Shown one piece after another: positions 1 to 57,207 of a stretch of DNA of 57,207 nt; positions within the stretch are counted from its first letter, which is position 1; each line of letters opens with the position of its first letter. Source of the stretch: Chthoniobacterales bacterium (lineage in GTDB: Bacteria; Verrucomicrobiota; Verrucomicrobiia; Chthoniobacterales; JAATET01); the NCBI GenBank assembly GCA_036569045.1, contig DATCRI010000034.1:1-57207 (forward strand). The letters run 5' to 3'. The notes beneath the pieces were generated by a model. It saw nothing but the letters and a program-made list of their open reading frames with translations. It was not told the DNA's origin and did not search any database. A program made the translations under genes and the position numbers.

Positions 1-83
1 CCGCCGCTCCAGGCCGGGCGGTTCGCAAATAGGAGGGGCCACGATCATTGACTCGCGCAGCGGCTGTGTCTACACGTAGATAC

Positions 84-326
84 ATGGACGTGGCGACGGC
101 GAAGTTGTTTCAGCATGGCGGGTCGCAGGCCGTGCGGCTGCCGAAGGAATTTCGGATGCCCGGGCGGACCGTGAAGCTGACCCGGACTGCCAATGGCATC
201 CTGATCCAGCCTGATGAAGATAACCGCCGCCGGGCCCAGCTCTTCGCGGCGATGGAGGGAAGTTGCCCCGATTTTCCGGATATCGCTCCGCTGCCGCCGG
301 ATCTTCCGCGGGACCCGCTGATGTGA
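84..326 (+). CDS. vapB: VapB-type antitoxin (AbrB/SpoVT fold)
   Basis: This is the antitoxin of a type II toxin-antitoxin pair. Such proteins bind their own promoter and neutralise the VapC nuclease. The N-terminus carries the signature ATAKLFQHGGSQAVRLPKEF, typical of the swapped-hairpin DNA-binding domain of VapB/VagC. The C-terminal tail is acidic and proline-rich, as expected for the toxin-binding part. The protein would be about 80 residues. Start choice is uncertain. ATG at 84 fits the family length but lacks a Shine-Dalgarno sequence, whereas a TTG at 48 lies about 10 bases after AGGAGG (32-37) and would add 12 residues. Its stop overlaps the GTG start of the toxin (GTGA), which indicates translational coupling. 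Confidence 0.85.
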   Translation: MDVATAKLFQHGGSQAVRLPKEFRMPGRTVKLTRTANGILIQPDEDNRRRAQLFAAMEGSCPDFPDIAPLPPDLPRDPLM

Positions 327-739
327 TTTATTTTCCCGACACGAATGCGTTCTCCGCGCACTTGCGCGGGACCAGCCCGGCGCTGTCGACGCGCATGGTG
401 GAGGCTCTGGAGGCGGGGGAGTTGCGGTTCTCGATCGTCGTTTTCCTCGAGCTGGCGTATGGCGCGCGCAAGGCGGAACTCGCGGGCGAGAAACGCCCCG
501 CGGCGAGGGTGGCGAAATTGCGGGACGTGCTGCCCATCGAGCCGCTCACGGAATCCGTTGCTGCGCACTACGCGCGAATCCGGACGGCGCTGGAGCGGGA
601 TGGTCGGCTGATTGGCGGAATGGATTTGCTGATCGGGGCGCACGCCCTGGCGCTCGAGGCGACGGTCGTCACGGCGAACGTCGGTGAGTTTTCCCGCGTG
701 GCCGGTTTGAAGGTCGAGAATTGGCAGGCGGCGGCGTGA
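323..739 (+). CDS. vapC: VapC-type PIN-domain ribonuclease toxin
   Basis: This is the toxin partner of the preceding antitoxin, a PIN-domain endoribonuclease that cleaves RNA using divalent metal. From the GTG start the protein has 138 residues, normal for VapC. The acidic metal-binding residues are visible: Asp in YFPDTN near the start, Glu in VVFLELAYG, and Asp in GGMDLLIGAHAL with the later VVTANVGEF segment. The start GTG at 323 overlaps the antitoxin stop. The open frame continues upstream into the antitoxin gene, but no sensible VapC start lies there. Operon partner and family are clear; the RNA target cannot be read from the sequence. Confidence 0.88.
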   Translation: MIYFPDTNAFSAHLRGTSPALSTRMVEALEAGELRFSIVVFLELAYGARKAELAGEKRPAARVAKLRDVLPIEPLTESVAAHYARIRTALERDGRLIGGMDLLIGAHALALEATVVTANVGEFSRVAGLKVENWQAAA

Positions 740-755
740 GCGGCGCGCTCAGCGG

Positions 756-2096
756 CTACTCCCGCGTGACCGTGAGGCTGCGTCTGGCGATCTGACCGAC
801 GCGATTGGTGGCGGCGATGCGGATATGGTTGATGCCGGGTTTCAGGCGGGCGGTGAATTGCCAAATCGCGGTGCCCGAGGTGCGGCGCCAGTGCGGACTT
901 TTGTTGATGCGGTAGCGCACGGACTGGATGCCGGTCGGGCTCGAGGCGGCGCCGGCGATGCGGATCCGCGAGGCGGTGGTGGTGGGGTTGGCGGGGTCGT
1001 TGATCGTGATGCGCGGGCGGCCGGGGATGCGGTGCAGGCCGAGGATGCCGCGCTGGAGATCATACATGACGTCGTATTCGAAGAAGGCGGAGTTCCCGAG
1101 GTTGGTATTCGGCTGGCCCTTCGACTCGATCGCGATGCTGCGGAATGGCGGCGTGAATACGGGATCGAAGGTCCAGTTCCAGTCGCCGTGCCCGGCGGCG
1201 AAGGCGGCGAGCTGGGTGTCCGCCTTCAGATGGTCGCCGTCGGCGAATTCCTTCGGTAGCGGGGTCTTGCGAGTCGTGCGGTAATTGGGGGTGGAGGCGC
1301 CGCTGTCCAGCAGGCCATACATGGGCGTCGAGAAATCGGCCGAGCCGGGGCGGGAAAGCGTGACGGTCACGTCGAGGAGATACTGCTCGCGCGTCTGGTA
1401 GCCGCTGGGGAAGAAAACCGGCGCGCCGTTCGTGGTGGTGAGCCTTCGCATGGGAATCTGAATCTCGAACCGCCGCCGGATTTCGTCCGTGAGGCCGACG
1501 AGAATCTGGCCCTGGCGAACGGGCCGATTGACCTGGCCCTGGCGCACGAGGCCGCGGGTCTCGATGATGAAGCCGGTGGAGAGATTGCCCGGCAGCTGCG
1601 GGATGATCGCGAACATGCCGTTCTTGTGCTCCAGGCCGGAACCCATGTTCCCGAAAAAGGCGCCGTGGAGGGGCGGGATGTCCTGTTTGACGAGATGGTT
1701 CCACTTTTTCGGAGTGAGCCCGGGACCCGAGGCCCGGGTGATGCGTCCGGCGCGCACGCCGTCGGTTTTTGCGCCGTGGCCGAAGTCCACCGTGGTCTCG
1801 ACGATGTCGTATTCGTAGGAGACGCCGCTGCCGTAGGATTGCGGGTTCGGGCCGGGGCCGATGACCCTGGCGTTGGGCCACCATTCCGCCCGCGCTCCGT
1901 AGAATCCCGTCGAGCCGGTGTCGACTTCGTAGAGCTTCGCGACGGGCGAGCCGCCCAGGGCCGCGTAAATGCCGAGCCGATGGCCGCCGCCGTCCTCGAG
2001 GACGTGATACAGCGGGATGCTCACGGTCTCCGGCGCCGCGGGAAGAGTCGTTGGCGCGAGCGCGAGGAGCGGAGCGAGCAGGCGAGGAATGTTCAT
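756..2096 (-). CDS. Secreted pepsin-like aspartic protease homologue with C-terminal Ig-like domain
   Basis: This is a 446-residue exported protein. Starting at the ATG at 2096 gives a signal peptide (MNIPRLLAPLLALAPTTLPA); an open extension of 30 codons upstream is probably not translated. Two aspartic-protease-like motifs are present: VDTGSTGFYG with Asp59 and LLDSGAST with Asp264. Their spacing of 205 residues is close to that of the two catalytic Asp lobes of pepsins, and a YGSGVSYEYD segment between them resembles the pepsin strand preceding the flap. The last 80 residues form a beta-rich Ig/fibronectin-like module ending RRSLTVTRE. Bacterial pepsin homologues are known but rare. The fold assignment is inference from motifs. 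Confidence 0.6.
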   Translation of the reverse strand: MNIPRLLAPLLALAPTTLPAAPETVSIPLYHVLEDGGGHRLGIYAALGGSPVAKLYEVDTGSTGFYGARAEWWPNARVIGPGPNPQSYGSGVSYEYDIVETTVDFGHGAKTDGVRAGRITRASGPGLTPKKWNHLVKQDIPPLHGAFFGNMGSGLEHKNGMFAIIPQLPGNLSTGFIIETRGLVRQGQVNRPVRQGQILVGLTDEIRRRFEIQIPMRRLTTTNGAPVFFPSGYQTREQYLLDVTVTLSRPGSADFSTPMYGLLDSGASTPNYRTTRKTPLPKEFADGDHLKADTQLAAFAAGHGDWNWTFDPVFTPPFRSIAIESKGQPNTNLGNSAFFEYDVMYDLQRGILGLHRIPGRPRITINDPANPTTTASRIRIAGAASSPTGIQSVRYRINKSPHWRRTSGTAIWQFTARLKPGINHIRIAATNRVGQIARRSLTVTRE

Positions 2097-2179
2097 GGCT
2101 GCGAGAAGTTTCCGGCGTCGGGTTTTCAGGCTATCAAGGAATGATGCTGCCGGGAAGCCGGTGGCGAGGGAAATACCGG

Positions 2180-2208
2180 TTGCCACGACCGGGATGCGAC
2201 GCTACATC
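2180..2208 (+). promoter_or_regulatory. Candidate sigma-70 type promoter of the leuA leader
   Basis: TTGCCA at 2180-2185 matches the -35 consensus in five of six positions. It is separated by exactly 17 bases from TACATC at 2203-2208, which matches the -10 consensus in four of six. Transcription would begin near 2215, almost at the ATG of the leader peptide, making that peptide nearly leaderless. The promoter is inferred from spacing and sequence only. Confidence 0.4.
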
Positions 2209-2216
2209 TGTTGGCC

Positions 2217-2297
2217 ATGGTCAAGGCCGCGCGCACTTCTCTCCTCGCGCTTCGACTCGGGTTGCTCCCGAGCCGACTTCCTCTCCTTTTGCTTTAA
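2217..2297 (+). CDS. leuL: Leucine-rich leader peptide of leuA (putative)
   Basis: This is a 26-codon open frame starting at ATG 2217 and ending at TAA 2295-2297, 89 bases before leuA. Eleven of the 26 residues are leucine and the peptide ends with four consecutive leucine codons directly before the stop (LPLLLL). That is the classic composition of an attenuation leader for a leucine biosynthetic gene: ribosome stalling at the leucine codons when charged tRNA-Leu is scarce would favour read-through into leuA. No good Shine-Dalgarno sequence precedes it, but a candidate promoter ends only a few bases upstream. The function is inferred from composition and position. Confidence 0.65.
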   Translation: MVKAARTSLLALRLGLLPSRLPLLLL

Positions 2298-2327
2298 TTT
2301 CCTGGCTTAACTGCGTGTTTCTGGCGG

Positions 2328-2356
2328 CGTGGTGAGGGCCACGAGCTTCCTTTTTT
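2328..2356 (+). terminator. Candidate attenuator terminator upstream of leuA
   Basis: A short hairpin, CGTGG (2328-2332) pairing with CCACG (2339-2343) across a six-base loop, is followed by a T run at 2351-2356. It lies between the leucine-rich leader peptide and the leuA start codon, where a regulated terminator is expected. The stem is short, so a more stable pairing that includes flanking bases is possible. Folding of 2217-2386 would decide. Confidence 0.4.
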
Positions 2357-2386
2357 CTTCGCCGGAAAACCCAATTCCCCAAAGTT

Positions 2387-3940
2387 ATGTCCGATAAAGT
2401 TGTGATTTTCGATACGACGCTGCGCGATGGCGAGCAATGCCCCGGCGCGTCGATGAACCTGCGTGAAAAGATGGAGGTCGCCCGCCAGCTGGGGCGCCTG
2501 AACGTCGATGTGATCGAGGCCGGCTTCCCGGTGATCAGCGACGGCGATTTCGAGGCCGTTCGCACGATTGCCGAGGAGGTCCGCGGTCCGATCATTTGCG
2601 GTCTCGCGCGTTGCGTGTCCAGGGACATCGACGCCGCGGGCGCGGCGGTGAAGGCCGCCGGCGAGCGCGGGCGCATCCACGTCTTCCTGGCCACGTCGGC
2701 GATCCATCGCGAGTTCAAGCTGAAGAAGGCTGAGGACGAAATCATTCGCATGGCCGTCGAGGGCGTGAAGCGTGCGAAGGGCCTGGTGAAGGACGTCGAA
2801 TTCTCGCCCGAGGACGCCTCGCGCACCGAGCCGGAATTTCTGGCCCGCGTCGTGCAGGCCGCCATCGAGGCTGGCGCCACGACGGTCAACATCCCCGACA
2901 CGGTCGGCTATGCGGTGCCCGAGCAATATGCCTCGCTGATCACGTATCTGCGCAGCAATGTCCGCAATATCGACGACGCGATCATCAGCGTGCACTGCCA
3001 CGACGATCTGGGCCTGGCGGTGGCGAACTCGCTGGCCGCGATCAAGGCCGGCGCGCGGCAGGTCGAGGGCACGTTCAACGGCATCGGCGAGCGCGCGGGC
3101 AACTGCGCGCTGGAGGAAGTCGTCATGGCGATCAGGACGCGGCCGGATTTCTTCGGCGGCATCCACACCAATGTCGTGACGCGTGAGATCCTGAAGTCGT
3201 CGCGCCTGATTGCGCGGATGAGCGGCCTGCAGGTCGCCCGCAGCAAGGCGATCGTCGGCGAGAATGCCTTCGCGCACAGCTCGGGCATTCACCAGGACGG
3301 CATCCTGAAGAAGCGCGAGACCTACGAGATCATGGATCCCGAGGAGGTCGGCTGGGGCGGCACGGAATTGCCGCTGACGAAGCACTCCGGCCGCCACGCG
3401 ATGGCTTCGCGCCTGGAGCATCTGGGCTTCAAGCTGACTGACGCCGAGAGCGACGCCGTGTTCGTGCGCTTCAAGGAAATCGGCGACAAGAAGAAGTTCG
3501 TTTACGACGACGACCTGAGCGCGCTGGTGGACGATTCGATCGGCAGCGTCGGCGAGACCTATTCGCTCGATTACATCCACGTCACGAGCGGTTCCACGAC
3601 CGTGCCGACGGCAACGGTGAAATTGCGGAAGGGCGACGAGAGCTTCCAGGATTCCAGCCCGGGCAATGGTGCGGTGGATGCCGCGATGCAGGCGATCGAT
3701 CGCATCGTGGACAAGCACGGCACGCTGGCTTCGTATCAGGTGGAGGCCGTCACGCAGGGCCGCGATTCGCTGGGCGAGGTGACCGTGAAAATCGATTTCG
3801 GCGACGGCCAGCTCGTGACCGGCAAGGGGGCGAGCACCGACGTCGTCGAGGCGAGCGCCCGCGCTTATCTGAACGCGATCAATCGCTCGTTCGCCTTGGA
3901 ACAAACCGCCACGCGGCGTTTCGAATCGGCAGGTGTCTAG
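2387..3940 (+). CDS. leuA: 2-isopropylmalate synthase
   Basis: It catalyses the first committed step of leucine biosynthesis, condensing acetyl-CoA with 2-oxoisovalerate. At 517 residues it has the normal bacterial length. The HMGL-like TIM barrel opens with IFDTTLRDGEQCPG and includes the metal-binding HCHDDLGLAVANS segment and the GIGERAGN glycine-rich loop. Residues from about 365 to the end form the LeuA dimerisation/regulatory domain that normally mediates leucine feedback inhibition. No strong ribosome site precedes the ATG. A leucine-rich leader peptide and hairpin upstream suggest transcription attenuation. The following universal-stress gene begins close to the leuA stop but is not an obvious pathway partner. 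Confidence 0.97.
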   Translation: MSDKVVIFDTTLRDGEQCPGASMNLREKMEVARQLGRLNVDVIEAGFPVISDGDFEAVRTIAEEVRGPIICGLARCVSRDIDAAGAAVKAAGERGRIHVFLATSAIHREFKLKKAEDEIIRMAVEGVKRAKGLVKDVEFSPEDASRTEPEFLARVVQAAIEAGATTVNIPDTVGYAVPEQYASLITYLRSNVRNIDDAIISVHCHDDLGLAVANSLAAIKAGARQVEGTFNGIGERAGNCALEEVVMAIRTRPDFFGGIHTNVVTREILKSSRLIARMSGLQVARSKAIVGENAFAHSSGIHQDGILKKRETYEIMDPEEVGWGGTELPLTKHSGRHAMASRLEHLGFKLTDAESDAVFVRFKEIGDKKKFVYDDDLSALVDDSIGSVGETYSLDYIHVTSGSTTVPTATVKLRKGDESFQDSSPGNGAVDAAMQAIDRIVDKHGTLASYQVEAVTQGRDSLGEVTVKIDFGDGQLVTGKGASTDVVEASARAYLNAINRSFALEQTATRRFESAGV

Positions 3941-4013
3941 CGCGGAAAGTTCGGGTGTCAAGGACGGTGGGAAATCGGATGACGCTTCGCGGAATCGGGA
4001 TTACATCGTCTCC

Positions 4014-4814
4014 ATGCCCGGCGCATATCAGAACATCGGCGTCGCCTCGACCTTCTCGCCGCGCTTCCATGCGGTGCTGTCCGAGGCGGACCGCTATGCG
4101 AGCCGGCTCGGCAGTCCGCTCAGTGTGATTCACGCCTCCGCCGAGCACGCCGAGGGCATCGCGAAGTTTTTCGAGGCCCTGGAGAAGCTCGGTCGCGCGG
4201 GGAATACCGGCATTATCTGGTCGGAGGCCGCCACGCCCGCCGATGCCATCCTTTCCGCCTGCGCGCGCAATGGAATCGACCTCCTGCTCGCCGGTGCGCT
4301 CGAGCGGCAGGGCGACCATCGCAATTTCGTCGGTGGCGTCGCCCGGGAACTCCTCGAGCGCGCGACCTGCGATCTGTTGTTGCTGCCGAGACCCGAGGAG
4401 CAGGGCGCATCCTGCCGCCGCGTGGCCGTCGATGTGGATCTCAAAAAGCCGTCCGTCGAGTTTCTCAATCGCGCCTGCGAACTGGCTACCCGTCTCGGCG
4501 CGACGGAAATGATCTTCCTTGGTGTCGTCACCCCCTTCGACCAGGCGCGGGTTCCCGCCGGCGAGGGGCCGCTCGACGAGGCGCGACTGGCCGGCATCGT
4601 GGACGGCGCTTCCGGCTTCTCTGGTGACGTCGATTACCGCCTGCTGCGCTCGACCACCGGATTTTCGCTCTGCGATTTTCTGCAGGATTTCGGCGCGGAT
4701 CTGTTCGTCGCCGGCCTGCGCAGCGTGGATGGCGCCCGCCGGATCCCGACGCGGCTGGACTGGCTGCGGCAGGTGATTCCCACAAACGTCCTGCTCGCGG
4801 GCATCGAAGGCTGA
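4014..4814 (+). CDS. Tandem universal stress protein (UspA family)
   Basis: This is a cytoplasmic UspA-like protein with two Usp folds. The first covers NIGVASTFSPRFHAVLSEADRYA and LLAGALERQGDHRNFVGGVARELLERATCDLLLLP. The second begins at VAVDVDLKKPSVEFLNRACELATRLG and ends with VIPTNVLLAG. Usp proteins bind ATP or sense stress, but no specific task can be read here. The ATG at 4014 gives 266 residues; a GTG at 3933, overlapping the leuA stop region, would add 27 residues of low-complexity sequence. The ClC channel gene follows within about 40 bases, so the two may be co-transcribed and linked to ion or pH stress. That link is inference. Confidence 0.8.
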   Translation: MPGAYQNIGVASTFSPRFHAVLSEADRYASRLGSPLSVIHASAEHAEGIAKFFEALEKLGRAGNTGIIWSEAATPADAILSACARNGIDLLLAGALERQGDHRNFVGGVARELLERATCDLLLLPRPEEQGASCRRVAVDVDLKKPSVEFLNRACELATRLGATEMIFLGVVTPFDQARVPAGEGPLDEARLAGIVDGASGFSGDVDYRLLRSTTGFSLCDFLQDFGADLFVAGLRSVDGARRIPTRLDWLRQVIPTNVLLAGIEG

Positions 4815-4852
4815 GTCTTGTCGCCACCGACTTGTCCTTTATAGAGTCGGCG

Positions 4853-6160
4853 ATGGGCAAATCGAAGATTGCCGGCTTGGGGTGGCGTCCGCTGGCTGCA
4901 ACCGCCTCGATTGGGCTGAGCTCCGGGCTTGTGGCGGTCGCCTTCGCCGCGGCTGCGAGCTGGATCGAGAGCAACTTCCTGTTTGATCACGCGAATGGCT
5001 CCTTCGGCAGCTTTGCGCTGACGGCGTTCCTGCTGATGACGGGCGGCGCGCTCGTTGCCGGCTGGCTGATGCATCGCTTTGCGCCCGACGCCGCCGGGAG
5101 CGGCATTCCGCAGGTGAAGGTTGCCTACCAGCGAGGAGCGATCAATTTCACCTGGCGGCTCGTGCTCGTGAAATTCGTGGGCGGCGTGCTGTCGATCGGC
5201 ACCGGCTCCAGCCTCGGCCGCGAAGGCCCGACCGTCCACATGGGCGCCGCACTGGCGAGCAAGATCGGGGCGTGGTTTCGCGAGTCCCGGGAAGGTCGCC
5301 TGAACGCCATTTGCGCCGGATCGGCGGCGGGTCTCGCAGCGGCGTTCAACAGTCCGCTGGCCGGCGTGACTCTCGTGCTCGAGGAAATTGCCGGCGGCCA
5401 GAATCAGGCGAAGTTCGCCGGCCGCTCGCTGTTTGCCGCCGCGCTGGCCGTGGTCATCGTCTATCTCATGCTCGGGAATCATCCCGCGCTGCCGCTGGGG
5501 TGGAACGTTCCGCTCACCTGGCCGGTCATCTGGCTTTCTCCGGTGATGGCGCTCGTCGCGGGCATGGCCGGCATCGTTTTTCAGCGCGGCACGCTCGCCC
5601 TGCGCGGGTGGATGAAACACGCGCCGATCCACCCGGTTTTCCGACCCGCGGCGGGCGCGGTGATCGGTTGCGCCGCGGCGGTGGGCGCCTTTGGAATGAC
5701 CGGGCAGCTCGGCGTTTTCGGCCTTGGAGAGGAAAATCTTCACGACACTCTCCAGAATCACATCGTCTGGGAGGTGGCCGCCATCCTGCTCGTCGCCAAG
5801 ATCATCGCCACCATCTTCTGCTATGGCACCGGCGGCTGCGGCGGCATCTTCGCCCCGCTGATCTTTTTCGGCGGAATGTGCGGCACGGTGGTCTACGGCC
5901 TGACGCCGGGAGCGGTCGGGCTCACGCCGTCGGATCAGACGATGCTTTCACTCGTCGGCATGACCGCCTGCCTGTGCGCCGTCGTCCGCGCGCCGATCAC
6001 TTCCGTCCTGATCGTGACCGAGATGACCCAGCAGCTCGATGCGCTCCCGGTCCTGATGGTCGCCGCCGTGGTTGGGGCGTTTTTGAATCGCTGGCTCTGC
6101 CTCGAGAACCTCTACGATGCGGCGCTGCGGCAGGATGGCATCCACATCGACGCGAAATGA
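4853..6160 (+). CDS. ClC-family chloride channel / H+/Cl- antiporter
   Basis: This is an integral membrane protein of the voltage-gated ClC family, about 435 residues from ATG 4853 (a TTG at 4832 is an alternative). The three ClC selectivity motifs are all visible: GSGIPQVK, GSSLGREGPTVHMG with the gating glutamate, and the GGCGGIFAPLIFFGG region near the end. The motif GSAAGLAAAFNSPLAG is also intact. There are about ten hydrophobic segments and no C-terminal CBS domains, so it is a short prokaryotic type like ClcA. The gating Glu is typical of exchangers, so proton-coupled chloride transport is likelier than passive channel activity. Confidence 0.93.
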   Translation: MGKSKIAGLGWRPLAATASIGLSSGLVAVAFAAAASWIESNFLFDHANGSFGSFALTAFLLMTGGALVAGWLMHRFAPDAAGSGIPQVKVAYQRGAINFTWRLVLVKFVGGVLSIGTGSSLGREGPTVHMGAALASKIGAWFRESREGRLNAICAGSAAGLAAAFNSPLAGVTLVLEEIAGGQNQAKFAGRSLFAAALAVVIVYLMLGNHPALPLGWNVPLTWPVIWLSPVMALVAGMAGIVFQRGTLALRGWMKHAPIHPVFRPAAGAVIGCAAAVGAFGMTGQLGVFGLGEENLHDTLQNHIVWEVAAILLVAKIIATIFCYGTGGCGGIFAPLIFFGGMCGTVVYGLTPGAVGLTPSDQTMLSLVGMTACLCAVVRAPITSVLIVTEMTQQLDALPVLMVAAVVGAFLNRWLCLENLYDAALRQDGIHIDAK

Positions 6161-6229
6161 GTGCCGGTCCCGCATGGTCGATTTGCTTGGACTCTCCGCG
6201 GCCTCGTTTCTAGATTCCCCGCTCTTGCC

Positions 6230-6568
6230 ATGAATTTCACCGATCTCCTTCTCTTCGCCCAAGCTGCCACGCCTGCGCCCGCCGGTCCCGCGCCGAGCCC
6301 CATCATGCAGTTCGTGCCGCTCATTTTCATCTTCGTCATCTTCTACTTCCTGCTCATCCGCCCGCAGCAGAAGAAGCAGAAGGAGCACGCCAAGCTCGTT
6401 GCCGGCATTCAGAGCGGCGACGCCGTCGTCACCAGCGCCGGCATTCATGGCGTCGTGACCAACGTGAAGGACAAGACCATCCTCGTGCGCGTCGCCGACA
6501 ACGTGAAACTCGAGTTCGACCGCGCGGCGATCGTCACCGTCTCGCGCGACTCGGAAAAAAGCGCCTAA
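6230..6568 (+). CDS. yajC: Preprotein translocase subunit YajC
   Basis: This is a small inner-membrane accessory subunit of the Sec translocon. From ATG 6230 it has 112 residues: a short N-terminus, one membrane helix at about residues 27-46, then the characteristic RPQQKKQKEH segment and a cytoplasmic beta-rich tail (VVTSAGIHGVVTNVKDKTILVRVADN). YajC normally associates with SecDF, and the next gene is secDF, so the assignment is supported by both sequence and context. The open frame continues upstream of ATG 6230, but the family N-terminus fits this start. Confidence 0.95.
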   Translation: MNFTDLLLFAQAATPAPAGPAPSPIMQFVPLIFIFVIFYFLLIRPQQKKQKEHAKLVAGIQSGDAVVTSAGIHGVVTNVKDKTILVRVADNVKLEFDRAAIVTVSRDSEKSA

Positions 6569-6581
6569 CCGCCAGATCGAA

Positions 6582-6601
6582 GGGACGGCCGCAGCCGTCC
6601 C
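6582..6601 (+). terminator. GC-rich hairpin after yajC
   Basis: A perfect 8-base inverted repeat, GGGACGGC and GCCGTCCC, with a CGCA loop begins 14 bases after the yajC stop. No T run follows, so it may act as a weak terminator or as an mRNA-stabilising hairpin between yajC and secDF. Confidence 0.45.
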
Positions 6602-6709
6602 GCCCCGTTTGAATTTCTTGGACAGCCGGACGCATCCGCCTATGCTTTCCGGCTCGGCTGGCTGCGTCTCCCCACGGGCAGGTCACCGCGCCTTGCGAAA
6701 TCCCTATCT

Positions 6710-9049
6710 ATGTCTCCCGCACTCGTCTTTGGCTTCGGCCTTCTGATTCTCGTTCTCTTCGGCTGGTATTTTGCCACCGACCTCGCGAGCCGCAAGCGCT
6801 GGCTCGGCCTCGTTCTCACGGTGTTGCTCGTGGCGTTCTGCGTCGAGGAAGTCACCCCGCTCGACAAGAAGATCCGCCTCGGTCTCGACCTGCGTGGCGG
6901 CTCCTCGTTCCTCATCAAGCTTGTTCGTGAGCCCGGCGCCGAGCCCATCAACAAGGACCTGCTCGAGCGCGCCGTGGAGGTCATCCGCACCCGCGTCGAC
7001 AAGCTCGGCGTGAGCGAGCCGGACATCGCTCCGCAGGGTGAGGACCGCATCTCCGTCCAGATTGCCGGCCTCAGCGACGAGGCCATGCAGCAGGCGAAGG
7101 CCCAGCTCCAGCGCGTCGCCAAGCTCGAATTTTCGATCGTCTATCCCGGGAGCGCGGGCGTGATCGAGCAGGTGAAGGCCGGCCAGGCCATCCTGCCGCC
7201 CGGCTACGTCATCAAGACGACGAAGCACGAAGGCACCAACGGCAAGACAACCACCGAGGAACTGCTCATCGGTCGCAAGGCCGATCTCGGCGGCGACCAC
7301 GTGAAGAAGGCCTTCGCCTATTTCGACCAGCAGGGCTGGGGCGTCAGCCTCGAATTCGACGCCGAGGGCGCGAAGCTCTTCGACGCCCTCGCGGCGAACA
7401 ACGTCGGTAACCGGCTCGCCATTGTTCTCGACGGCGACGTCATCTCCGCGCCGACGCTGCAGACGGCAAACTTCCACGGCAAGGCCCAGATCACCGGCAA
7501 CTTCAGCGAAGAGGAGGCCCGCGATCTCGCGAGCGCCCTGGAGAATCCTCTCCGCGTCCCCGTGCAGATCGAGGAAGTCCGCAGCGTCTCGCCCACGCTC
7601 GGCGCCGATTCCATCAACAGTGGCGTGCTTTCCGGCGTCGGCGGCCTCGTGCTCGTCTGCATCGCCGTCCTCGTCTACTACCGCCTGCCCGGCATCGTTG
7701 CTCTCGTCGGCCTCGCGGTGAATCTCGTCCTCCTGCTGGGCATGATGGCCATGTTCGGCTTCGTGCTCACCCTGCCTGGTATCGCGGGTATCATCCTCTC
7801 CATCGGCATGGCGGTGGATGCGAACGTCCTCATCTACGAGCGTCTCCGCGAGGAGCAGGCCGCGGGCAAATCCCTGGCCGCCGCCCTCAACGGCGCCTAC
7901 GAGAAGGCCTTCAGCGCCATCTTCGACGCGAACCTCACGACGCTCATTACCTCGGTCATCCTGTTCATTCAGGCCACCGGCTCGGTGAAGGGCTTCGCCG
8001 TCACGCTCACGCTCGGCATCATCGCCTCGATGTTTTCGGCGCTGCTCGTCACCCGCACGATCTTTCGCTGGTGGGTGGAAAAGGGCGGCTTGAAGAAGAT
8101 CACGATGCTCGATCTCATTCCGAAGAAGTCCTTCGACTTTATTGGGAAACGCCGTCTCGCCATCAGCATCTCCGCGATCTTCATCGTCGGCTCATTCGTG
8201 GTCTTCGGCATTCGGGGCGCGAACAACTTTGGGATCGACTTCCGCGGAGGCGACCTGCTGTCCGTTACCTCCAAGGCTCCCGTCAGCATTCAGGATGCTC
8301 GCGTCGTCACCGATCAGCTCGGCCTCGGCGAGGCTGTCGTCATTCAGATGGAGCGCCAGGGCACCGCGAACCTGCTCACCTTCCGCAGCCCCGAAGGCAC
8401 CGGCGAAAAAATCCTCGCCAGGCTGAAGGCTGATTACCCGGACCGGGGTATCGCCAGTGCGGGACAGGACACCGTCGGCGCCCGTATCGGCATGGAATTC
8501 GCGAAGCGCGCCGGCTGGGCCCTCGCCCTCGGCATGCTCGGCATTCTTGTCTACGTCACGATGCGGTTCGAATTTTCCTTCGCGCTCGGCGCCATCGTCG
8601 CCGTTTTGCACGACGTCATCATCACGATCGGTGTCTTTTCGCTCATCGGCGGAGAGCTCTCCCTCGTGATGGTCGGCGCGATCCTCACGATTGCCGGCTA
8701 CTCGATCAACGACACCATCGTCGTGTTCGATCGCATCCGCGAGCGGCTCGCCGACGGGGCTGGCGGCAGCATTTCGCAACTGATGAACACCGCGATCAAC
8801 GAGACCCTTGGCCGCACGATCCTCACCGGCGGCACCACGCTGCTCTCCGTGGGCGCGCTGTGGATCTTCGGCGGCGCCGTGCTGCGCGACTTCGCCTTCG
8901 CCATCTTCGCGGGCATCGTGATCGGCACGTATTCCTCGGTCTTCGTGGCCGCGCCGATCGTGCTCTGGTGGTCGCGTTTCCGCGGCAAGAGCATCCGCCG
9001 CGAAGTCCTCGATTCCGAGGCCGCCCGCCAGGTCCGCAACGCGGCCTGA
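6710..9049 (+). CDS. secDF: Fused protein translocase SecD-SecF
   Basis: This is a proton-driven inner-membrane factor that pulls exported proteins through SecYEG. It is a natural fusion of SecD and SecF, 779 residues long. The SecD half carries LGLDLRGGSSFLI, a periplasmic P1 region including LAIVLDGDVISAP, and a transmembrane block (GIILSIGMAVDANVLIYERLREE). The SecF half starts near residue 470 with GIDFRGG and ends with a second block (AGYSINDTIVVFDRIRE). About twelve membrane helices are predicted. Fusions occur in Bacillus and in several other phyla. It follows yajC and ends at a clear terminator. Confidence 0.96.
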   Translation: MSPALVFGFGLLILVLFGWYFATDLASRKRWLGLVLTVLLVAFCVEEVTPLDKKIRLGLDLRGGSSFLIKLVREPGAEPINKDLLERAVEVIRTRVDKLGVSEPDIAPQGEDRISVQIAGLSDEAMQQAKAQLQRVAKLEFSIVYPGSAGVIEQVKAGQAILPPGYVIKTTKHEGTNGKTTTEELLIGRKADLGGDHVKKAFAYFDQQGWGVSLEFDAEGAKLFDALAANNVGNRLAIVLDGDVISAPTLQTANFHGKAQITGNFSEEEARDLASALENPLRVPVQIEEVRSVSPTLGADSINSGVLSGVGGLVLVCIAVLVYYRLPGIVALVGLAVNLVLLLGMMAMFGFVLTLPGIAGIILSIGMAVDANVLIYERLREEQAAGKSLAAALNGAYEKAFSAIFDANLTTLITSVILFIQATGSVKGFAVTLTLGIIASMFSALLVTRTIFRWWVEKGGLKKITMLDLIPKKSFDFIGKRRLAISISAIFIVGSFVVFGIRGANNFGIDFRGGDLLSVTSKAPVSIQDARVVTDQLGLGEAVVIQMERQGTANLLTFRSPEGTGEKILARLKADYPDRGIASAGQDTVGARIGMEFAKRAGWALALGMLGILVYVTMRFEFSFALGAIVAVLHDVIITIGVFSLIGGELSLVMVGAILTIAGYSINDTIVVFDRIRERLADGAGGSISQLMNTAINETLGRTILTGGTTLLSVGALWIFGGAVLRDFAFAIFAGIVIGTYSSVFVAAPIVLWWSRFRGKSIRREVLDSEAARQVRNAA

Positions 9050-9059
9050 GATTTTGGAG

Positions 9060-9093
9060 AAAAAGGGGACGGGTGTCGTCCGTCCCCTTTTTT
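9060..9093 (+). terminator. Rho-independent terminator after secDF
   Basis: GGGGACGG at 9065-9072 pairs with CCGTCCCC at 9080-9087 across a seven-base loop, followed by six T residues at 9088-9093 and preceded by an A run. This is a textbook intrinsic terminator, 15 bases beyond the secDF stop. Because of the flanking A and T runs it could also work in the reverse direction. Confidence 0.9.
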
Positions 9094-9154
9094 CGTTCCG
9101 ACAACCCGGCCAAAAGGCTCGCTGGCTGGAATCCTGCTGCTAGTGTCGGGGCAT

Positions 9155-9538
9155 ATGGCGCTTCCCGCTTATCTTCGTCGATCGAAAATTCGTGTCATTC
9201 TTGGCTTCCTTGCTGCGGCCACCCTCGGGCTCTCTCACGCGCAGGAGCTCGCGACCCTCTCGCTCACGCCGAAGGACATTCGCTATGTTCAGATTCAGCT
9301 GAATCCCGGCGATCATCCGAAGGTCGACATCTATTTCACCAAGAAGAAGCTCGCCGAGACCCACGAACTCATCACCGCGAACCTCGACAAGCCCTTCAAC
9401 ATCGTGATGGACGGCAAGCTCGTCGCCACGCCGCGCATCAAACACCCCCTTTACTACAAGAAGCAGTTCGTCACCCTCGGTTTTCCCGATCTCGCCGCCG
9501 CCGTCGCCGCCGCGCGGACCCTCGTGCCGATGCCCTGA
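9155..9538 (+). CDS. Exported protein resembling the SecD P1 head domain
   Basis: This is a 127-residue protein with an N-terminal signal sequence ending near SHA-QE. The mature part aligns by eye with the P1 head region of the SecDF encoded just upstream. VDIYFTKKKLAETHELITAN parallels VSLEFDAEGAKLFDALAANN, and FNIVMDGKLVATP parallels LAIVLDGDVISAP; both continue with a strand ending in GF and an alanine-rich helix. It is therefore probably a free-standing SecDF-P1-head-like periplasmic protein. Its function is unknown; it could bind exported substrates or be a diverged paralogue. ATG 9155 is preferred to a GTG at 9143. The terminator at 9060-9093 separates it from secDF. Confidence 0.7.
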   Translation: MALPAYLRRSKIRVILGFLAAATLGLSHAQELATLSLTPKDIRYVQIQLNPGDHPKVDIYFTKKKLAETHELITANLDKPFNIVMDGKLVATPRIKHPLYYKKQFVTLGFPDLAAAVAAARTLVPMP

Positions 9539-9556
9539 GTCGGCGCGCCGTTTGCC

Positions 9557-10174
9557 ATGAAGCGACTGGCGCTTGCCCTGCTGGGAGGAAGTCTTTTGGT
9601 CGTCGATTGGGCGTCCGCGCAGGCGGCCTCCCACCCGGCAGGAATCATTCTCTACACGGAAACGCCTGCCGGCGTGGAGTTGCTCCTCGCGGACCACGCT
9701 TCGCCCTCGGAGCGGGGATGGGCGACCTTCGGCGGGCAGGCAGAAGCGGGTGAAACCATCGCCGAAACCGCCGCCCGCGAGACCGAGGAGGAAACGCACG
9801 GCTACTTCAAGCGCGCCGCCCTGCTTGCACAGATCAAGGATCGCAAGCCGATCTTCGACGGACCGTTTGCCTTCTTCTTCGTAAAGGTCGACCGCGTGCC
9901 GGTCGAGAAACTCGCGGCGTCATCGATTCCGGCGAACAATCCCGCCTACGCCGAGCGCGGCCCGTATGCGTGGGTGCCCTATGCCGAAGTTGCCCGCTAT
10001 CTGAGCGGCGAGTCGGCCTTCCCGTTCCACCTGCCGTCCCGCTATCTGCCCGCCACGCGAAACACCGACTGGCTCTGGCCCGTGGCGCTCCATAACCTCC
10101 TCGCGGCCAGCGAGGCGAACGCCCTGCCCTGGAAGGCGGCGAAGCCCGCCGCCGCAGCCTCTCCTCATCCCTGA
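9557..10174 (+). CDS. Nudix hydrolase-like protein with signal peptide
   Basis: A Nudix box is recognisable at about residues 60-82: GQAEAGETIAETAARE followed by TEEETHGY. It keeps the RE and EE acidic residues that bind magnesium, with one extra residue before the last glycine. Nudix enzymes hydrolyse nucleoside diphosphates linked to another group. Unusually for the family, the first 25 residues (MKRLALALLGGSLLVVDWASAQA) look like a cleavable signal peptide, so the domain may lie outside the cytoplasm. The C-terminal tail is Ala/Pro-rich. The stop is embedded in a CTGA at the likely start of the next frame. Fold confidence is high, location moderate, substrate unknown. Confidence 0.75.
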   Translation: MKRLALALLGGSLLVVDWASAQAASHPAGIILYTETPAGVELLLADHASPSERGWATFGGQAEAGETIAETAARETEEETHGYFKRAALLAQIKDRKPIFDGPFAFFFVKVDRVPVEKLAASSIPANNPAYAERGPYAWVPYAEVARYLSGESAFPFHLPSRYLPATRNTDWLWPVALHNLLAASEANALPWKAAKPAAAASPHP

Positions 10175-10254
10175 AAGCGACTTTCGAACGCCTCGCCGCA
10201 AACTGGGTCTACGGCGGATTCCTGGCCGGTCTGCTGCTGCTTGGCCTGCTCCCG

Positions 10255-10740
10255 GTGCTGGCCCGCGAATGGTCTCTCGCCCTCGTGCTCGTCTATCTGC
10301 AGCTGCCGATCTACATGCTTCACCAACTCGAGGAGCACGATGGCGACCGCTTCCGGCTCTTTGTCAACGAGGTGCTCGGGAAGGGCCGCGAAGTGCTCTC
10401 GAAGACGGCGGTCTTCGTCATCAACATCCCCGGCGTGTGGGGCGTGAATCTTGTCTCCATCCTCCTCGCGGCGTTCGTGAACCTCGGCTACGGCCTCATC
10501 GGAATCTATCTGCCGCTGGTCAATGCCGTCGCTCACATCGGTCAGGGACTGGCTCTTCGGCGCTACAATCCCGGCCTCCTGACGTCGGTAGTGCTGTTCC
10601 TGCCGGCGGGAATTGCCGGAGTCTGGGCGGTCACCGCCGCCGGGCATGGAGGCTGGCTTTATCAGGTAATCGGTCTCGGGAGCGCGATCGTCATTCACGC
10701 GGGGATCATGATCTACGCTGCCCGCCAGTTGCGTCGCTGA
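10255..10740 (+). CDS. HXXEE-domain membrane protein
   Basis: This is a polytopic membrane protein with the motif HQLEEH that names the HXXEE family (function uncharacterised), followed by NAVAHIGQGL, the family's second histidine region, and several hydrophobic helices. From GTG 10255 it has 161 residues. The reading frame is open upstream, however. It encodes LKATFERLAANWVYGG and a leucine-rich membrane helix (FLAGLLLLGLLPVL) that looks like the true first helix. No ATG, GTG or TTG precedes that helix, but a CTG at 10171 overlaps the Nudix stop as CTGA. The true N-terminus may therefore be at 10171. The methyltransferase gene follows after two bases. Confidence 0.7.
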   Translation: MLAREWSLALVLVYLQLPIYMLHQLEEHDGDRFRLFVNEVLGKGREVLSKTAVFVINIPGVWGVNLVSILLAAFVNLGYGLIGIYLPLVNAVAHIGQGLALRRYNPGLLTSVVLFLPAGIAGVWAVTAAGHGGWLYQVIGLGSAIVIHAGIMIYAARQLRR

Positions 10741-10742
10741 CG

Positions 10743-11339
10743 ATGGATCCTCGCCAGACCGCGGCTCACTACGACCAGATCGCTGGCTGGATCCAGCAAA
10801 GCACCAGTCCGACCTACGGCCTCGCGGCGCTGCGGCGCGCCCTTGCATTCACCGCCGGCTCCGGCGTCGCTCTCGATGTCGGTTGCGGCCCGACCGGCCG
10901 CTTCCTCACGGTTCTCGAGGAGGCGGGTTTTGCGGTCGAGGGCCTCGATGCGTCCGCCGAAATGCTCGCTCTCGCGCGCACGCGAAACGCCGGGGCAACT
11001 TTCCACCACGCCGACATCTGCGAGTGGGACTTCCCCCGGGCCTTCGATGTCATCACCGCCTGGGACAGCATCTTCCATCTGCCGCTCGACCGGCAGGAAC
11101 CCGTGCTGCGAAAGCTGTGCGCGGGCCTCGCACCGGGCGGAGTGCTTCTCTTTACCTGCGGCGGCGGGCCGCCCGGCGAAATCTCCGGCGAGATGCAGGG
11201 GCTGCGCTTCGATTACAGCACGCTCGGTCCGGAACGGAATGTCGCCATCCTCGCCGAGGAAGGCTGCCTTGTTCGGCATCTCGATTTCGATCAATGGCCG
11301 GAGGGCCACGTCGTCATTATCGCCCAGCGGCCGGCTTGA
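10743..11339 (+). CDS. Class I SAM-dependent methyltransferase
   Basis: This is a 198-residue soluble methyltransferase. Motif I (VALDVGCGPTGRFL) binds S-adenosylmethionine, the acidic residue ending strand 2 lies in FAVEGLDASAEML, and the motif around ADICEWDF supplies the adenine-contacting aspartate. The segment FDVITAWDSIFHLP resembles small-molecule methyltransferases of the UbiE/Methyltransf_25 type, so the acceptor is probably a small molecule rather than DNA or RNA. The substrate cannot be named. The start is two bases after the stop of the HXXEE gene, suggesting an operon with it and the Nudix gene. Confidence 0.85.
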   Translation: MDPRQTAAHYDQIAGWIQQSTSPTYGLAALRRALAFTAGSGVALDVGCGPTGRFLTVLEEAGFAVEGLDASAEMLALARTRNAGATFHHADICEWDFPRAFDVITAWDSIFHLPLDRQEPVLRKLCAGLAPGGVLLFTCGGGPPGEISGEMQGLRFDYSTLGPERNVAILAEEGCLVRHLDFDQWPEGHVVIIAQRPA

Positions 11340-11369
11340 GTCGGGAAGAGCGTTCGATAGTCTCAAAGC

Positions 11370-11759
11370 ATGACTTTCCTCGGCCTGCATCACGTCGCGG
11401 TGATCTGCTCGGACTACGCGCGCTCGAAGGATTTTTACACGCGCGTGCTGGGCCTCGCGATCGTAGCCGAAACGTATCGGGCAGGACGCGACTCCTACAA
11501 ACTCGACCTCGCGCTGCCCGACGGCACCGAGATCGAGCTGTTCTCGTTTCCAAATCCGCCGCCGCGTCCGTCCCGGCCGGAGGCGCAGGGTCTGCGGCAC
11601 CTGGCGTTTGCCGTGAGCGATCTCGATGCGACGATGGCGGAACTCGTCGCGCACGCCGTGGAGATCGAGCCGGTGCGCGTCGATGAACTCACCGGCCGGC
11701 GATACACGTTCTTCGCCGACCCGGATGGGCTGCCGCTCGAGCTGGTCGAGATGACGTAG
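11370..11759 (+). CDS. gloA2: VOC-family protein, GloA2/YaeR-like
   Basis: This is a 129-residue vicinal oxygen chelate protein. It closely follows the E. coli YaeR/GloA2 pattern: LHHVAVICSDYARSKDFY at the start, IELFSFPNPPPRPSRPEA in the middle, GLRHLAFAVSDLDA, and RYTFFADPDGLPLELVE at the end. Metal-ligand His and Glu residues are in the expected places. The family is related to glyoxalase I, but its physiological substrate is not established. It lies 30 bases after the methyltransferase and is convergent with the serine hydrolase gene, so it is probably the last gene of its transcription unit. Confidence 0.85.
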   Translation: MTFLGLHHVAVICSDYARSKDFYTRVLGLAIVAETYRAGRDSYKLDLALPDGTEIELFSFPNPPPRPSRPEAQGLRHLAFAVSDLDATMAELVAHAVEIEPVRVDELTGRRYTFFADPDGLPLELVEMT

Positions 11760-11777
11760 CTCGCGCTCCTCGGAAGG

Positions 11778-13346
11778 TCAGCGAACTCTCGCGAGGTTCT
11801 GCCAGCCGAGCGGGGCGAGGTTCGGAATCACGAGTTCGTTGAAGCGGGTTCCGTCGAAGTTCTGGAATTCCAGCCCGATCAATCCGCCCTCGGGGGTGCG
11901 GGCGGCGAGTTGGCCATTCTCCGCGATGATCTGCACCTTGACGTTGGTGCGCCGGGCGGTGGCTTTGAAGAAGAGGGCGTTGTGGCCGCTTTCCGGATCG
12001 AAGCTCTCGGTGACGTCGAAGTCGCCGACGAAGTCGTTGCGGTATTTGCCGGCGTAGGCGTCGAGCGGGCGGCCGTCGATGATCGCAGGGGCGTTCACGA
12101 GGCCGAAAAGCCCGCTGATGAGCGTGTCGACGCCGGTTCTCGCGCCGTCCGTCGCGGCGCGCCGGCGAAAAGTCGTCAGCGTGCCGGGGCGCACGTGGCC
12201 GGTGTCATACAACTGGAAGAACATGTCGACCACGGCCTCGGGAAGGAGGGTGAGGAAGCCGTTCGTGAGCACGACGATGCCGATGCTGTCGGCGCGCCGG
12301 AAGCTGACGATCGTGCGGGCGCCGGCGGAGAACGCGCCGTTATGGTTGATGTATTCGGTGCCGTCGGGCTTCACCGTGATGTCCCAGCCGATGCCGTAGT
12401 AGGCGTGGTCGCGCGGATCCGTGCCCACCCGCACGCCCTTGCCGAGGTCGGTGTAGCGGCGGTAGCAGGCATCGAGCGCCGAGGGGAGCACGATTTGGCG
12501 GCCATCCGCCACGCCGCGGTTGAGGTGAAGCTGGAGGAAGGCCGCGATGTCGAGAATGCTGCCGCTCACGCCGCCAGCCGGCGCCTGCGCATCCGTGGGG
12601 CGAACGAACGCCGGCACGGGCTTTCCATCGACGATGATGTGCAGCGCGGCGCGGTCGCGGGTCCGCCCGAATCGATGGTAAATGGCGGTCGCGGTGTTCA
12701 TGCCGGCGGGACGCAGGAGGAGCCGCTGGAGTGCCTCGGGGTAGGGCTGGCCGGTCACCGAGGCTGCGGCGACGCCGCCGACGGTGACGCCGAAATTCGA
12801 GTATTCCCACCGTTTGCGGAAATTCTCCGCGACGGAGACGAACTGCATCCGGTCGAGGATAGTGCGTTGCGGCAGGCCGAGGCCCTCCAGGAAATCTCCC
12901 GCCGGGCCCGGCAGACCGCGCAGGTCGAGCATGTCGCGGATCGTGGCCAGGCGCGTCGGGCGCGTCTCGGCCACCCGGAACCAGGGCAGCAGATCGTGAA
13001 TCCGGCTATCCCAGCCCAGCCGGCCCTGCGACACCAGCATCGCGGCGAAGGTGGACGTGATCGGCTTCGACATCGAGGCGAACTGGAAGAGCGTCGTCGC
13101 GCGGATGGGGCGCGCCCGGCCGGTCTCGCAAACGCCGGTCACGAGCGGATAGACGCGGTCGCGGGTGACGACGGCGAGCGCCATGCCGGGAGTGTCGAAG
13201 CCGCGCCGAAAGGCGACCGCGCGTTTCCGGAGTTGCGGGAGCAGCGCCTCCACCCTCGCGTTCTGCTCGGCCAGCGTCTCCGCGCGAAGGGCCGGCTGGC
13301 TGGCGACGACGATGCCGGCAAGGAGGAGGGCGAGATTGCGACGCAT
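11778..13346 (-). CDS. Exported serine hydrolase, class C beta-lactamase family
   Basis: This is a 522-residue exported protein with a signal peptide (MRRNLALLLAGIVVASQPALRA). It has the penicillin-binding/beta-lactamase fold: SMSK at residues 91-94 supplies the nucleophile Ser91 and Lys94, YSN lies near residue 188, and HNG in TEYINHNGAFS replaces the KTG triad. A beta-barrel-like C-terminal region of about 130 residues (LDAYAGKYRNDFVGDFDV) resembles the C-terminal domain of esterase-type relatives. Such proteins are often esterases or D-amino-acid peptidases rather than antibiotic resistance enzymes, so resistance should not be assumed. It is convergent with the preceding VOC gene and divergent from the alpha/beta hydrolase. 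Confidence 0.85.
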   Translation of the reverse strand: MRRNLALLLAGIVVASQPALRAETLAEQNARVEALLPQLRKRAVAFRRGFDTPGMALAVVTRDRVYPLVTGVCETGRARPIRATTLFQFASMSKPITSTFAAMLVSQGRLGWDSRIHDLLPWFRVAETRPTRLATIRDMLDLRGLPGPAGDFLEGLGLPQRTILDRMQFVSVAENFRKRWEYSNFGVTVGGVAAASVTGQPYPEALQRLLLRPAGMNTATAIYHRFGRTRDRAALHIIVDGKPVPAFVRPTDAQAPAGGVSGSILDIAAFLQLHLNRGVADGRQIVLPSALDACYRRYTDLGKGVRVGTDPRDHAYYGIGWDITVKPDGTEYINHNGAFSAGARTIVSFRRADSIGIVVLTNGFLTLLPEAVVDMFFQLYDTGHVRPGTLTTFRRRAATDGARTGVDTLISGLFGLVNAPAIIDGRPLDAYAGKYRNDFVGDFDVTESFDPESGHNALFFKATARRTNVKVQIIAENGQLAARTPEGGLIGLEFQNFDGTRFNELVIPNLAPLGWQNLARVR

Positions 13347-13457
13347 GGGAGAGAGCTTGTTCGGTTTGGCTGGGATGACAAGCAGTCCCCGGGCCGATGT
13401 CGGATCATCCGGCCGCGGTTCTGGTCAACCCGTGAAAAAGAGCCTAGGCCTGTCGAT

Positions 13458-14465
13458 GTGAAGCTTCTTCATTTCCTCGTGATCGGCTTTCTGACTGCCG
13501 TCGTCGGCCATCCGGCCGCCCTGGGGGCGACCGCGCAAGCTCGGGAAGCCCGCCGGGCCTGTCTTTGTGACGTCTCCGCCCACAAGGTCCGTTTCATCAC
13601 GGTAGAGCCAGGCGTGCAGCTGGAAGTGCTCGACTGGGGCGGGCGCGGCGAGCCCCTGGTCCTGCTCGCCGGGCTCGGCGACAACGCGCATGTGTTCGAC
13701 GAGTTCGCCTACCAGCTCAATGATCGGTTTCACATCATCGGCATCACGCGCCGGGGCTTTGGACGGTCCAGCCAGCCCGCGGATGGTTACGACGTCGGCA
13801 CCCGGGCCCGCGACGACATCGCCGTGCTCGACGCGCTGGGGATCGATCGGGCCATCTTTGTCGGGCATTCCATCGCCGGCACGGAGATGAACGTGCTGGG
13901 CGCCGAGTGGCCGGGCCGCGTGCGGAAACTCGTCTACCTCGACGCGCTGGATCTCGGCTCGGGAGGATGGGCCTCTCTTCCTCAGCCGCCTTCCGCGCCC
14001 GATCTGCGGCCCGCGGATCTGCGGTCCGTGCAGACCCTCGCCGCCGCCGATGCCCGCGACGACGGCTACCGCAAACCTCTCGCCGCCCTCTGCAATTTCG
14101 TGATCACGTCCCGCTCTGGCCGGGTGGTGGGTGCGGTCACGCCCCCGGAGATTTCCCGAAAGATCATCGACGGACTGCAACCGGCGGACTACGCCCGCAT
14201 CCAGACGCCCACCCTCGGGATTTTCAATCACATCACTCCGCAGTATCGCCTGCCCTACTACGACGACCTGTCCGCCGCGAAGCGTCGCGAATTCGACAGT
14301 AGCATCCGGGCGCTCTCCCGCTGGAACACCGGAGCGATCGCGCGATTTCGCTCCGGTGTGAAGAATGCGCGCGTCGTCGAGCTGCGCGATACGAACCACT
14401 ATGTGTTCATCGTCGACGAGTCGCTCGTGACCCGCGAAATCCGCCGCTTCCTGCTCGGCAAGTAG
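13458..14465 (+). CDS. Exported alpha/beta hydrolase
   Basis: From the GTG at 13458 this is a 335-residue protein with a signal peptide (MKLLHFLVIGFLTAVVGHPAALG). The alpha/beta hydrolase core is clear: oxyanion region VLLAGLGDNAHVFDEFA, nucleophile elbow GHSIAG with Ser138, an LVYLDAL strand, and a C-terminal catalytic histidine in RDTNHYVF. Two cysteines in ACLCDVS just after the signal peptide are unusual and might form a disulfide. The gene is divergent from the serine hydrolase and convergent with tex. The reading frame remains open far upstream on the opposite strand of the serine hydrolase, but that extension is not a plausible protein. Substrate unknown. Confidence 0.85.
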   Translation: MKLLHFLVIGFLTAVVGHPAALGATAQAREARRACLCDVSAHKVRFITVEPGVQLEVLDWGGRGEPLVLLAGLGDNAHVFDEFAYQLNDRFHIIGITRRGFGRSSQPADGYDVGTRARDDIAVLDALGIDRAIFVGHSIAGTEMNVLGAEWPGRVRKLVYLDALDLGSGGWASLPQPPSAPDLRPADLRSVQTLAAADARDDGYRKPLAALCNFVITSRSGRVVGAVTPPEISRKIIDGLQPADYARIQTPTLGIFNHITPQYRLPYYDDLSAAKRREFDSSIRALSRWNTGAIARFRSGVKNARVVELRDTNHYVFIVDESLVTREIRRFLLGK

Positions 14466-14478
14466 CGCGGCCCGTCGA

Positions 14479-16794
14479 TCAGTGCTTCTTCGACTGGGCG
14501 GCGGTGAACCAGTCGACGTTGCCGAACGGGTTGCCCATGCCGCCGCCCGCGGCGGCGCGCTGGCCGCCCTCGCGACGGGGACCGCGATCCGCGTTGTCGC
14601 GTTGCGGACGTTCGCCGCGGCGCTGCGGGCCGAGCTCGGGCCGGGCCTTCAACGAGAGGGCGATGCGCTTGCGGGCGAGGTCCACTTCGGTGACCGTCGC
14701 CATCACCTTCTGGCCGACCTTGAGAATGTCGGCGGGGTTTTTGACGAACTGATCGCTGAGCTGGCTGATGTGGGCAAGGCCGTCCTGATGGACGCCGATG
14801 TCGATGAACGCGCCGAAGGCCGTGACGTTCGTGACGATGCCGGGCAGCTTCAGGCCGATCGTGAGGTCTTCCATTTTCTCGACGCCCTCGGCGAAGCTGA
14901 AGGCTTCGAACTGCTCGCGCGGGTCGCGCCCGGGCTTCGCGAGCTCGGCGAGGATGTCGGTGATCGTCGGGAGGCCGACCTCGTCGGTGACGTATTTTTT
15001 CGGATCGATCTTCGCGCGCTTCGCACCGTCCTTGAGCAAGTCGGTGACGGTGCAGCCGAGGTCGGCGGCCATCCTGTCGACGAGTGGATAACGCTCGGGG
15101 TGCACGGCGCTGGCGTCGAGCGGATGCGCGCCGTCGCGGATGCGGAGGAAGCCGGCGGCTTGCTCGAAGGCTTTCGGGCCGAGGCCGGAGACGGTTTTCA
15201 ACTCGTCGCGGGACTTGAACGGACCGTTCGAGTCGCGGTGCGAGACGATGCCCGCGGCCGTGCGGCTGTTCAGGCCGGAGACGTAGGTGAGAAGGTGCTT
15301 GCTGGCGGTGTTGAGTTCCACGCCCACGCCGTTCACGCACGAGACGACGACGTCGTCGAGGCTGCGCTTCAGGGCGGACTGGTCGACATCGTGCTGGTAT
15401 TGGCCGACGCCGATCGATTTCGGGTCGAGCTTCACCAGCTCGGCGAGGGGATCCATCAGACGGCGACCGATCGAGACCGCGCCGCGCACGGTGACGTCGT
15501 GGTCGGGGAATTCCTCGCGGGCGACATCGCTGGCGCTGTAGATCGACGCGCCGGATTCGCTCACCATCACGATGGCGACGCTGGCGGGCAGGCCGAGCTT
15601 GCGGACGAAGCCTTCGGTTTCGCGGGAGGCGGTGCCGTTGCCGATGGCGATGGCCTCGACTTTGAATTTCTCGACGCAGGTCTTGATGATGTGCGCGGCC
15701 TCCATGCGCTCGCGGTCGCTCTTCTCGGGATAGATGACGTCGTTCGCGAGGAGTTTGCCCTGCTTGTCGAGGAGGACGATCTTGCAGCCGGTGCGGAAGC
15801 CGGGGTCGATCCCGAGCACGGCGCGCTGGCCGAGCGGCGAGGCGAGCAGGAGTTCGCGGAGGTTGTCGGCGAAGACGCGGATCGCCTCCTCGTCGGCCTT
15901 CTTTTTGTAGAACAGGCGGGCCTCGCCCTCCATCGCGTAGCCAAGCAGGCGCTTGTAGCAATCATGCGCGGCGAGCTTGACCTGCTCGCCGGCGGGGGTG
16001 GCGTTCTTGACGAACAGGCGCTCGAGAATGCCGAGCGCGGCGCTTTCCTCGGGCGTGAGACGCGCGTAGAGAAAGCCCTCGGTCTCGCCGCGGCGGATGG
16101 CAAGAATGCGGTGCGACGGCGACTTTGCGGCGGGTTCGCTCCAGTCGAAGTAGTCCTTGAACTTCGCGCCCTCGGTTTCCTTGCCGGTGAGCACCTTGGA
16201 TTTCAGGACGCCCTCGTTGAGGTAGAGGTCGCGAAGCTTTGCGCGGGCGGTGGCGTCGTCGGCCATGCGCTCGGCAAGAATGTCGCGGGCGCCGAGGAGG
16301 ACGTCGGCGATGGAATTGAGCGTGTTCGTCTTGGCGTCGACGGTGACGCTGGCGCCAACGTGCGGCGCGGCTTCCTTCTCGGGATCGGTCGCCGGGTCCT
16401 GTGCCCAGAGGAGTTCGGAAAGGGGTTCGAGGCCGAGTTCCTTCGCGATGGTGGCCCGGGTGCGCTTCTTCGGGCGGAACGGGAGGTAGAGATCCTCGAG
16501 TGTCGTGAGCGTCTCGGCGGCGTCGATTTTCGCCTTCAGTTCGAGGGTGAGCAGCTTGCGCTCCTCAAGCGAGCTGACGATGGCCTCGCGGCGCTTGTCG
16601 AGTTCGCCGAGCTGGTCGAGACGGTCGCGGATCGCGGTGATGGCGACTTCGTCGAGTTCGCCGGTGCGCTCCTTGCGGTAGCGGGCGATGAAGGGAACGG
16701 TGGCGCCTTCCTCGAGAAGGACGGCCGTCGCGGCGACCTGGCGGGGCTGGAGGCTGAGTTCCTGGGAGACTTTGAGGAGATGTTGCTCGATCAC
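14479..16794 (-). CDS. tex: RNA-binding transcription accessory protein Tex
   Basis: This is a cytoplasmic nucleic-acid-binding protein of the Tex/Spt6 family, 771 residues from a GTG at 16794 (an upstream open extension of 82 codons is spurious). N-terminal helical regions include QVAATAVLLEEGATVPFIARYRKE. A YqgF-like RNase-H fold follows with VLGIDPGFRTGCK. Helix-hairpin-helix segments lie around LNTASKHLLTYVSGLN and TVSGLGPKAFEQAAGFLRI. The C-terminal S1 RNA-binding domain reads GIVTNVTAFGAFIDIGVHQDGLAHISQLS. The tail is Gly/Arg-rich. Length and domain order match Tex closely. It is convergent with the alpha/beta hydrolase; no operon partner is evident. Confidence 0.96.
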   Translation of the reverse strand: MIEQHLLKVSQELSLQPRQVAATAVLLEEGATVPFIARYRKERTGELDEVAITAIRDRLDQLGELDKRREAIVSSLEERKLLTLELKAKIDAAETLTTLEDLYLPFRPKKRTRATIAKELGLEPLSELLWAQDPATDPEKEAAPHVGASVTVDAKTNTLNSIADVLLGARDILAERMADDATARAKLRDLYLNEGVLKSKVLTGKETEGAKFKDYFDWSEPAAKSPSHRILAIRRGETEGFLYARLTPEESAALGILERLFVKNATPAGEQVKLAAHDCYKRLLGYAMEGEARLFYKKKADEEAIRVFADNLRELLLASPLGQRAVLGIDPGFRTGCKIVLLDKQGKLLANDVIYPEKSDRERMEAAHIIKTCVEKFKVEAIAIGNGTASRETEGFVRKLGLPASVAIVMVSESGASIYSASDVAREEFPDHDVTVRGAVSIGRRLMDPLAELVKLDPKSIGVGQYQHDVDQSALKRSLDDVVVSCVNGVGVELNTASKHLLTYVSGLNSRTAAGIVSHRDSNGPFKSRDELKTVSGLGPKAFEQAAGFLRIRDGAHPLDASAVHPERYPLVDRMAADLGCTVTDLLKDGAKRAKIDPKKYVTDEVGLPTITDILAELAKPGRDPREQFEAFSFAEGVEKMEDLTIGLKLPGIVTNVTAFGAFIDIGVHQDGLAHISQLSDQFVKNPADILKVGQKVMATVTEVDLARKRIALSLKARPELGPQRRGERPQRDNADRGPRREGGQRAAAGGGMGNPFGNVDWFTAAQSKKH

Positions 16795-16909
16795 GGGACG
16801 AAAATTGGAAATTGGGAAAGGGCGGCAATGATCGAAAGTCCGCCCGCGGAAGGGAAGCCGGAAGACGCTTTGCCGGCGGGCAACGCCGGGGCCAAGAATG
16901 CCGGCCTGG

Positions 16910-17740
16910 CTAGCGAATTTCGACGAGCGTGCCGACCGGGAGGAGGGCGAAGAGTTCCTTCGCGGTCTTTTCCGGCAGGCGGACGCAGCCGTGCGAGGCC
17001 GGGTAGCCCATTTGCGGACCGGCATGCAAACCGAAATCACGGCAGGAAAGGCGCAGGAAGAAGGGCATGCGGGCCGGATAAATCGTGGATTTCCATTGCC
17101 GGTATTTGTTCGTGATGAGGTAGCGGCCGGGCGGGGTGGGGGTGGACTCCTTGCCGGAGCAGACCGGGGAGGTGAGAAGGACGGTTTCGTCCTTCCAGAC
17201 GGTGGCTCGCTGGCTTGCGAGGTCGACGCGCACGCGGTAGCGCGTGGGTTCCGACCCGGGCTGGATGCCCATCAGAATGCACATGATGCGGAGGTGCCCG
17301 GCCCGGGCGGCCTGCCAGAGCGCGAACGTCTGGTTTTTCCGGGATTCGCGATGGGGGTCGGCTCCCGCCGCGAGGAGCAGGCGCACTGCGGGCTCATTGC
17401 CAATGGCCGCGGCAAACATCAGGGGCGTGTAGCCGGTCTCGAGGCGCAGGTAGTAGGCGAGTTCCTCGTCGTGGTAGCGCGCGCGGAGGGCGTCCGCCGC
17501 GGCGGTGTGCGGGAGCTCGGCCTCGGGATTTCCGCCGTCGTTGAGGGCGAGGCGCAGCCGTTCGACATCCCCATCCGCGATGGCCTCGAAAACCGCGACG
17601 GCAAAGGTTTCCTCCGGGCCGGGAGTCGGCGAGGGGACCGGGCTCGCCGCGGGCTCAGCGGCGGCGGCCGATCCGAGGATCGCGAATCCAAACCACAGGG
17701 CAATGACGGGCCGCAGCATGGGAAACAGGGGGTGTGCCAT
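16910..17740 (-). CDS. Ankyrin-repeat L,D-transpeptidase (YkuD domain)
   Basis: This is an exported 276-residue protein. A signal peptide ends near GSAAAA; an internal Met at residue 8 is an alternative start. Residues 45-165 contain two or three ankyrin repeats (TPLMFAAAIGNEPAVRLLLAAGADP). Residues 170-276 form a YkuD L,D-transpeptidase domain with the catalytic motif LHAGPQMGYPASHGCVRL; Cys252 is the nucleophile. The enzyme would form 3-3 cross-links or attach proteins to peptidoglycan in the periplasm. The ankyrin fusion is uncommon and may recruit a protein partner. It is divergent from nothing nearby; metH lies behind it on the same strand. Confidence 0.88.
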   Translation of the reverse strand: MAHPLFPMLRPVIALWFGFAILGSAAAAEPAASPVPSPTPGPEETFAVAVFEAIADGDVERLRLALNDGGNPEAELPHTAAADALRARYHDEELAYYLRLETGYTPLMFAAAIGNEPAVRLLLAAGADPHRESRKNQTFALWQAARAGHLRIMCILMGIQPGSEPTRYRVRVDLASQRATVWKDETVLLTSPVCSGKESTPTPPGRYLITNKYRQWKSTIYPARMPFFLRLSCRDFGLHAGPQMGYPASHGCVRLPEKTAKELFALLPVGTLVEIR

Positions 17741-17973
17741 CGAAACCTAAGGCGGGCCGGGCACGGGCCGCAAGGCTGCGGAAATACAGGGGGCTGGCGG
17801 CGGATTTTTTTTTGACGAACGGGACGCAATTCGGCATCCCGAAAAGAAATTGGTCAGTTCTCGAAAACTCCCTGATGATGGGCGCTACTCGCACGCGCAA
17901 GTGGCGGATCTACGAGAAGGCGCTCTGAGGGCCGGCGGTGCATGCGCCCCGCCGCACGGGATCGACCACGTCC
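17741..17973. other. Intergenic region between the L,D-transpeptidase gene and metH end
   Basis: This 233-base stretch holds a run of nine T residues (around 17805) and a GC-rich partial dyad around 17930-17955 that could weakly terminate metH. I found no convincing gene in it. A 17-codon frame at 17875-17928 (MMGATRTRKWRIYEKAL) has no ribosome site or recognisable homology and is not called. Confidence 0.5.
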
Positions 17974-21675
<3,702 letters not shown>

Positions 21676-21693
21676 CGGTAAAACGAAAAAATT

Positions 21694-21719
21694 AACGCAT
21701 CAAAATATATTGATGCGTT
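21694..21719 (-). promoter_or_regulatory. Perfect palindrome upstream of metH (operator or terminator)
   Basis: AACGCATCAA (21694-21703) and TTGATGCGTT (21710-21719) are exact inverted arms separated by the six bases AATATA. The site lies 18 bases before the metH ATG and 30 bases after the antiporter stop, both on the minus strand. The core ATCAA-N6-TTGAT looks like a dimeric repressor site; an ArsR-type regulator sensing S-adenosylhomocysteine (SahR-like) is one candidate. In the transcribed sense the arms are followed by AATTTTTTCG, so an intrinsic terminator for the antiporter gene is the competing reading. The low-GC stem favours the operator interpretation slightly. Confidence 0.6.
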
Positions 21720-21749
21720 TGTGGGGTTCAAGGGGCGAATTGGGGAAGG

Positions 21750-23498
21750 TCAGGCGTCGCCGAACAGGTCCCGGCGCACGCGTTCGCGCTCGCGGTCGAT
21801 GTGATCGAACGTGGCGCCGAGCGAACGGAGGACGAACTCGGTCATGGTGAGGGCGACTTCGCCCTCGGCGGTGACGACCTGATCCGCGCCGGCGCGATCG
21901 AGAGCGAGCGATTCGTTGAGGTAGTTCGCGCGGGCGAGGACGCGGATTTCGGGATTCAATTCCCGGGCGATGCGGATGGCCTCGGCGACGTGGGCGACGT
22001 TCGAAGCGGTGAAGATGAGGGCCTCGGCGCTGCGGATGCCGGCGGCTTCGAGGGTCTGGCGGCTGCCGGCCTCGCCGTAGACTGCGGGCAGGCCGCTGGA
22101 GCGCAGGGAGCGCACGGTGTCGACGTTCATTTCGACGATGGTGGGGCGAATGCCGTTGCGCTCGAGGATGCGTTTCACGGTGCGGCCGACTGGGCCGTAG
22201 CCGACGACGATGGCAGAATGCTCGTCGTCGCTGGTGGGGACGGCCGGGCCGTCGGGAAGCCGCTCCGGCGGGTTTAGCCAGCGGGAAAGCCGGCCGTGGC
22301 GGGCGAGCCAGGCGTTGATCTTCGGAGTGGCCTTGTAGAGGAGCGGGTTGAGGGTGATCGAAATGATCGCGGCGCTCACGAGGACGTTGAGTGCGCTCTC
22401 GGGCAGAACATTCAGATCCCGCCCCATCGCGGCGAGGATGAACGAGAATTCGCCGATCTGCGCGAGGGCTACGGCGACGCCGAGAGAAACCTGGAATGGG
22501 TAACGGAGCAGGCGAACGACGAGGAATGCGGCGAGCGACTTGCCCAGGATGACGACGATGGTCGCCAGCGCGATGAGTTGCCAGTCCTGCGAGAGGCGGG
22601 TGACATCGAAGAGCATGCCGACCGAAACGAAGAACAGCACGGCGAAGGCGTCGCGGAACGGCAGGGCCTCGGTCGCGGCGCGGTTGCTGAACTCCGACTG
22701 GCCGACGACCATGCCCGCAAGGAAGGCGCCGAGGGCCATCGACGCGCCGAAGAGCTTCGCGGAGACGACGGCCACGCCGAGGGCGAGCACGAGGATCGTC
22801 AGCATGAACAGCTCCCGCGAGCCGGTGCGGGCGACGTATTCGAGAATCTTCGGAATCACGAACCGACCGAGCGCAAACGTGAGGAGGATGAGGGCGGCGA
22901 GCTTCAGCAACGCGATGCCGACGGCGCCGGCGATGGCTTTGGCCGAGTCCGCGCCCCATCCGGCGTCGCCCGCCGTGGCGCCGACGAGCGCGGGCAGCAA
23001 CACGAGCGCGATCACGGTAAAAATGTCCTCCACGACAAGCCAGCCGACGGCGATGTGGCCGGTGCGGGTATGCAGTGCGCCGTGGTCCGAGAGAACACGG
23101 ACGAGCACGACCGTGCTCGCGACCGAGATCGAGAGGCCGAAGACGAGGCCGGCGGTCCAGTCCCAGCCGCAGAAATGCGTGGCAAGGGCGCCGAGCAGCG
23201 TGGCGGCGGCAATCTGCGCGAGCGCGCCGGGGATGGCGATTCGCCGCACGGCGAGCAGCTCCTTGATGTGAAACTGCAGGCCGACGCCGAACATCAGGAG
23301 GATCACCCCGATCTCCGCCATCTGGCTGGCAAGGTCCTCGTCCGCGTCGAAGCCGGGGGAGTGCGGGCTGACGGCAATGCCCGCGAGCAGGTAGCCAACG
23401 ATCGGCGACAGGCCGAGGCGTGTGGTGATGAACCCGAAAATCAGCGCGGCGGTCAGACCGCCCGTGAACGTGAGAATGAGGTTGAGGCTGTCGTGCAC
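21750..23498 (-). CDS. CPA2 monovalent cation:proton antiporter with RCK domain (KefB/YbaL-like)
   Basis: This is an inner-membrane antiporter of the CPA2 family, 582 residues from a GTG at 23498 (an ATG at 23546 would add 16 residues that do not fit the family). The transporter part of about 12 helices includes SPIVGYLLAGIAVSPHSPGF and the FGVGLQFHIKEL segment. The C-terminus is a Rossmann-type RCK/TrkA-N domain (SAIVVGYGPVGRTVKRILERNG), which binds NAD(H) or nucleotides and gates the transporter. The order resembles E. coli YbaL. It is divergent from a second CPA2 antiporter across 119 bases, a shared promoter region. Confidence 0.92.
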   Translation of the reverse strand: MHDSLNLILTFTGGLTAALIFGFITTRLGLSPIVGYLLAGIAVSPHSPGFDADEDLASQMAEIGVILLMFGVGLQFHIKELLAVRRIAIPGALAQIAAATLLGALATHFCGWDWTAGLVFGLSISVASTVVLVRVLSDHGALHTRTGHIAVGWLVVEDIFTVIALVLLPALVGATAGDAGWGADSAKAIAGAVGIALLKLAALILLTFALGRFVIPKILEYVARTGSRELFMLTILVLALGVAVVSAKLFGASMALGAFLAGMVVGQSEFSNRAATEALPFRDAFAVLFFVSVGMLFDVTRLSQDWQLIALATIVVILGKSLAAFLVVRLLRYPFQVSLGVAVALAQIGEFSFILAAMGRDLNVLPESALNVLVSAAIISITLNPLLYKATPKINAWLARHGRLSRWLNPPERLPDGPAVPTSDDEHSAIVVGYGPVGRTVKRILERNGIRPTIVEMNVDTVRSLRSSGLPAVYGEAGSRQTLEAAGIRSAEALIFTASNVAHVAEAIRIARELNPEIRVLARANYLNESLALDRAGADQVVTAEGEVALTMTEFVLRSLGATFDHIDRERERVRRDLFGDA

Positions 23499-23617
23499 GG
23501 CGCGGGAAGTCTCCGCGCGACCCGCTGGCGTGGCCAGTCGAAACAAGCTTTTACGGATTTTTACCCGTTATCGCGGGTGACGATTGACTCTCCGCGGCAC
23601 GCCTCGGAAGATGGCGC

Positions 23618-25654
23618 GTGCACGACCTCGCATTTCTCCAGGATCTCTCGCTGGTGATGATCGTCGCCGCCTTGGCGACGATCCTTTTTCGGCAATTCAA
23701 GCAGCCGGTGGTGCTCGGCTACATCCTGGCCGGATTCGTCATCGGCCCGCACACGCCGGCGATGTTCGGCTTCATTTCCGACGAGGAAAACATCCAGACG
23801 CTGGCCGAGCTGGGCGTGATTTTCCTGATGTTCGCACTCGGGCTTGAATTCAGTCTGCGGAAGTTGAAAGCCGTGGGCGCGACCGCCTTCATTGCGGCGG
23901 CCCTCGAGATTTTGCTGATGATCTGGGCGGGCTACCAGCTTGGGCTGGCCTTTGGGTGGAGCCAGATGGATGCCATCTTTCTCGGCGCGATCCTTTCGAT
24001 CTCGTCGACGACGATCATCATCAAGGCGCTGGAGGGCCTGGGAAAGACCAAGGAGCGTTTCGCGAGTCTCATTTTCGGCATTCTCATCGTGGAGGACATC
24101 CTCGCGATCGTGATGATTGCGCTCCTGTCCGGGTTTGCGACCACGGGGGAATTCGTCGCCCGCGAGATCGGGATGACGATCGTCGGTCTCTGCAGCTTCC
24201 TGGGAGGGTTGCTCGTGGTCGGTCTGATCGCCGTGCCGCGGCTGTTGAACTACGTGGCGAAGTTTCGCAGTAACGAGATGCTGCTCGTGACGGTGGTGGG
24301 ACTGTGCTTCGGGGTATCGCTGCTTACCGTCAAGCTCGGCTACAGTGTGGCGTTGGGGGCGTTCCTCATCGGGGCTATCATCGCCGAGGCGCGACAGATC
24401 GCGAAAGTCGAGGCGCTCATGCATCCCGTGCGCGACCTTTTCAGCGCGGTGTTCTTCGTTTCGATCGGCCTGCTCATCGATCCGGCGCTGATTGCGAAAT
24501 ACGCCGTGCCGATCGTGCTCATCACGGCGGTGGTCGTGGCCGGAAAAGTGATCACTTGCTCGCTGGGCTGCCTGGCCGCCGGCAACGACATGCGCACGTC
24601 CATGCGTGTCGGCATGGGCCTCGCGCAGATCGGCGAATTCTCGTTCATCATCGCGTCGCTGGGACTTACGCTGAAGGTGACGAGCGATTTCATCTATCCG
24701 ATCGCAGTGGCGGTCTCGGCGGTGACGACGCTGCTCACGCCTTATCTCATCAAAAGCTCCGACGGGCTTGTCGCGTGGTTCGACCGGGTCGCGCCGCGTC
24801 CCGTGGTGGATGTGGTGGACGCCTACAGCAAATGGGTGGGGGCGATCGGTGAAAAGCGCAGCAGCAGCATGGCGACGAAGATCCTCGGCAAGCTCGCGTG
24901 GCAGATCGCCCTGAACTTCCTGCTTGCGACGGGCGTCTTCATCGCGGCGGTGGTGATCCATGCGCGCTACGGAGCGCAGTGGGACGATGGATTCCCCGGC
25001 GGCCGCGACAGCCTGAAGGCGACGATCTGGCTCGCCGCGTTGCTGGTGAGCTTTCCGTGCCTGATCGCGATCTGGCGGAAGATCCAAGCCGGCGGGATGA
25101 TGATTGCGGAGCTGAGCGTGAGCCCGAAGACGGCGGGATCGAACACCTCGGCGCTGCGGGCGATGATCTCGGGAATGGTGCTGCTCGTGGGCTCGGGCGT
25201 GATGCTCGTGTGGCTACTGGTGCTGAGCGCGACGCTGATGCCGTCGTGGAAGACGCTGCTCGCGGCCTCCGGGATCGCCCTTGTCGTCGGCATCCTGCTC
25301 TACCGCGCGGCGGTGAAGCTCTACGCGCGGGCGCAGTTCGCGCTGCACGACACCTTCGCGCAGGAGCCGGACCCCGATGACCATCCGCTCGCGGTGAAGA
25401 TTCCCTCGCTGTTGCGCGAGGCGAAGCTCGATGCCGTGAAGATTCCGGCCGATGCCGTGGCGGTGGGCTCGATGATCTCGGAGCTGAAGCTGCGCAGCGA
25501 GACCGGCGCGAGCATCGTGGGCATCGAGCGTGGCGGGACGAGCGTGATCAATCCGCCGCCCGAGGAGGAGATCCTGGTCGATGACGAGGTGATGCTGCTC
25601 GGCAGTCCGCAGCAGCTCGCCTCCGCCCGCGCGTTGCTGCTGCGCAGCGCCTAG
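23618..25654 (+). CDS. CPA2 cation:proton antiporter with C-terminal TrkA-C domain
   Basis: This is a 678-residue inner-membrane antiporter starting at a GTG. The CPA2 transporter part has KQPVVLGYILAGFVIGPHTP and LFMFALGLEFSLRKLK-like segments, and a second cluster of helices around residues 420-560 (WQIALNFLLATGVFI, SGMVLLVGSGVMLVW). The C-terminal 80 residues form a TrkA-C ligand-binding domain (AVGSMISELKLRSETGASIVGIERGG, ending VMLLGSPQQL). No TrkA-N Rossmann domain is present, so it differs in regulation from its divergent neighbour. It is likely involved in potassium or sodium/proton homeostasis; ion specificity is unknown. Confidence 0.9.
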   Translation: MHDLAFLQDLSLVMIVAALATILFRQFKQPVVLGYILAGFVIGPHTPAMFGFISDEENIQTLAELGVIFLMFALGLEFSLRKLKAVGATAFIAAALEILLMIWAGYQLGLAFGWSQMDAIFLGAILSISSTTIIIKALEGLGKTKERFASLIFGILIVEDILAIVMIALLSGFATTGEFVAREIGMTIVGLCSFLGGLLVVGLIAVPRLLNYVAKFRSNEMLLVTVVGLCFGVSLLTVKLGYSVALGAFLIGAIIAEARQIAKVEALMHPVRDLFSAVFFVSIGLLIDPALIAKYAVPIVLITAVVVAGKVITCSLGCLAAGNDMRTSMRVGMGLAQIGEFSFIIASLGLTLKVTSDFIYPIAVAVSAVTTLLTPYLIKSSDGLVAWFDRVAPRPVVDVVDAYSKWVGAIGEKRSSSMATKILGKLAWQIALNFLLATGVFIAAVVIHARYGAQWDDGFPGGRDSLKATIWLAALLVSFPCLIAIWRKIQAGGMMIAELSVSPKTAGSNTSALRAMISGMVLLVGSGVMLVWLLVLSATLMPSWKTLLAASGIALVVGILLYRAAVKLYARAQFALHDTFAQEPDPDDHPLAVKIPSLLREAKLDAVKIPADAVAVGSMISELKLRSETGASIVGIERGGTSVINPPPEEEILVDDEVMLLGSPQQLASARALLLRSA

Positions 25655-25691
25655 CCAGCCGGCATTTTCGGGGTAGGTTGGCTTACCCCCA

Positions 25692-26786
25692 ATGAGCCGC
25701 ATTCGTTTCGAGATTCTGCCCCCTGTCGATCGTCCCGAGGAGCCGCTCGTGCTCTGCGGCAACGTGCCGGCGCTGGGAGAATGGGATGCCGCGCGCGGGT
25801 TGCGACTGCGCTGGGAGGGGGAGCGGCATGTCGGCTTGATCGAGGCGGAGACCGGAACGGCCCTCGAATACAAGGTGCTGCGCGGGAGCTGGGAAGCGGA
25901 GGCGGTGGACGCGTGGGGCAGCGTGCCGCCGAATGCGCGGCACGAAGTGTGGCTGGATGCGACGGTCTACCGCACGGTGGCGGATTGGAAGGATCGCTAC
26001 GCCGGCCGGCTGACCCGGGACCGCGTGTATTCGCGCGGGCTGGCGGCGTGGCGGGAGCTGCTCATCTGGCTGCCGCCGGGTTACGCCACGCATCCCGACC
26101 AGCGGTTTCCCGTGCTGTATTTCAACGATGGCGCGAACGTGTTCGATCCCGAGACGAGCCCGATCACGAAGGTGGACCTTGCGGTCGACGAGTGGGTGCG
26201 GCGCCTCGTGGCGGAGCGGTCGATGCGAGAGTGTCTCGTGGTCGGGATCTGCCATCCCGACGGATTTGCGGATGGGATGCGAAGCGAGCGGGAGGTCGAC
26301 CTGTCGGTGGAACTCGGCGGCGCGGCCTACGCGCAATTTCTGGCCACGGACCTCGTGCCGGCGATCGACCAGCGCTATCGGACGGTCCCGAAAGCCGAGG
26401 CGCGGCTCATTGGCGGGACGGCCCTGGGCGGACTGAACGCGTTTTACACCGCGCTCCACCATCCGGATGTCTTTGGCCGGATGCTTGGCCTGTCGACGAT
26501 CTTTGGGGATCTGTCGGGAGACGAGGGCGGTGGCAAATGCGGCGCATTGCGGATGCTGGCCGGTCGCGCGGACCTGCCGGCCGGGTCACGCTTCTATTTC
26601 GATCACGGCACCGAGGGGCCGGATGCCGGACTCGGTGATTGTCACCGCGAGCTTGCGGAGCTTCTGCGCGCCCGGGGATGGGAGGATGGCCGGGAATTTC
26701 GCATCCTGCGCGTGATCGGCGGCCGGCACGACGAGGCGTCGTGGCGCACGCGGCTGGGGGACGCGCTGCGCTTCCTTGCGGGCTAG
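25692..26786 (+). CDS. CBM20-esterase D-like protein lacking the catalytic serine
   Basis: This is a 364-residue protein with no signal peptide. Residues 3-90 resemble a CBM20 starch-binding module (LCGNVPALGEWDAARGLRL, EYKVLRGSWEAEAVDAWG). Residues 105-364 resemble the esterase D/enterochelin esterase hydrolase fold: VLYFNDGANVFDPETS, DLVPAIDQRYR, and the expected late histidine in GGRHDEASW. The nucleophile elbow, however, reads GGTALGG where the family has G-x-S-x-G, so the catalytic serine is Ala244 (codon 26421-26423). The protein is therefore probably non-catalytic or uses an altered mechanism. Its stop shares the palindrome CTAG with the stop of the convergent DUF6580 gene. Confidence 0.8.
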   Translation: MSRIRFEILPPVDRPEEPLVLCGNVPALGEWDAARGLRLRWEGERHVGLIEAETGTALEYKVLRGSWEAEAVDAWGSVPPNARHEVWLDATVYRTVADWKDRYAGRLTRDRVYSRGLAAWRELLIWLPPGYATHPDQRFPVLYFNDGANVFDPETSPITKVDLAVDEWVRRLVAERSMRECLVVGICHPDGFADGMRSEREVDLSVELGGAAYAQFLATDLVPAIDQRYRTVPKAEARLIGGTALGGLNAFYTALHHPDVFGRMLGLSTIFGDLSGDEGGGKCGALRMLAGRADLPAGSRFYFDHGTEGPDAGLGDCHRELAELLRARGWEDGREFRILRVIGGRHDEASWRTRLGDALRFLAG

Positions 26787-27385
26787 GCGCGGGCGGCGGC
26801 GAGCTCGGTGCCCCGGGGACGGACCGTGAAATGCATGATGCCGAGGAAGATGCCGGTGAAAAGGAGGTCGCTCGCGAGGGAGTAGGTAAAGAAAATCCAG
26901 GTCGGCGGGAAACCGGGGACGCCGACGGTGAGCGCCTGGATCCAGCCGGCCGGGGACTGGGCGTAGGCGGGGTTGCCGAACCAGGCGAGGGAATTCGTGA
27001 CGACGTAGAAGAGGGTGGAGTTGGCAATCACCGCGCCAAAGGTGAGCGGCGCCCCGGCGCCGAGGCGGCGCAGGCTGATGCCGGTGGCGACGCCAAGGCC
27101 GTAACAGGCGTAGCTCACGAGTTCCACCGGACTGAAGAGCGCGACGCCGTAGTGGAGATTGAGGAGCAGATCCGTGATGGCGAGCGCGACGAGTGGAACG
27201 AGCAGGGCGAGCGCGCCGGGCAGCACGAGAGCGCCGCAGACAGCGAGGGCGAGCACCGGCGAGAAATTCGGAAGCTCGGGCAACATCGTCGCGCGGAGAA
27301 GACGGAAGCCGGCGGCGAGGGTGATGAGGGAGATCGTCAAGGCCACGGCTGACCTGCGATTCAGGGAATTGAGCGTCGAGTTCAT
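26783..27385 (-). CDS. DUF6580 membrane protein, putative cobalamin-linked transport component
   Basis: This is a 200-residue membrane protein with five or six helices and the family signature NFSPVLALAVCGALVL near residue 40. DUF6580 proteins resemble substrate-binding (S) components of ECF transporters in size and topology. Its ATG overlaps the stop of the pseudopilin gene (ATGA), so it is translationally coupled and is the third gene of the operon led by a cobalamin riboswitch. That context makes uptake of cobalamin, a precursor or cobalt the leading hypothesis. This is inference, as no ECF ATPase or TonB receptor gene is in the window. Confidence 0.78.
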   Translation of the reverse strand: MNSTLNSLNRRSAVALTISLITLAAGFRLLRATMLPELPNFSPVLALAVCGALVLPGALALLVPLVALAITDLLLNLHYGVALFSPVELVSYACYGLGVATGISLRRLGAGAPLTFGAVIANSTLFYVVTNSLAWFGNPAYAQSPAGWIQALTVGVPGFPPTWIFFTYSLASDLLFTGIFLGIMHFTVRPRGTELAAARA

Positions 27386-28161
27386 TTGAGGTATTCGTAG
27401 CTGCCGACCGGCGCGAACCTCCCGATGTTTACACCTTTCAGACGCGAATCGCGAGTGGATTCGTCGAGGGGGAGAAATCCGCTCGAGCCGTCCGCGTAGC
27501 CGACCATGGCGAGCTTCCCGTGGCGAAAGTGAATGGTCCGCTCCCGCTGGTCGAAGCCGTAGAACTCCTCGAGCATCGGGCGCGACGACGAGGCCGGCGA
27601 TTGGAAGTCGTTGACCTGTGCGGAGGTGGCGAAGACGACCACGCGCGCGGGGTTGCTGAGTTGCCAGTAGGTCATGGTTTGCGTCTTTGCTGACGCGGAC
27701 CAGCCGCCGCCGATGACGACGTTGTAGCCGATGCCGAGGTAGCCGGACTTGAACTTGGGTTTGAACGCGGAGGCGTGGGCGGCAAAGCTCGGGTCGGGGG
27801 TGATGCCCTTTGGCACATAGCCGGCGAGAGGGCTTTGCGAGGGGTCGAACGCGCGGTTGCCTTCGCCGGAGCTCGCGCTGCCGGTCGACTCGAAGCCGAA
27901 CCAGTAGCGTGTGCCCCGGATGATGCTCCCGTCGTCGCCGGTGAACGACGCGGCGTTCTCACGGTATTTCCAGAAATGGTGGTCGTTGTCAGCGAGGTAT
28001 TGCGCGCCGCCGACGGAAAGTGAGCGGATGTTCTCCGTGGAAATGGCGAGCGAGGAGGCCTCCCAGACCTTCCAGATGGCCGGGGCGATGAAGACGAACA
28101 CGATGGCCATCACGACGACGCAGGCGAGCATCTCCATGACGGTGAAGCCGGCTCTACGCAT
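27382..28161 (-). CDS. Type II secretion pseudopilin-like protein, H-X9-DG type
   Basis: From ATG 28161 the protein has 259 residues and starts with a prepilin leader, MRRAG followed by FTVMEMLACVVVMAIVFVF. The Gly-Phe cleavage site and Glu at +5 of the mature protein are intact. The C-terminal part contains HGKLAMVGYADG, the H-X9-DG motif of a large pseudopilin-like family common in Planctomycetes, Verrucomicrobia and Lentisphaerae. The gene start overlaps the end of the PEP-CTERM gene by 8 bases and its stop overlaps the DUF6580 start, so all three are co-translated. It presumably assembles at, or is processed for, the cell surface by a PilD-like peptidase encoded elsewhere. Confidence 0.85.
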   Translation of the reverse strand: MRRAGFTVMEMLACVVVMAIVFVFIAPAIWKVWEASSLAISTENIRSLSVGGAQYLADNDHHFWKYRENAASFTGDDGSIIRGTRYWFGFESTGSASSGEGNRAFDPSQSPLAGYVPKGITPDPSFAAHASAFKPKFKSGYLGIGYNVVIGGGWSASAKTQTMTYWQLSNPARVVVFATSAQVNDFQSPASSSRPMLEEFYGFDQRERTIHFRHGKLAMVGYADGSSGFLPLDESTRDSRLKGVNIGRFAPVGSYEYLK

Positions 28162-28906
28162 GGCGGGCTCTTCGGTGCCAGAGCAGCGCGAGGCCGCCCA
28201 GGACGAGGAGGGCAACCGTGGCCGGCTCGGGCACCGCGGCAACGGCGGCGCCGGGGACGTGCGAGGTGTAGGCCGGATCCGTGATGCTAAACGCATACCA
28301 GCCGTTGTTCACGAGAGTGGTGCCGCCGGCCCCGTCGAAACTGCTCGTCCAGGTCGTGGGATAGGAAGAGTTCGCGCTCCCGGTGTAGAATTCCCAGAAG
28401 CCGTTATCGAGCCAGCCCTCGGCGTAGTGGTCGGCAGCTTCCGTGGGAAGGGCGTTCGCGGAAGAGAAAGGTGCCTCGGAGCCATTCGCGTTCGTGTTCA
28501 TGTTCGAGATTCCCGAGATGAAGATGGGCGTGGTGGCGTTGCCGTTCACGTCGACCGCGCCGGAGACGGAAAAGATGCCGTTGCCATTGTTATCATAGCC
28601 GACACCGTAGAGCGCCGGGCCGAACGAGGAAGCGCTGTCGATGCGGATAAAGAGGCGCGGATCGGCGGTGGCGATCGTCTGCAGCATATCCCAGGCGGTC
28701 ATCGTGCCCGTCCATGAGAAGCCCCAGGCGATGGTCGAGGTCGTCTTGCCATCGTTCCAGGAAATGACGAGTCCGGCGCGGTTCGTGCCGGCGCCCCAAT
28801 AGTTCAGATCGCTGAATCCGGTGACGGCTTGCGAGCGGCCGCTGGTGCAAATGGCGAGGGTGGCGAAAACGGCGATGGCGGCCGCTTTGAGGCGATGGGT
28901 TTTCAT
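28154..28906 (-). CDS. PEP-CTERM surface protein of the cobalamin-riboswitch operon
   Basis: From ATG 28906 the protein has 250 residues. A signal peptide (MKTHRLKAAAIAVFATLAICTSGRSQA) is followed by an Asn/Ser/Gly-rich exported domain (YWGAGTNRAGLVISWNDGKT, FGPALYGVGYDNNGNGIFSV). It ends in a canonical PEP-CTERM sorting signal: VPEPATVALLVLGGLALLW plus a basic tail RRARHA. An exosortase would cleave it. An AAAGGA ribosome site precedes the ATG. It is the first gene after a cobalamin riboswitch, so it is expected to be made when B12 is scarce, perhaps as a surface binder. The binding role is conjecture. Confidence 0.85.
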   Translation of the reverse strand: MKTHRLKAAAIAVFATLAICTSGRSQAVTGFSDLNYWGAGTNRAGLVISWNDGKTTSTIAWGFSWTGTMTAWDMLQTIATADPRLFIRIDSASSFGPALYGVGYDNNGNGIFSVSGAVDVNGNATTPIFISGISNMNTNANGSEAPFSSANALPTEAADHYAEGWLDNGFWEFYTGSANSSYPTTWTSSFDGAGGTTLVNNGWYAFSITDPAYTSHVPGAAVAAVPEPATVALLVLGGLALLWHRRARHA

Positions 28907-28932
28907 TGGTCCTTTCGAGATCACGGGAATTT

Positions 28933-28948
28933 GGAAGGACAGCCTTCC
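28933..28948 (-). promoter_or_regulatory. Hairpin between riboswitch and PEP-CTERM start
   Basis: GGAAGG and CCTTCC form a perfect 6-base stem with a four-base loop, 27 bases before the ATG at 28906. No T run follows in the transcribed direction, so it may belong to the riboswitch expression platform acting on translation, or stabilise the mRNA. Confidence 0.4.
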
Positions 28949-29014
28949 CCCGGTGAAAGGACTACCCCCAACACGGACGCTTGACGCGGCGCCGGTGCCC
29001 ATTTCAGGGCGGTG

Positions 29015-29105
29015 TGGTTTTCTCCGCCGGTTCGAGATCGGACTCTGACCGTTGCGCGACAGTGAGGGGATTGCACCCTGCTTTCCTAGGCCGGCGGATT
29101 GGTTC
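29015..29105 (-). ncRNA. Cobalamin (B12) riboswitch
   Basis: Read on the minus strand, positions 29077-29048 contain GGTGCAATCCCC, then TCACTGTCGCGCAACGGT. These are the conserved core segments of cobalamin riboswitches, and AGTCCGA follows as expected. An outer stem is formed by TCCGCCGG (29098-29091) pairing with CCGGCGGA (29030-29023). The compact span of about 76 bases between those arms resembles the shorter adenosylcobalamin variant class. It lies about 110 bases upstream of the PEP-CTERM gene and faces it, so it should repress the PEP-CTERM, pseudopilin and DUF6580 genes when cobalamin is bound. Exact boundaries are approximate. Confidence 0.88.
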
Positions 29106-29206
29106 GAATGAAAAAGAGCGCTGGCGAGACAGGCCCCGCTGAACAGGCTGGAAGTTGAAACCGGCGGGGATTTTCGGGTCAAGCGTAAAGCCTCCGGCGG
29201 CCTCTC

Positions 29207-29254
29207 CAAAACAAAGACCGCGCCGACACCCACCCGGGCGCCGACGCGGCCTTT
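29207..29254 (-). terminator. Terminator after the permease gene
   Basis: In the minus-strand transcript AAAGGCCGCG (29254-29245) pairs with CGCGGTCTTT (29222-29213), nine of ten bases complementary, around an internally self-complementary GC-rich loop. A T-rich stretch (TTTGTTTT) follows. It begins about 20 bases after the permease stop and fits an intrinsic terminator. Confidence 0.7.
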
Positions 29255-29274
29255 CACCCTATGCTAACCAATTG

Positions 29275-30849
29275 CTATTCCGCCGCGGCGAGGTCCGGGG
29301 GCAGGGACTCTTCCTTGGCGGGCGCGAGCGCCATCTTGCCGCAGGCGAACAGCACGCCGCCCACGACCACGTAGGCGAGAGCCACGCCGGGCGTCTGGTT
29401 GATGCCGATCGCCTCACCGTGCATGAGGCCGAAGAAGGTGAGCAGGCCGCCGGCGAGGGCAAATCCGGCAGCCTTCAGGAACTCGCGTTCCACGATGTAG
29501 ACGGTGATCGCGGCCAGCACGACGCCAGCGAGGATCGAGCCGCCGCCGAGGATCGAGAGGCCGTGGTAGAAGATGCCGGTCTGCGCCATCGAGGCGATCA
29601 TCTCCGGCGTGATCTGGTGGATGCCGGCGACGGAGCCGAGCGAGTTGTCGATCTGGAGTTTGCCCCACGCGGCGAGCGACGGGATGATCGCCATGACGAC
29701 GGCCGGAGCGTGCTTGTGCGGGCTCTCCTGGAAGGCCTGCGAGCCGATGAGCATGCCGATATAAAGGAGGATGGGCGAGATCGCGACGACCGGGATGAGG
29801 GCGGTCATGAGCGAGACGACGCCGAACCACGAGAGCAGGATGACCATCACGCCGGTGGCGGCGGAGTAACCGATGCGGCCGCCCATGGCCTTCCAGCCGG
29901 GATGGCCGATGTAGACGGCGTTGATGTAGGGATTGCCCATGAGGCAGCCGATGAGGCTGATCACGCCGTCGGCGGTGAGCACGCGTGTCGTGGGATAGTC
30001 GTCTCCGGCGGCGGAGGCGCTCACGACGTTATCCATGGCCTCGACGAGGTCGTAGATGCCGAAGGGAATCGCGGTGACGAGGATGATGCTGAGCAGGCCC
30101 CAGTTCAGGCCGCTGAAGATGAGGCCGAGGACTGGCACGGGGGCGGAGAAACCGAAACCGGCGAAGGAGGTCTTCAGCGTTTCGAGGTTCATTCCGCCGA
30201 AGTTGAAGCCGAAGAGATTCGACCCCCAGGCGATGAGCGTGCCGGCGGCGATGGCGACGAGGCCGGCGGGAATGCCGCCAAACTTCACTCCGCCGAACCA
30301 GCTCACGAGGATGATCGCGAAGCAGACGACGCCGACGAGCGGAGTCATGAACATTTCCAGGGCGGGCTTCATCGAGATGAAGGTGATCGAGACGCCGGCG
30401 AGTGCGCCGAGCAGCGCGGCCTTCGGCGTGATCTTTCGAACGATCGGGGCGAGGAAGCCGCCGCCCATCAGGATGAAGCTCTGGATGAACACCCAGACGA
30501 GACCGGCCTGCCAGGCCTTCACGGGATCGCCCGTGGCGAGCTTGATCGGGAGCATGATGACCAGCGTGACGATGAACATGTGCGGCACGCTGATCCCCGA
30601 GGGCAGCGCGCAGACATCCGTCCGTCCGGTCTGCTTTGCCAGCCGGTAGGCCAGCCACGCGTAGTAGAAGGTGCTCAGGCACATCATCATGCCGGCGGCC
30701 GGGAGGATGTGCTTGAAGACCATGTCCGGGGGCATTTTCAGCACGTAGAGCAGCAGGCCGCTGAGGGTGAGCAGGTTGACCAGGATGTTGGTGCCGAAGC
30801 CGAAAAAGGCATTCCAGTCTCCGGGCACCCAGATTTTGGGTTTGTTCAT
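29275..30849 (-). CDS. NCS2/AzgA-like permease, putative ureide or N-heterocycle transporter
   Basis: This is a 524-residue inner-membrane transporter with about 13 helices, related to xanthine/uracil/guanine permeases of the NCS2 superfamily. Signature-like stretches include GRTDVCALPSGISVPHMFIV near residue 80 and PFGIYDLVEAMDNVVSA near residue 270, where NCS2 proteins carry substrate-contacting acidic residues. It lies 28 bases after an isochorismatase-family amidohydrolase gene on the same strand, so it likely imports that enzyme's substrate or a related nitrogen-rich compound (triuret, biuret, ureide or pyrimidine product). The precise substrate is not readable from sequence. Confidence 0.82.
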   Translation of the reverse strand: MNKPKIWVPGDWNAFFGFGTNILVNLLTLSGLLLYVLKMPPDMVFKHILPAAGMMMCLSTFYYAWLAYRLAKQTGRTDVCALPSGISVPHMFIVTLVIMLPIKLATGDPVKAWQAGLVWVFIQSFILMGGGFLAPIVRKITPKAALLGALAGVSITFISMKPALEMFMTPLVGVVCFAIILVSWFGGVKFGGIPAGLVAIAAGTLIAWGSNLFGFNFGGMNLETLKTSFAGFGFSAPVPVLGLIFSGLNWGLLSIILVTAIPFGIYDLVEAMDNVVSASAAGDDYPTTRVLTADGVISLIGCLMGNPYINAVYIGHPGWKAMGGRIGYSAATGVMVILLSWFGVVSLMTALIPVVAISPILLYIGMLIGSQAFQESPHKHAPAVVMAIIPSLAAWGKLQIDNSLGSVAGIHQITPEMIASMAQTGIFYHGLSILGGGSILAGVVLAAITVYIVEREFLKAAGFALAGGLLTFFGLMHGEAIGINQTPGVALAYVVVGGVLFACGKMALAPAKEESLPPDLAAAE

Positions 30850-30877
30850 GATGATGTGTCTTGGTGTGGTGGCGTGG

Positions 30878-31543
30878 TTAGCTGAGGGCGGCGAGGATGT
30901 CGTCGGAGTGGGTGACCCAGCCGAAGATACCGCACTGGGCGATGATCATTTTGAGGCCCATTTCCTGAAACTCGGGGAAGTAGGAGCCGACGCAGTCCGA
31001 CGGCACGAGGCAGTCGTAGCCGCGGTCGTTGGCCTCGCGGACGGTCGTGTTCACGCACACCTCGGTGGTGACGCCGGTGACGATGAGCTGGGTGATGCCG
31101 CGGTGCTGAAGAATGGTGTGGAGGTCGGTCGCGTAGAATGCCCCCTTGCCGGGTTTGTCGATGATCGGCTCGTGCGGCAGGGGATAGAGCTCGGGAATGA
31201 TGTCGTGGCCGCTCTCGCCGCGCACGAGGATGCGCCCCATCGGGCCGGCGTCGCCGATCGTTTTCTCGCCGCGGGCCCGGATTTTCTTGGTTTCCGGCAG
31301 ATCGGTGAGGTCGGGACGGTGACCTTCACGCGTGTGGATGACCTGCGCCCCGATGGCGCGCCAGGCCTCGAGGAGGCGGCGGTTGGGCTCGATCGTCGGC
31401 CGGAGCTTGGCGACGTCGTTGCCGAGCATGCTGGCGAAGCCGTTCGGTTCGAGGAAATCGCGCTGCATGTCGATGATGAGCAGGGCGCACTTTTCCGGGT
31501 GCAGTTCGAAAGAGTAGGGTTCGGCTTTGACGGAAACAGGCAT
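30878..31543 (-). CDS. Isochorismatase-family amidohydrolase, triuret/biuret hydrolase-like
   Basis: From ATG 31543 this is a 221-residue cysteine hydrolase. The catalytic triad is Asp25 (LLIIDMQRDF), Lys130 (IIDKPGKGAFYATD) and Cys163 ([22 protein letters not shown]). A glutamine at 203 (AQCGIFG) corresponds to the substrate-recognising Gln of biuret hydrolase. It is clearly paralogous to the biuret hydrolase encoded at 36.8 kb (shared [11 protein letters not shown]-like, GRILxRGE and PGKG motifs), but differs enough to suggest a different substrate such as triuret or another ureide. It shares an operon with the permease and has a candidate sigma-54 promoter 30 bases upstream. Confidence 0.85.
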   Translation of the reverse strand: MPVSVKAEPYSFELHPEKCALLIIDMQRDFLEPNGFASMLGNDVAKLRPTIEPNRRLLEAWRAIGAQVIHTREGHRPDLTDLPETKKIRARGEKTIGDAGPMGRILVRGESGHDIIPELYPLPHEPIIDKPGKGAFYATDLHTILQHRGITQLIVTGVTTEVCVNTTVREANDRGYDCLVPSDCVGSYFPEFQEMGLKMIIAQCGIFGWVTHSDDILAALS

Positions 31544-31572
31544 GGCGGGTCGTGATGTCCGCGAATCCCTTG

Positions 31573-31589
31573 AGCTTCCGCGATGCCAA
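31573..31589 (-). promoter_or_regulatory. Candidate sigma-54 promoter of the amidohydrolase-permease operon
   Basis: On the minus strand the sequence TTGGCATCGCGGAAGCT has the invariant GG and GC dinucleotides separated by exactly ten bases, as required for -24/-12 promoters, and matches TGGCA in the -24 element. The -12 element lacks the usual TT. It ends 30 bases before the amidohydrolase ATG, and a sigma-54 activator is encoded in the neighbouring operon. Confidence 0.45.
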
Positions 31590-31674
31590 GTCGCCCCCGG
31601 AAACGCCGAATCCCTCACGTGGAGCGATTTACGTCCAAACGCGCCGTTCCGACCGGGGCGTCAGCGCGTGGCGG

Positions 31675-31702
31675 GTGTTGCGCGATGCGACGCCTGCAAC
31701 AC
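31675..31702. promoter_or_regulatory. Candidate activator binding site (TGTTGC/GCAACA dyad)
   Basis: GTGTTGC (31675-31681) and GCAACAC (31696-31702) are exact inverted half-sites. The first is also followed after five bases by GCGACG, a partial match to the second half. The same half-sites occur as TGTTGC-N5-GCAACA at 35709-35725. The dyad lies between the divergent amidohydrolase and kinase genes, about 90-110 bases upstream of the candidate sigma-54 promoter. That is a typical distance for an enhancer site. Confidence 0.5.
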
Positions 31703-31746
31703 TCCGGGGCGGGGTCCATCGGGGCACCCACTGATTGGCACCCCGC

Positions 31747-34224
31747 ATGGCACCTGAAGTGCTGACTTTCCGAGGCGTGACTTCCACTTTGAGAAAATCC
31801 CTTGGGGCGCAGATTCCGGCGCTCCTCGCCCTGGGGTTGGGCATCACTCTTTCGCTCGCGGCAGCGTGGTGGGTGCACGATTGGGAACAGGCGGAGGTCC
31901 GGCGATCGGTCATTCAGGAGGGGCAGGATCGCGTCGAGGCACTGCAGGGCCAGTTGCTTCGGTCCACCGAGGTGCTTCGCGCGATCGAATCGCTCTACGC
32001 CGCCCGCGGCGAGGTCAGCCGGAAGGAATTCAGCGAATTCGTCTCCGGAGCGCTCGCCCGGCAGCCGGAGCTGCAGGGGCTGGCCTGGGATCCGCGCGTG
32101 ACCGAGGCCGAGCGCCGGGAGGTGGAGGCGCGGGCGGACGCGGACGGGTTGAAGGCCTTTCGGTTCATCGAGCAGAGCCCTCGCGGCGGGATGGCGCCCG
32201 CCGGCAGGCGCGGGGAATATTTCCCGGTCTATTTCATGGAGGCGCAGGCGACGAATGCGCCGGCGATGGGCTTCGATGTCGGGTCCGAGAAACGGCGGCG
32301 CGAGGCGCTGGAGCGGGCGAGGGACACCGGTCTCCCGGCGGCGACCGCGCCGATTCGCCTCGCCCAGGAGCGGGGTTCGCAGAAGGGCGTGCTGGTGTTC
32401 CTGCCGATCTACCGGGGCGAGCCACAGACGCTCGAGGCCCGGAGGGCGGACCTGCGCGGGTTTGCGGTGGCGGTCTTTCGCATCGGCGATCTCGTGAAGG
32501 GTTCGCTGAACGCCGCCGCCAGTAATGGCCTCGCGGTGCGCCTCTTCGACGGAGACGAGGAAATCTATCGCAATGGCGACGGTCGGTCGGAAGGCGGCTG
32601 GGAGACGACGTTTGACGTCGCGGGCCGCACGTGGCGGATCGTGTTCACGCCCACGGCGGCCTTCACCGGCGGGCGGCCGGTTTTCTGGCAGGGCTGGGCG
32701 GCGCTCGCCGCGGGGTTCGTCATCAGCGGATTGCTGGCGGTTTCGCTGTGGGGCTACGGGCGCCGGTTGAGGGCCGGAGACGAGGCAAATCGCGCGCTTC
32801 GGGCCGAGGTGGCGATCCGTCAGCGGGCCGAAAGCGAGGCCGAGGCCGCGAACCGCGCGAAGTCGGAGTTCCTCGCGAACATGAGCCACGAGATTCGCAC
32901 GCCGCTCAACGCCATCGCCGGCTACTGCCAGATCCTGCTGCGTAACGGCGCGCTCGGTGCGTTCCAGCGCGACGCCGTCACGACGATCGCGAGCAGCTCC
33001 GACCATTTGCTGCATCTCATCAACGAGATTCTCGACCTGTCGAAGATCGACGCGGGTCGCATGGAGGTGAGCGAGGGCGACTTCGATCTCGCGGGAATGG
33101 TGACGGAGCTGAAGGGAATGTTTCAGCCGCCGTGCGAGGACAAGCTGCTCGGGCTGCGCATGGAGGGACTCGAGGGGCGCAGCCGGGTGGCGCTGCATGG
33201 CGACAGCGGCAAGCTGCGCCAGGTGCTCATCAACCTGCTCGGGAACGCCGTGAAATTCACCGAGCGCGGATGCATCACCCTGCGCGTGAGCGAGGGGCCG
33301 GAGGACCGATGGAGCTTCGAGGTCGAGGACACCGGGCCCGGCATTCCCGAGGACATCCAGGGGCGAATTTTTCAGCCGTTTCAGCAGGGCGAGAATGCCG
33401 GAGGGCGCGGCGGGACGGGCCTCGGGCTGGCAATCGCGCGCCGGCAGGTCGAGCTGCTGGGCGGCGCGCTTGCGGTGAGTTCCGCGGCCGACCGCGGGTC
33501 GCGATTCTCTTTCACGCTGCGGCTTCCCGCGGCCGTCGGCGAGGAGGCGGCGACCGAGAATGCGGTGGAGCATCTCGCGCCCGGTTACGAGGTGCGTGCC
33601 GCGGTGGTCGACGACATTCGCGAGAACCGGGAAGTGCTTTCGACAATGCTGGCGATGGTCGGTTGCGAGATCGTGCTCGCGGAAAACGGACGGCAGGCCG
33701 TGGAGGTCGTGCGCGCCTCCCGACCGGACATCGTCTTCATGGACATGCGACTCCCGGAGATGGACGGACTCGAGGCGACGCGGCAGATCGTCGCGGAATT
33801 CGGAGGCTCGGGGATCAAGATCGTGGCGACATCGGCCTCGGCCCTCGACCACGAGCGCAACCGCTACCTCGAAGCGGGCTGCGACGATTTCGTGGCGAAG
33901 CCGTTTCGCGCCGAACGCATTTTTGGGAGCCTCAAGGCCCTGCTCGGCGTCGAGTTCGTGCGCTCCGAGGCTTCGCGCAAGGAGGCCGATGCCCCGCCGC
34001 TCGACCTCGCGCAGATCGTCCTGCCGGAAGACCTCTCCGCCCGGCTCGTCATGGCCGCCGAACTGCACAGCGCCACCGTGGTGAAGAATTGTTTGAAGGA
34101 ACTCGAGGAACTGGGGCCGAATGGCAGCCGGCTCGCCGGGCATTTGCGCGGCTTCCTCGCGAGTTACGACATGGAAACCATCCAGCGCGTGGTCGCGCAG
34201 GTCCCGATCGAAGAATCCGCATGA
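31747..34224 (+). CDS. CHASE-domain hybrid sensor histidine kinase
   Basis: This is an inner-membrane hybrid kinase of about 825 residues from ATG 31747. An N-terminal membrane helix (IPALLALGLGITLSLAAAWW), a periplasmic CHASE sensor domain (residues about 60-310) and a second helix (WAALAAGFVISGLLAVSLW) precede the transmitter. The phosphoacceptor is in NMSHEIRTPLNAI (His381); ATP-binding boxes NLLGNAVKFT, DTGPGIP and GTGLGLAI are intact. A receiver domain follows with VVDDIRENREVL and Asp in VFMDMRLPEMDG. CHASE domains sense small extracellular ligands such as cytokinin-like adenines. Its stop overlaps the start of a sigma-54 activator gene, its obvious partner. Confidence 0.93.
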   Translation: MAPEVLTFRGVTSTLRKSLGAQIPALLALGLGITLSLAAAWWVHDWEQAEVRRSVIQEGQDRVEALQGQLLRSTEVLRAIESLYAARGEVSRKEFSEFVSGALARQPELQGLAWDPRVTEAERREVEARADADGLKAFRFIEQSPRGGMAPAGRRGEYFPVYFMEAQATNAPAMGFDVGSEKRRREALERARDTGLPAATAPIRLAQERGSQKGVLVFLPIYRGEPQTLEARRADLRGFAVAVFRIGDLVKGSLNAAASNGLAVRLFDGDEEIYRNGDGRSEGGWETTFDVAGRTWRIVFTPTAAFTGGRPVFWQGWAALAAGFVISGLLAVSLWGYGRRLRAGDEANRALRAEVAIRQRAESEAEAANRAKSEFLANMSHEIRTPLNAIAGYCQILLRNGALGAFQRDAVTTIASSSDHLLHLINEILDLSKIDAGRMEVSEGDFDLAGMVTELKGMFQPPCEDKLLGLRMEGLEGRSRVALHGDSGKLRQVLINLLGNAVKFTERGCITLRVSEGPEDRWSFEVEDTGPGIPEDIQGRIFQPFQQGENAGGRGGTGLGLAIARRQVELLGGALAVSSAADRGSRFSFTLRLPAAVGEEAATENAVEHLAPGYEVRAAVVDDIRENREVLSTMLAMVGCEIVLAENGRQAVEVVRASRPDIVFMDMRLPEMDGLEATRQIVAEFGGSGIKIVATSASALDHERNRYLEAGCDDFVAKPFRAERIFGSLKALLGVEFVRSEASRKEADAPPLDLAQIVLPEDLSARLVMAAELHSATVVKNCLKELEELGPNGSRLAGHLRGFLASYDMETIQRVVAQVPIEESA

Positions 34225-35690
34225 ATCCGTCCGATAAAATTCTCATCGTCGACGACACCCCGACGAATATTCGCATTCTCACCGAGGCGCTCGAGCCGCT
34301 CGGTTACGAGATCCTCGCGGCATCGAATGGCGAGCAGGGCCTGAAGATCGCGGCCCGATCGCGGCCATCGCTCATCCTGCTCGACGTCGTGATGCCCGAT
34401 CGCGATGGCTACTCGGTCTGCCGCGCCCTCAAGGCGGACGAGGCGACGCGCGAGATTCCCGTTCTTTTCGTGACGGCGAAGGAGGAGACGCGGCATGTGC
34501 TGAAGGGGTTCGAGGCCGGCGCGGTCGACTACATCCCGAAGCCGTTCCAGGTCGAGGAGGTCGCCATTCGCGTCGAGAATCATCTCAAGATCAGCCGGCT
34601 CACCCGGCAATTGCAGGAGCGCAACGCCCAGCTCGAGGCGGAGAGCGCCCGTCGCCGGGCCGTGGAGGCCGACAAGCACAGGGTCGACGAACGGCTCGAG
34701 CTTCTCGGCGAGCAGGAGGCGAAGCGCTGGGGGCTGGGGGGATTCGTCGGTCGGAGCCGGCTCGTGCGCGAGGTGCTGGCGAATATCGAGCGCCTGCAGG
34801 CTTTTCCGGGCACCAATGTCCTCATCACCGGAGAGAGCGGCACGGGCAAGGAGTTGATCGCCCGAGCGGTGCATCACAGCAGCTCGCGGGCGCGGGGCCC
34901 ATTCGTGCCGGTGAACTGCGTGGCGATTCCAGCGGAGCTCGCGGAGTCCATGCTTTTCGGTCACATGAAGGGCTCCTTCACCGGAGCGGTGTCGGATCGC
35001 AAGGGCTGCTTCGAGCTGGCGGACGGCGGCACGCTCTTCCTCGACGAGATCGGTGACATGCCGTCGGGTCTGCAGGCGAAGCTGCTGCGCGTGCTCGAGG
35101 ATGGCGAGATCACCCCGGTGGGCGCCGCTCGTTCGCGGAAGGTCGACGTGCGCGTGGTGGCGGCCACGAATGCGGAGCTCGACGAGAAGATTGCCGCCGG
35201 CGAGTTCCGGCAGGACCTCTATTTCCGGCTCGCGCGTTACACCGTCGAGATGCCGCCGCTGCGCGAGCGCATCGAGGACGTGCCCTTGCTGGCCGCGCAT
35301 TTCCTGGGAGTCTTCGCCGACGAGATGGGCATGCCGCGACCCGAGCTTACGCCTGCCGCGCTCGCCCAACTCTCGGCCCACGCCTTTCCCGGCAATGTGA
35401 GGGAGCTCAAGAACATCATCGAGCGCGCGCTTATCGAGAGCCGCGGGCGGGCGATCGAGCCGGCGCATCTGCGGCTGGTGTCGACGCCGCCGCGGCGCGC
35501 TCCGATCATCGGGGACGTGGCGGCGGCGCCTTTGCCGGCCACGCCGCTGCCGCTCAATCTCGAGGCCGCGGAGCAGGCGCTCATCCAGCGCGCGCTTGCG
35601 GAAACCGAGGGCAACGTCGCCGAGGCCGCGCGGCTGCTCGGCGTGAACCGCAGTCGCATCTACCGGCGGTTTCAGCAGCCGGCCGGCTGA
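34221..35690 (+). CDS. Sigma-54-dependent response regulator (NtrC family)
   Basis: This is a 489-residue transcription activator overlapping the kinase stop (ATGA). A receiver domain with Asp55 (LILLDVVMPD) and a coiled coil (residues about 125-165) precede the AAA+ domain. Walker A GESGTGKE is at 204-211, the sigma-54 contact loop reads GSFTGA (251-256) instead of the usual GAFTGA, and Walker B lies in GGTLFLDEIGDMP. A Fis-type helix-turn-helix closes the protein (GNVAEAARLLGVNRSRIYRRF). It should activate sigma-54 promoters in response to the CHASE kinase. Neighbouring amidohydrolase and biuret-hydrolase genes are the likely targets. Confidence 0.95.
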   Translation: MNPSDKILIVDDTPTNIRILTEALEPLGYEILAASNGEQGLKIAARSRPSLILLDVVMPDRDGYSVCRALKADEATREIPVLFVTAKEETRHVLKGFEAGAVDYIPKPFQVEEVAIRVENHLKISRLTRQLQERNAQLEAESARRRAVEADKHRVDERLELLGEQEAKRWGLGGFVGRSRLVREVLANIERLQAFPGTNVLITGESGTGKELIARAVHHSSSRARGPFVPVNCVAIPAELAESMLFGHMKGSFTGAVSDRKGCFELADGGTLFLDEIGDMPSGLQAKLLRVLEDGEITPVGAARSRKVDVRVVAATNAELDEKIAAGEFRQDLYFRLARYTVEMPPLRERIEDVPLLAAHFLGVFADEMGMPRPELTPAALAQLSAHAFPGNVRELKNIIERALIESRGRAIEPAHLRLVSTPPRRAPIIGDVAAAPLPATPLPLNLEAAEQALIQRALAETEGNVAEAARLLGVNRSRIYRRFQQPAG

Positions 35691-35708
35691 GCGCGCCATT
35701 GTTGCGGG

Positions 35709-35725
35709 TGTTGCGTGCGGCAACA
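35709..35725. promoter_or_regulatory. Palindromic site TGTTGC-N5-GCAACA
   Basis: This is a perfect 17-base palindrome, preceded by one more direct TGTTGC copy at 35700-35705. It lies directly after the sigma-54 activator gene and about 120 bases upstream of the outer-membrane protein/biuret-hydrolase operon. The same half-sites occur upstream of the divergent amidohydrolase/kinase genes. No convincing -24/-12 promoter was found between it and 35844. Confidence 0.5.
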
Positions 35726-35843
35726 CGGGAAACAGGCGTGCATCGAAGAGAATGCGGACGTCGAATTTGCAGCATCTTGATAAGCAGGAGGTTGCGGCTT
35801 TTGCGGAAGCGTTGGCACAGGGCGTTCTCATTGGGGCGCTGCC

Positions 35844-36782
35844 ATGAAAACCACGCTGCCACACCGAAGCCGTTTCACCGCGCTCGCTGCGCTCGCTGCC
35901 ACCACCCTGCTCGCTTTGCCCACTCCTTCGTGGGCCGGCGTGCAGGATAAGACGCCGATCCCCGTGACCGAGCCCGAAAAGCCGAGCATCTTCCACGTGC
36001 TCTTCCAGAACCAGATCTCGAACTACTACATCACGCCTCGCGGCCTGATCGTGGAGGACGAGGGCCTCGTCTGGCAGCCGCTGCTGCTGCTCTTCGCGGA
36101 CCTCTACAAGGGCGACGGCTGGCTGAACAACGTGAAGCTCACGCTCGGCACCTGGAACAGCATCCACACGAAGAAGTCCTCGAATCCGAACACGACCACG
36201 CCGTATTGGAACGAATTCGACTTCATCGCCGGCCTCAGCACGACCGTGTTCAAGGACTGGACGCTCAGCGCGACCTACCTGCTCTTCGTGAGTCCCGTCG
36301 ATGACTACGAGCCGCCGAGCAACCTCGAGCTTCAGATCAGCTACACCGACCACTTCCTCGAGGGATTGACTCCCGGCATCGGCAAGGGATCGATCAATCC
36401 CTACGCGAAGCTCTTCCTCGAACTCGAGGACAAGGCGACTGTGTCGTCCACCGATTCGAGCTTCAACTTCGAGGTCGGCTTCGTTCCGAAGTTCACCTTC
36501 GATTTCTATCCCGTCAGCCTGGAGATTCCGACGTTCATTACCTTTCCGGGCAACGGATTCTATAGCGAGAATGGCGTTCCCGGCCTGATTTCGACTGGCT
36601 TGAAGGCGACCGTTCCGCTCAAATTCATCCCCAAGGAATATGGGTCGTGGAGTGTCTACGGGGGCTTGCAATACTATCACATCTACAACGACGGCATCGC
36701 GACGGGTAACACCTTCCTGCCTTCGCAATCCACGAACCGCGACCCCGTGCAGTTCTACGGCGGTATCACCCTTTTCTTCTAA
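35844..36782 (+). CDS. Outer-membrane beta-barrel protein upstream of biuret hydrolase
   Basis: This is a 312-residue exported protein with a signal peptide (MKTTLPHRSRFTALAALAATTLLALPTPSWA). The mature chain shows alternating aromatic beta strands (WTLSATYLLFVSP, SWSVYGGLQYYHIY) and ends in phenylalanine (YGGITLFF), the outer-membrane assembly signal. I do not recognise a named porin family. It lies 15 bases before the biuret hydrolase gene and has a GGAG-type ribosome site between them, so it may admit biuret or related compounds. A second unrelated porin-like gene heads the urea transport operon. Confidence 0.7.
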   Translation: MKTTLPHRSRFTALAALAATTLLALPTPSWAGVQDKTPIPVTEPEKPSIFHVLFQNQISNYYITPRGLIVEDEGLVWQPLLLLFADLYKGDGWLNNVKLTLGTWNSIHTKKSSNPNTTTPYWNEFDFIAGLSTTVFKDWTLSATYLLFVSPVDDYEPPSNLELQISYTDHFLEGLTPGIGKGSINPYAKLFLELEDKATVSSTDSSFNFEVGFVPKFTFDFYPVSLEIPTFITFPGNGFYSENGVPGLISTGLKATVPLKFIPKEYGSWSVYGGLQYYHIYNDGIATGNTFLPSQSTNRDPVQFYGGITLFF

Positions 36783-36797
36783 GAAAGGAGATTCGAA

Positions 36798-37484
36798 ATG
36801 AATGGGCGCTTCGTGGAATCCGATCCCTATCGCTGGCCTTATGATGGGGATCTGCGGCCGGAGAATACCGTGCTGCTCATCATCGACATGCAGACCGACT
36901 TTTGTGGAAAGGGCGGTTATGTCGACACGATGGGCTACGACATCCGGCTGACCCGGGCGCCCATTTACCCGATCCAGCGCGCGCTCGAAGCGGCGCGCGC
37001 GGGCGGGTATCACGTGATGCACACCCGCGAGGGGCATCGGCCCGATCTCGCGGACCTGCCCGCGAACAAGCAATGGCGCAGCCGACAGATCGGCGCGGGC
37101 ATTGGCGATCCGGGCCCCTGTGGTCGCATCCTCACGCGCGGCGAGCCCGGCTGGGAAATCATTCCCGAGCTGGCGCCCGCTCCGGGCGAGGCGGTGATCG
37201 ACAAGCCCGGCAAGGGCAGCTTTTACGCAACGGATATCGACATGCTCCTTCGCCAGAAGGGGATCCGAAACATCGCGCTGGCGGGCATCACGACGGATGT
37301 TTGCGTTCACACGACGATGCGCGAAGCGAACGACCGAGGCTACGAATGTCTGCTGCTCTCGGACTGCACGGCGGCGACGGACTACAACAACCACCTCGCC
37401 GCGTTGCAGATGGTGAAGATGCAGGGCGGAGTCTTCGGCGCGGTCGCGGATTCCAGGGCCTTCGTCGACGCCATCACCGGCTGA
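36798..37484 (+). CDS. biuH: Biuret amidohydrolase
   Basis: This is a 228-residue isochorismatase-family enzyme that hydrolyses biuret to allophanate and ammonia. It closely follows the Rhizobium biuret hydrolase: [16 protein letters not shown] at the N-terminus, [37 protein letters not shown] and [17 protein letters not shown]. The catalytic residues Asp30, Lys136 and Cys169 and the substrate glutamine Gln209 sit at a constant offset of six from the published Asp36/Lys142/Cys175/Gln215. This makes substrate assignment unusually secure for this superfamily. An AAAGGAG ribosome site precedes the ATG. The window holds urease but no allophanate hydrolase. Confidence 0.93.
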
Positions 37485-37537
37485 GACCGGAAGAATTTGC
37501 GGCGTTCCGAGCGCCGAGGTATCACGGAACGCCAATT

Positions 37538-37906
37538 GTGAACCCTGAATCCATCGACCTGAAATCCCGCATCGAACTTCCCGAGCTGATGCGGCTCGCG
37601 CAGAAACCGGAGACGATCTCGTGGGAGCCGTTTCGTGACGGCGTGCGAATTCATCGTCTTTACGGGGACGGCGTGATCGGCCCGTGGGCCGCGCTTCTTT
37701 TCTACGAACCGGGCGGGCGCATCCCCCGGCACGAGCACATCGGCTACGAGCACATCTTCATTCTGTCCGGATCCCAGCGGGACGAGGCGGGCGAGTTGCG
37801 CGCGGGCACGCTGGTGATTCATCCGCCGGGCACGCGCCACCAGGTGGTCAGCGACGCCGGCTGTGTCGCGTTGGCGATCTATGAGAAGCCGGTGCAGTTC
37901 CTATAG
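37538..37906 (+). CDS. Cupin-domain protein (ChrR-like)
   Basis: This is a 122-residue single cupin from a GTG at 37538. The two cupin motifs are visible as PGGRIPRHEHIGYEHIFILSGSQRDE and GTLVIHPPGTRHQV; histidines in the first and last positions fit a metal site. It resembles the cupin half of ChrR-type anti-sigma factors but lacks the zinc-binding N-terminal helical part, so it may be a small metal-dependent enzyme or sensor. It follows biuH by 53 bases and may be co-transcribed. The last six bases overlap the convergent ureD gene. Function unknown. Confidence 0.75.
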   Translation: MNPESIDLKSRIELPELMRLAQKPETISWEPFRDGVRIHRLYGDGVIGPWAALLFYEPGGRIPRHEHIGYEHIFILSGSQRDEAGELRAGTLVIHPPGTRHQVVSDAGCVALAIYEKPVQFL

Positions 37907-38734
37907 TTTCCGCCAGAGCGGCAGATCGCGACCGGCCTGGGCGTAGACGAGTTCTCGGACGCCGGTGATCGCCTTGCGCATGGACGGGCTGTCCGCGGCG
38001 AGGATCTTTCCCACGAAGGCTCGCGGATTTAGCGCGCTTGCTCCGGACGCCACGCGGTCGCCGCTGAGCGCGCTGACGGATCTCACGAAGGGGCCGGGCG
38101 CGACCGGGTCGGGAAGGACGGCGAACCACGTCGCGTGGTAGGAGTGCTCGTGGTGCACGCGCAACGGGTGCAGGCTGTGATCTCCGGGCGAGAGGCGGCA
38201 GTTCTCCACGGCGACCAGCTCGCCGTCGACGGTGAGTCGCGTGCGGCAGCGCACTTTCTCGAAGGCGAAGACTTCCCCGCTGGCGACGCGGCCAGGGGCG
38301 AGGCAGTCCACGAAGAGCAGGCCACCATTGCCGGTGACCTCCAGCGTGCTCTCCTGCTCGTAGCGGGAACCGGCCTGGGCGATGAGCATCTCCGGACAGA
38401 CCTCGAGCCAGCCCCCGGCATCGACGGTGAACCGCTGGCGGACGTGCGCGGCGGGCTCATCCGCGCGCGCCCGATGGACGCGGCTCGCGCTGGGACTGGT
38501 GAAGAGCGCGCTCGCGGCAGGGCGGGCGGCGACGGAAATCTCGACGGTGTCGCCGGAAAAGAGACCGGCGGTGGGGTTCACCGCATTGATGATGAGCGTG
38601 CGGCCGTCCCAATGCGGCTTGCTGAGGTGCATGGGCGCGGCAAAGGATTGCGCGCCGACAAAGGTGCGGCCGGTGGCGGCATCGCGCTCGCAGACGAGGT
38701 GCAGGTGCCCATGCAAGGCCGCGCCGGCGGTCAT
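37901..38734 (-). CDS. ureD: Urease accessory protein UreD (UreH)
   Basis: This is a 277-residue scaffold protein that binds the urease apoenzyme and, with UreF and UreG, delivers nickel. The family pattern is present: [46 protein letters not shown], and [23 protein letters not shown]. Placing ureD last, after ureG, is common outside the enterobacteria. Its start overlaps the end of ureG by four bases, so the accessory genes are translationally coupled. Its 3-prime end overlaps that of the convergent cupin gene. Confidence 0.93.
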
Positions 38735-39333
38735 GCGAAGAGGTATTCGCGCCGCAGCCAGTCGAGCACGGCCTCCCGGCCCTGGCCGGACTTGAGATCC
38801 GCGAAGAGGAAGGGCTTCTCTCCACGCATGAGCTTCGCGTCACGGGCCATCACGTCGAGGTCGGCGCCGACGTGCGGGGCGAGCGTGATCTTGTTGATGA
38901 GCAGAAGATCGCTGTGGCGGATGGCGGGGCCGCCCTTGCGCGGGATCTTGTCGCCCTGCGCGACGTCGATCACGTAGATGAAGGCGTCGGCGAGTTCGGG
39001 CGAAAAGGTCGCGGAAAGGTTGTCGCCGCCGCTCTCGATGAGGACGACCTGCAGGTCGGGAATGCTACGGGTGAACGCGGCGACAGCCGCCTCGTTCATG
39101 CTCGTGTCGTCGCGGATGGCGGTGTGCGGGCAGCCGCCGGTTTCGACGCCGGCCACGCGGTCGGGGGAGAGGGCTTCGTTGCGCACGAGGAACTCCGCGT
39201 CTTCCCGGGTGTAGATGTCGTTGGTGACAACGGCGAGGCTGAACTCGTCGCGCAGCCATTGGCAGAGCCGAAGGACGAGCATGGTCTTGCCGGAGCCGAC
39301 GGGACCGCCGATGCCGATACGAATGGGTTTCAT
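38731..39333 (-). CDS. ureG: Urease accessory GTPase UreG
   Basis: This is a 200-residue SIMIBI-class GTPase that energises nickel insertion into urease. The P-loop GGPVGSGKT is at residues 9-17; [26 protein letters not shown] (with the conserved Cys-Pro-His metal site), [17 protein letters not shown] and the guanine-specificity segment [13 protein letters not shown] follow. Length and motifs are standard. The ATG overlaps the ureF stop (ATGA). The frame is open upstream within ureF, but the family N-terminus [10 protein letters not shown] fixes the start. Confidence 0.97.
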
Positions 39334-40025
39334 GAGATGAAGAGGCGTTCGTTGGAGAGTTCGTGGCGCATGCTCGCAAGGTCGAGGGCGGGGTCGAACC
39401 AGCCGATCTCGTCGAGCGGAATGCGCATCGCGCGCTCGACGGCCAGCGGAAGATGCTCGAGGGCGGCGGCGAGGCAGCGCTGGGCCGCCTCCTGGCCGAT
39501 GCGGAGAAGCTTCGGTGCGGCCATGCACTGGCAGGCGACGGTCTGGTAGAAGCAGGCGCCGAGGGCGACGGGGGCGGGTAGATCGGCGCAGGCGGCGCCC
39601 CAGACGACGGCGTGGTGGCCGCGGCTGGGCGTCGCATCGATCGCGGCGTGAAACGCCTCGAGTGCCGGGGTGGAGCGGACGCGGAGGAGCGTGGCGAGGC
39701 GGCGTCGACCGGTCTGGAGGCTGGCTTCGCGGAGCTCGCGCGGAAGCTTGAGCGCGCCAGCGAGGCGATCGATCTCGAGAAGCCGGTCGAGATTGCCGGC
39801 GGCGATGTGCGCCTCGCGGACGAGGGGAAGCTCGAGGTGCTCGAGGGCGGGGACGACGTGACGGCGGAGGAAGTCGATGAGCGTGGCCTCGTTGTGGACG
39901 CGGCCGGACTGCGTCATCTCCTCGAGGCCAAGCGAATGGGCGTAGCCGCCGCTGGGAAAGGTAGCGTCGCTCGTCTGGAGGAGGAACGGCAGCCAGGCGG
40001 GCAGGGCCTCAGTGGTGGTGGCCAT
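39330..40025 (-). CDS. ureF: Urease accessory protein UreF
   Basis: This is a 231-residue all-helical accessory protein that acts with UreD and UreG in urease maturation. Characteristic segments are [23 protein letters not shown] near the start and the conserved C-terminal [15 protein letters not shown]. The start at ATG 40025 lies inside the 3-prime end of ureE (17-base overlap), and the stop overlaps the ureG start. Both overlaps indicate coupled translation in the maturation block ureEFGD. Confidence 0.95.
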
Positions 40026-40431
40026 TCGCGATGGGGTGGAAGACGGCGTCGCGACTGGTGAAGGCAATGTGCTCGCGCTGGAAGTATTGCCGAACGGCGG
40101 GATCGTCGACCGTGCGGACGACCTCCGAGGTGGTCTCGACGAGAAAGTGGAGGTTGCCGATCTGCCAGCCGAGGCGAGCGGCGGCGCCGGAGCTGGCGGG
40201 AAGAGCGACCTCGAGGACGGGTTCGGGTTTCTGGACCAGAATGTAGGCGATGGATTCCTCGCGATGGACGACGTCGCCATCGTGGAGATGGTGTTCGAGG
40301 TCGAAGCCAAACTCGCGGCCGTCCGCAGCCGTGGCCCGCCAGCGGCGCTTGGAGAGGTCGGGGCGATCGACCGGAATGGCAATTGTCAGATCGATGGGAG
40401 ACTCCGCAGCGGCGTGGTGGACGAGGATCAT
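40009..40431 (-). CDS. ureE: Urease accessory nickel metallochaperone UreE
   Basis: This is a 140-residue nickel carrier for urease. It has the expected two-domain layout: an N-terminal beta domain (LSKRRWRATAADGREFGFDLEHHL) and a C-terminal metal-binding domain (QIGNLHFLVE). The tail ends with a short histidine cluster (GHHH), much shorter than the His-rich tails of Klebsiella UreE. Its ATG lies eight bases beyond the end of an inverted-repeat element that fills the ureC-ureE junction. No clear Shine-Dalgarno remains, so GGTGGT from the repeat may substitute. Confidence 0.93.
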   Translation of the reverse strand: MILVHHAAAESPIDLTIAIPVDRPDLSKRRWRATAADGREFGFDLEHHLHDGDVVHREESIAYILVQKPEPVLEVALPASSGAAARLGWQIGNLHFLVETTSEVVRTVDDPAVRQYFQREHIAFTSRDAVFHPIANGHHH

Positions 40432-40439
40432 GATTTTTT

Positions 40440-40520
40440 AACCACCAAGGCACCAAGGCACGGAGGAAGGCGAAGGGAGGAAATGTTTTCATCCCTTGGT
40501 GTCTTGGTGCCTTGGTGGTG
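40440..40520. repeat. CACCAAGG inverted-repeat element 1 (non-coding), ureC/ureE junction
   Basis: The left arm at 40441-40461 (AACCACCAAGGCACCAAGG and onward) pairs with the right arm at 40499-40519 in 20 of 21 positions. Each arm is built from an eight-base unit CACCAAGG/CACCAAGA. The 37-base centre resembles that of element 3. In the operon direction it begins 8 bases after the ureC stop and ends 8 bases before the ureE ATG. Confidence 0.9.
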
Positions 40521-40528
40521 ATTCTTCA

Positions 40529-42256
40529 TCAGAACAAAAAGTAGCGCTGGGCCAGCGGCAGGCTGGCGACGGGATCGCAGCGAAGTTCGCGACCGTCGGC
40601 CTTCACGGTGTAGGTCTCGGGATCGACCTCGATCTTCGGCAGGGCATCGTTCCAGAGAAGATCGCGCTTGGTGACGGTGCGGGTGCCGCGGACGGCGACG
40701 AGCCGCTTCGAGAGGCCGAGGTCGGTGAGGGTGCCGCCAGCAAGGGCAGCCTCGCTCACGAACGTGACGGAAGTGGCGCTACGGGCGCGGCCGTGGGCGG
40801 CGAACTGGGGCCGGTAAATCGTGGGCTGCGGCGTGGGGATGGACGCATTCGGGTCGCCCATGTTCGCGCAGGAAATGAGGCCGCCCTTGAGAATGATCTC
40901 GGGCTTCACGCCGAAGAACGCGGGCTTCCAGAGGACGAGGTCGGCGAGCTTGCCGACTTCGATGGAGCCGATCTCGTGGGCGACTCCGTGGGTGCGGGCG
41001 GGATTGATCGTGTATTTGGCGAGGTAGCGAAGAGCGCGGAAGTTGTCGGCGGCGGAGTGCGCGGACGGGCCGCCCTCGAGCTTGCCGAACTGCGTCTTCA
41101 TCTTGTGCGCGGTCTGCCACGTGCGCGTGATGACTTCGCCGATGCGCCCCATGGCCTGGCTGTCGCTGGACATCATGGAAATCGCGCCGAGGTCGTGAAG
41201 GAGGTCCTCGGCCGCGATGGTCTCGCCACGGATGCGGGATTCCGCGAACGCGACGTCCTCGGGGATGTTCGAGTCGAGATGGTGGCACACCATGAGCATG
41301 TCGAGATGCTCGTCGATGGTGTTGACCGTGTAGGGGCGGGTGGGATTCGTCGAGGAGGGCAGGACGTTCGCCTCGCCGCAAACGCGGATGATGTCGGGGG
41401 CGTGACCGCCGCCCGCGCCCTCGGAATGGTAGGTGTGGATCGCGCGGCCCTTGAACGCGGCGAGCGTGGCCTCGACGAAGCCGGCCTCGTTGAGCGTGTC
41501 GGTATGGATCGCGACCTGGACGTCGAACTCGTCGGCGACGCCGAGGCAGGTGTCGATCGCCGCGGGCGTGGTGCCCCAGTCTTCGTGCAGCTTCAGGCCC
41601 ATCGCGCCGGCGCGCACCTGTTCGCGGAGCGGCTCCGGCGTGGAGCAGTTCCCCTTGCCGAGGAAGCCGAGGTTGACGGGATAGTGCTCCGCGGCCTCGA
41701 GCATGCGGCGGATGTTCCAGGCGCCGGGCGTGCAGGTGGTCGCGTAGGTGCCGGTGGCGGGACCCGTGCCGCCGCCGATGAGCGTGGTCGTGCCGCTGGC
41801 GACGGCGTGCTCGATCTGCTGCGGGCAGATGAAATGGATGTGCGTGTCGATGCCGCCGGCCGTGACGATACAGCCCTCGGCGGCGATCACCTCGGTCGCG
41901 GCGCCGATCGTCATCGTGACGTCGCTCTGGATGCCGGGATTCCCCGCGTGGCCGATGCCGACGATGCGGCCATGCTTGATGCCGATGTCGGCCTTGATGA
42001 CGCCCTGGACCGCGTCGAGGATGAGGGCATTCGTGATGACGAGGTCGGGGCACTCGGCGTCGAGCGCGAGCGAGGACTGGCCCATGCCGTCACGGATGAC
42101 CTTGCCGCCGCCGAACTTCACCTCGTTGCCGTAGCCGCCGTTCTCGAGGATGAGATCGCGCTCGACCTCGATGAAGAGTTCGGTGTCGGCGAGGCGGACC
42201 TGGTCGCCAACGGTGGGGCCGAACATCTCGGCGTAGAGCTCGCGGGTGAGTTTCAT
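40529..42256 (-). CDS. ureC: Urease subunit alpha (catalytic)
   Basis: This is the catalytic subunit of urease, which hydrolyses urea to ammonia and carbamate with a dinickel centre. From ATG 42256 it has 575 residues, the normal length. Nickel ligands are visible in [12 protein letters not shown] (His139, His141), the carbamylated lysine Lys222 in GLKLHEDWG, and the flap histidines in [21 protein letters not shown]. An in-frame extension of 12 residues upstream (MVSWCLGG and onward) is translated repeat sequence and not part of the protein. Repeat elements flank both ends of the gene. Confidence 0.97.
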
Positions 42257-42267
42257 GAGGATTTTTT

Positions 42268-42707
42268 CACCACCAAGGCACCAAGACACCAAGGAATATG
42301 AAGATTCATAGGGCGATGCGTTTGAGGCCCTGCTTGATCAGCGGGACGTTGAAGTTGATCAGGAAGGCGAGGTGGAGACCGGAGAGTTTGAGGTAGGTGA
42401 GGGCTTGGGCGTGGTGGACGGGGAGAAGAGATTCCACCGTCTTGATCTCGATGATGATTTGGCGTTCGACGACGAGGTCGAGACGGAGGCCCGCTTCGAG
42501 TTCCAAACCTTCATAGACGATTGGCAGTGCGACTTGTCGCTCGAAGGTCAGACCACGGCGGTGGAGTTCGTGGGCGAGGCAGACCTCGTAAACCGATTCC
42601 AAAAGACCGGGGCCAAGCGATTGATGCACCTTGAACGCGGCATCGACGATCTGAGAGGCGATTTCATCCACCTCCGAAACTCTTGGTGCCTTGGTGTCTT
42701 GGTGGTT
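42268..42707. mobile_element. CACCAAGG inverted-repeat element 2 carrying the GxxExxY gene
   Basis: The left end 42268-42294 and the right end 42681-42707 are inverted copies of the arms seen in elements 1 and 3, but here they enclose a 405-base gene instead of about 36 bases. The element fills the ureB-ureC junction. In the operon direction it starts at the ureB stop codon (TGA directly joined to ACCACCAAG) and ends 11 bases before the ureC ATG. Its architecture resembles a gene-bearing member of a family with short non-coding derivatives. No target duplication could be defined with certainty. Confidence 0.65.
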
Positions 42708-42710
42708 CAA
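42306..42710 (-). CDS. GxxExxY protein (PD-(D/E)XK nuclease-like)
   Basis: This is a small protein of the uncharacterised GxxExxY family. The family motif is [10 protein letters not shown], and [16 protein letters not shown] gives the D...ExK arrangement of PD-(D/E)XK nucleases. The conserved ending [22 protein letters not shown] is intact. A TTG at 42710 inside the repeat would add [10 protein letters not shown], which is translated repeat; a GTG at 42671 gives a 121-residue protein that matches the family N-terminus better. The gene interrupts the urease operon on the operon strand and is enclosed by inverted repeats identical to neighbouring non-coding elements. A role in the mobility or maintenance of those repeats is a hypothesis. 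Confidence 0.85.
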
Positions 42711-43015
42711 AGCTTCCCGTTGATGAGGCCGTTGAGGCCGTAGACTTCGCGGGTGCCGGCAAGGGCGACGAGGTCGACCTCGCGGGTGTCGCCGGGTTCG
42801 AAACGCACCGCGGTGCCGGCGGGGATGCGCAGGCGGAAGCCGCGGGCGGCGGCGCGGTCGAAATCGAGCGAGGGATTGACCTCGAAGAAATGGAAATGGC
42901 TGCCGATCTGCACCGGGCGATCGCCGCGGTTCGAGACGGTGATCGTCTTCACCTCGAGGCCGATGTTCGCCTCGTGCGGTTCGGTCTTCGCGAGGATGTA
43001 TTCGCCCGGGATCAT
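42707..43015 (-). CDS. ureB: Urease subunit beta
   Basis: This is the 102-residue structural beta subunit of urease. The N-terminus [50 protein letters not shown] and the end [11 protein letters not shown] match the family throughout. Ten in-frame codons upstream of ATG 43015 come from a repeat element and should not be included. The stop codon is immediately followed by the GxxExxY-bearing repeat element, and a short repeat element separates ureB from ureA, which is unusual because these genes are normally adjacent or fused. Confidence 0.96.
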
Positions 43016-43022
43016 GAGTTTT

Positions 43023-43107
43023 GAACCATCAAGGCACCAAGACACCAGGAAAGGCGGAGGAAGGAATATTTTATCTCATCCCTTGGTGCCTTGGTGTCTT
43101 GGTGGTG
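43023..43107. repeat. CACCAAGG inverted-repeat element 3 (non-coding), ureA/ureB junction
   Basis: The left arm 43023-43049 and right arm 43080-43107 are inverted copies of the same CACCAAGG-unit ends found in elements 1 and 2. In the transcribed sense the centre begins GGGATGA and continues with CCT/CGCC-rich sequence like that of element 1. It starts 5 bases after the ureA stop and ends 7 bases before the ureB ATG. A large hairpin in the operon mRNA is expected. Confidence 0.9.
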
Positions 43108-43112
43108 AATCT

Positions 43113-43415
43113 TCATCGGATCGGATTGTGAACGGTAACGAGTTTCGTGCCGTCGGGGAAGGTGGCCTCGGCCTGCACCTCGTGGATCATTTCCGGCACG
43201 CCCTCCATGACGTCCTCGCGCTTGAGGATCGTGGTGCCGTAGCTCATGAGGTCGGCCACGCTGCGGCCGTCGCGCGCGCCCTCGAAAATCTCGTAGGTGA
43301 TGATGGCGACGGACTCGGGGTAGTTGAGTTTGAGGCCGCGTTGCTGGCGGCGGCGGGCGAGGTCGGCGGCGACTACGACGAGGAGTTTTTCCTGTTCGCG
43401 CGGGCTCAGATGCAT
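43113..43415 (-). CDS. ureA: Urease subunit gamma
   Basis: This is the 100-residue gamma subunit of urease. From ATG 43415 it starts [20 protein letters not shown] and continues [40 protein letters not shown] and [27 protein letters not shown], all standard. An in-frame upstream start would overlap the end of urtE and is not expected. It follows urtE within 10 bases, so urea uptake and urease genes form one transcription unit. Confidence 0.97.
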
Positions 43416-43425
43416 GCGATGTAGA

Positions 43426-44385
43426 TCACACGGTGAGGTGGGTTTTGACAACTTCGTCCGTCAGGTCCGCGACGGTGCCATTCGCGACCACGGCGCCGCG
43501 GTCGAGGATGGCGAAGTTGTCGGCGAGTTCCTTGCAGAAATCGAGATACTGCTCGACGAGCAGGATGGTCATCGATTTCTCGCTGTGGAGCTGGGCGAGA
43601 GCGGTGGCGATCTCGTCGCCGAGCACGGTGCCCTCGTGTGGCCCCTGTTTGCGGACGTCGTCGAAGGTGGTGGAGAGTTTTTCGAACGCGGCGGAGTCCT
43701 TGTGCGAACCGACGCGGCGGAGGGCGTTGATCTCGTCGGCGAGCTGATCGAGGAGCTCGGGCTTCGGATAATCGATCTCGGCGCGGAGCTTCTTGAGCGT
43801 CTGCGCGGCCTCGGCGAGGAGGCCGGGCTCGTTGTGGTGGCCGCCACGGCGGAGGAGTTTGATGGCGTCGCCGATCTGGTCGATGATGTTCGGCTGGATT
43901 CCCTCGGTGGGCTCGTCGAGGAGGAGGAGCGACGGCTCCGTGAGCAGGGCACGCCCGATGGAGAGCTGCTGCTGCTGGCCGCCGGAGAGCATGCCCCCCT
44001 TGCGGGCGAGGAAGTCCTTGAGGATCGGGAAAAGCGCGTAAACGCGCTCGACGGCACGTTTCGGGTTCTTGCCCTGCGCGGTCGCGCCGATGAAGAGGTT
44101 CTCCTCGACGGTGAGGTGGGGGAAGATGCCGCGGCCCTGCGGAACGTAGCCGATGCCGGCCCGGGCGCGCATTTCTGCGGGGAGCCGGGAGATGTCCTCG
44201 CCGTTGAAGACGATGCGGCCGGCGTTGGGCCGGTGAATGCCGATGATGGATTTCAGCGTGGTCGTCTTGCCGACGCCGTTGCGACCCATGAGACAGAAGA
44301 CCTGATTCGTGGGGATGTCGAGGTCGACCCCGCGAAGGATCCGCGAGCCATCAAGGGAAACCTGGAGATTTTCAATCTTGAGCAT
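43426..44385 (-). CDS. urtE: Urea ABC transporter ATP-binding protein UrtE with internal insertion
   Basis: This is one of two ATPases of the high-affinity urea importer. Walker [10 protein letters not shown] (34-42), signature [13 protein letters not shown] and Walker [14 protein letters not shown] are intact, and the end reads [17 protein letters not shown]. The protein has 319 residues, against about 230 for usual UrtE. The excess is an insertion of roughly 85 residues (about 178-265, starting [13 protein letters not shown]), placed between the D-loop helix and the VEQY switch strand. The reading frame is continuous and its codon use looks ordinary, so this is a real domain insertion rather than a frameshift. 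Confidence 0.93.
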
Positions 44386-44389
44386 GGAA

Positions 44390-45142
44390 TCAGTGTTTCT
44401 TTTTGCGGCCGAGGTAGACTTCGATCACGCGTTCGTCGGCCTGGACTTCGTCGAGGGTGCCGTCGCAGAGGACGTGTCCCTGGTGGAGGACGGTGACCTT
44501 GCTGCCGAGCTGGCGGACGAAAACCATGTCGTGTTCGATGACGATGATGGTGTGCTTGCCGACGAGGCTGAGGAGGAGCTCGCCGGTCTTGGCGGTTTCC
44601 TCATCGGTCATGCCCGCGGCGGGCTCGTCGACGAGGAGGAGCTGGGCGTTTTGCGCGAGGAGCATGCCGATCTCGAGCCACTGCTTCTGGCCATGGGCGA
44701 GCGTGCCGGCCTTCACCTCGGCGCGGTCCTTGAGGCCGATGGTCTCGAGGACTTCGTAGATGCGCTCCTTCTGCGCGGGCTTCACCCGGCCGAAGATCGA
44801 GGGCCAGACGCCGCGGCTGCCTTCGAGGCCCATGAGGACGTTCTCGAAGACGGTGTGGTCGCTGTAGACGCTGGGTGTCTGGAATTTGCGGCCGATGCCG
44901 AGGCGGTAGATCTCGTATTCACGCAGCTTCGTGAGCGGAGTGCCCTGGTATTCGATCTTGCCGACATCCGGCCGGGTGCGGCCGGTGATGAGGTCGAGAA
45001 AGGTGCTCTTGCCAGCGCCGTTTGGGCCGATGATCGTGCGCATCTCCCCCTTATCGAGGTAGAAGTTGAGATCGTTGATCGCCTTGAAACCGTCGAAACT
45101 CTTGGTGACGCCTTCGGCGGTGAGCAGGAAGTCCTGGTTCAT
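44390..45142 (-). CDS. urtD: Urea ABC transporter ATP-binding protein UrtD
   Basis: This is the second ATPase of the urea importer, 250 residues. Walker A is GPNGAGKST, the Q-loop lies in [19 protein letters not shown], the signature is [17 protein letters not shown] (LSGGQ variant typical of UrtD), Walker B is [11 protein letters not shown], and the switch histidine is in IIVIEHDM. It belongs to the branched-chain amino acid (LivG-like) family. It lies 4 bases before urtE, and its start overlaps the end of urtC. Confidence 0.96.
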
Positions 45143-46284
45143 TTCGTTTCCTCCACGGGAGTGTTGGTGGGTGCGGGTGCGTCGGGTTCCCGGGAGTTCT
45201 TGTAGCGGCGCCAGATGTCCATCACCTGGCCGGGGATCCCAACGATGCCCTTCGGCATGAAGAGCACGACGATGACGAACATGCCGCCGAGGAAGATCGG
45301 CCAGTAGGCGGGGTAGGCCTGGCTGGCCCAGCTCTTGAGGGCGTTCACGACGATGGCGCCAACGACCGGGCCGAGCAGCGTGGCGCGGCCGCCGACGGCG
45401 ACCCAGACGACGGCTTCGAGGGATTTGGCGGGCTCCATCTGGCTGGGGTTGATGATGCCGACCTGCGGGACGTAAAGGGCACCCGCGACGCCGGCGATCA
45501 TTCCCGCGACGACGAACACGAAAAGTTTGAAATTCGCGGCCGCGTAGCCGGAGAAGAGCACGCGGTTTTCGCTGTCGCGAATGGCGCGCTGGACTTTTCC
45601 GAATTTCGTGAGCGTGAGCCAGCGGCAGAAGGCATAGACAACGACCAGGGCGACCGCCGAGGCGATGTAGAGCGCACGCTGGGTTTCCACGCTGCCGAGC
45701 TGCGCTCCGAAGAGCGTCTTGAAATCGGTGAAGCCGTTGTTGCCGCCGAGGGTGAGCTCGTTGCGGAAGAAGAGCAGGCAGGCTGCGTAGGTGAGCGCCT
45801 GGGTGAGGATCGAGAAATAGACGCCCTTGATGCGGGAGCGGAAGGCGAGGTAGCCGAAGATCAGCGCCACGAGGCCGGGCACCCAGAAGACGGCGCCGAT
45901 CGCGAACCAGACATTGTAGAATGGCTCCCAGTGGATCGGCAGCTTGTTGTAGCCGAGGAACACCATGAAGTCGGGCAGGTCGCTCTTGTATTGGCCCAGC
46001 TTGCCGATCATCAGCATGAGGTGCATGCCGAGGGCGTAGCCGCCGAGCGCAAAGAAGAGCATCTGGCCGAGGCTCAGCAGGCCGGTGTAGCCCCAGAGCA
46101 GGTCGATGCTCATCGCGACGATCGCGAGGCAGAGATACTGGCCCCAGAGGTTGATGTTGAAGTTGCTGACGTGCAGCGCGCTTCCGTCCGGCGTGAAGGC
46201 GTTGAGCGCCGGCACGATGAAGATGAGCACCGCGGCAAAGAGGGCCGCGATGAGGATTTCGATTTTGGAGACCTCGGATTTCAT
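45139..46284 (-). CDS. urtC: Urea ABC transporter permease UrtC
   Basis: This is one of the two membrane permeases (LivM-like), about 381 residues from ATG 46284; a TTG at 46299 is possible. Around ten membrane helices are present. The family segments [53 protein letters not shown] and [20 protein letters not shown] are intact. The C-terminus is a short polar Pro/Glu tail. It lies between urtB and urtD and forms the channel with UrtB. Confidence 0.95.
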
Positions 46285-46288
46285 CGGT

Positions 46289-48013
46289 TCAATTTTCAAG
46301 GCCGCGTCCCTTCGTGGCGAAGAGGCCGGATGGCTTCCACTGGAGGAAGAGGATGATGGCCACGAGCACGAGCACCTTGCCGATCACCGGGTTGCGGAGC
46401 AGCGTCTGAAGAATCTGGTCGGTGGTGCCGATGCCCAGCGCGGAGATGACCGTGCCGATGAGGTTGCCGACGCCGCCCACGACGACGACCATGAAGGAGT
46501 CGACGATGTAGGTCTGACCGGTGCTCGGGCCGATGTTGCCGATCTGCGAGAGGAACGCGCCAGCGAGGCCGGCGAGGCCGCAACCGAAGGCGAACGTGAG
46601 CATGTTGATCTTCTCGGTGCGGACGCCCATGCAGGAGGCCATGTTGCGATCCTGCATGACGGCGCGAATGAGCAGGCCGAGCGGCGTTTTTGCCAGCAGG
46701 AGCGAGGTTCCGATGACGATGACGATGGCGAAGCCGATCACGAACACGCGGTTGTAGTTCATGATGACGTCGCCGACCGAGAAGCTGCCGAGCAGCCAGG
46801 CGGGCGAGTAGACCGGCGCGTTCGCGGGGCCGAAGACGAGACGGAAGATCTGCTGGAGCACCAGGGAGACGCCCCAGGTCGCGAGGAGCGACTCGAGCGG
46901 GCGGCGGTAGAGGAACTGGATGACGCTGCGTTCGAGGAGCAGGCCGACCGCGGCGGCGCTGAAGAAGGCGACCGGCAGCGCGAAGAGGAAGTAGCTTTGA
47001 TACATGCCCGAGGCCGGGTCGAAGCCGAAGCCGGGGATTCGCAGCGTGAGGCCGAAGGGCGCGAGGGAAACGCCGTTGCTGAAGACGCATTGCGTGAGGT
47101 AGGTCGCGTAGCCGCCGACGACCATGATCTCGCCGTGGGCCATGTTGATGACGCCCATGAGGCCGAAGGTGATCGCGAGGCCGAGGGCGACGACGAGGAG
47201 CACGGACCCGAGGCTGACGCCGCGGAAGATCGTGCCGAAGAAGTCGACCCAGAAGAGGTGATTATCGATGGCGACGAGCGTGGACGTGGCCGCGGCCTTC
47301 ACGTCGGCGGGGGTGCCGGGGTTGTTCGCGATTGCGGTGACCATCGCCTTGCTGGGCACGGAAGTGGTCTTCTTGAGCTGCTTGAGCGCGGCGATTTTCG
47401 TCGCGGAATCGGGCGACGCCAGCTGCGTCATTGCAATGGCCTGGGTGATGGCGTCCTTCACGGAAGGATCGGTCTCGACGGCCATGCGAGCCTCGAGGAT
47501 CGGCAGGGAAGTGAGAGATTGCTTCATGCCGAGCTTGAGAATGGCGCCCTTGCGGGTGTCGGGACTTGGATCGGCGAGGGCGAAGAGATCGGTGGTCGCG
47601 CGGATGGCGCGGCGGAGTTTCGAACTGGTGTCGACGGGAGTGAGGGCGCTCTCCTGGAAGGTGAGGGCGGCGCCGGAGGCGTCCGTGAGCGGTTCGCCGG
47701 TGTCGATGCGGATGGCCTTGCCCTCCTTGAGCGTGAAGGCCGTTTTGGCGCCGTCGGGCGCGGTGAAAATGTATATGCCGCCACGTTGCCAGGCTTCGAG
47801 AAGATCCTTCAGAACGGGATCGGGCGTGGAGGCGAGTCTGGCGACGAGGTCGGGCTGGGCGCTCTCTTCCGCGACGATGGCGGCGGCGAGGCCCTGCCGG
47901 GCGGCCAACTCCGGCGCATCCGCTGCGCGGGTGGCGCTGAGCGAAGAAAGGCCAAGGAACAGGACGAGGACCGCCCGGGCTTGAATGTGGAATCGTTGGA
48001 ATCTCGCTTTCAT
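46289..48013 (-). CDS. urtB: Urea ABC transporter permease UrtB
   Basis: This is the second permease of the urea importer, 574 residues. A signal-like N-terminus ([21 protein letters not shown]) leads a periplasmic helical region of about 250 residues with HEAT-like repeats ([24 protein letters not shown]), which is a normal feature of UrtB. The LivH-like membrane part then starts near residue 265 ([30 protein letters not shown]) and ends with [17 protein letters not shown]. The segment [14 protein letters not shown] is the typical permease-ATPase contact loop. The stop overlaps the possible TTG start of urtC. Confidence 0.95.
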
Positions 48014-48104
48014 GATTTTGACTTTCGAGGAGGTGAGAGGAGCGAGAGAACCAGTCCCGCTCCTCCACCATGCCTAACCAGGAACCACCCTGGAAATTTG
48101 ACGG

Positions 48105-49376
48105 TTAGTTCTTGCCGAAGGTTCCCTTGAGGAAGGGCTCGGGGTAGACCTGCTTGAATTCCTCCACGATCTTGAACTGCCCGTCGGCCTTGGTTTCGCC
48201 GATGTAGACGTTCTTCTTCGTGTGGTGATTTTTTTCGACGGTGTTCAGGCCGTTCGGTCCTTCGAAGGTGATCTTGCCGGACTCGAGGACCTCGCGGACC
48301 TTGTCGACATCGAAGCTGCCGGCTTTTTCGACCGCGGCCTTCCAGAGGTAGACGCCGTCATAGGAGAGGACCATCGGGCTGCAGGTGACGCGGTTTTCCT
48401 TCTCGATGCCGGGGACGGTCGAGGTCTTCAGCCAGGCGAAGAAGTCGCTCTTGAATTTCGCGTTGGCGGGCGAGTCGATGCTCATGAAATAAGCCCAGCA
48501 GCCGAGCTGGCCGACGAGATCCTTGGCCGGGAGCGAGCGGAACTCGTCCTCGGAGAGGCTGAGGGAAGCAACGGGGCAGTCAGCCGCGGTGAGGCCGGCG
48601 CCGGCGAGTTCCTTGAAGAACGGGACGTTCGAGTCGCCGTTGATCGTGTTGATCACGCAGGCGTCGCCCGTGGCGGCGAACTGTTTGATCTCGGCGACGA
48701 TCTGCTGGTAGTCGGTGTGGCCGAAGGGCGTGTATTTGCCGGCGGAGATGACCTTGCCTGCCTCGTCCTTGCGGAGACCGCCGCCGATGTTCTCGATCGG
48801 GACGCCCTTGCTGAGGAGATACTCGAGGAGCACGAGGTTCGTGGTCTGCGGGTAAACGTAGTCGGTGCCGATGAGGTAGAACTTCTTGCGGCCGTCCTCG
48901 AGGAGGTAATCCACGGCGGGAATGGCCTGCTGGTTCACGGCTTCGGCGGTGTAGAAAATGTTCTTCGACATTTCCTCGCCCTCGTATTGCACTGGGTAGA
49001 AGAGGAGGCCGTTGTCTTTCTCGAAGACGGGCAGCACGGACTTGCGGCTGACCGAGGTCCAGCAGCCGAAGACGACGGCGACCTTGTCGACTTCGAGGAG
49101 CTGCTTGGCCTTTTCGGCGAAGAGCGGCCAGTTCGATGCGCCGTCGACGACGACGGGCTCGATCTTCTTGCCGAGCACGCCGCCCTTGGCGTTGATCTCG
49201 TCAAAGGCGAAAAGCAGGACGTCGCGCAGCGAGGTTTCGCTGATGGCCATGGTGCCGCTGAGCGAGTGGAGGACGCCGACTTTGACAGTGTCGTCGGCGG
49301 CGTGGAGCGGAGAGAGCGCTCCGACCGACAGGCCGACGCCGGCCGCGAGCGCACTGATGGATTTGAGGAGTTTCAT
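48105..49376 (-). CDS. urtA: Urea ABC transporter substrate-binding protein UrtA
   Basis: This is a periplasmic binding protein of 423 residues with a signal peptide ending near LHA-ADD. The mature protein shows the urea-binding family pattern: [54 protein letters not shown] and [12 protein letters not shown]. It feeds urea to UrtBC. It is separated from urtB by a 90-base spacer and from the upstream porin-like gene by a strong hairpin. This may set high expression of the binding protein relative to the transporter. Confidence 0.97.
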
Positions 49377-49415
49377 GAGTTTGTTGGGACGGGGTCTTTG
49401 GTTGGTGGTTTGTCA

Positions 49416-49445
49416 GGGAGCGCCCGCCCGAAGACGGGCGCTCCC
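49416..49445 (-). terminator. Strong hairpin between porin-like gene and urtA
   Basis: GGGAGCGCCCG (49416-49426) and CGGGCGCTCCC (49435-49445) are exact 11-base inverted arms with an eight-base loop. It sits 13 bases after the porin-like stop and 39 bases before the urtA ATG. No T run follows in the operon direction, so partial termination or 3-prime protection of the porin mRNA is more likely than a full stop. Confidence 0.55.
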
Positions 49446-49458
49446 CGATGTGGTGAGG

Positions 49459-50289
49459 TTAGAAGGACAGTTTGATGCCGATGTTGCCGGTCACGAAGTT
49501 GTTGGCCGGGTTGCTCGGAAGGACGTAGTTGTTGGTGTTGTAGTAGGTGATGCCGCCGTGGAGCTCCCAGCTGCCCGGGAGGTAGGGGATCGGCACGCTG
49601 CCGTTCAGGCCGAGGGCCGTGTAGGCATAGCCACCGCCGGCGCCGTGGTAATACTTGGTGCAGAAGCCCATCGCCGCGGAGGGGGTGATGGTGAGCGGCC
49701 CGATCTTGATGTTGTAGCTGAGGTTCGGGACGAAGAACGTGCCGTTCTGGCCGCCGCCGCCTTCGGCCGCGCCGGGATCGAGACGGTTGTGGAAGGTGAT
49801 CGCCGGATTCAGGAACATGTTGTTCGAGTATTTCAGGATCACGTCGAGGATCTGCTCGGTCTGGCCGCCGTAGTTCCATGCCTGGTAGAGCACGGTGGCG
49901 GACAGGTCCTTGTAAGCATAGGATGCGCCAGTCCAGACATCGACTTCCTGGATCATGCCGCCGATGGACGAACGGGTGTTGTTATTGACGTCCCACCACG
50001 TGCCGACGACGAACGTCAGGCCGGGCACGGGAGTCGCCCAGGCCAGTTCCATGGACGGGTTGAAGACGCCTTTGTTCCAGTTCGTCCCTCCGCCCCAGAC
50101 GTCAGCGCCGTAGGAGATGAAGTGACTGTTCAGGTCGAAGGACATCCAGCCGCTGAAGGCAGGCTTTTCCTCGACTTCCACGACGACTTCCTTCTTCGCG
50201 GCCATCTCGGTCCCGGCCTGGCAGGGCGCGTGAACGAGAAGGGCGACGGCGGCAGTCGCGACGATGCTCGATGGCAATTTTCGTAACAT
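49459..50289 (-). CDS. Porin-like outer-membrane protein of the urea operon
   Basis: This is an exported 276-residue protein from ATG 50289 with a signal peptide (MLRKLPSSIVATAAVALLVHAPCQA). A short Glu/Lys/Val-rich linker (KKEVVVEVEEKPAF) precedes a chain of amphipathic beta strands (WMSFDLNSHFISYGADVWGG, LPGSWELHGGITYYN), and the protein ends with GNIGIKLSF, a C-terminal aromatic outer-membrane signal. It is the first gene of the long urt-ure run, so it may form the outer-membrane route for urea or amides. I do not recognise a named family. A candidate LytTR site lies about 120-155 bases upstream. Confidence 0.72.
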   Translation of the reverse strand: MLRKLPSSIVATAAVALLVHAPCQAGTEMAAKKEVVVEVEEKPAFSGWMSFDLNSHFISYGADVWGGGTNWNKGVFNPSMELAWATPVPGLTFVVGTWWDVNNNTRSSIGGMIQEVDVWTGASYAYKDLSATVLYQAWNYGGQTEQILDVILKYSNNMFLNPAITFHNRLDPGAAEGGGGQNGTFFVPNLSYNIKIGPLTITPSAAMGFCTKYYHGAGGGYAYTALGLNGSVPIPYLPGSWELHGGITYYNTNNYVLPSNPANNFVTGNIGIKLSF

Positions 50290-50406
50290 GGGTGTTGTTC
50301 CTTTGTTTGTTTGTTTTTTAAGGCATCCGCCCGTCGAAGGACCGGCGAATGACAAGGCGCGAACCCAGCACGAAATGCACCGCGACAGCGCTGCGAAGCA
50401 GTCTTG

Positions 50407-50445
50407 TCCGCGAACCGGGCAGACTATTCCGCGAATCGGGCAGAC
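50407..50445 (-). promoter_or_regulatory. 21-bp-period direct repeat, candidate LytTR operator
   Basis: TCCGCGAACCGGGCAGAC (50407-50424) and TCCGCGAATCGGGCAGAC (50428-50445) differ at one base and have a period of exactly 21 bases. LytTR regulators bind paired direct repeats with about this two-turn periodicity. The pair lies between the LytTR response-regulator gene and the urea operon, 118 bases or more before the first start codon of that operon. It is the likely control site of the urt-ure run; there is no experimental evidence. Confidence 0.6.
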
Positions 50446-50467
50446 GCTCCGACTCGCCGTGCCAACT

Positions 50468-51193
50468 TCATCCGCGCCGGAGGAGCGACTGCAGCCGGGA
50501 GCGAGCCGCGCGACGAATTTTGACCAGCTCCGGTCGCCCGTGGATCGTCAGGTGCGCGGAATCGCGCGAGCTGACTTTCATTTCCTCGAGGTGCTCGAGA
50601 TTGAGGATGAAGGAACGATCGAGGCGCACAAACTTCGTGTGGGCGAGCATGCCCTCCCACACGCCCATGGTGCGGTCGATGAGCAGAGCCTCGCCATCGA
50701 GCAGCCAGACGGTGCTGTAATTGCCATCGGCAACGATGTGCGTGATCTGCCGCACGAGCACGACGCGCAGGCCCTTGCTGGTGCGGAGGAAGACGCGGTC
50801 CTCCTCGCGCACGGCCTCCGGGGGGTGCTCGGCGTCGCTCACCCGCCGGCCGAGGCGACTGAGCGCGAGGGCGAGGCGATCCTCGAATACGGGTTTCAAC
50901 AGATAGTCGATCGCGTTCACCTCGAAGGCTCGCACGGCATATTGCTCATAGGCGGTGACGAAGATGATCTCCGGCACGTGGCTGATCCGCGAAAGCAGCT
51001 CGAAGCCCGACCCTTTCGGCATCTGGAGATCGAGGAAGAGCAGCGTGGGATGGAGCGCATGGCAGGCCTCGGCGGCCTGGGCGACATTCGCGGCCTCGCC
51101 GACAATCTCCACTTCGGGGTGCGCCTGGAGTAATTCCCGCAGGTGGCTCCGGGCGGGAGCCTCGTCATCGATCAGAATGGCGCGCCACATCAC
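50468..51193 (-). CDS. LytTR-family response regulator
   Basis: This is a 241-residue regulator: a receiver domain with acidic pocket IDDEAPARSHL and phosphoacceptor Asp55 (LLFLDLQMPKGSGFELL), a linker, and a C-terminal LytTR DNA-binding domain (RVFLRTSKGLRVVLVRQITHIVADGNYSTVWL, KFVRLDRSFILNLEHLEEM). Its start overlaps the stop of the sensor kinase gene (ATGA), making them a standard pair. Its position upstream of, and in the same direction as, the urea-uptake/urease run, plus the 21-base direct repeat in the gap, suggests it controls urea use. Confidence 0.95.
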   Translation of the reverse strand: MMWRAILIDDEAPARSHLRELLQAHPEVEIVGEAANVAQAAEACHALHPTLLFLDLQMPKGSGFELLSRISHVPEIIFVTAYEQYAVRAFEVNAIDYLLKPVFEDRLALALSRLGRRVSDAEHPPEAVREEDRVFLRTSKGLRVVLVRQITHIVADGNYSTVWLLDGEALLIDRTMGVWEGMLAHTKFVRLDRSFILNLEHLEEMKVSSRDSAHLTIHGRPELVKIRRAARSRLQSLLRRG

Positions 51194-52362
51194 GAGGGGT
51201 CCATGCGCTGGCGCAGTTCGTAATTCTGCAGCCGCACGTCGTAGTCGTGGTCCATCTGGATTTCCACGAGTGCGATGACCTCGCCGTTGCGTTCACCGAT
51301 CTCGAAGCGGTGCCGGTCCGGGTAGATGGATTCCAGCCGCCGGCGGAGGTTGTCGATGCCGCAGCCGGAGGCCTGGTTCTTCTGCCAGGGCTGCGGCTCG
51401 AGCCAGTGCCCGGAGTTGCAGACCTCGATGCGCAGCGCGTGGGGGCTCGTCTCCGCAGCGATACGCAGTCGCAGCGGCATCTCGCTGGTCTCGCGACCAT
51501 ACTTGATCGCGTTTTCGACGAGAGGCTGGACGATCACGCCGGGCACGCCGGCCGAGCGGGCCATCGGGCTGACGGCGAGTTCGAGCACGAGATCGCCTTC
51601 GAAGCGCGATTTTTCGACCTCGAGGTAGCTCGAGATGGCGTCGATCTCCGCGCCGAGCGAGACGAAACCCTCGTGGCGGCACGCCAGCGAGTAGCGCAGG
51701 TAGTCGGAGAGGCCCTTCACCAGCGCGGTGACCTTGGGATTCCCGCGGCCTTCGCTGAGGATGGTGTTGAAGGCATTGAAGAGGAAGTGGGGGTTCGTCT
51801 GCGAGCGGAGCATCTGCAGCTCTGCGTCGTGGCGCAGGCGCTCCGCGTCGACGAGCTGCCGCGTCTTTTCCCGGGTTTCGAGCAGGGCCTGGATCGAGAA
51901 ATACAATCCGCTCCACGCCACGAAGAGCAACGTGCGGAGGCAGAAGATGTAACCGGTGTAGTTTGCCTCGGACACGTGGAGAGCGTTCGCGCCGACGAAT
52001 TTCTCGACTTCGAGGAAAATCAGGGAGTCCAGCCCGGCGGCGAGGACGGAGATCGCGACCATCAGCGGTGCGAGCACCCATGCATCGAACCGCCGGATGT
52101 TCGTCCGCCGATAGATCTCGCGCAGGCCGATCGTGAGCAGAAAGCCGATGAACTCCTGCGTGAGGCCCATCCAAAGGCCTGTCGAGATCGAGGTGTAGTG
52201 ATAGAAATGGAGCGGGAGCGCCCAGATCGTCCATCCCGCGAATCCGAGAATCTGGAAGCGCCAGAATGGGGGCGTCCGGTCCAGAATGGCTCTCCGCAGG
52301 CTGCCTTTTCGCGGCTGCCAGTATTGAACGAGATCGCCGAAATAGGTGATGGGGAGGTTCAA
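51190..52362 (-). CDS. LytS/YehU-type membrane sensor histidine kinase
   Basis: This is a 390-residue sensor with about four to five N-terminal membrane helices (residues 36-165: FAGWTIWALPLHFYHY, FIGFLLTIGL, VLAPLMVAISVLAAGL, LRTLLFVAWSGLYFS). A short coiled linker leads to the His_kinase domain, whose phosphoacceptor is His192 in SQTNPHFLFNAFNTI. The ATPase part shows QPLVENAIKYG and a divergent G box (SGCGIDNLRRRLESIY). There is no separate extracellular sensor, so the ligand is probably sensed within the membrane. The stop overlaps the LytTR regulator start. Confidence 0.93.
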   Translation of the reverse strand: MNLPITYFGDLVQYWQPRKGSLRRAILDRTPPFWRFQILGFAGWTIWALPLHFYHYTSISTGLWMGLTQEFIGFLLTIGLREIYRRTNIRRFDAWVLAPLMVAISVLAAGLDSLIFLEVEKFVGANALHVSEANYTGYIFCLRTLLFVAWSGLYFSIQALLETREKTRQLVDAERLRHDAELQMLRSQTNPHFLFNAFNTILSEGRGNPKVTALVKGLSDYLRYSLACRHEGFVSLGAEIDAISSYLEVEKSRFEGDLVLELAVSPMARSAGVPGVIVQPLVENAIKYGRETSEMPLRLRIAAETSPHALRIEVCNSGHWLEPQPWQKNQASGCGIDNLRRRLESIYPDRHRFEIGERNGEVIALVEIQMDHDYDVRLQNYELRQRMDPS

Positions 52363-52419
52363 GATCGAAAATGCGTCCGGCGGAGGGGCCGCATGTTTCG
52401 TGCCTGATGAAATAAATTT

Positions 52420-52719
52420 TCAGCGCCCTCTGCCGCCCGCTTCGCCTTCGTCGATCCGGGCGGCGAGATCGAAGTCGAGATGCGTGACGCCGCCGCGACT
52501 GTGGGTGGCGAGCCGGAGCGTGACCTTGTTCCAGCGAATGTCCACGTCGGGATGATGATTCGCGGCCTCGGCCAGCGGGGTCACCCGATTCACGAACGCC
52601 ACCGCGGCGACGAAGTTCTCGAACGCGAACGTCCGCACGATTTCGGAGCCCTCGCGGCGCCAGTCCGGAACGCCGGGCAGGCGTCTGGCGATTTCATCCT
52701 CGGAAAGAAGGGCGGGCAC
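52420..52719 (-). CDS. phhB: Pterin-4a-carbinolamine dehydratase
   Basis: This is a 99-residue enzyme that recycles the pterin cofactor after aromatic amino acid hydroxylation. The catalytic region is complete: [49 protein letters not shown] with the HHPD histidines. Length is normal. No hydroxylase gene lies nearby, so the immediate substrate context is unknown. It is divergent from cysK across 80 bases. Confidence 0.92.
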
Positions 52720-52738
52720 GATCTCAGGGTAAAAGAAA

Positions 52739-52758
52739 CCCTTTGCCCGGGCAAGGGG
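52739..52758. promoter_or_regulatory. Near-perfect palindrome in the phhB-cysK gap
   Basis: CCCTTTGCCC and GGGCAAGGGG form a 20-base inverted repeat with a central perfect TTGCCCGGGCAA and one mismatched position. It lies 41 bases before the cysK ATG and 19 bases from the phhB start, so it could serve a regulator of either gene. The regulator is unknown. Confidence 0.35.
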
Positions 52759-52799
52759 CCTTGTGTAGCCTGCCGAGTTCCCAACCCCGCACTTTTCTC

Positions 52800-53765
52800 A
52801 TGGGCAAAATTTACAACAACATCGTCGAAACCGTCGGGCGCACGCCGCTCGTGAAACTCAACCGCGTGACCGCCGGCCTGCCTGCGACGATTGCGCTCAA
52901 GTGCGAGTTCTTCAATCCGCTCGGCAGCGTCAAGGACCGCATCGGTTCCGCGATGATCGAGGATGCGGAGTCGAAGGGGCTGATCAACGAGCACACGCTT
53001 ATCGTCGAGCCGACCAGCGGAAACACGGGCATCGCGCTCGCGTTCGTCGCCGCGGCGAAGGGCTACAAGCTCGTGCTCACCATGCCCGAGACGATGAGCC
53101 TCGAGCGCCGCACGCTGCTCGCGATGCTGGGTGCGAAACTCATTCTCACGCCGGGTGCCGAAGGCATGAAGGGCGCCATCGCGAAGGCCGAGCAGATCGT
53201 TGCCGAGAATCCGAATGCCTGGATGCCGCAGCAGTTCAACAACCCCGCGAATCCTGCGATCCACCAGAAGACGACCGCCGAGGAAATCTGGGAGGACACC
53301 GCCGGCGCCATCGACATTCTTGTCGCGGCCGTCGGCACCGGTGGCACGGTCACGGGCGTGAGCGAAGTTCTCAAGACCCGCAAGGCCGATTTCAAGGCCG
53401 TCGCGGTCGAGCCGAAGGATTCTCCGGTCATCACGCAGACCCGCAACGGCGAGACGGTGAAACCCGGTCCGCACAAGATCCAGGGCACCGGCGCGGGCTT
53501 CGTTCCGAACAACCTGCATCTCGCCGCGATCGACGAGGTCGTTACGGTCAGCAACGACGACGCCTTTGCCATGGCGCGCCGCCTCGCGAAGGAGGAAGGC
53601 CTGCTCGTCGGCATCAGCACCGGCGCGAATGTCCACGCCGCGATCGAGATTGCGAAGCGTCCGGAGAACGCCGGCAAGCTCATCGTCACCGTCGCCTGCT
53701 CGACCGGCGAGCGTTACCTCAGCACCGCTCTTGCCGAGGAAGCTCGCGCGCAGGTCGGCGCCTAG
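52800..53765 (+). CDS. cysK: Cysteine synthase A (O-acetylserine sulfhydrylase)
   Basis: This is a 321-residue pyridoxal-phosphate enzyme making cysteine from O-acetylserine and sulfide. The PLP lysine is Lys45 in [11 protein letters not shown], the substrate loop is TSGNTG (72-77), and the phosphate-binding loop is GTGGTVTGV. The C-terminal SIGERYLST-type segment appears as [14 protein letters not shown]. Length and motifs match CysK type A throughout. ATG 52800 is supported by the family N-terminus ([20 protein letters not shown]). Confidence 0.97.
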
Positions 53766-53779
53766 AATTTTTCCCGCAC

Positions 53780-54454
53780 ATGGCCACGCCGAAAAGTCTG
53801 CCGGTCGCCCCGGCTTCCGACGAACCCGAATACGAAATCGATTCCTTCGAACTGCTCTGGGAGAAGCACAAGACCCGGATCATTGCCGGCGCGGTGGCGC
53901 TGGTGGTGGTGATCGTCGCGGTCTTCGCGTGGTTCATCATTGGAAACGCCCGCGCGAGCGCGGCCGAGGCCGCCTTTGCGGCCGCGCAGACGCCGGCCGA
54001 CTACCGCGCGGTCGTGGAAAAATACGGGTATTCGCCCGTGGCTGGTGACGCGTCGCTCCTGCTCGCCGCGTCCCTGCGCACCGAGAAGAAATACGACGAG
54101 GCGAATTCCATCCTCGATGCCTTCATCAAGGCGCAGCCGAAACATCCCTTCGTGCCGCTCGCCCGCATTGCCGTCGCCGAGAATCTCGCGCTGAGCGGCA
54201 AGGTTGCCGATGCGGCGACCGCTCTCGAGACGCTCGCGCAGACCGACAGCGCCTCGTTCGCCGCGCCCTACGCGCTGTGGACGGCGGCCGAGCTGAAGGC
54301 CGCGCAGGGCCAGCGCGAAGCCGCGGTGCGGGCCTATCGCGAATTGCAGAAGACGTTCCCGACGAGCGTTTCCGCGCAGGTGGCTGCGCCGATGGCCGAG
54401 GCGCTTGCCGCGGTGGTCGAGCAGCCGGCGGTGTCGCCGACGCCGAAGCCCTGA
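53780..54454 (+). CDS. TPR membrane protein, YfgM-like
   Basis: This is a 224-residue single-span protein. A soluble N-terminus (residues 1-33, FELLWEKHKTR just before the membrane) is followed by one helix (IIAGAVALVVVIVAVFAWFIIG) and a periplasmic region of TPR-like helical repeats (YDEANSILDAFIKAQPKHPFVPLARIAVAE). This layout is that of YfgM, which links SecYEG to periplasmic chaperones. A Pro-rich tail ends the protein. It begins 14 bases after cysK but has no evident metabolic link to it. Family placement is moderate because TPR sequences diverge easily. Confidence 0.8.
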   Translation: MATPKSLPVAPASDEPEYEIDSFELLWEKHKTRIIAGAVALVVVIVAVFAWFIIGNARASAAEAAFAAAQTPADYRAVVEKYGYSPVAGDASLLLAASLRTEKKYDEANSILDAFIKAQPKHPFVPLARIAVAENLALSGKVADAATALETLAQTDSASFAAPYALWTAAELKAAQGQREAAVRAYRELQKTFPTSVSAQVAAPMAEALAAVVEQPAVSPTPKP

Positions 54455-54467
54455 CCGGCTGCGAGGT

Positions 54468-55274
54468 TCAGGCGCCCCAGCCGAAGGACAGGCGGGGCTG
54501 CCAGCCGGGAACCACGCGCACGGCGGGTTTCGGAGACGAGACCAGGGCCGGCTCCGTCAGGGCGGTGGAAATTTCCACCGAGCCCGCGTAGTGGCCGCCC
54601 TTGTCCACGATCAGCGATCGGGAATGGATGTCGCCATCGAGTCCGCCGTGGCGACCGATGTGGATGCGGCCGGCGCATTGAACGTCGGCCTCGATCTCTC
54701 CGCGAAGGAGGACTTCATCCGCGTAGATCGTGTAGAGGAAGCGAAGATTGGTGCCGCGGTCGATCAGGAGACGGCGGGTGCGGATCTGCGCACGGCAGAT
54801 GCCCTCGCCGCGCAGGCGCAGGGTGCCGTCGCAGGTGACCTTGCCGGCAATGCGGCCTTCCACAAACGCGTGACCGCAGGTGACGCGGGTGGCGTTGAGA
54901 AAGCCTTCGCGGCCGATGTGCACCGTGCCGCGGGTTTGCACGATGCGGGTGCTGTGCCCGGTGATTTCGATGTTGTGAAGATCGATCATCGCCCCGCAGG
55001 CGGGACAATGCGCAGAGGGCGAGTGCGCCGGCACATGGTGCCGGTGATCGCATTCGGGGCAGGAAACCGTGCGACGGCGCTGGACGACTCGAAGTTGCCG
55101 GACAAGTCGTTCGGCGAGCGCCGGACGAGGGGAGGTGGCCATTGCCGGCTGCGGCGCGACCGAGAAATGGTCGCCGCAGCTTCGACAATAGGTAGAAATC
55201 AACTCCCGCGGCTCGAGCTGGGTCGAGCCGCAGTGAGGGCAGCTGATGGGAACCTTTTTGGCGCTCCCGAACAT
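54468..55274 (-). CDS. Bactofilin with twin N-terminal zinc ribbons
   Basis: This is a 268-residue protein with two zinc-ribbon motifs of identical spacing: Cys12, Cys15, Cys30, Cys33 (CPHC, CRSCG) and Cys72, Cys75, Cys90, Cys93 (CPEC, CPACG). From about residue 100 a bactofilin-type right-handed beta-helix follows (GTVHIGREGFLNATRVTCGHAFVEGRIAGKV). Bactofilins polymerise into membrane-associated filaments that place cell-wall or motility proteins. The zinc-ribbon fusion is unusual and may bind nucleic acid or another protein. A typical bactofilin is encoded 33 bases upstream on the same strand. Confidence 0.82.
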   Translation of the reverse strand: MFGSAKKVPISCPHCGSTQLEPRELISTYCRSCGDHFSVAPQPAMATSPRPALAERLVRQLRVVQRRRTVSCPECDHRHHVPAHSPSAHCPACGAMIDLHNIEITGHSTRIVQTRGTVHIGREGFLNATRVTCGHAFVEGRIAGKVTCDGTLRLRGEGICRAQIRTRRLLIDRGTNLRFLYTIYADEVLLRGEIEADVQCAGRIHIGRHGGLDGDIHSRSLIVDKGGHYAGSVEISTALTEPALVSSPKPAVRVVPGWQPRLSFGWGA

Positions 55275-55307
55275 CGCTGAATGTGCCTGCCGGAGCAGGC
55301 GGGCGGA

Positions 55308-55751
55308 CTAGGCCGCGACGGGCTGCTTGCGCGCCTCGGGAGAGGGAGCAACGGGACCGCTGGGCTGCTTGATGTTGGCTTTGTTCGGGGTGACTTCGGA
55401 TTTACCGATGAAGGTTGCGCCTTCCTCGATGATGATGCGGGTGGCCTTGAGGTCGCCGGTGAGCTGGGAGCTGGCCTTGAGTTCGGCCTTCTCGGTGACG
55501 GTGATGTTGCCAAAAACGGTGCCGTGGACGGTGACCGACTTGGTCTTCACCTCGCCGCGGACTTCTGCGTTCTTGCCGATCACGAGGGTGCCTTCGGAGA
55601 GGATCTCGCCTTCAACCTTGCCGTCGAAAATGAGTTCGTTCTCGAATTTGATCGTGCCTTTGATTTCGACGTCGTTCGCGAGGACGTTCTTCGCTGCGCC
55701 GCCGGGGATGGGTTCTGCCATGGGTCTTTGGGCCAAATTGTTGAGGTTCAT
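55308..55751 (-). CDS. Bactofilin
   Basis: This is a 147-residue cytoskeletal protein. The core is a repeating beta-helix with six-residue turns (GTIKFENELIFDGKVEGEILSEGTLVIGKNAEVRGEVKTKSVTVHGTVFG) flanked by short disordered ends, the C-terminal one rich in Pro and Ala. Length and layout are standard for bactofilins. It is likely co-transcribed with the zinc-ribbon bactofilin downstream, so the two may co-polymerise. An internal Met at residue 11 is an alternative start. Confidence 0.93.
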   Translation of the reverse strand: MNLNNLAQRPMAEPIPGGAAKNVLANDVEIKGTIKFENELIFDGKVEGEILSEGTLVIGKNAEVRGEVKTKSVTVHGTVFGNITVTEKAELKASSQLTGDLKATRIIIEEGATFIGKSEVTPNKANIKQPSGPVAPSPEARKQPVAA

Positions 55752-55790
55752 GAGAGTGTTTAGCGCACGCTAGCCTTCGAGTTTCCGCTG

Positions 55791-57197
55791 TCAATCGTTT
55801 CCATCGGGGGAGGCCAATTCCTCCGCCGGATAGGTCCAGATCTCACTGAGCGTCGGGTGATAGTGGGGAATCGCGGCGAGCTGGGCGGCCGTGGCGCGGA
55901 AGTGCATGGCGACCACGATTTCGTGAATGAGATCGCTCGCGTGGGGGCCCACGACGGCGCCGCCGAGGATTTCGCCGGTCGCGGCATCGGTGATCAATTT
56001 CACGAAGCCCTCGGTCTCGCCCATGATGAGGGATTTTCCGTGGTCGTCGAACGGATAGGTCGCGACGCGGATTGGGCCGCGCGCGCGGGCGGCAGCCTCG
56101 TTCAATCCGACGGTGGCGACCTGCGGCTCGGTGAAGACCGCGTAGAGGTTGAGGCGGTCGTCGATCGCTTCCAGCGGTTCGCCTTTTTCCGCGAGAAGCC
56201 GGGCGGCGTTGCGTGCGGCGATCTCGCCCTGCTGCACCGCGATGTGGACGACCTCGTGCGGGCCGCAGCAATCGCCGCCGGCGAAGATGTGCGGCTGGCT
56301 TGTCTGTTGATGCGCGTTGGTTTCGAGCCGATGCTCTGGCCCGGCGATGCCGGCCGCGGCAAGCCCGAGTTTGTCGAGGTTGGGCCGGCGGCCGAGGGCG
56401 TTGAGAATCTCCGCGCATGCGATGGTGTGCATCTCACCGGCCTTCTCGAAGACGATGCGCCGGCCTTCCGCGGTGCGTTCGATCCCGTGAATGTGGGTGC
56501 CGGTGAAGATCGTGATGCCGCGTTTGCGCAGCGCATCCTCGAGCGCGTGGGCAATGTCGGGATCGGACCCCGTGAGGAGCTGCGGGCCGCGTTGAATGAT
56601 CGTGACGGCAACGCCAAGCGCCGAGAAATAATGCGCCATCTCGAGCGCGACGGGGCCGGCGCCGAGCACGGCGAGCGAGCTGGGCAGCGTGGTGAGTTCC
56701 AGCGCATCGTCGCTCGTGAGAGCGGCGGCTTCCGCGAGGCCGGGAACGGGCGGAGTCTGGATCACGGAGCCCGTGGCCACGAGAAAACTGCGCGCGGTGA
56801 TCGGGCGATCCGGCTCGCCGGGCCAGCGGACAACCACCGAATGCGGGCCGACGAATTCCGCGAGGCCGCGCACGAAATCGAAGGCGCCGGACTCGATCTG
56901 CCCGCGGCGGTAGTCCGCGAAATCCCTGATGAAATGGTGCTGCCGGGCGACGATCTCCTCCGCGTGCGCCTCGAGGCCAGTGGCGCGCAGTCCGAATTCC
57001 TTCGCGCGGCGGAGCGTGAGCATGCGGTTGGCGGACTCGATGAGCGCCTTGCTCGGCATGCAGCCGCGGAGAATGCACAGACCGCCGATTTTCTCTCCGC
57101 CCTCGATGAGCAGGGTCTTCAGGCCGAGCCCAATGGCGGTGCGGGCCGCGGCGTAACCGGCGCTCCCGCCGCCGATGATTGCAAAGTCATAGTCCAT
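55791..57197 (-). CDS. Dihydrolipoamide dehydrogenase-family flavoprotein
   Basis: This is a 468-residue FAD/NAD(P) disulfide oxidoreductase. FAD site GGGSAGYAAA is at the N-terminus, the redox disulfide is Cys41/Cys46 in GGLCILRGCMPSK, the NAD(P) site is VLGAGPVALEMAHYFSALG, and the dimer-interface catalytic pair is His447/Glu452 in HPTLSE. Members reduce lipoamide, glutathione, mercury or related disulfides. The disulfide loop (ILRG) differs from the usual LNVG/VNVG of true dihydrolipoamide dehydrogenases, so the electron acceptor is uncertain. The full gene appears to lie inside the window. Confidence 0.9.
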   Translation of the reverse strand: MDYDFAIIGGGSAGYAAARTAIGLGLKTLLIEGGEKIGGLCILRGCMPSKALIESANRMLTLRRAKEFGLRATGLEAHAEEIVARQHHFIRDFADYRRGQIESGAFDFVRGLAEFVGPHSVVVRWPGEPDRPITARSFLVATGSVIQTPPVPGLAEAAALTSDDALELTTLPSSLAVLGAGPVALEMAHYFSALGVAVTIIQRGPQLLTGSDPDIAHALEDALRKRGITIFTGTHIHGIERTAEGRRIVFEKAGEMHTIACAEILNALGRRPNLDKLGLAAAGIAGPEHRLETNAHQQTSQPHIFAGGDCCGPHEVVHIAVQQGEIAARNAARLLAEKGEPLEAIDDRLNLYAVFTEPQVATVGLNEAAARARGPIRVATYPFDDHGKSLIMGETEGFVKLITDAATGEILGGAVVGPHASDLIHEIVVAMHFRATAAQLAAIPHYHPTLSEIWTYPAEELASPDGND

Positions 57198-57207
57198 CGC
57201 GCTTCAC

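Follow-up and report, generated by a model that had tools for sequence, protein, structure and literature searches.

BtuCDF is missing from many Gram-negative bacteria that use B12, and BtuB from some, so it is unresolved how these bacteria import the vitamin. Riboswitch-controlled surface binders of B12 have been described in the BtuB-BtuG-BtuH-BtuJ-BtuK systems of Bacteroides (PMC6143338, PMC8941943, PMC12751083) and among the DUF4465 proteins, where 88 of 824 sequences are reported to carry the C-terminal motif IPR013424 (PMC13398666). Bacterial extracellular SLBB proteins resembling transcobalamin were earlier proposed to bind B12 (PMC1796856). As for transport, BtuM is a solitary vitamin B12 transporter (PMC6072759), while the ECF S-component CbrT requires its own ECF module (PMC5997447).

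The window analysed here, that is, the whole stretch of 57,207 nucleotides from a Chthoniobacterales genome (G000), contains a riboswitch-led set of genes for a PEP-CTERM surface protein, a pilin and a membrane protein of the DUF6580 family. Our reading, which we hold to be probable, is that they form a B12 acquisition operon consisting of a surface binder, a pilin and an inner-membrane importer, where the binding, the transport and the job of the pilin are inferred. Like the Bacteroides and DUF4465 systems, the operon would place a surface binder of B12 under riboswitch control, but it has a pilin instead of BtuB, and its leading domain is not the same as BtuH or BtuJ by sequence. This domain is similar to the beta domain of transcobalamin, intrinsic factor and haptocorrin in its predicted fold, extracellular location and likely cobalamin ligand. 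In contrast to the SLBB proteins, to which it has no sequence or Pfam match, the window protein has a PEP-CTERM anchor, lacks a partner alpha domain and is encoded behind a riboswitch together with a pilin rather than with CbiO/CbiQ.

Gene order, the surface protein and the operon pilin

The earlier note described three overlapping genes behind a cobalamin riboswitch, and the ORFs, the overlaps and the Pfam/NCBIfam matches were all confirmed. The genes of the PEP-CTERM protein (28154..28906, 250 aa), the prepilin-like protein (27382..28161, 259 aa) and the DUF6580 protein (26783..27385, 200 aa) are all on the minus strand, the first two sharing 8 and the last two 4 bases. In the genus-mate G314 the trio recurs behind an AdoCbl-II site of its own (40.4 bits), and G047 also has a riboswitch-led operon that includes DUF6580. 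As a complete unit the trio is rare, being present in only four genomes (G000, G314, G334 and G047). The conserved unit is the widespread pair of binder and pilin, and DUF6580 is usually encoded elsewhere. The gene of the B12-dependent methionine synthase, metH (17974..21675, minus strand; PF02965 376 bits plus B12-binding domains), lies near the DUF6580 gene in the genomes of the window's order (G000, G314 and G370) and probably also in G334, where the contig ends inside the gene. MetH is the likely consumer of the B12 obtained by the operon.

The first protein begins with a signal peptide and carries a PEP-CTERM anchor at residues 224–246 (nt 28237–28169, minus strand), which matched PF07589 (26.3 bits, cut-off 20.7) and TIGR02595 (23.7, cut-off 16); IPR013424 is the entry for the PEP-CTERM motif. 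Residues of about 37–212 (nt 28798–28271, minus strand) are predicted to fold like a transcobalamin beta domain. The AF2 model (pLDDT 74, pTM 0.75, moderate outside the core) was compared with known structures by VIA-align, since Foldseek alone gave no significant match. Haptocorrin reached a Z score of 10.9, intrinsic factor and transcobalamin 10.6, and the vertebrate B12 carriers as a set 9.8–10.9 (rmsd 2.0–2.6 over 101–108 residues), followed by the bacterial 3u7z with 9.0, while the next unrelated fold had only 4.1; chains missing from this comparison list are not excluded. The likeness is purely structural, as the PDB sequence search found no transcobalamin-type match for the domain, and none of 29 domain members matched Pfam DUF4430 even at E 1. 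Neither single-sequence nor profile searches gave a relevant PDB match to the BtuH, BtuJ or BtuG binders, and DUF4465 was absent from the Pfam scans of the window proteins and the domain members. The assignment of the ALGxP domain as a BtuH binding domain was dropped, having no PDB match. The fold is thus a prediction, and cobalamin binding by the binder domain is inferred. The statement that none of the three is a known B12 gene remains true for the annotations, but the fold predicted for the first protein is one that known B12 carriers have.

The unnamed domain was found in 32 of 388 genomes and in named Bacteroidota and Verrucomicrobiota contigs; viral contigs contained no relatives of it or of DUF6580. 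Proteins of Chryseobacterium, Flavobacterium and Soonwooa combine this domain with a DUF5074 propeller of the BtuG type (E down to 1e-125), a fusion that occurs in btuB loci of Bacteroidota. In some other genomes the domain gene adjoins that of a TonB receptor.

The second protein has the prepilin signal GFTVMEML (TIGR02532 17.5 bits, cut-off 16.3; Pfam N_methyl stayed at 17.1, under its cut-off of 21.2). It shares this N-terminal signal and the H-X9-DG type C-terminus with the H-X9-DG/DUF1559 prepilins of Verrucomicrobiota and Planctomycetota. However, unlike those prepilins generally, the operon pilins form their own cluster linked to B12 riboswitch operons: the best match of each of the 31 was another operon pilin, mostly at 40–79% identity, compared with mostly 20–30% between operon pilins and the other pilins of the same genomes. 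The binder gene is followed by a pilin gene in about 32 of the 53 loci (31 by the strict motif, which placed three others upstream and one on the opposite strand). The pilin is therefore a member of a dedicated subfamily tied to B12 riboswitch operons, whose job is inferred. An assembly machinery, as needed for a type IV prepilin, was indicated in G000 by nine matches to the pilus/secretion ATPase family PF00437 (5–10 per genome).

It cannot be excluded, though we consider it rather unlikely, that binder and pilin only trap B12 at the surface or export the binder, and that the vitamin crosses the outer membrane via the single TonB receptor of the genome or another channel, leaving the inner step to DUF6580. 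The window genome does have one TonB receptor, adjoined by ExbB/ExbD-like genes, type II secretion pilins can serve export, and the same binder is paired with a TonB receptor in other genomes. However, the window receptor is siderophore-like, fitting the siderophore models best (TIGR01783 166 bits, which is below the cut-off, against 36 of 600 for the B12 receptor model), pilin and TonB receptor were never found in one locus among the binder loci examined, and no TonB receptor was detected in four binder-pilin genomes, which are only 86–92% complete. The far-reaching version of the acquisition reading, in which the pseudopilin and the transcobalamin-like binder replace BtuB and DUF6580 replaces BtuFCD, so that B12 enters a Gram-negative cell by a pilus-based route without either classical machine, is no more than tentative.

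DUF6580 displaces BtuFCD in MetH-encoding genomes

The third protein belongs to DUF6580 (PF20221 98.4 bits, cut-off 27). Besides metH, the window genome encodes no recognisable BtuB, BtuCD or ECF module. Its one FecCD protein was rejected as BtuC because the accompanying ATPase is of the heme type, passing the heme-transporter cut-off (301 vs 261). CbiQ/EcfT was found neither in G000 nor in 47 of the 50 DUF6580 genomes. Among MetH-positive genomes 44 had only DUF6580, 122 only FecCD and three both (p=7e-19; the profile p-values ignore phylogeny), and the DUF6580/FecCD counts within family f10 were 15/16/1/0. MetH itself is present in 47 of 50 DUF6580 genomes versus 159 of 338 others. In one family the metH-btuB locus retains btuB but is without btuFC just where DUF6580 is present, btuF and btuC being undetected in eight of nine DUF6580-positive loci. 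In family f10 the FecCD gene lies 7–10 kb from metH, next to btuB and btuF. Hence DUF6580 and BtuC-type permeases are nearly mutually exclusive among MetH-positive genomes, which shows the displacement of BtuFCD.

DUF6580 is a candidate solitary S-component-like cobalamin importer, with transport inferred. The only PDB chain matched by its profile was the B12 S-component CbrT, weakly and below significance (E 0.15; hhalign 67%), and single members gave marginal matches to ECF_trnsprt and BioY. The fold model was poor (pLDDT 53) and was left out of the fold searches. Like BtuM, DUF6580 is small, solitary and expected to replace BtuCDF, and the likeness extends to the missing ECF module of the window genome; no sequence match was found between the two. 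The invariant cysteine of BtuM has no counterpart conserved across all DUF6580 proteins, since Cys50 is invariant in eight near members but not across all 28.

DUF6580 may instead carry another vitamin or cofactor, e.g., thiamin or lipoate, the position behind the riboswitch being incidental, an explanation to which we give little weight. In family f8 DUF6580 precedes pyruvate dehydrogenase-like genes, thus its substrate may differ there. The riboswitch was absent at most DUF6580 loci scanned, and a riboswitch-led locus was seen only in the window lineage and G047. That DUF6580 is a B12-only family was rejected on gene context, as the majority of its loci lack a riboswitch and have different neighbours. 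What speaks against another cofactor is the exclusion with BtuC-type permeases both within MetH-positive genomes and within f10, the frequency of MetH in DUF6580 genomes, and the presence of DUF6580 in the G047 riboswitch operon. A TonB receptor-TonB pair located 5′ of DUF6580 in G370 was considered as a B12 receptor replacing binder and pilin; this was dropped because the receptor scores above the cut-off for siderophore receptors (313 vs 223.5) and no riboswitch appeared there even at a lax threshold.

The cobalamin riboswitch and its leader

The covariance scan proposed in the earlier note found an AdoCbl-II aptamer (RF01689) at 29097–29024 on the minus strand, scoring 38.8 bits against a gathering threshold of 36.5 (E 9.7e-6 for the whole window and all families). 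The conserved core quoted there and a 7-bp outer stem (CCGCCGG/CCGGCGG) are both present. No second RF01689 site was found in the genome, nor any RF00174 match. In the predicted expression platform (28909..28962, minus strand), GUCCUUUC (28962–28955) could base-pair with the Shine-Dalgarno region GAAAGGAC (28916–28909) directly 5′ of the ATG at 28906. The centroid fold of the leader contains this 8-bp stem and both elements are retained in G314. The whole leader folded no better than shuffles (z 0.26), thus the platform has no support beyond the 8-bp complement and the fact that it is conserved. Only this anti-Shine-Dalgarno stem is predicted, whereas adenosylcobalamin binding and the change of expression are inferred.

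Among the genomes of the Verrucomicrobiota group that could be tested, 24 of 28 have a cobalamin riboswitch upstream of the gene of the leading domain, a conservation that excludes a chance pairing, and in all 25 measured sites the riboswitch is on the same strand as the binder gene. The site of the G047 operon is of the RF00174 type (73.6 bits, over threshold).

A riboswitch demonstrates regulation only, so B12 could be a mere signal, upon whose shortage an adhesive pilus or surface layer is built without any role in uptake; PEP-CTERM proteins and prepilins are indeed common surface structures in these bacteria. We regard this as improbable in view of the leading protein, whose predicted fold is that of the animal B12 carriers and whose domain is fused to the BtuG-type propeller in Bacteroidota btuB loci and adjoins TonB receptors in other genomes. 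That the riboswitch match is spurious or serves another gene can practically be dismissed despite a score just 2.3 bits above the threshold, as G314 keeps the core, the outer stem and the position, and homologous operons are preceded by strong RF00174 sites at the same position.

Proposed route of B12 and its significance

The earlier note inferred from B12 control that the three proteins cooperate. Regulation alone does not show cooperation, but each part of the proposed uncharacterised cobalamin uptake set has gained separate, independent support: the surface protein from its transcobalamin-type predicted fold and riboswitch linkage, the pilin from its dedicated operon subfamily, and the S-component-like membrane protein from the displacement of BtuFCD. 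Binding and transport are still inferences, and the alternative of free cobalt capture was not supported.

In the acquisition reading, the operon would be switched on when cobalamin is scarce. The leader, a riboswitch by homology, is supposed to hide the ribosome-binding site when bound by adenosylcobalamin and to allow translation of the three genes when unbound. After export, the PEP-CTERM protein would be directed to the outer surface by its sorting signal and could bind cobamides via its intrinsic factor/transcobalamin beta-like domain. The dedicated pairing of pilin and binder is observed, whereas the role of the pilin is inferred: built by the type IV pilus or type II secretion apparatus of the cell, it would carry or position the binder and might deliver B12 to the periplasm, a step that in other bacteria depends on BtuB, a TonB receptor. 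DUF6580 would then move B12 over the inner membrane in place of BtuFCD, and the imported vitamin would feed the MetH encoded nearby. The siderophore-like TonB receptor could also provide the outer-membrane passage.

These results propose a testable function for DUF6580 and for the unnamed surface domain and provide what is, judging by the literature searched, the first link between a pilin and vitamin uptake. If the predicted fold of the binder is true, a riboswitch-controlled, intrinsic factor-like protein of bacteria would bear on the origin of the animal B12 carriers.

Riboswitch, operon and neighbouring genes

The cobalamin riboswitch that the earlier note had predicted ahead of three overlapping ORFs was confirmed by a covariance match to RF01689 (AdoCbl-II) at 29097–29024 on the minus strand (38.8 bits, E 9.7e-6, against a gathering score of 36.5), and neither another RF01689 element nor any RF00174 element was found in the window genome. 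The operon established computationally behind it, also on the minus strand, encodes a PEP-CTERM surface protein (28906–28154), a prepilin (28161–27382) and the small membrane protein DUF6580 (27385–26783). The open frame of the first gene extends upstream to 29257, across the riboswitch; its plausible start is the ATG at 28906, immediately preceded by GAAAGGACC. According to the centroid fold, GUCCUUUC at 28962–28955 can form an 8-bp pairing with the GAAAGGACC site, and the element is conserved in G314, a genome of the same genus, which suggests that control of the operon is translational, even though the stability of the whole leader was not unusual.

DUF6580 occurs in 50 of the 388 genomes of the phylum sample, and the complete trio in four. 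Besides the window genome, the trio was recovered behind a riboswitch in G314 (AdoCbl-II, 40.4 bits) and in G047 of the same phylum (RF00174, 73.6 bits), while the contig of G334, from the same order, stops short of the riboswitch position. Within the order, metH (B12-dependent methionine synthase) lies near DUF6580 in the window genome, G314 and G370, and probably also in G334, where the contig end falls within the gene. In G370, a siderophore-type TonB receptor gene and a TonB-like gene immediately precede DUF6580, which is followed by metH.

Directly upstream of the operon (29275–31618, minus strand) are genes for an isochorismatase-family hydrolase and for a transport-like membrane protein of 524 aa that matched no Pfam family at E 1; together with a urease gene and ABC transporter genes farther along the window they possibly serve the use of nitrogen compounds. 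The RF02514 (5′ ureB sRNA) match at 41806–42098 on the plus strand (100.8 bits) is antisense to the urease alpha gene (40529–42292, minus strand) and probably reflects conserved urease coding sequence, not an sRNA.

The surface protein and its pilin

The surface protein contains a domain of 180 residues (GxGxNRaalVxdWNdG...WGfrWdG...) that matched neither Pfam nor PDB sequences. Profile searches detected it in 32 of the 388 genomes. They also retrieved 34 public contigs, among which are Chryseobacterium, Flavobacterium, Parabacteroides, Barnesiella, Kiritimatiellia, Lentisphaerae and an Akkermansia bin. A cobalamin riboswitch precedes the domain gene in 24 of the 28 genomes whose scanned upstream region is uncut, always on the strand of the gene (25/25 measured sites) and mostly less than 400 bases away. 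The AlphaFold model (28 sequences, pTM 0.75, core pLDDT about 90) has a predicted transcobalamin-like fold: it matched haptocorrin (Z 10.9), intrinsic factor (10.6), transcobalamin (10.6) and ten more entries of these carriers, followed by the bacterial 3u7z (9.0), against 4.1 for the best unrelated fold. Foldseek alone listed the carriers without significance. Bacterial transcobalamin-like beta-grasp domains were known earlier and B12 binding was proposed for them (PMC1796856); the domains described here differ as a divergent set and by the PEP-CTERM anchor. That the surface protein binds cobamides is an inference we consider likely.

Proteins of Chryseobacterium, Flavobacterium and Soonwooa are fusions of the domain with a DUF5074 propeller (BtuG type) and a Por secretion tail, and loci of Chryseobacterium, Flavobacterium, Parabacteroides and Barnesiella have receptor-like genes upstream of it. 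Two Bacteroidales loci (L144, L136) encode single-chain proteins of ~2,100 aa that begin with the domain and contain another stretch like it, numerous short repeats and, as their C-terminal half, a propeller-like region. In many riboswitch loci, a second unnamed domain (ALGRP...FDHxVxDDPxNPYGxDFIVFGN; L054:4732–5631 and relatives, alignment A9) is fused to or follows the first; the members tested matched nothing in Pfam, NCBIfam or PDB, and it is a further candidate surface domain of B12 loci.

A strict motif identified a prepilin gene downstream of the domain gene, on its strand and no more than 3 kb away, in 31 of 53 loci, and missed the pilin signal of one additional locus, that of G314 (the 53 comprise seven Bacteroidota loci and two duplicate pairs). 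The genomes encode 11–49 prepilins each, so a chance neighbour is unlikely; the equivalent upstream window yielded three and the opposite strand one. With the N-terminal helix removed, the best match of each operon pilin was another operon pilin (31/31, mostly 40–79% identity), compared with mostly 20–30% to other pilins of the same genomes. Operon pilins cluster in the tree (3 changes vs. a shuffled mean of 15.6), but a single clade was not demonstrated because of long branches. The computations show a conserved unit of riboswitch, surface protein and pilin. Nine loci (four of the Verrucomicrobiota group, five of Bacteroidota) contain a TonB receptor, all without pilin, and none of the pilin-bearing loci has a receptor (p about 7e-5, or 0.006 excluding Bacteroidota, uncorrected for relatedness). 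The pilin may therefore hold the operon place of BtuB, the TonB-type B12 receptor. Its role is inferred, and participation in outer-membrane passage, not display, is only a tentative proposal.

DUF6580 as a probable substitute for BtuFCD

FecCD-type permeases, the BtuC kind, occur in 253 of the 388 genomes and together with DUF6580 in only four. Among the 206 MetH-positive genomes, 44 have DUF6580 only, 122 FecCD only, three both and 37 neither (p = 7e-19); the respective counts in family f10 are 15, 16, one and zero. Of 14 FecCD-bearing f10 genomes checked, 11 have FecCD 7–10 kb from metH, at a locus of btuB, btuF, btuC and frequently btuR; a cobalamin riboswitch was present in three of six scanned. 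DUF6580-bearing f10 genomes retain a btuB homologue at the metH locus in eight of nine cases (the ninth stretch is shortened at a contig end), while btuF and btuC were not detected there. This is the pattern expected were DUF6580 a substitute for BtuFCD, and the displacement itself is evident from the computed distribution.

EcfT was missing from 47 of the 50 DUF6580 genomes; consequently, DUF6580 would work alone, without an ECF module, like BtuM, for which solitary action was proposed (PMC6072759). The sole PDB match of its profile was 6fnp chain A (E 0.15; hhalign 67%), which is the B12 S-component CbrT, judged from the chain's length and the accession in PMC5997447, and single members gave marginal matches to ECF_trnsprt and BioY. 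These sequence likenesses are suggestive only, and the limited sequence set gave no usable fold prediction. Transport of cobamides by DUF6580 is inferred and seems reasonably probable; the literature searched, which excluded most subscription journals, yielded no prior report of a part in B12 uptake for either DUF6580 or a pilin.

In family f8 (loci L038–L052), DUF6580 lies immediately 5′ of pyruvate dehydrogenase component-like genes in many genomes, and a simple pattern search found no riboswitch-like core there. G021 and G024 (f8, genus g10) are MetH-positive with neither FecCD nor DUF6580; both have an EcfT/CbiQ gene and so may employ an ECF-type B12 importer.

Cobalamin supply of the window genome

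The window genome (98% complete) has a single TonB receptor, adjoined by ExbB/ExbD-like genes and most like siderophore receptors by score, one FecCD gene, whose partner ATPase exceeds the heme-transporter cut-off, no EcfT, and nine matches to the pilus/secretion ATPase family. The capture of free cobalt, which the earlier note had also considered, is supported by no evidence. The genome encodes a B12-dependent MetH (21675–17974, minus strand), yet no recognised B12 receptor or importer besides the operon. The operon very probably functions in cobalamin acquisition.

Follow-up and report, generated by a model that had tools for sequence, protein, structure and literature searches.

Upstream of a urea uptake and urease operon in a Chthoniobacterales bacterium lies a pair of direct repeats that is likely to be the operator of the LytTR-type response regulator encoded upstream of it, acting on a run of porin-urtABCDE-ureABCEFGD genes, most likely via a sigma-54-like promoter. 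Judging from sequence comparison, the repeat is real and conserved, and it is very probably the operator of its neighboring regulator. The locus lies in contig DATCRI010000034.1 of assembly GCA_036569045.1, of which the window, as we call the whole stretch of 57,207 nucleotides that was analyzed, spans positions 1 to 57,207.

Repeat Pair and Gene Context

The two 18-base repeats occupy plus-strand positions 50407-50424 (TCCGCGAACCGGGCAGAC) and 50428-50445 (TCCGCGAATCGGGCAGAC), are identical at 17 of 18 bases, and start 21 bases apart, just as an initial annotation of this DNA had described them. The gene coordinates also agree with its placement of the repeats between a LytTR regulator gene and a porin-urt-ure run, within a spacer of 178 bases bounded by the end of the regulator gene at 50468 and the start of the porin gene at 50289. 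The minus strand carries the regulator and porin genes as well as urt and ure, and on this coding strand the conserved unit, as delimited by comparison with relatives, is CCCGRTTCRCGGA, which appears twice (50440-50428 and 50419-50407). The two CCCGRTTCGCGG boxes of the proposed LytTR operator are a distal half-site CCCGATTCGCGGA (50428-50440, minus strand) and a proximal half-site CCCGGTTCGCGGA (50407-50419, minus strand), with a start-to-start distance of 21.

The regulator (50468-51193, minus strand), which is the protein proposed to bind the repeats, combines a receiver domain (PF00072, 73.9 bits, cut-off 30.2) in which the phospho-acceptor aspartate is present (FLDLQMP), with a LytTR domain (PF04397, 38.7 bits, cut-off 22.6) with the motif FVRLDRS. 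Overlapping its gene by 4 bases is that of a histidine kinase of the LytS/AlgZ kind (51190-52362, minus strand; PF06580, 73.7 bits), which has a hydrophobic N-terminal part and in which the profile search recognized no sensor domain. The first gene after the repeats (49459-50289, minus strand) appears, from the signal peptide and size of its product, to encode a porin-like outer-membrane protein, which had no match in Pfam or NCBIfam. It is followed by urtA, for the binding protein of a urea ABC transporter (48105-49376, minus strand; TIGR03407, 497.8 bits, cut-off 492.75), by urtB, urtC, urtD and urtE (43426-48013, minus strand; TIGR03409, TIGR03408, TIGR03411 and TIGR03410, each above cut-off), and by the urease genes ureA-B-C-E-F-G-D (37901-43451, minus strand), among which ureC was identified by profile (TIGR01792, 936.9 bits, over cut-off) and the others are presumably as named, from their order and characteristic features. 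UrtB (46289-48013) carries an N-terminal extension of approximately 260 residues, with a HEAT-like signal, ahead of its permease part.

Conservation in Related Genomes

A search for the porin-like protein in 213 genomes of the order returned matches in 14. Three of these (G041, G105, and G047) keep the entire kinase-regulator-porin-urtABCDE-ureABCEFGD order, including a kinase orthologue adjoining the regulator and a conserved block of urease genes; their regulators are 61-62% identical to that of the window, and their porin-like proteins 70-75%. All three belong to one genus, in another family than the window, and as close kin they amount to about one independent comparison. Their spacers contain the double box CCCGATTCGCGGA-N8-CCCGATTCACGGA, such that across the window and the three relatives the half-sites are invariant at 24 of 26 positions (13/13 in the distal half-site; 11/13 in the proximal, where both differences are purine changes). 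Identity in the other blocks of the same four loci is 5/20 in the 20 bases upstream, 2/8 between the half-sites, 4/24 in the 24-base linker, 7/16 in the sigma-54-like element described below, and 8/37 in the 37 bases downstream, and the flanks of the half-sites are at near-chance identity. The phylogenetic footprint in relatives with the same gene order, which the initial annotation had proposed as a check on the site, thus falls on the half-sites themselves.

A second comparison is provided by G054, from the same family as these three but another genus, in which the porin-urt-ure operon is preceded by an orphan LytTR gene whose product is 34% identical to that of the window. Its spacer holds a diverged pair, CCTGATTCGCG-N10-CCTGTTTAGCG, also of period 21, and the repeat pair is therefore found with a LytTR gene in five of five LytTR-linked urt loci. 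As asparagine replaces the phospho-acceptor aspartate in the G054 regulator (L184, 13772-14620), and no kinase gene lies beside it, phospho-control is ruled out in this genome, and the protein is possibly a phosphorylation-independent descendant. In G014 and more distant porin relatives we found neither a LytTR gene nor such a repeat; sigma-54-like sites such as TGGCACAATTATTGCT are present there. Regarding the history of the operon, G001, G002, and G003, which are the three other genomes of the window's genus, contain no urtA at E ≤ 1e-100, and the UrtA of the window is approximately 90% identical to that of a genus in another family, which suggests that the operon moved between families.

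Survey of Other Urea Transport Loci

Searches for UrtA gave matches in 31 of the 213 genomes from the order, and in 91 of 384 sampled in the class. Besides the five LytTR-linked loci, we surveyed 80 upstream stretches, namely every one of the 26 in the order plus 54 of the 76 outside it. None of these 80 encodes a LytTR domain upstream, while G041 and G054, used as positive controls, did give one. The survey bears out the earlier suspicion that a LytTR arrangement at urea genes is unusual, and, by their titles and the opening lines of their abstracts, none of the open-licence papers found on LytTR and urease deals with urease regulation by a LytTR protein. Twelve stretches with less than 1.7 kb upstream, retained in the LytTR count, were excluded from the count of sigma-54-like sites (defined here as a GG-N10-GC core with a score of at least 10/12). 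Among the other 68, 36 carry such a site on the coding strand 950-1350 bases ahead of urtA, versus one on the opposite strand; in the interval of 1400-1800 bases the counts are six and five.

A Sigma-54-Like Element at a Fixed Distance From the Repeats

The spacer of the window also contains a weak sigma-54-like element, CGGTGCATTTCGTGCT (50367-50382, minus strand), which has a GG-N10-GC core and agrees with TGGCACRNNNNTTGCW at 8 of 12 positions. This core is present in all five LytTR-linked urt spacers, being the top or joint-top sigma-54-like stretch in each, and its offset from the first base of the proximal half-site is 37 in the window, G041, G105, and G047, and 36 in G054. Scored as a -24/-12 element against TGGCACRNNNNTTGCW, G054 equals the window (8/12), and G041, G105, and G047, where the element is TGGCCCGCCYGCTGCT, reach 10/12. 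A core scoring at least 6 is single in four of the five spacers, G105 having an extra weak core (6/12) three bases upstream. Of 20,000 random 16-mers with the composition of the window's spacer, a fraction of 0.0008 had the core together with a score of 8 or more; the identity of the window's element block to its relatives is by itself not above background. Other LytTR loci of the order with a period-21 box have no sigma-54-like element at the +37 offset, which marks the composite as special to urt loci. RpoN is encoded in 14 of 14 genomes searched, including the window's own (G000; PF04552, E 5.3e-59).

Since the -24/-12 element stands at a fixed distance from the repeats, LytTR control would seem to be layered on nitrogen-type control. 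The initial annotation had named NtrC/GlnR-type control as the norm for urea genes; what is new is that LytTR control has probably been added to a nitrogen-type promoter here, rather than replacing it. On the simplest reading, a LytTR operator has been superimposed on the ancestral sigma-54 promoter of porin-urt.

Replacement is nonetheless a serious, if less likely, possibility: the regulator might bind the repeats at an ordinary sigma-70 promoter, with LytTR having supplanted NtrC-type control and the GG-N10-GC core persisting as a relic of the ancestral sigma-54 promoter. Consistent with such decay, the -24/-12 score falls from 10-12/12 in many unlinked urt loci to 10/12 in G041, G105, and G047, and to 8/12 in the window and G054; further, a TATATAAC stretch lies just downstream in G054, and LytTR proteins are normally sigma-70 activators according to the available text of PMC6193735. 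However, no sigma-70-type promoter was found in 50250-50600, and a relic sits uneasily with an offset of 36-37 in five of five loci and a lone core scoring at least 6 in four of five spacers.

No conserved enhancer site was found upstream of the window's element, and a search of the DNA preceding the sigma-54-like sites of 43 other urt loci likewise yielded no enhancer motif common to them. A candidate NtrC-type activator is encoded in the window (34224-35690; PF00158, 222.3 bits), and we found nothing tying it to this promoter. This PF00158 sigma-54 activator belongs to a plus-strand series (31735-37481) that also includes a CHASE-domain hybrid kinase, a second porin-like gene, and a biuret amidohydrolase (NF050097, 414.8 bits, cut-off 370), and runs towards the urease genes. 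Between the activator gene and the second porin gene is a perfect dyad, TGTTGC-GTGCG-GCAACA (35709-35725, plus strand), followed by TGGCACAGGGCGTTCT, which together may constitute an enhancer and a sigma-54-type promoter. When up to two mismatches were allowed, two or more dyad matches arose in approximately 30 of 100 shuffles, the present dyad having none; it is not repeated upstream of the window's porin-urt element. The minus-strand stretch 29275-31618 encodes another biuret-hydrolase-like protein (273.6 bits, below the cut-off of 370) and, beside it, a membrane permease of 524 amino acids with no match in Pfam or NCBIfam. With the plus-strand series running towards the urease genes, the region has the look of a nitrogen island for biuret plus urea, with two regulatory systems.

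Probable LytTR-Type Character of the Site

The period of 21 bases had been put forward as that expected for LytTR binding, and it fits both published geometry and the LytTR loci of the order. The accessible sections of PMC4847170, and likewise of PMC4064291, describe the sites of LytTR regulators as 9-11 nt repeats with 11-13 nt spacers. In a motif-free scan of 127 LytTR loci for exact 11-mer pairs at periods 13-33, 13 loci had a pair at period 21 and at most five at any other period, and many of the period-21 words in LytTR loci are variants of CGATTCGTC. Across periods 12-33, TTCG-type pairs in 48 LytTR loci of the order numbered 12 at period 21 and at most two at any other, by a consensus that was written after examples had been seen, the motif-free scan giving the same period. 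Four of these 12 pairs are those of the window and its three orthologues, and the remaining eight fall in six loci. As a control, 154.5 kb of non-LytTR places contained one pair, at a locus which had been chosen by the pattern. At the other LytTR loci L012, L017, L023, L027, L197, and L202 of the order, CGATTCGTC pairs of period 21 are found, often 40-90 bases before short secreted-looking proteins, which suggests that CGATTCGTC is a LytTR box of general use in this group. The CGATTCG-type core formed no period-21 pair in 80 named LytTR loci of other groups, taken from the public species collection, and the core is thus a feature of the order and not of LytTR regulators generally. The same 80 loci were rejected as orthologues of the window's locus, since, apart from generic ABC ATPases, none has urt or ure genes in its neighborhood.

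Direct repeats spaced near two helical turns are also used by AraC- and PhoB-type proteins, and it could be argued that another tandem-binding regulator of such a kind uses the repeats, the LytTR gene being a mere neighbor. We hold this to be improbable, given that period-21 boxes recur at the other LytTR loci of the order, are absent from the non-LytTR control save for the one pattern-picked locus, and are missing from the upstream sequences of urt loci without LytTR. The gene adjacent to the repeats encodes a LytTR domain and a receiver with its phospho-acceptor aspartate, and a cognate PF06580 kinase is encoded next to it. The half-site resembles the AlgR box CCGTTCGTC with one inserted base; it does not match any shared LytTR consensus, though none is agreed, as far as the available text of PMC4847170 and PMC4064291 indicates.

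Specificity of the Double Site

With up to one mismatch, the double site occurs at a single place in its own genome. At zero mismatches it occurs at six places in the 213 genomes of the order, five of which are the LytTR-linked urt loci; as the pattern was drawn from these five loci, finding them again is guaranteed, and the information lies solely in how rare the site is elsewhere. The sixth place, in G090, lies in a repetitive coding stretch with no LytTR gene in the 8 kb examined, and was set aside as chance. Allowing one mismatch added 14 further places, mostly background since a reversed control pattern gave a comparable nine. A single half-site with two mismatches had 594 matches in the window's own genome versus 249 for the reversed control, and was rejected as a search pattern, only the double site being specific. 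Given this rarity, the regulator looks dedicated to one target.

Some LytTR systems self-regulate through direct repeats, in the account of them available from PMC6193735, and the site might control the kinase-regulator pair itself, or end its transcript, without acting on the urea genes. This is very improbable: the site lies 3' of the regulator gene and 5' of the porin gene on the same strand, the genome has no further double site, whether near the kinase gene or farther away, and no terminator-like site was found in the spacer.

The probability that chance or neutral tandem duplication made the pair, a notion to which the copy number of just two lends itself, is negligible, as an 18-mer pair with at most one mismatch arose in none of 20,000 dinucleotide shuffles of the 178-base spacer, and the idea is refuted by the conservation of the half-sites but not of the eight bases between them. 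In the whole 57,207-base window there is no second 18-mer pair with at most one mismatch at periods 18-40, and the double 13-mer pattern (up to three mismatches) occurs once, and in none of 100 shuffles.

Discussion

Taken as an operator, the repeat pair invites a mechanism in which the kinase would respond to a signal and phosphorylate the LytTR regulator, which would then occupy both half-sites, each of 13 bases, as a head-to-tail dimer; at two helical turns, the 21-base period would keep it on a single face of the DNA. The bound regulator would alter transcription of porin-urtABCDE-ureABCEFGD, from a start site most likely served by the -24/-12 element, which follows the first base of the proximal half-site by 37 nt. 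With that element as the promoter, the half-sites would be positioned at about -84 to -72 and -63 to -51, between the promoter and the usual place of an enhancer. LytTR proteins have no ATPase and cannot open a sigma-54 promoter alone, and an NtrC-type activator would therefore still be needed, alongside which the LytTR regulator may serve either as a co-activator that bends the DNA in response to a signal or as a brake. The place proposed for such a bending protein is one where IHF often acts. More speculatively, we propose a class of composite promoter in which a LytTR protein, 36-37 nt from the -24 element, might be a phosphorylation-controlled bending protein or a brake on an NtrC-type activator, and in which two independent signals could govern urea uptake.

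Parts of this arrangement have counterparts in known systems. Escherichia coli YpdA/YpdB and YehU/YehT (BtsS/BtsR) similarly pair a PF06580 kinase with a LytTR regulator, have a metabolic rather than a virulence target, and place two direct repeats of approximately 21-base period before a transporter-type gene. The present locus differs in its urea and urease target, in the sigma-54-like element just downstream, and in the sequence of its half-sites, the YpdB repeats being GGCATTTCAT in the portion of PMC4847170 consulted. In the AlgZ/AlgR system of Pseudomonas, the AlgR box (as quoted above, from the available part of PMC4064291) resembles both the CGATTCGTC of the order's other LytTR loci and the CCGATTCGC of the window. 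Unlike the boxes of the window, AlgR boxes commonly occur singly and well away from the start, and the same portion of PMC4064291 describes no fixed LytTR-to-(-24) distance. It does report that both AlgR and RpoN are needed for full expression of algC in P. syringae (PMC4064291), which by analogy is a genetic hint of LytTR/sigma-54 pairs. Staphylococcus aureus AgrA also engages two direct repeats as a LytTR dimer, and its proximal repeat, centred near -60 in the available text of PMC4227749, may be likened to the proximal half-site of the window, which would lie at approximately -57 if the sigma-54-like element is the promoter; AgrA differs in serving quorum sensing, and in its sigma-70 promoters with long spacers. 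Finally, urt and ure are under NtrC or nitrogen control in several proteobacterial groups, according to the accessible text of PMC5343134. The sigma-54-like sites before most urt operons of the class (36/68) are in keeping with this, whereas a LytTR two-component system with its operator inserted upstream distinguishes this small group only.

LytTR regulators are known mainly from virulence, bacteriocin production, quorum sensing, and a few carbon-uptake systems. Here, the urea-scavenging operon of one lineage has apparently acquired such a regulator, and because relatives without the regulator keep only the sigma-54-like promoter, the change from one control to two is datable and testable. 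Should the LytTR protein in fact act at a sigma-54 promoter, the combination would be one for which we are aware of genetic hints only, namely those for AlgR and RpoN at algC.
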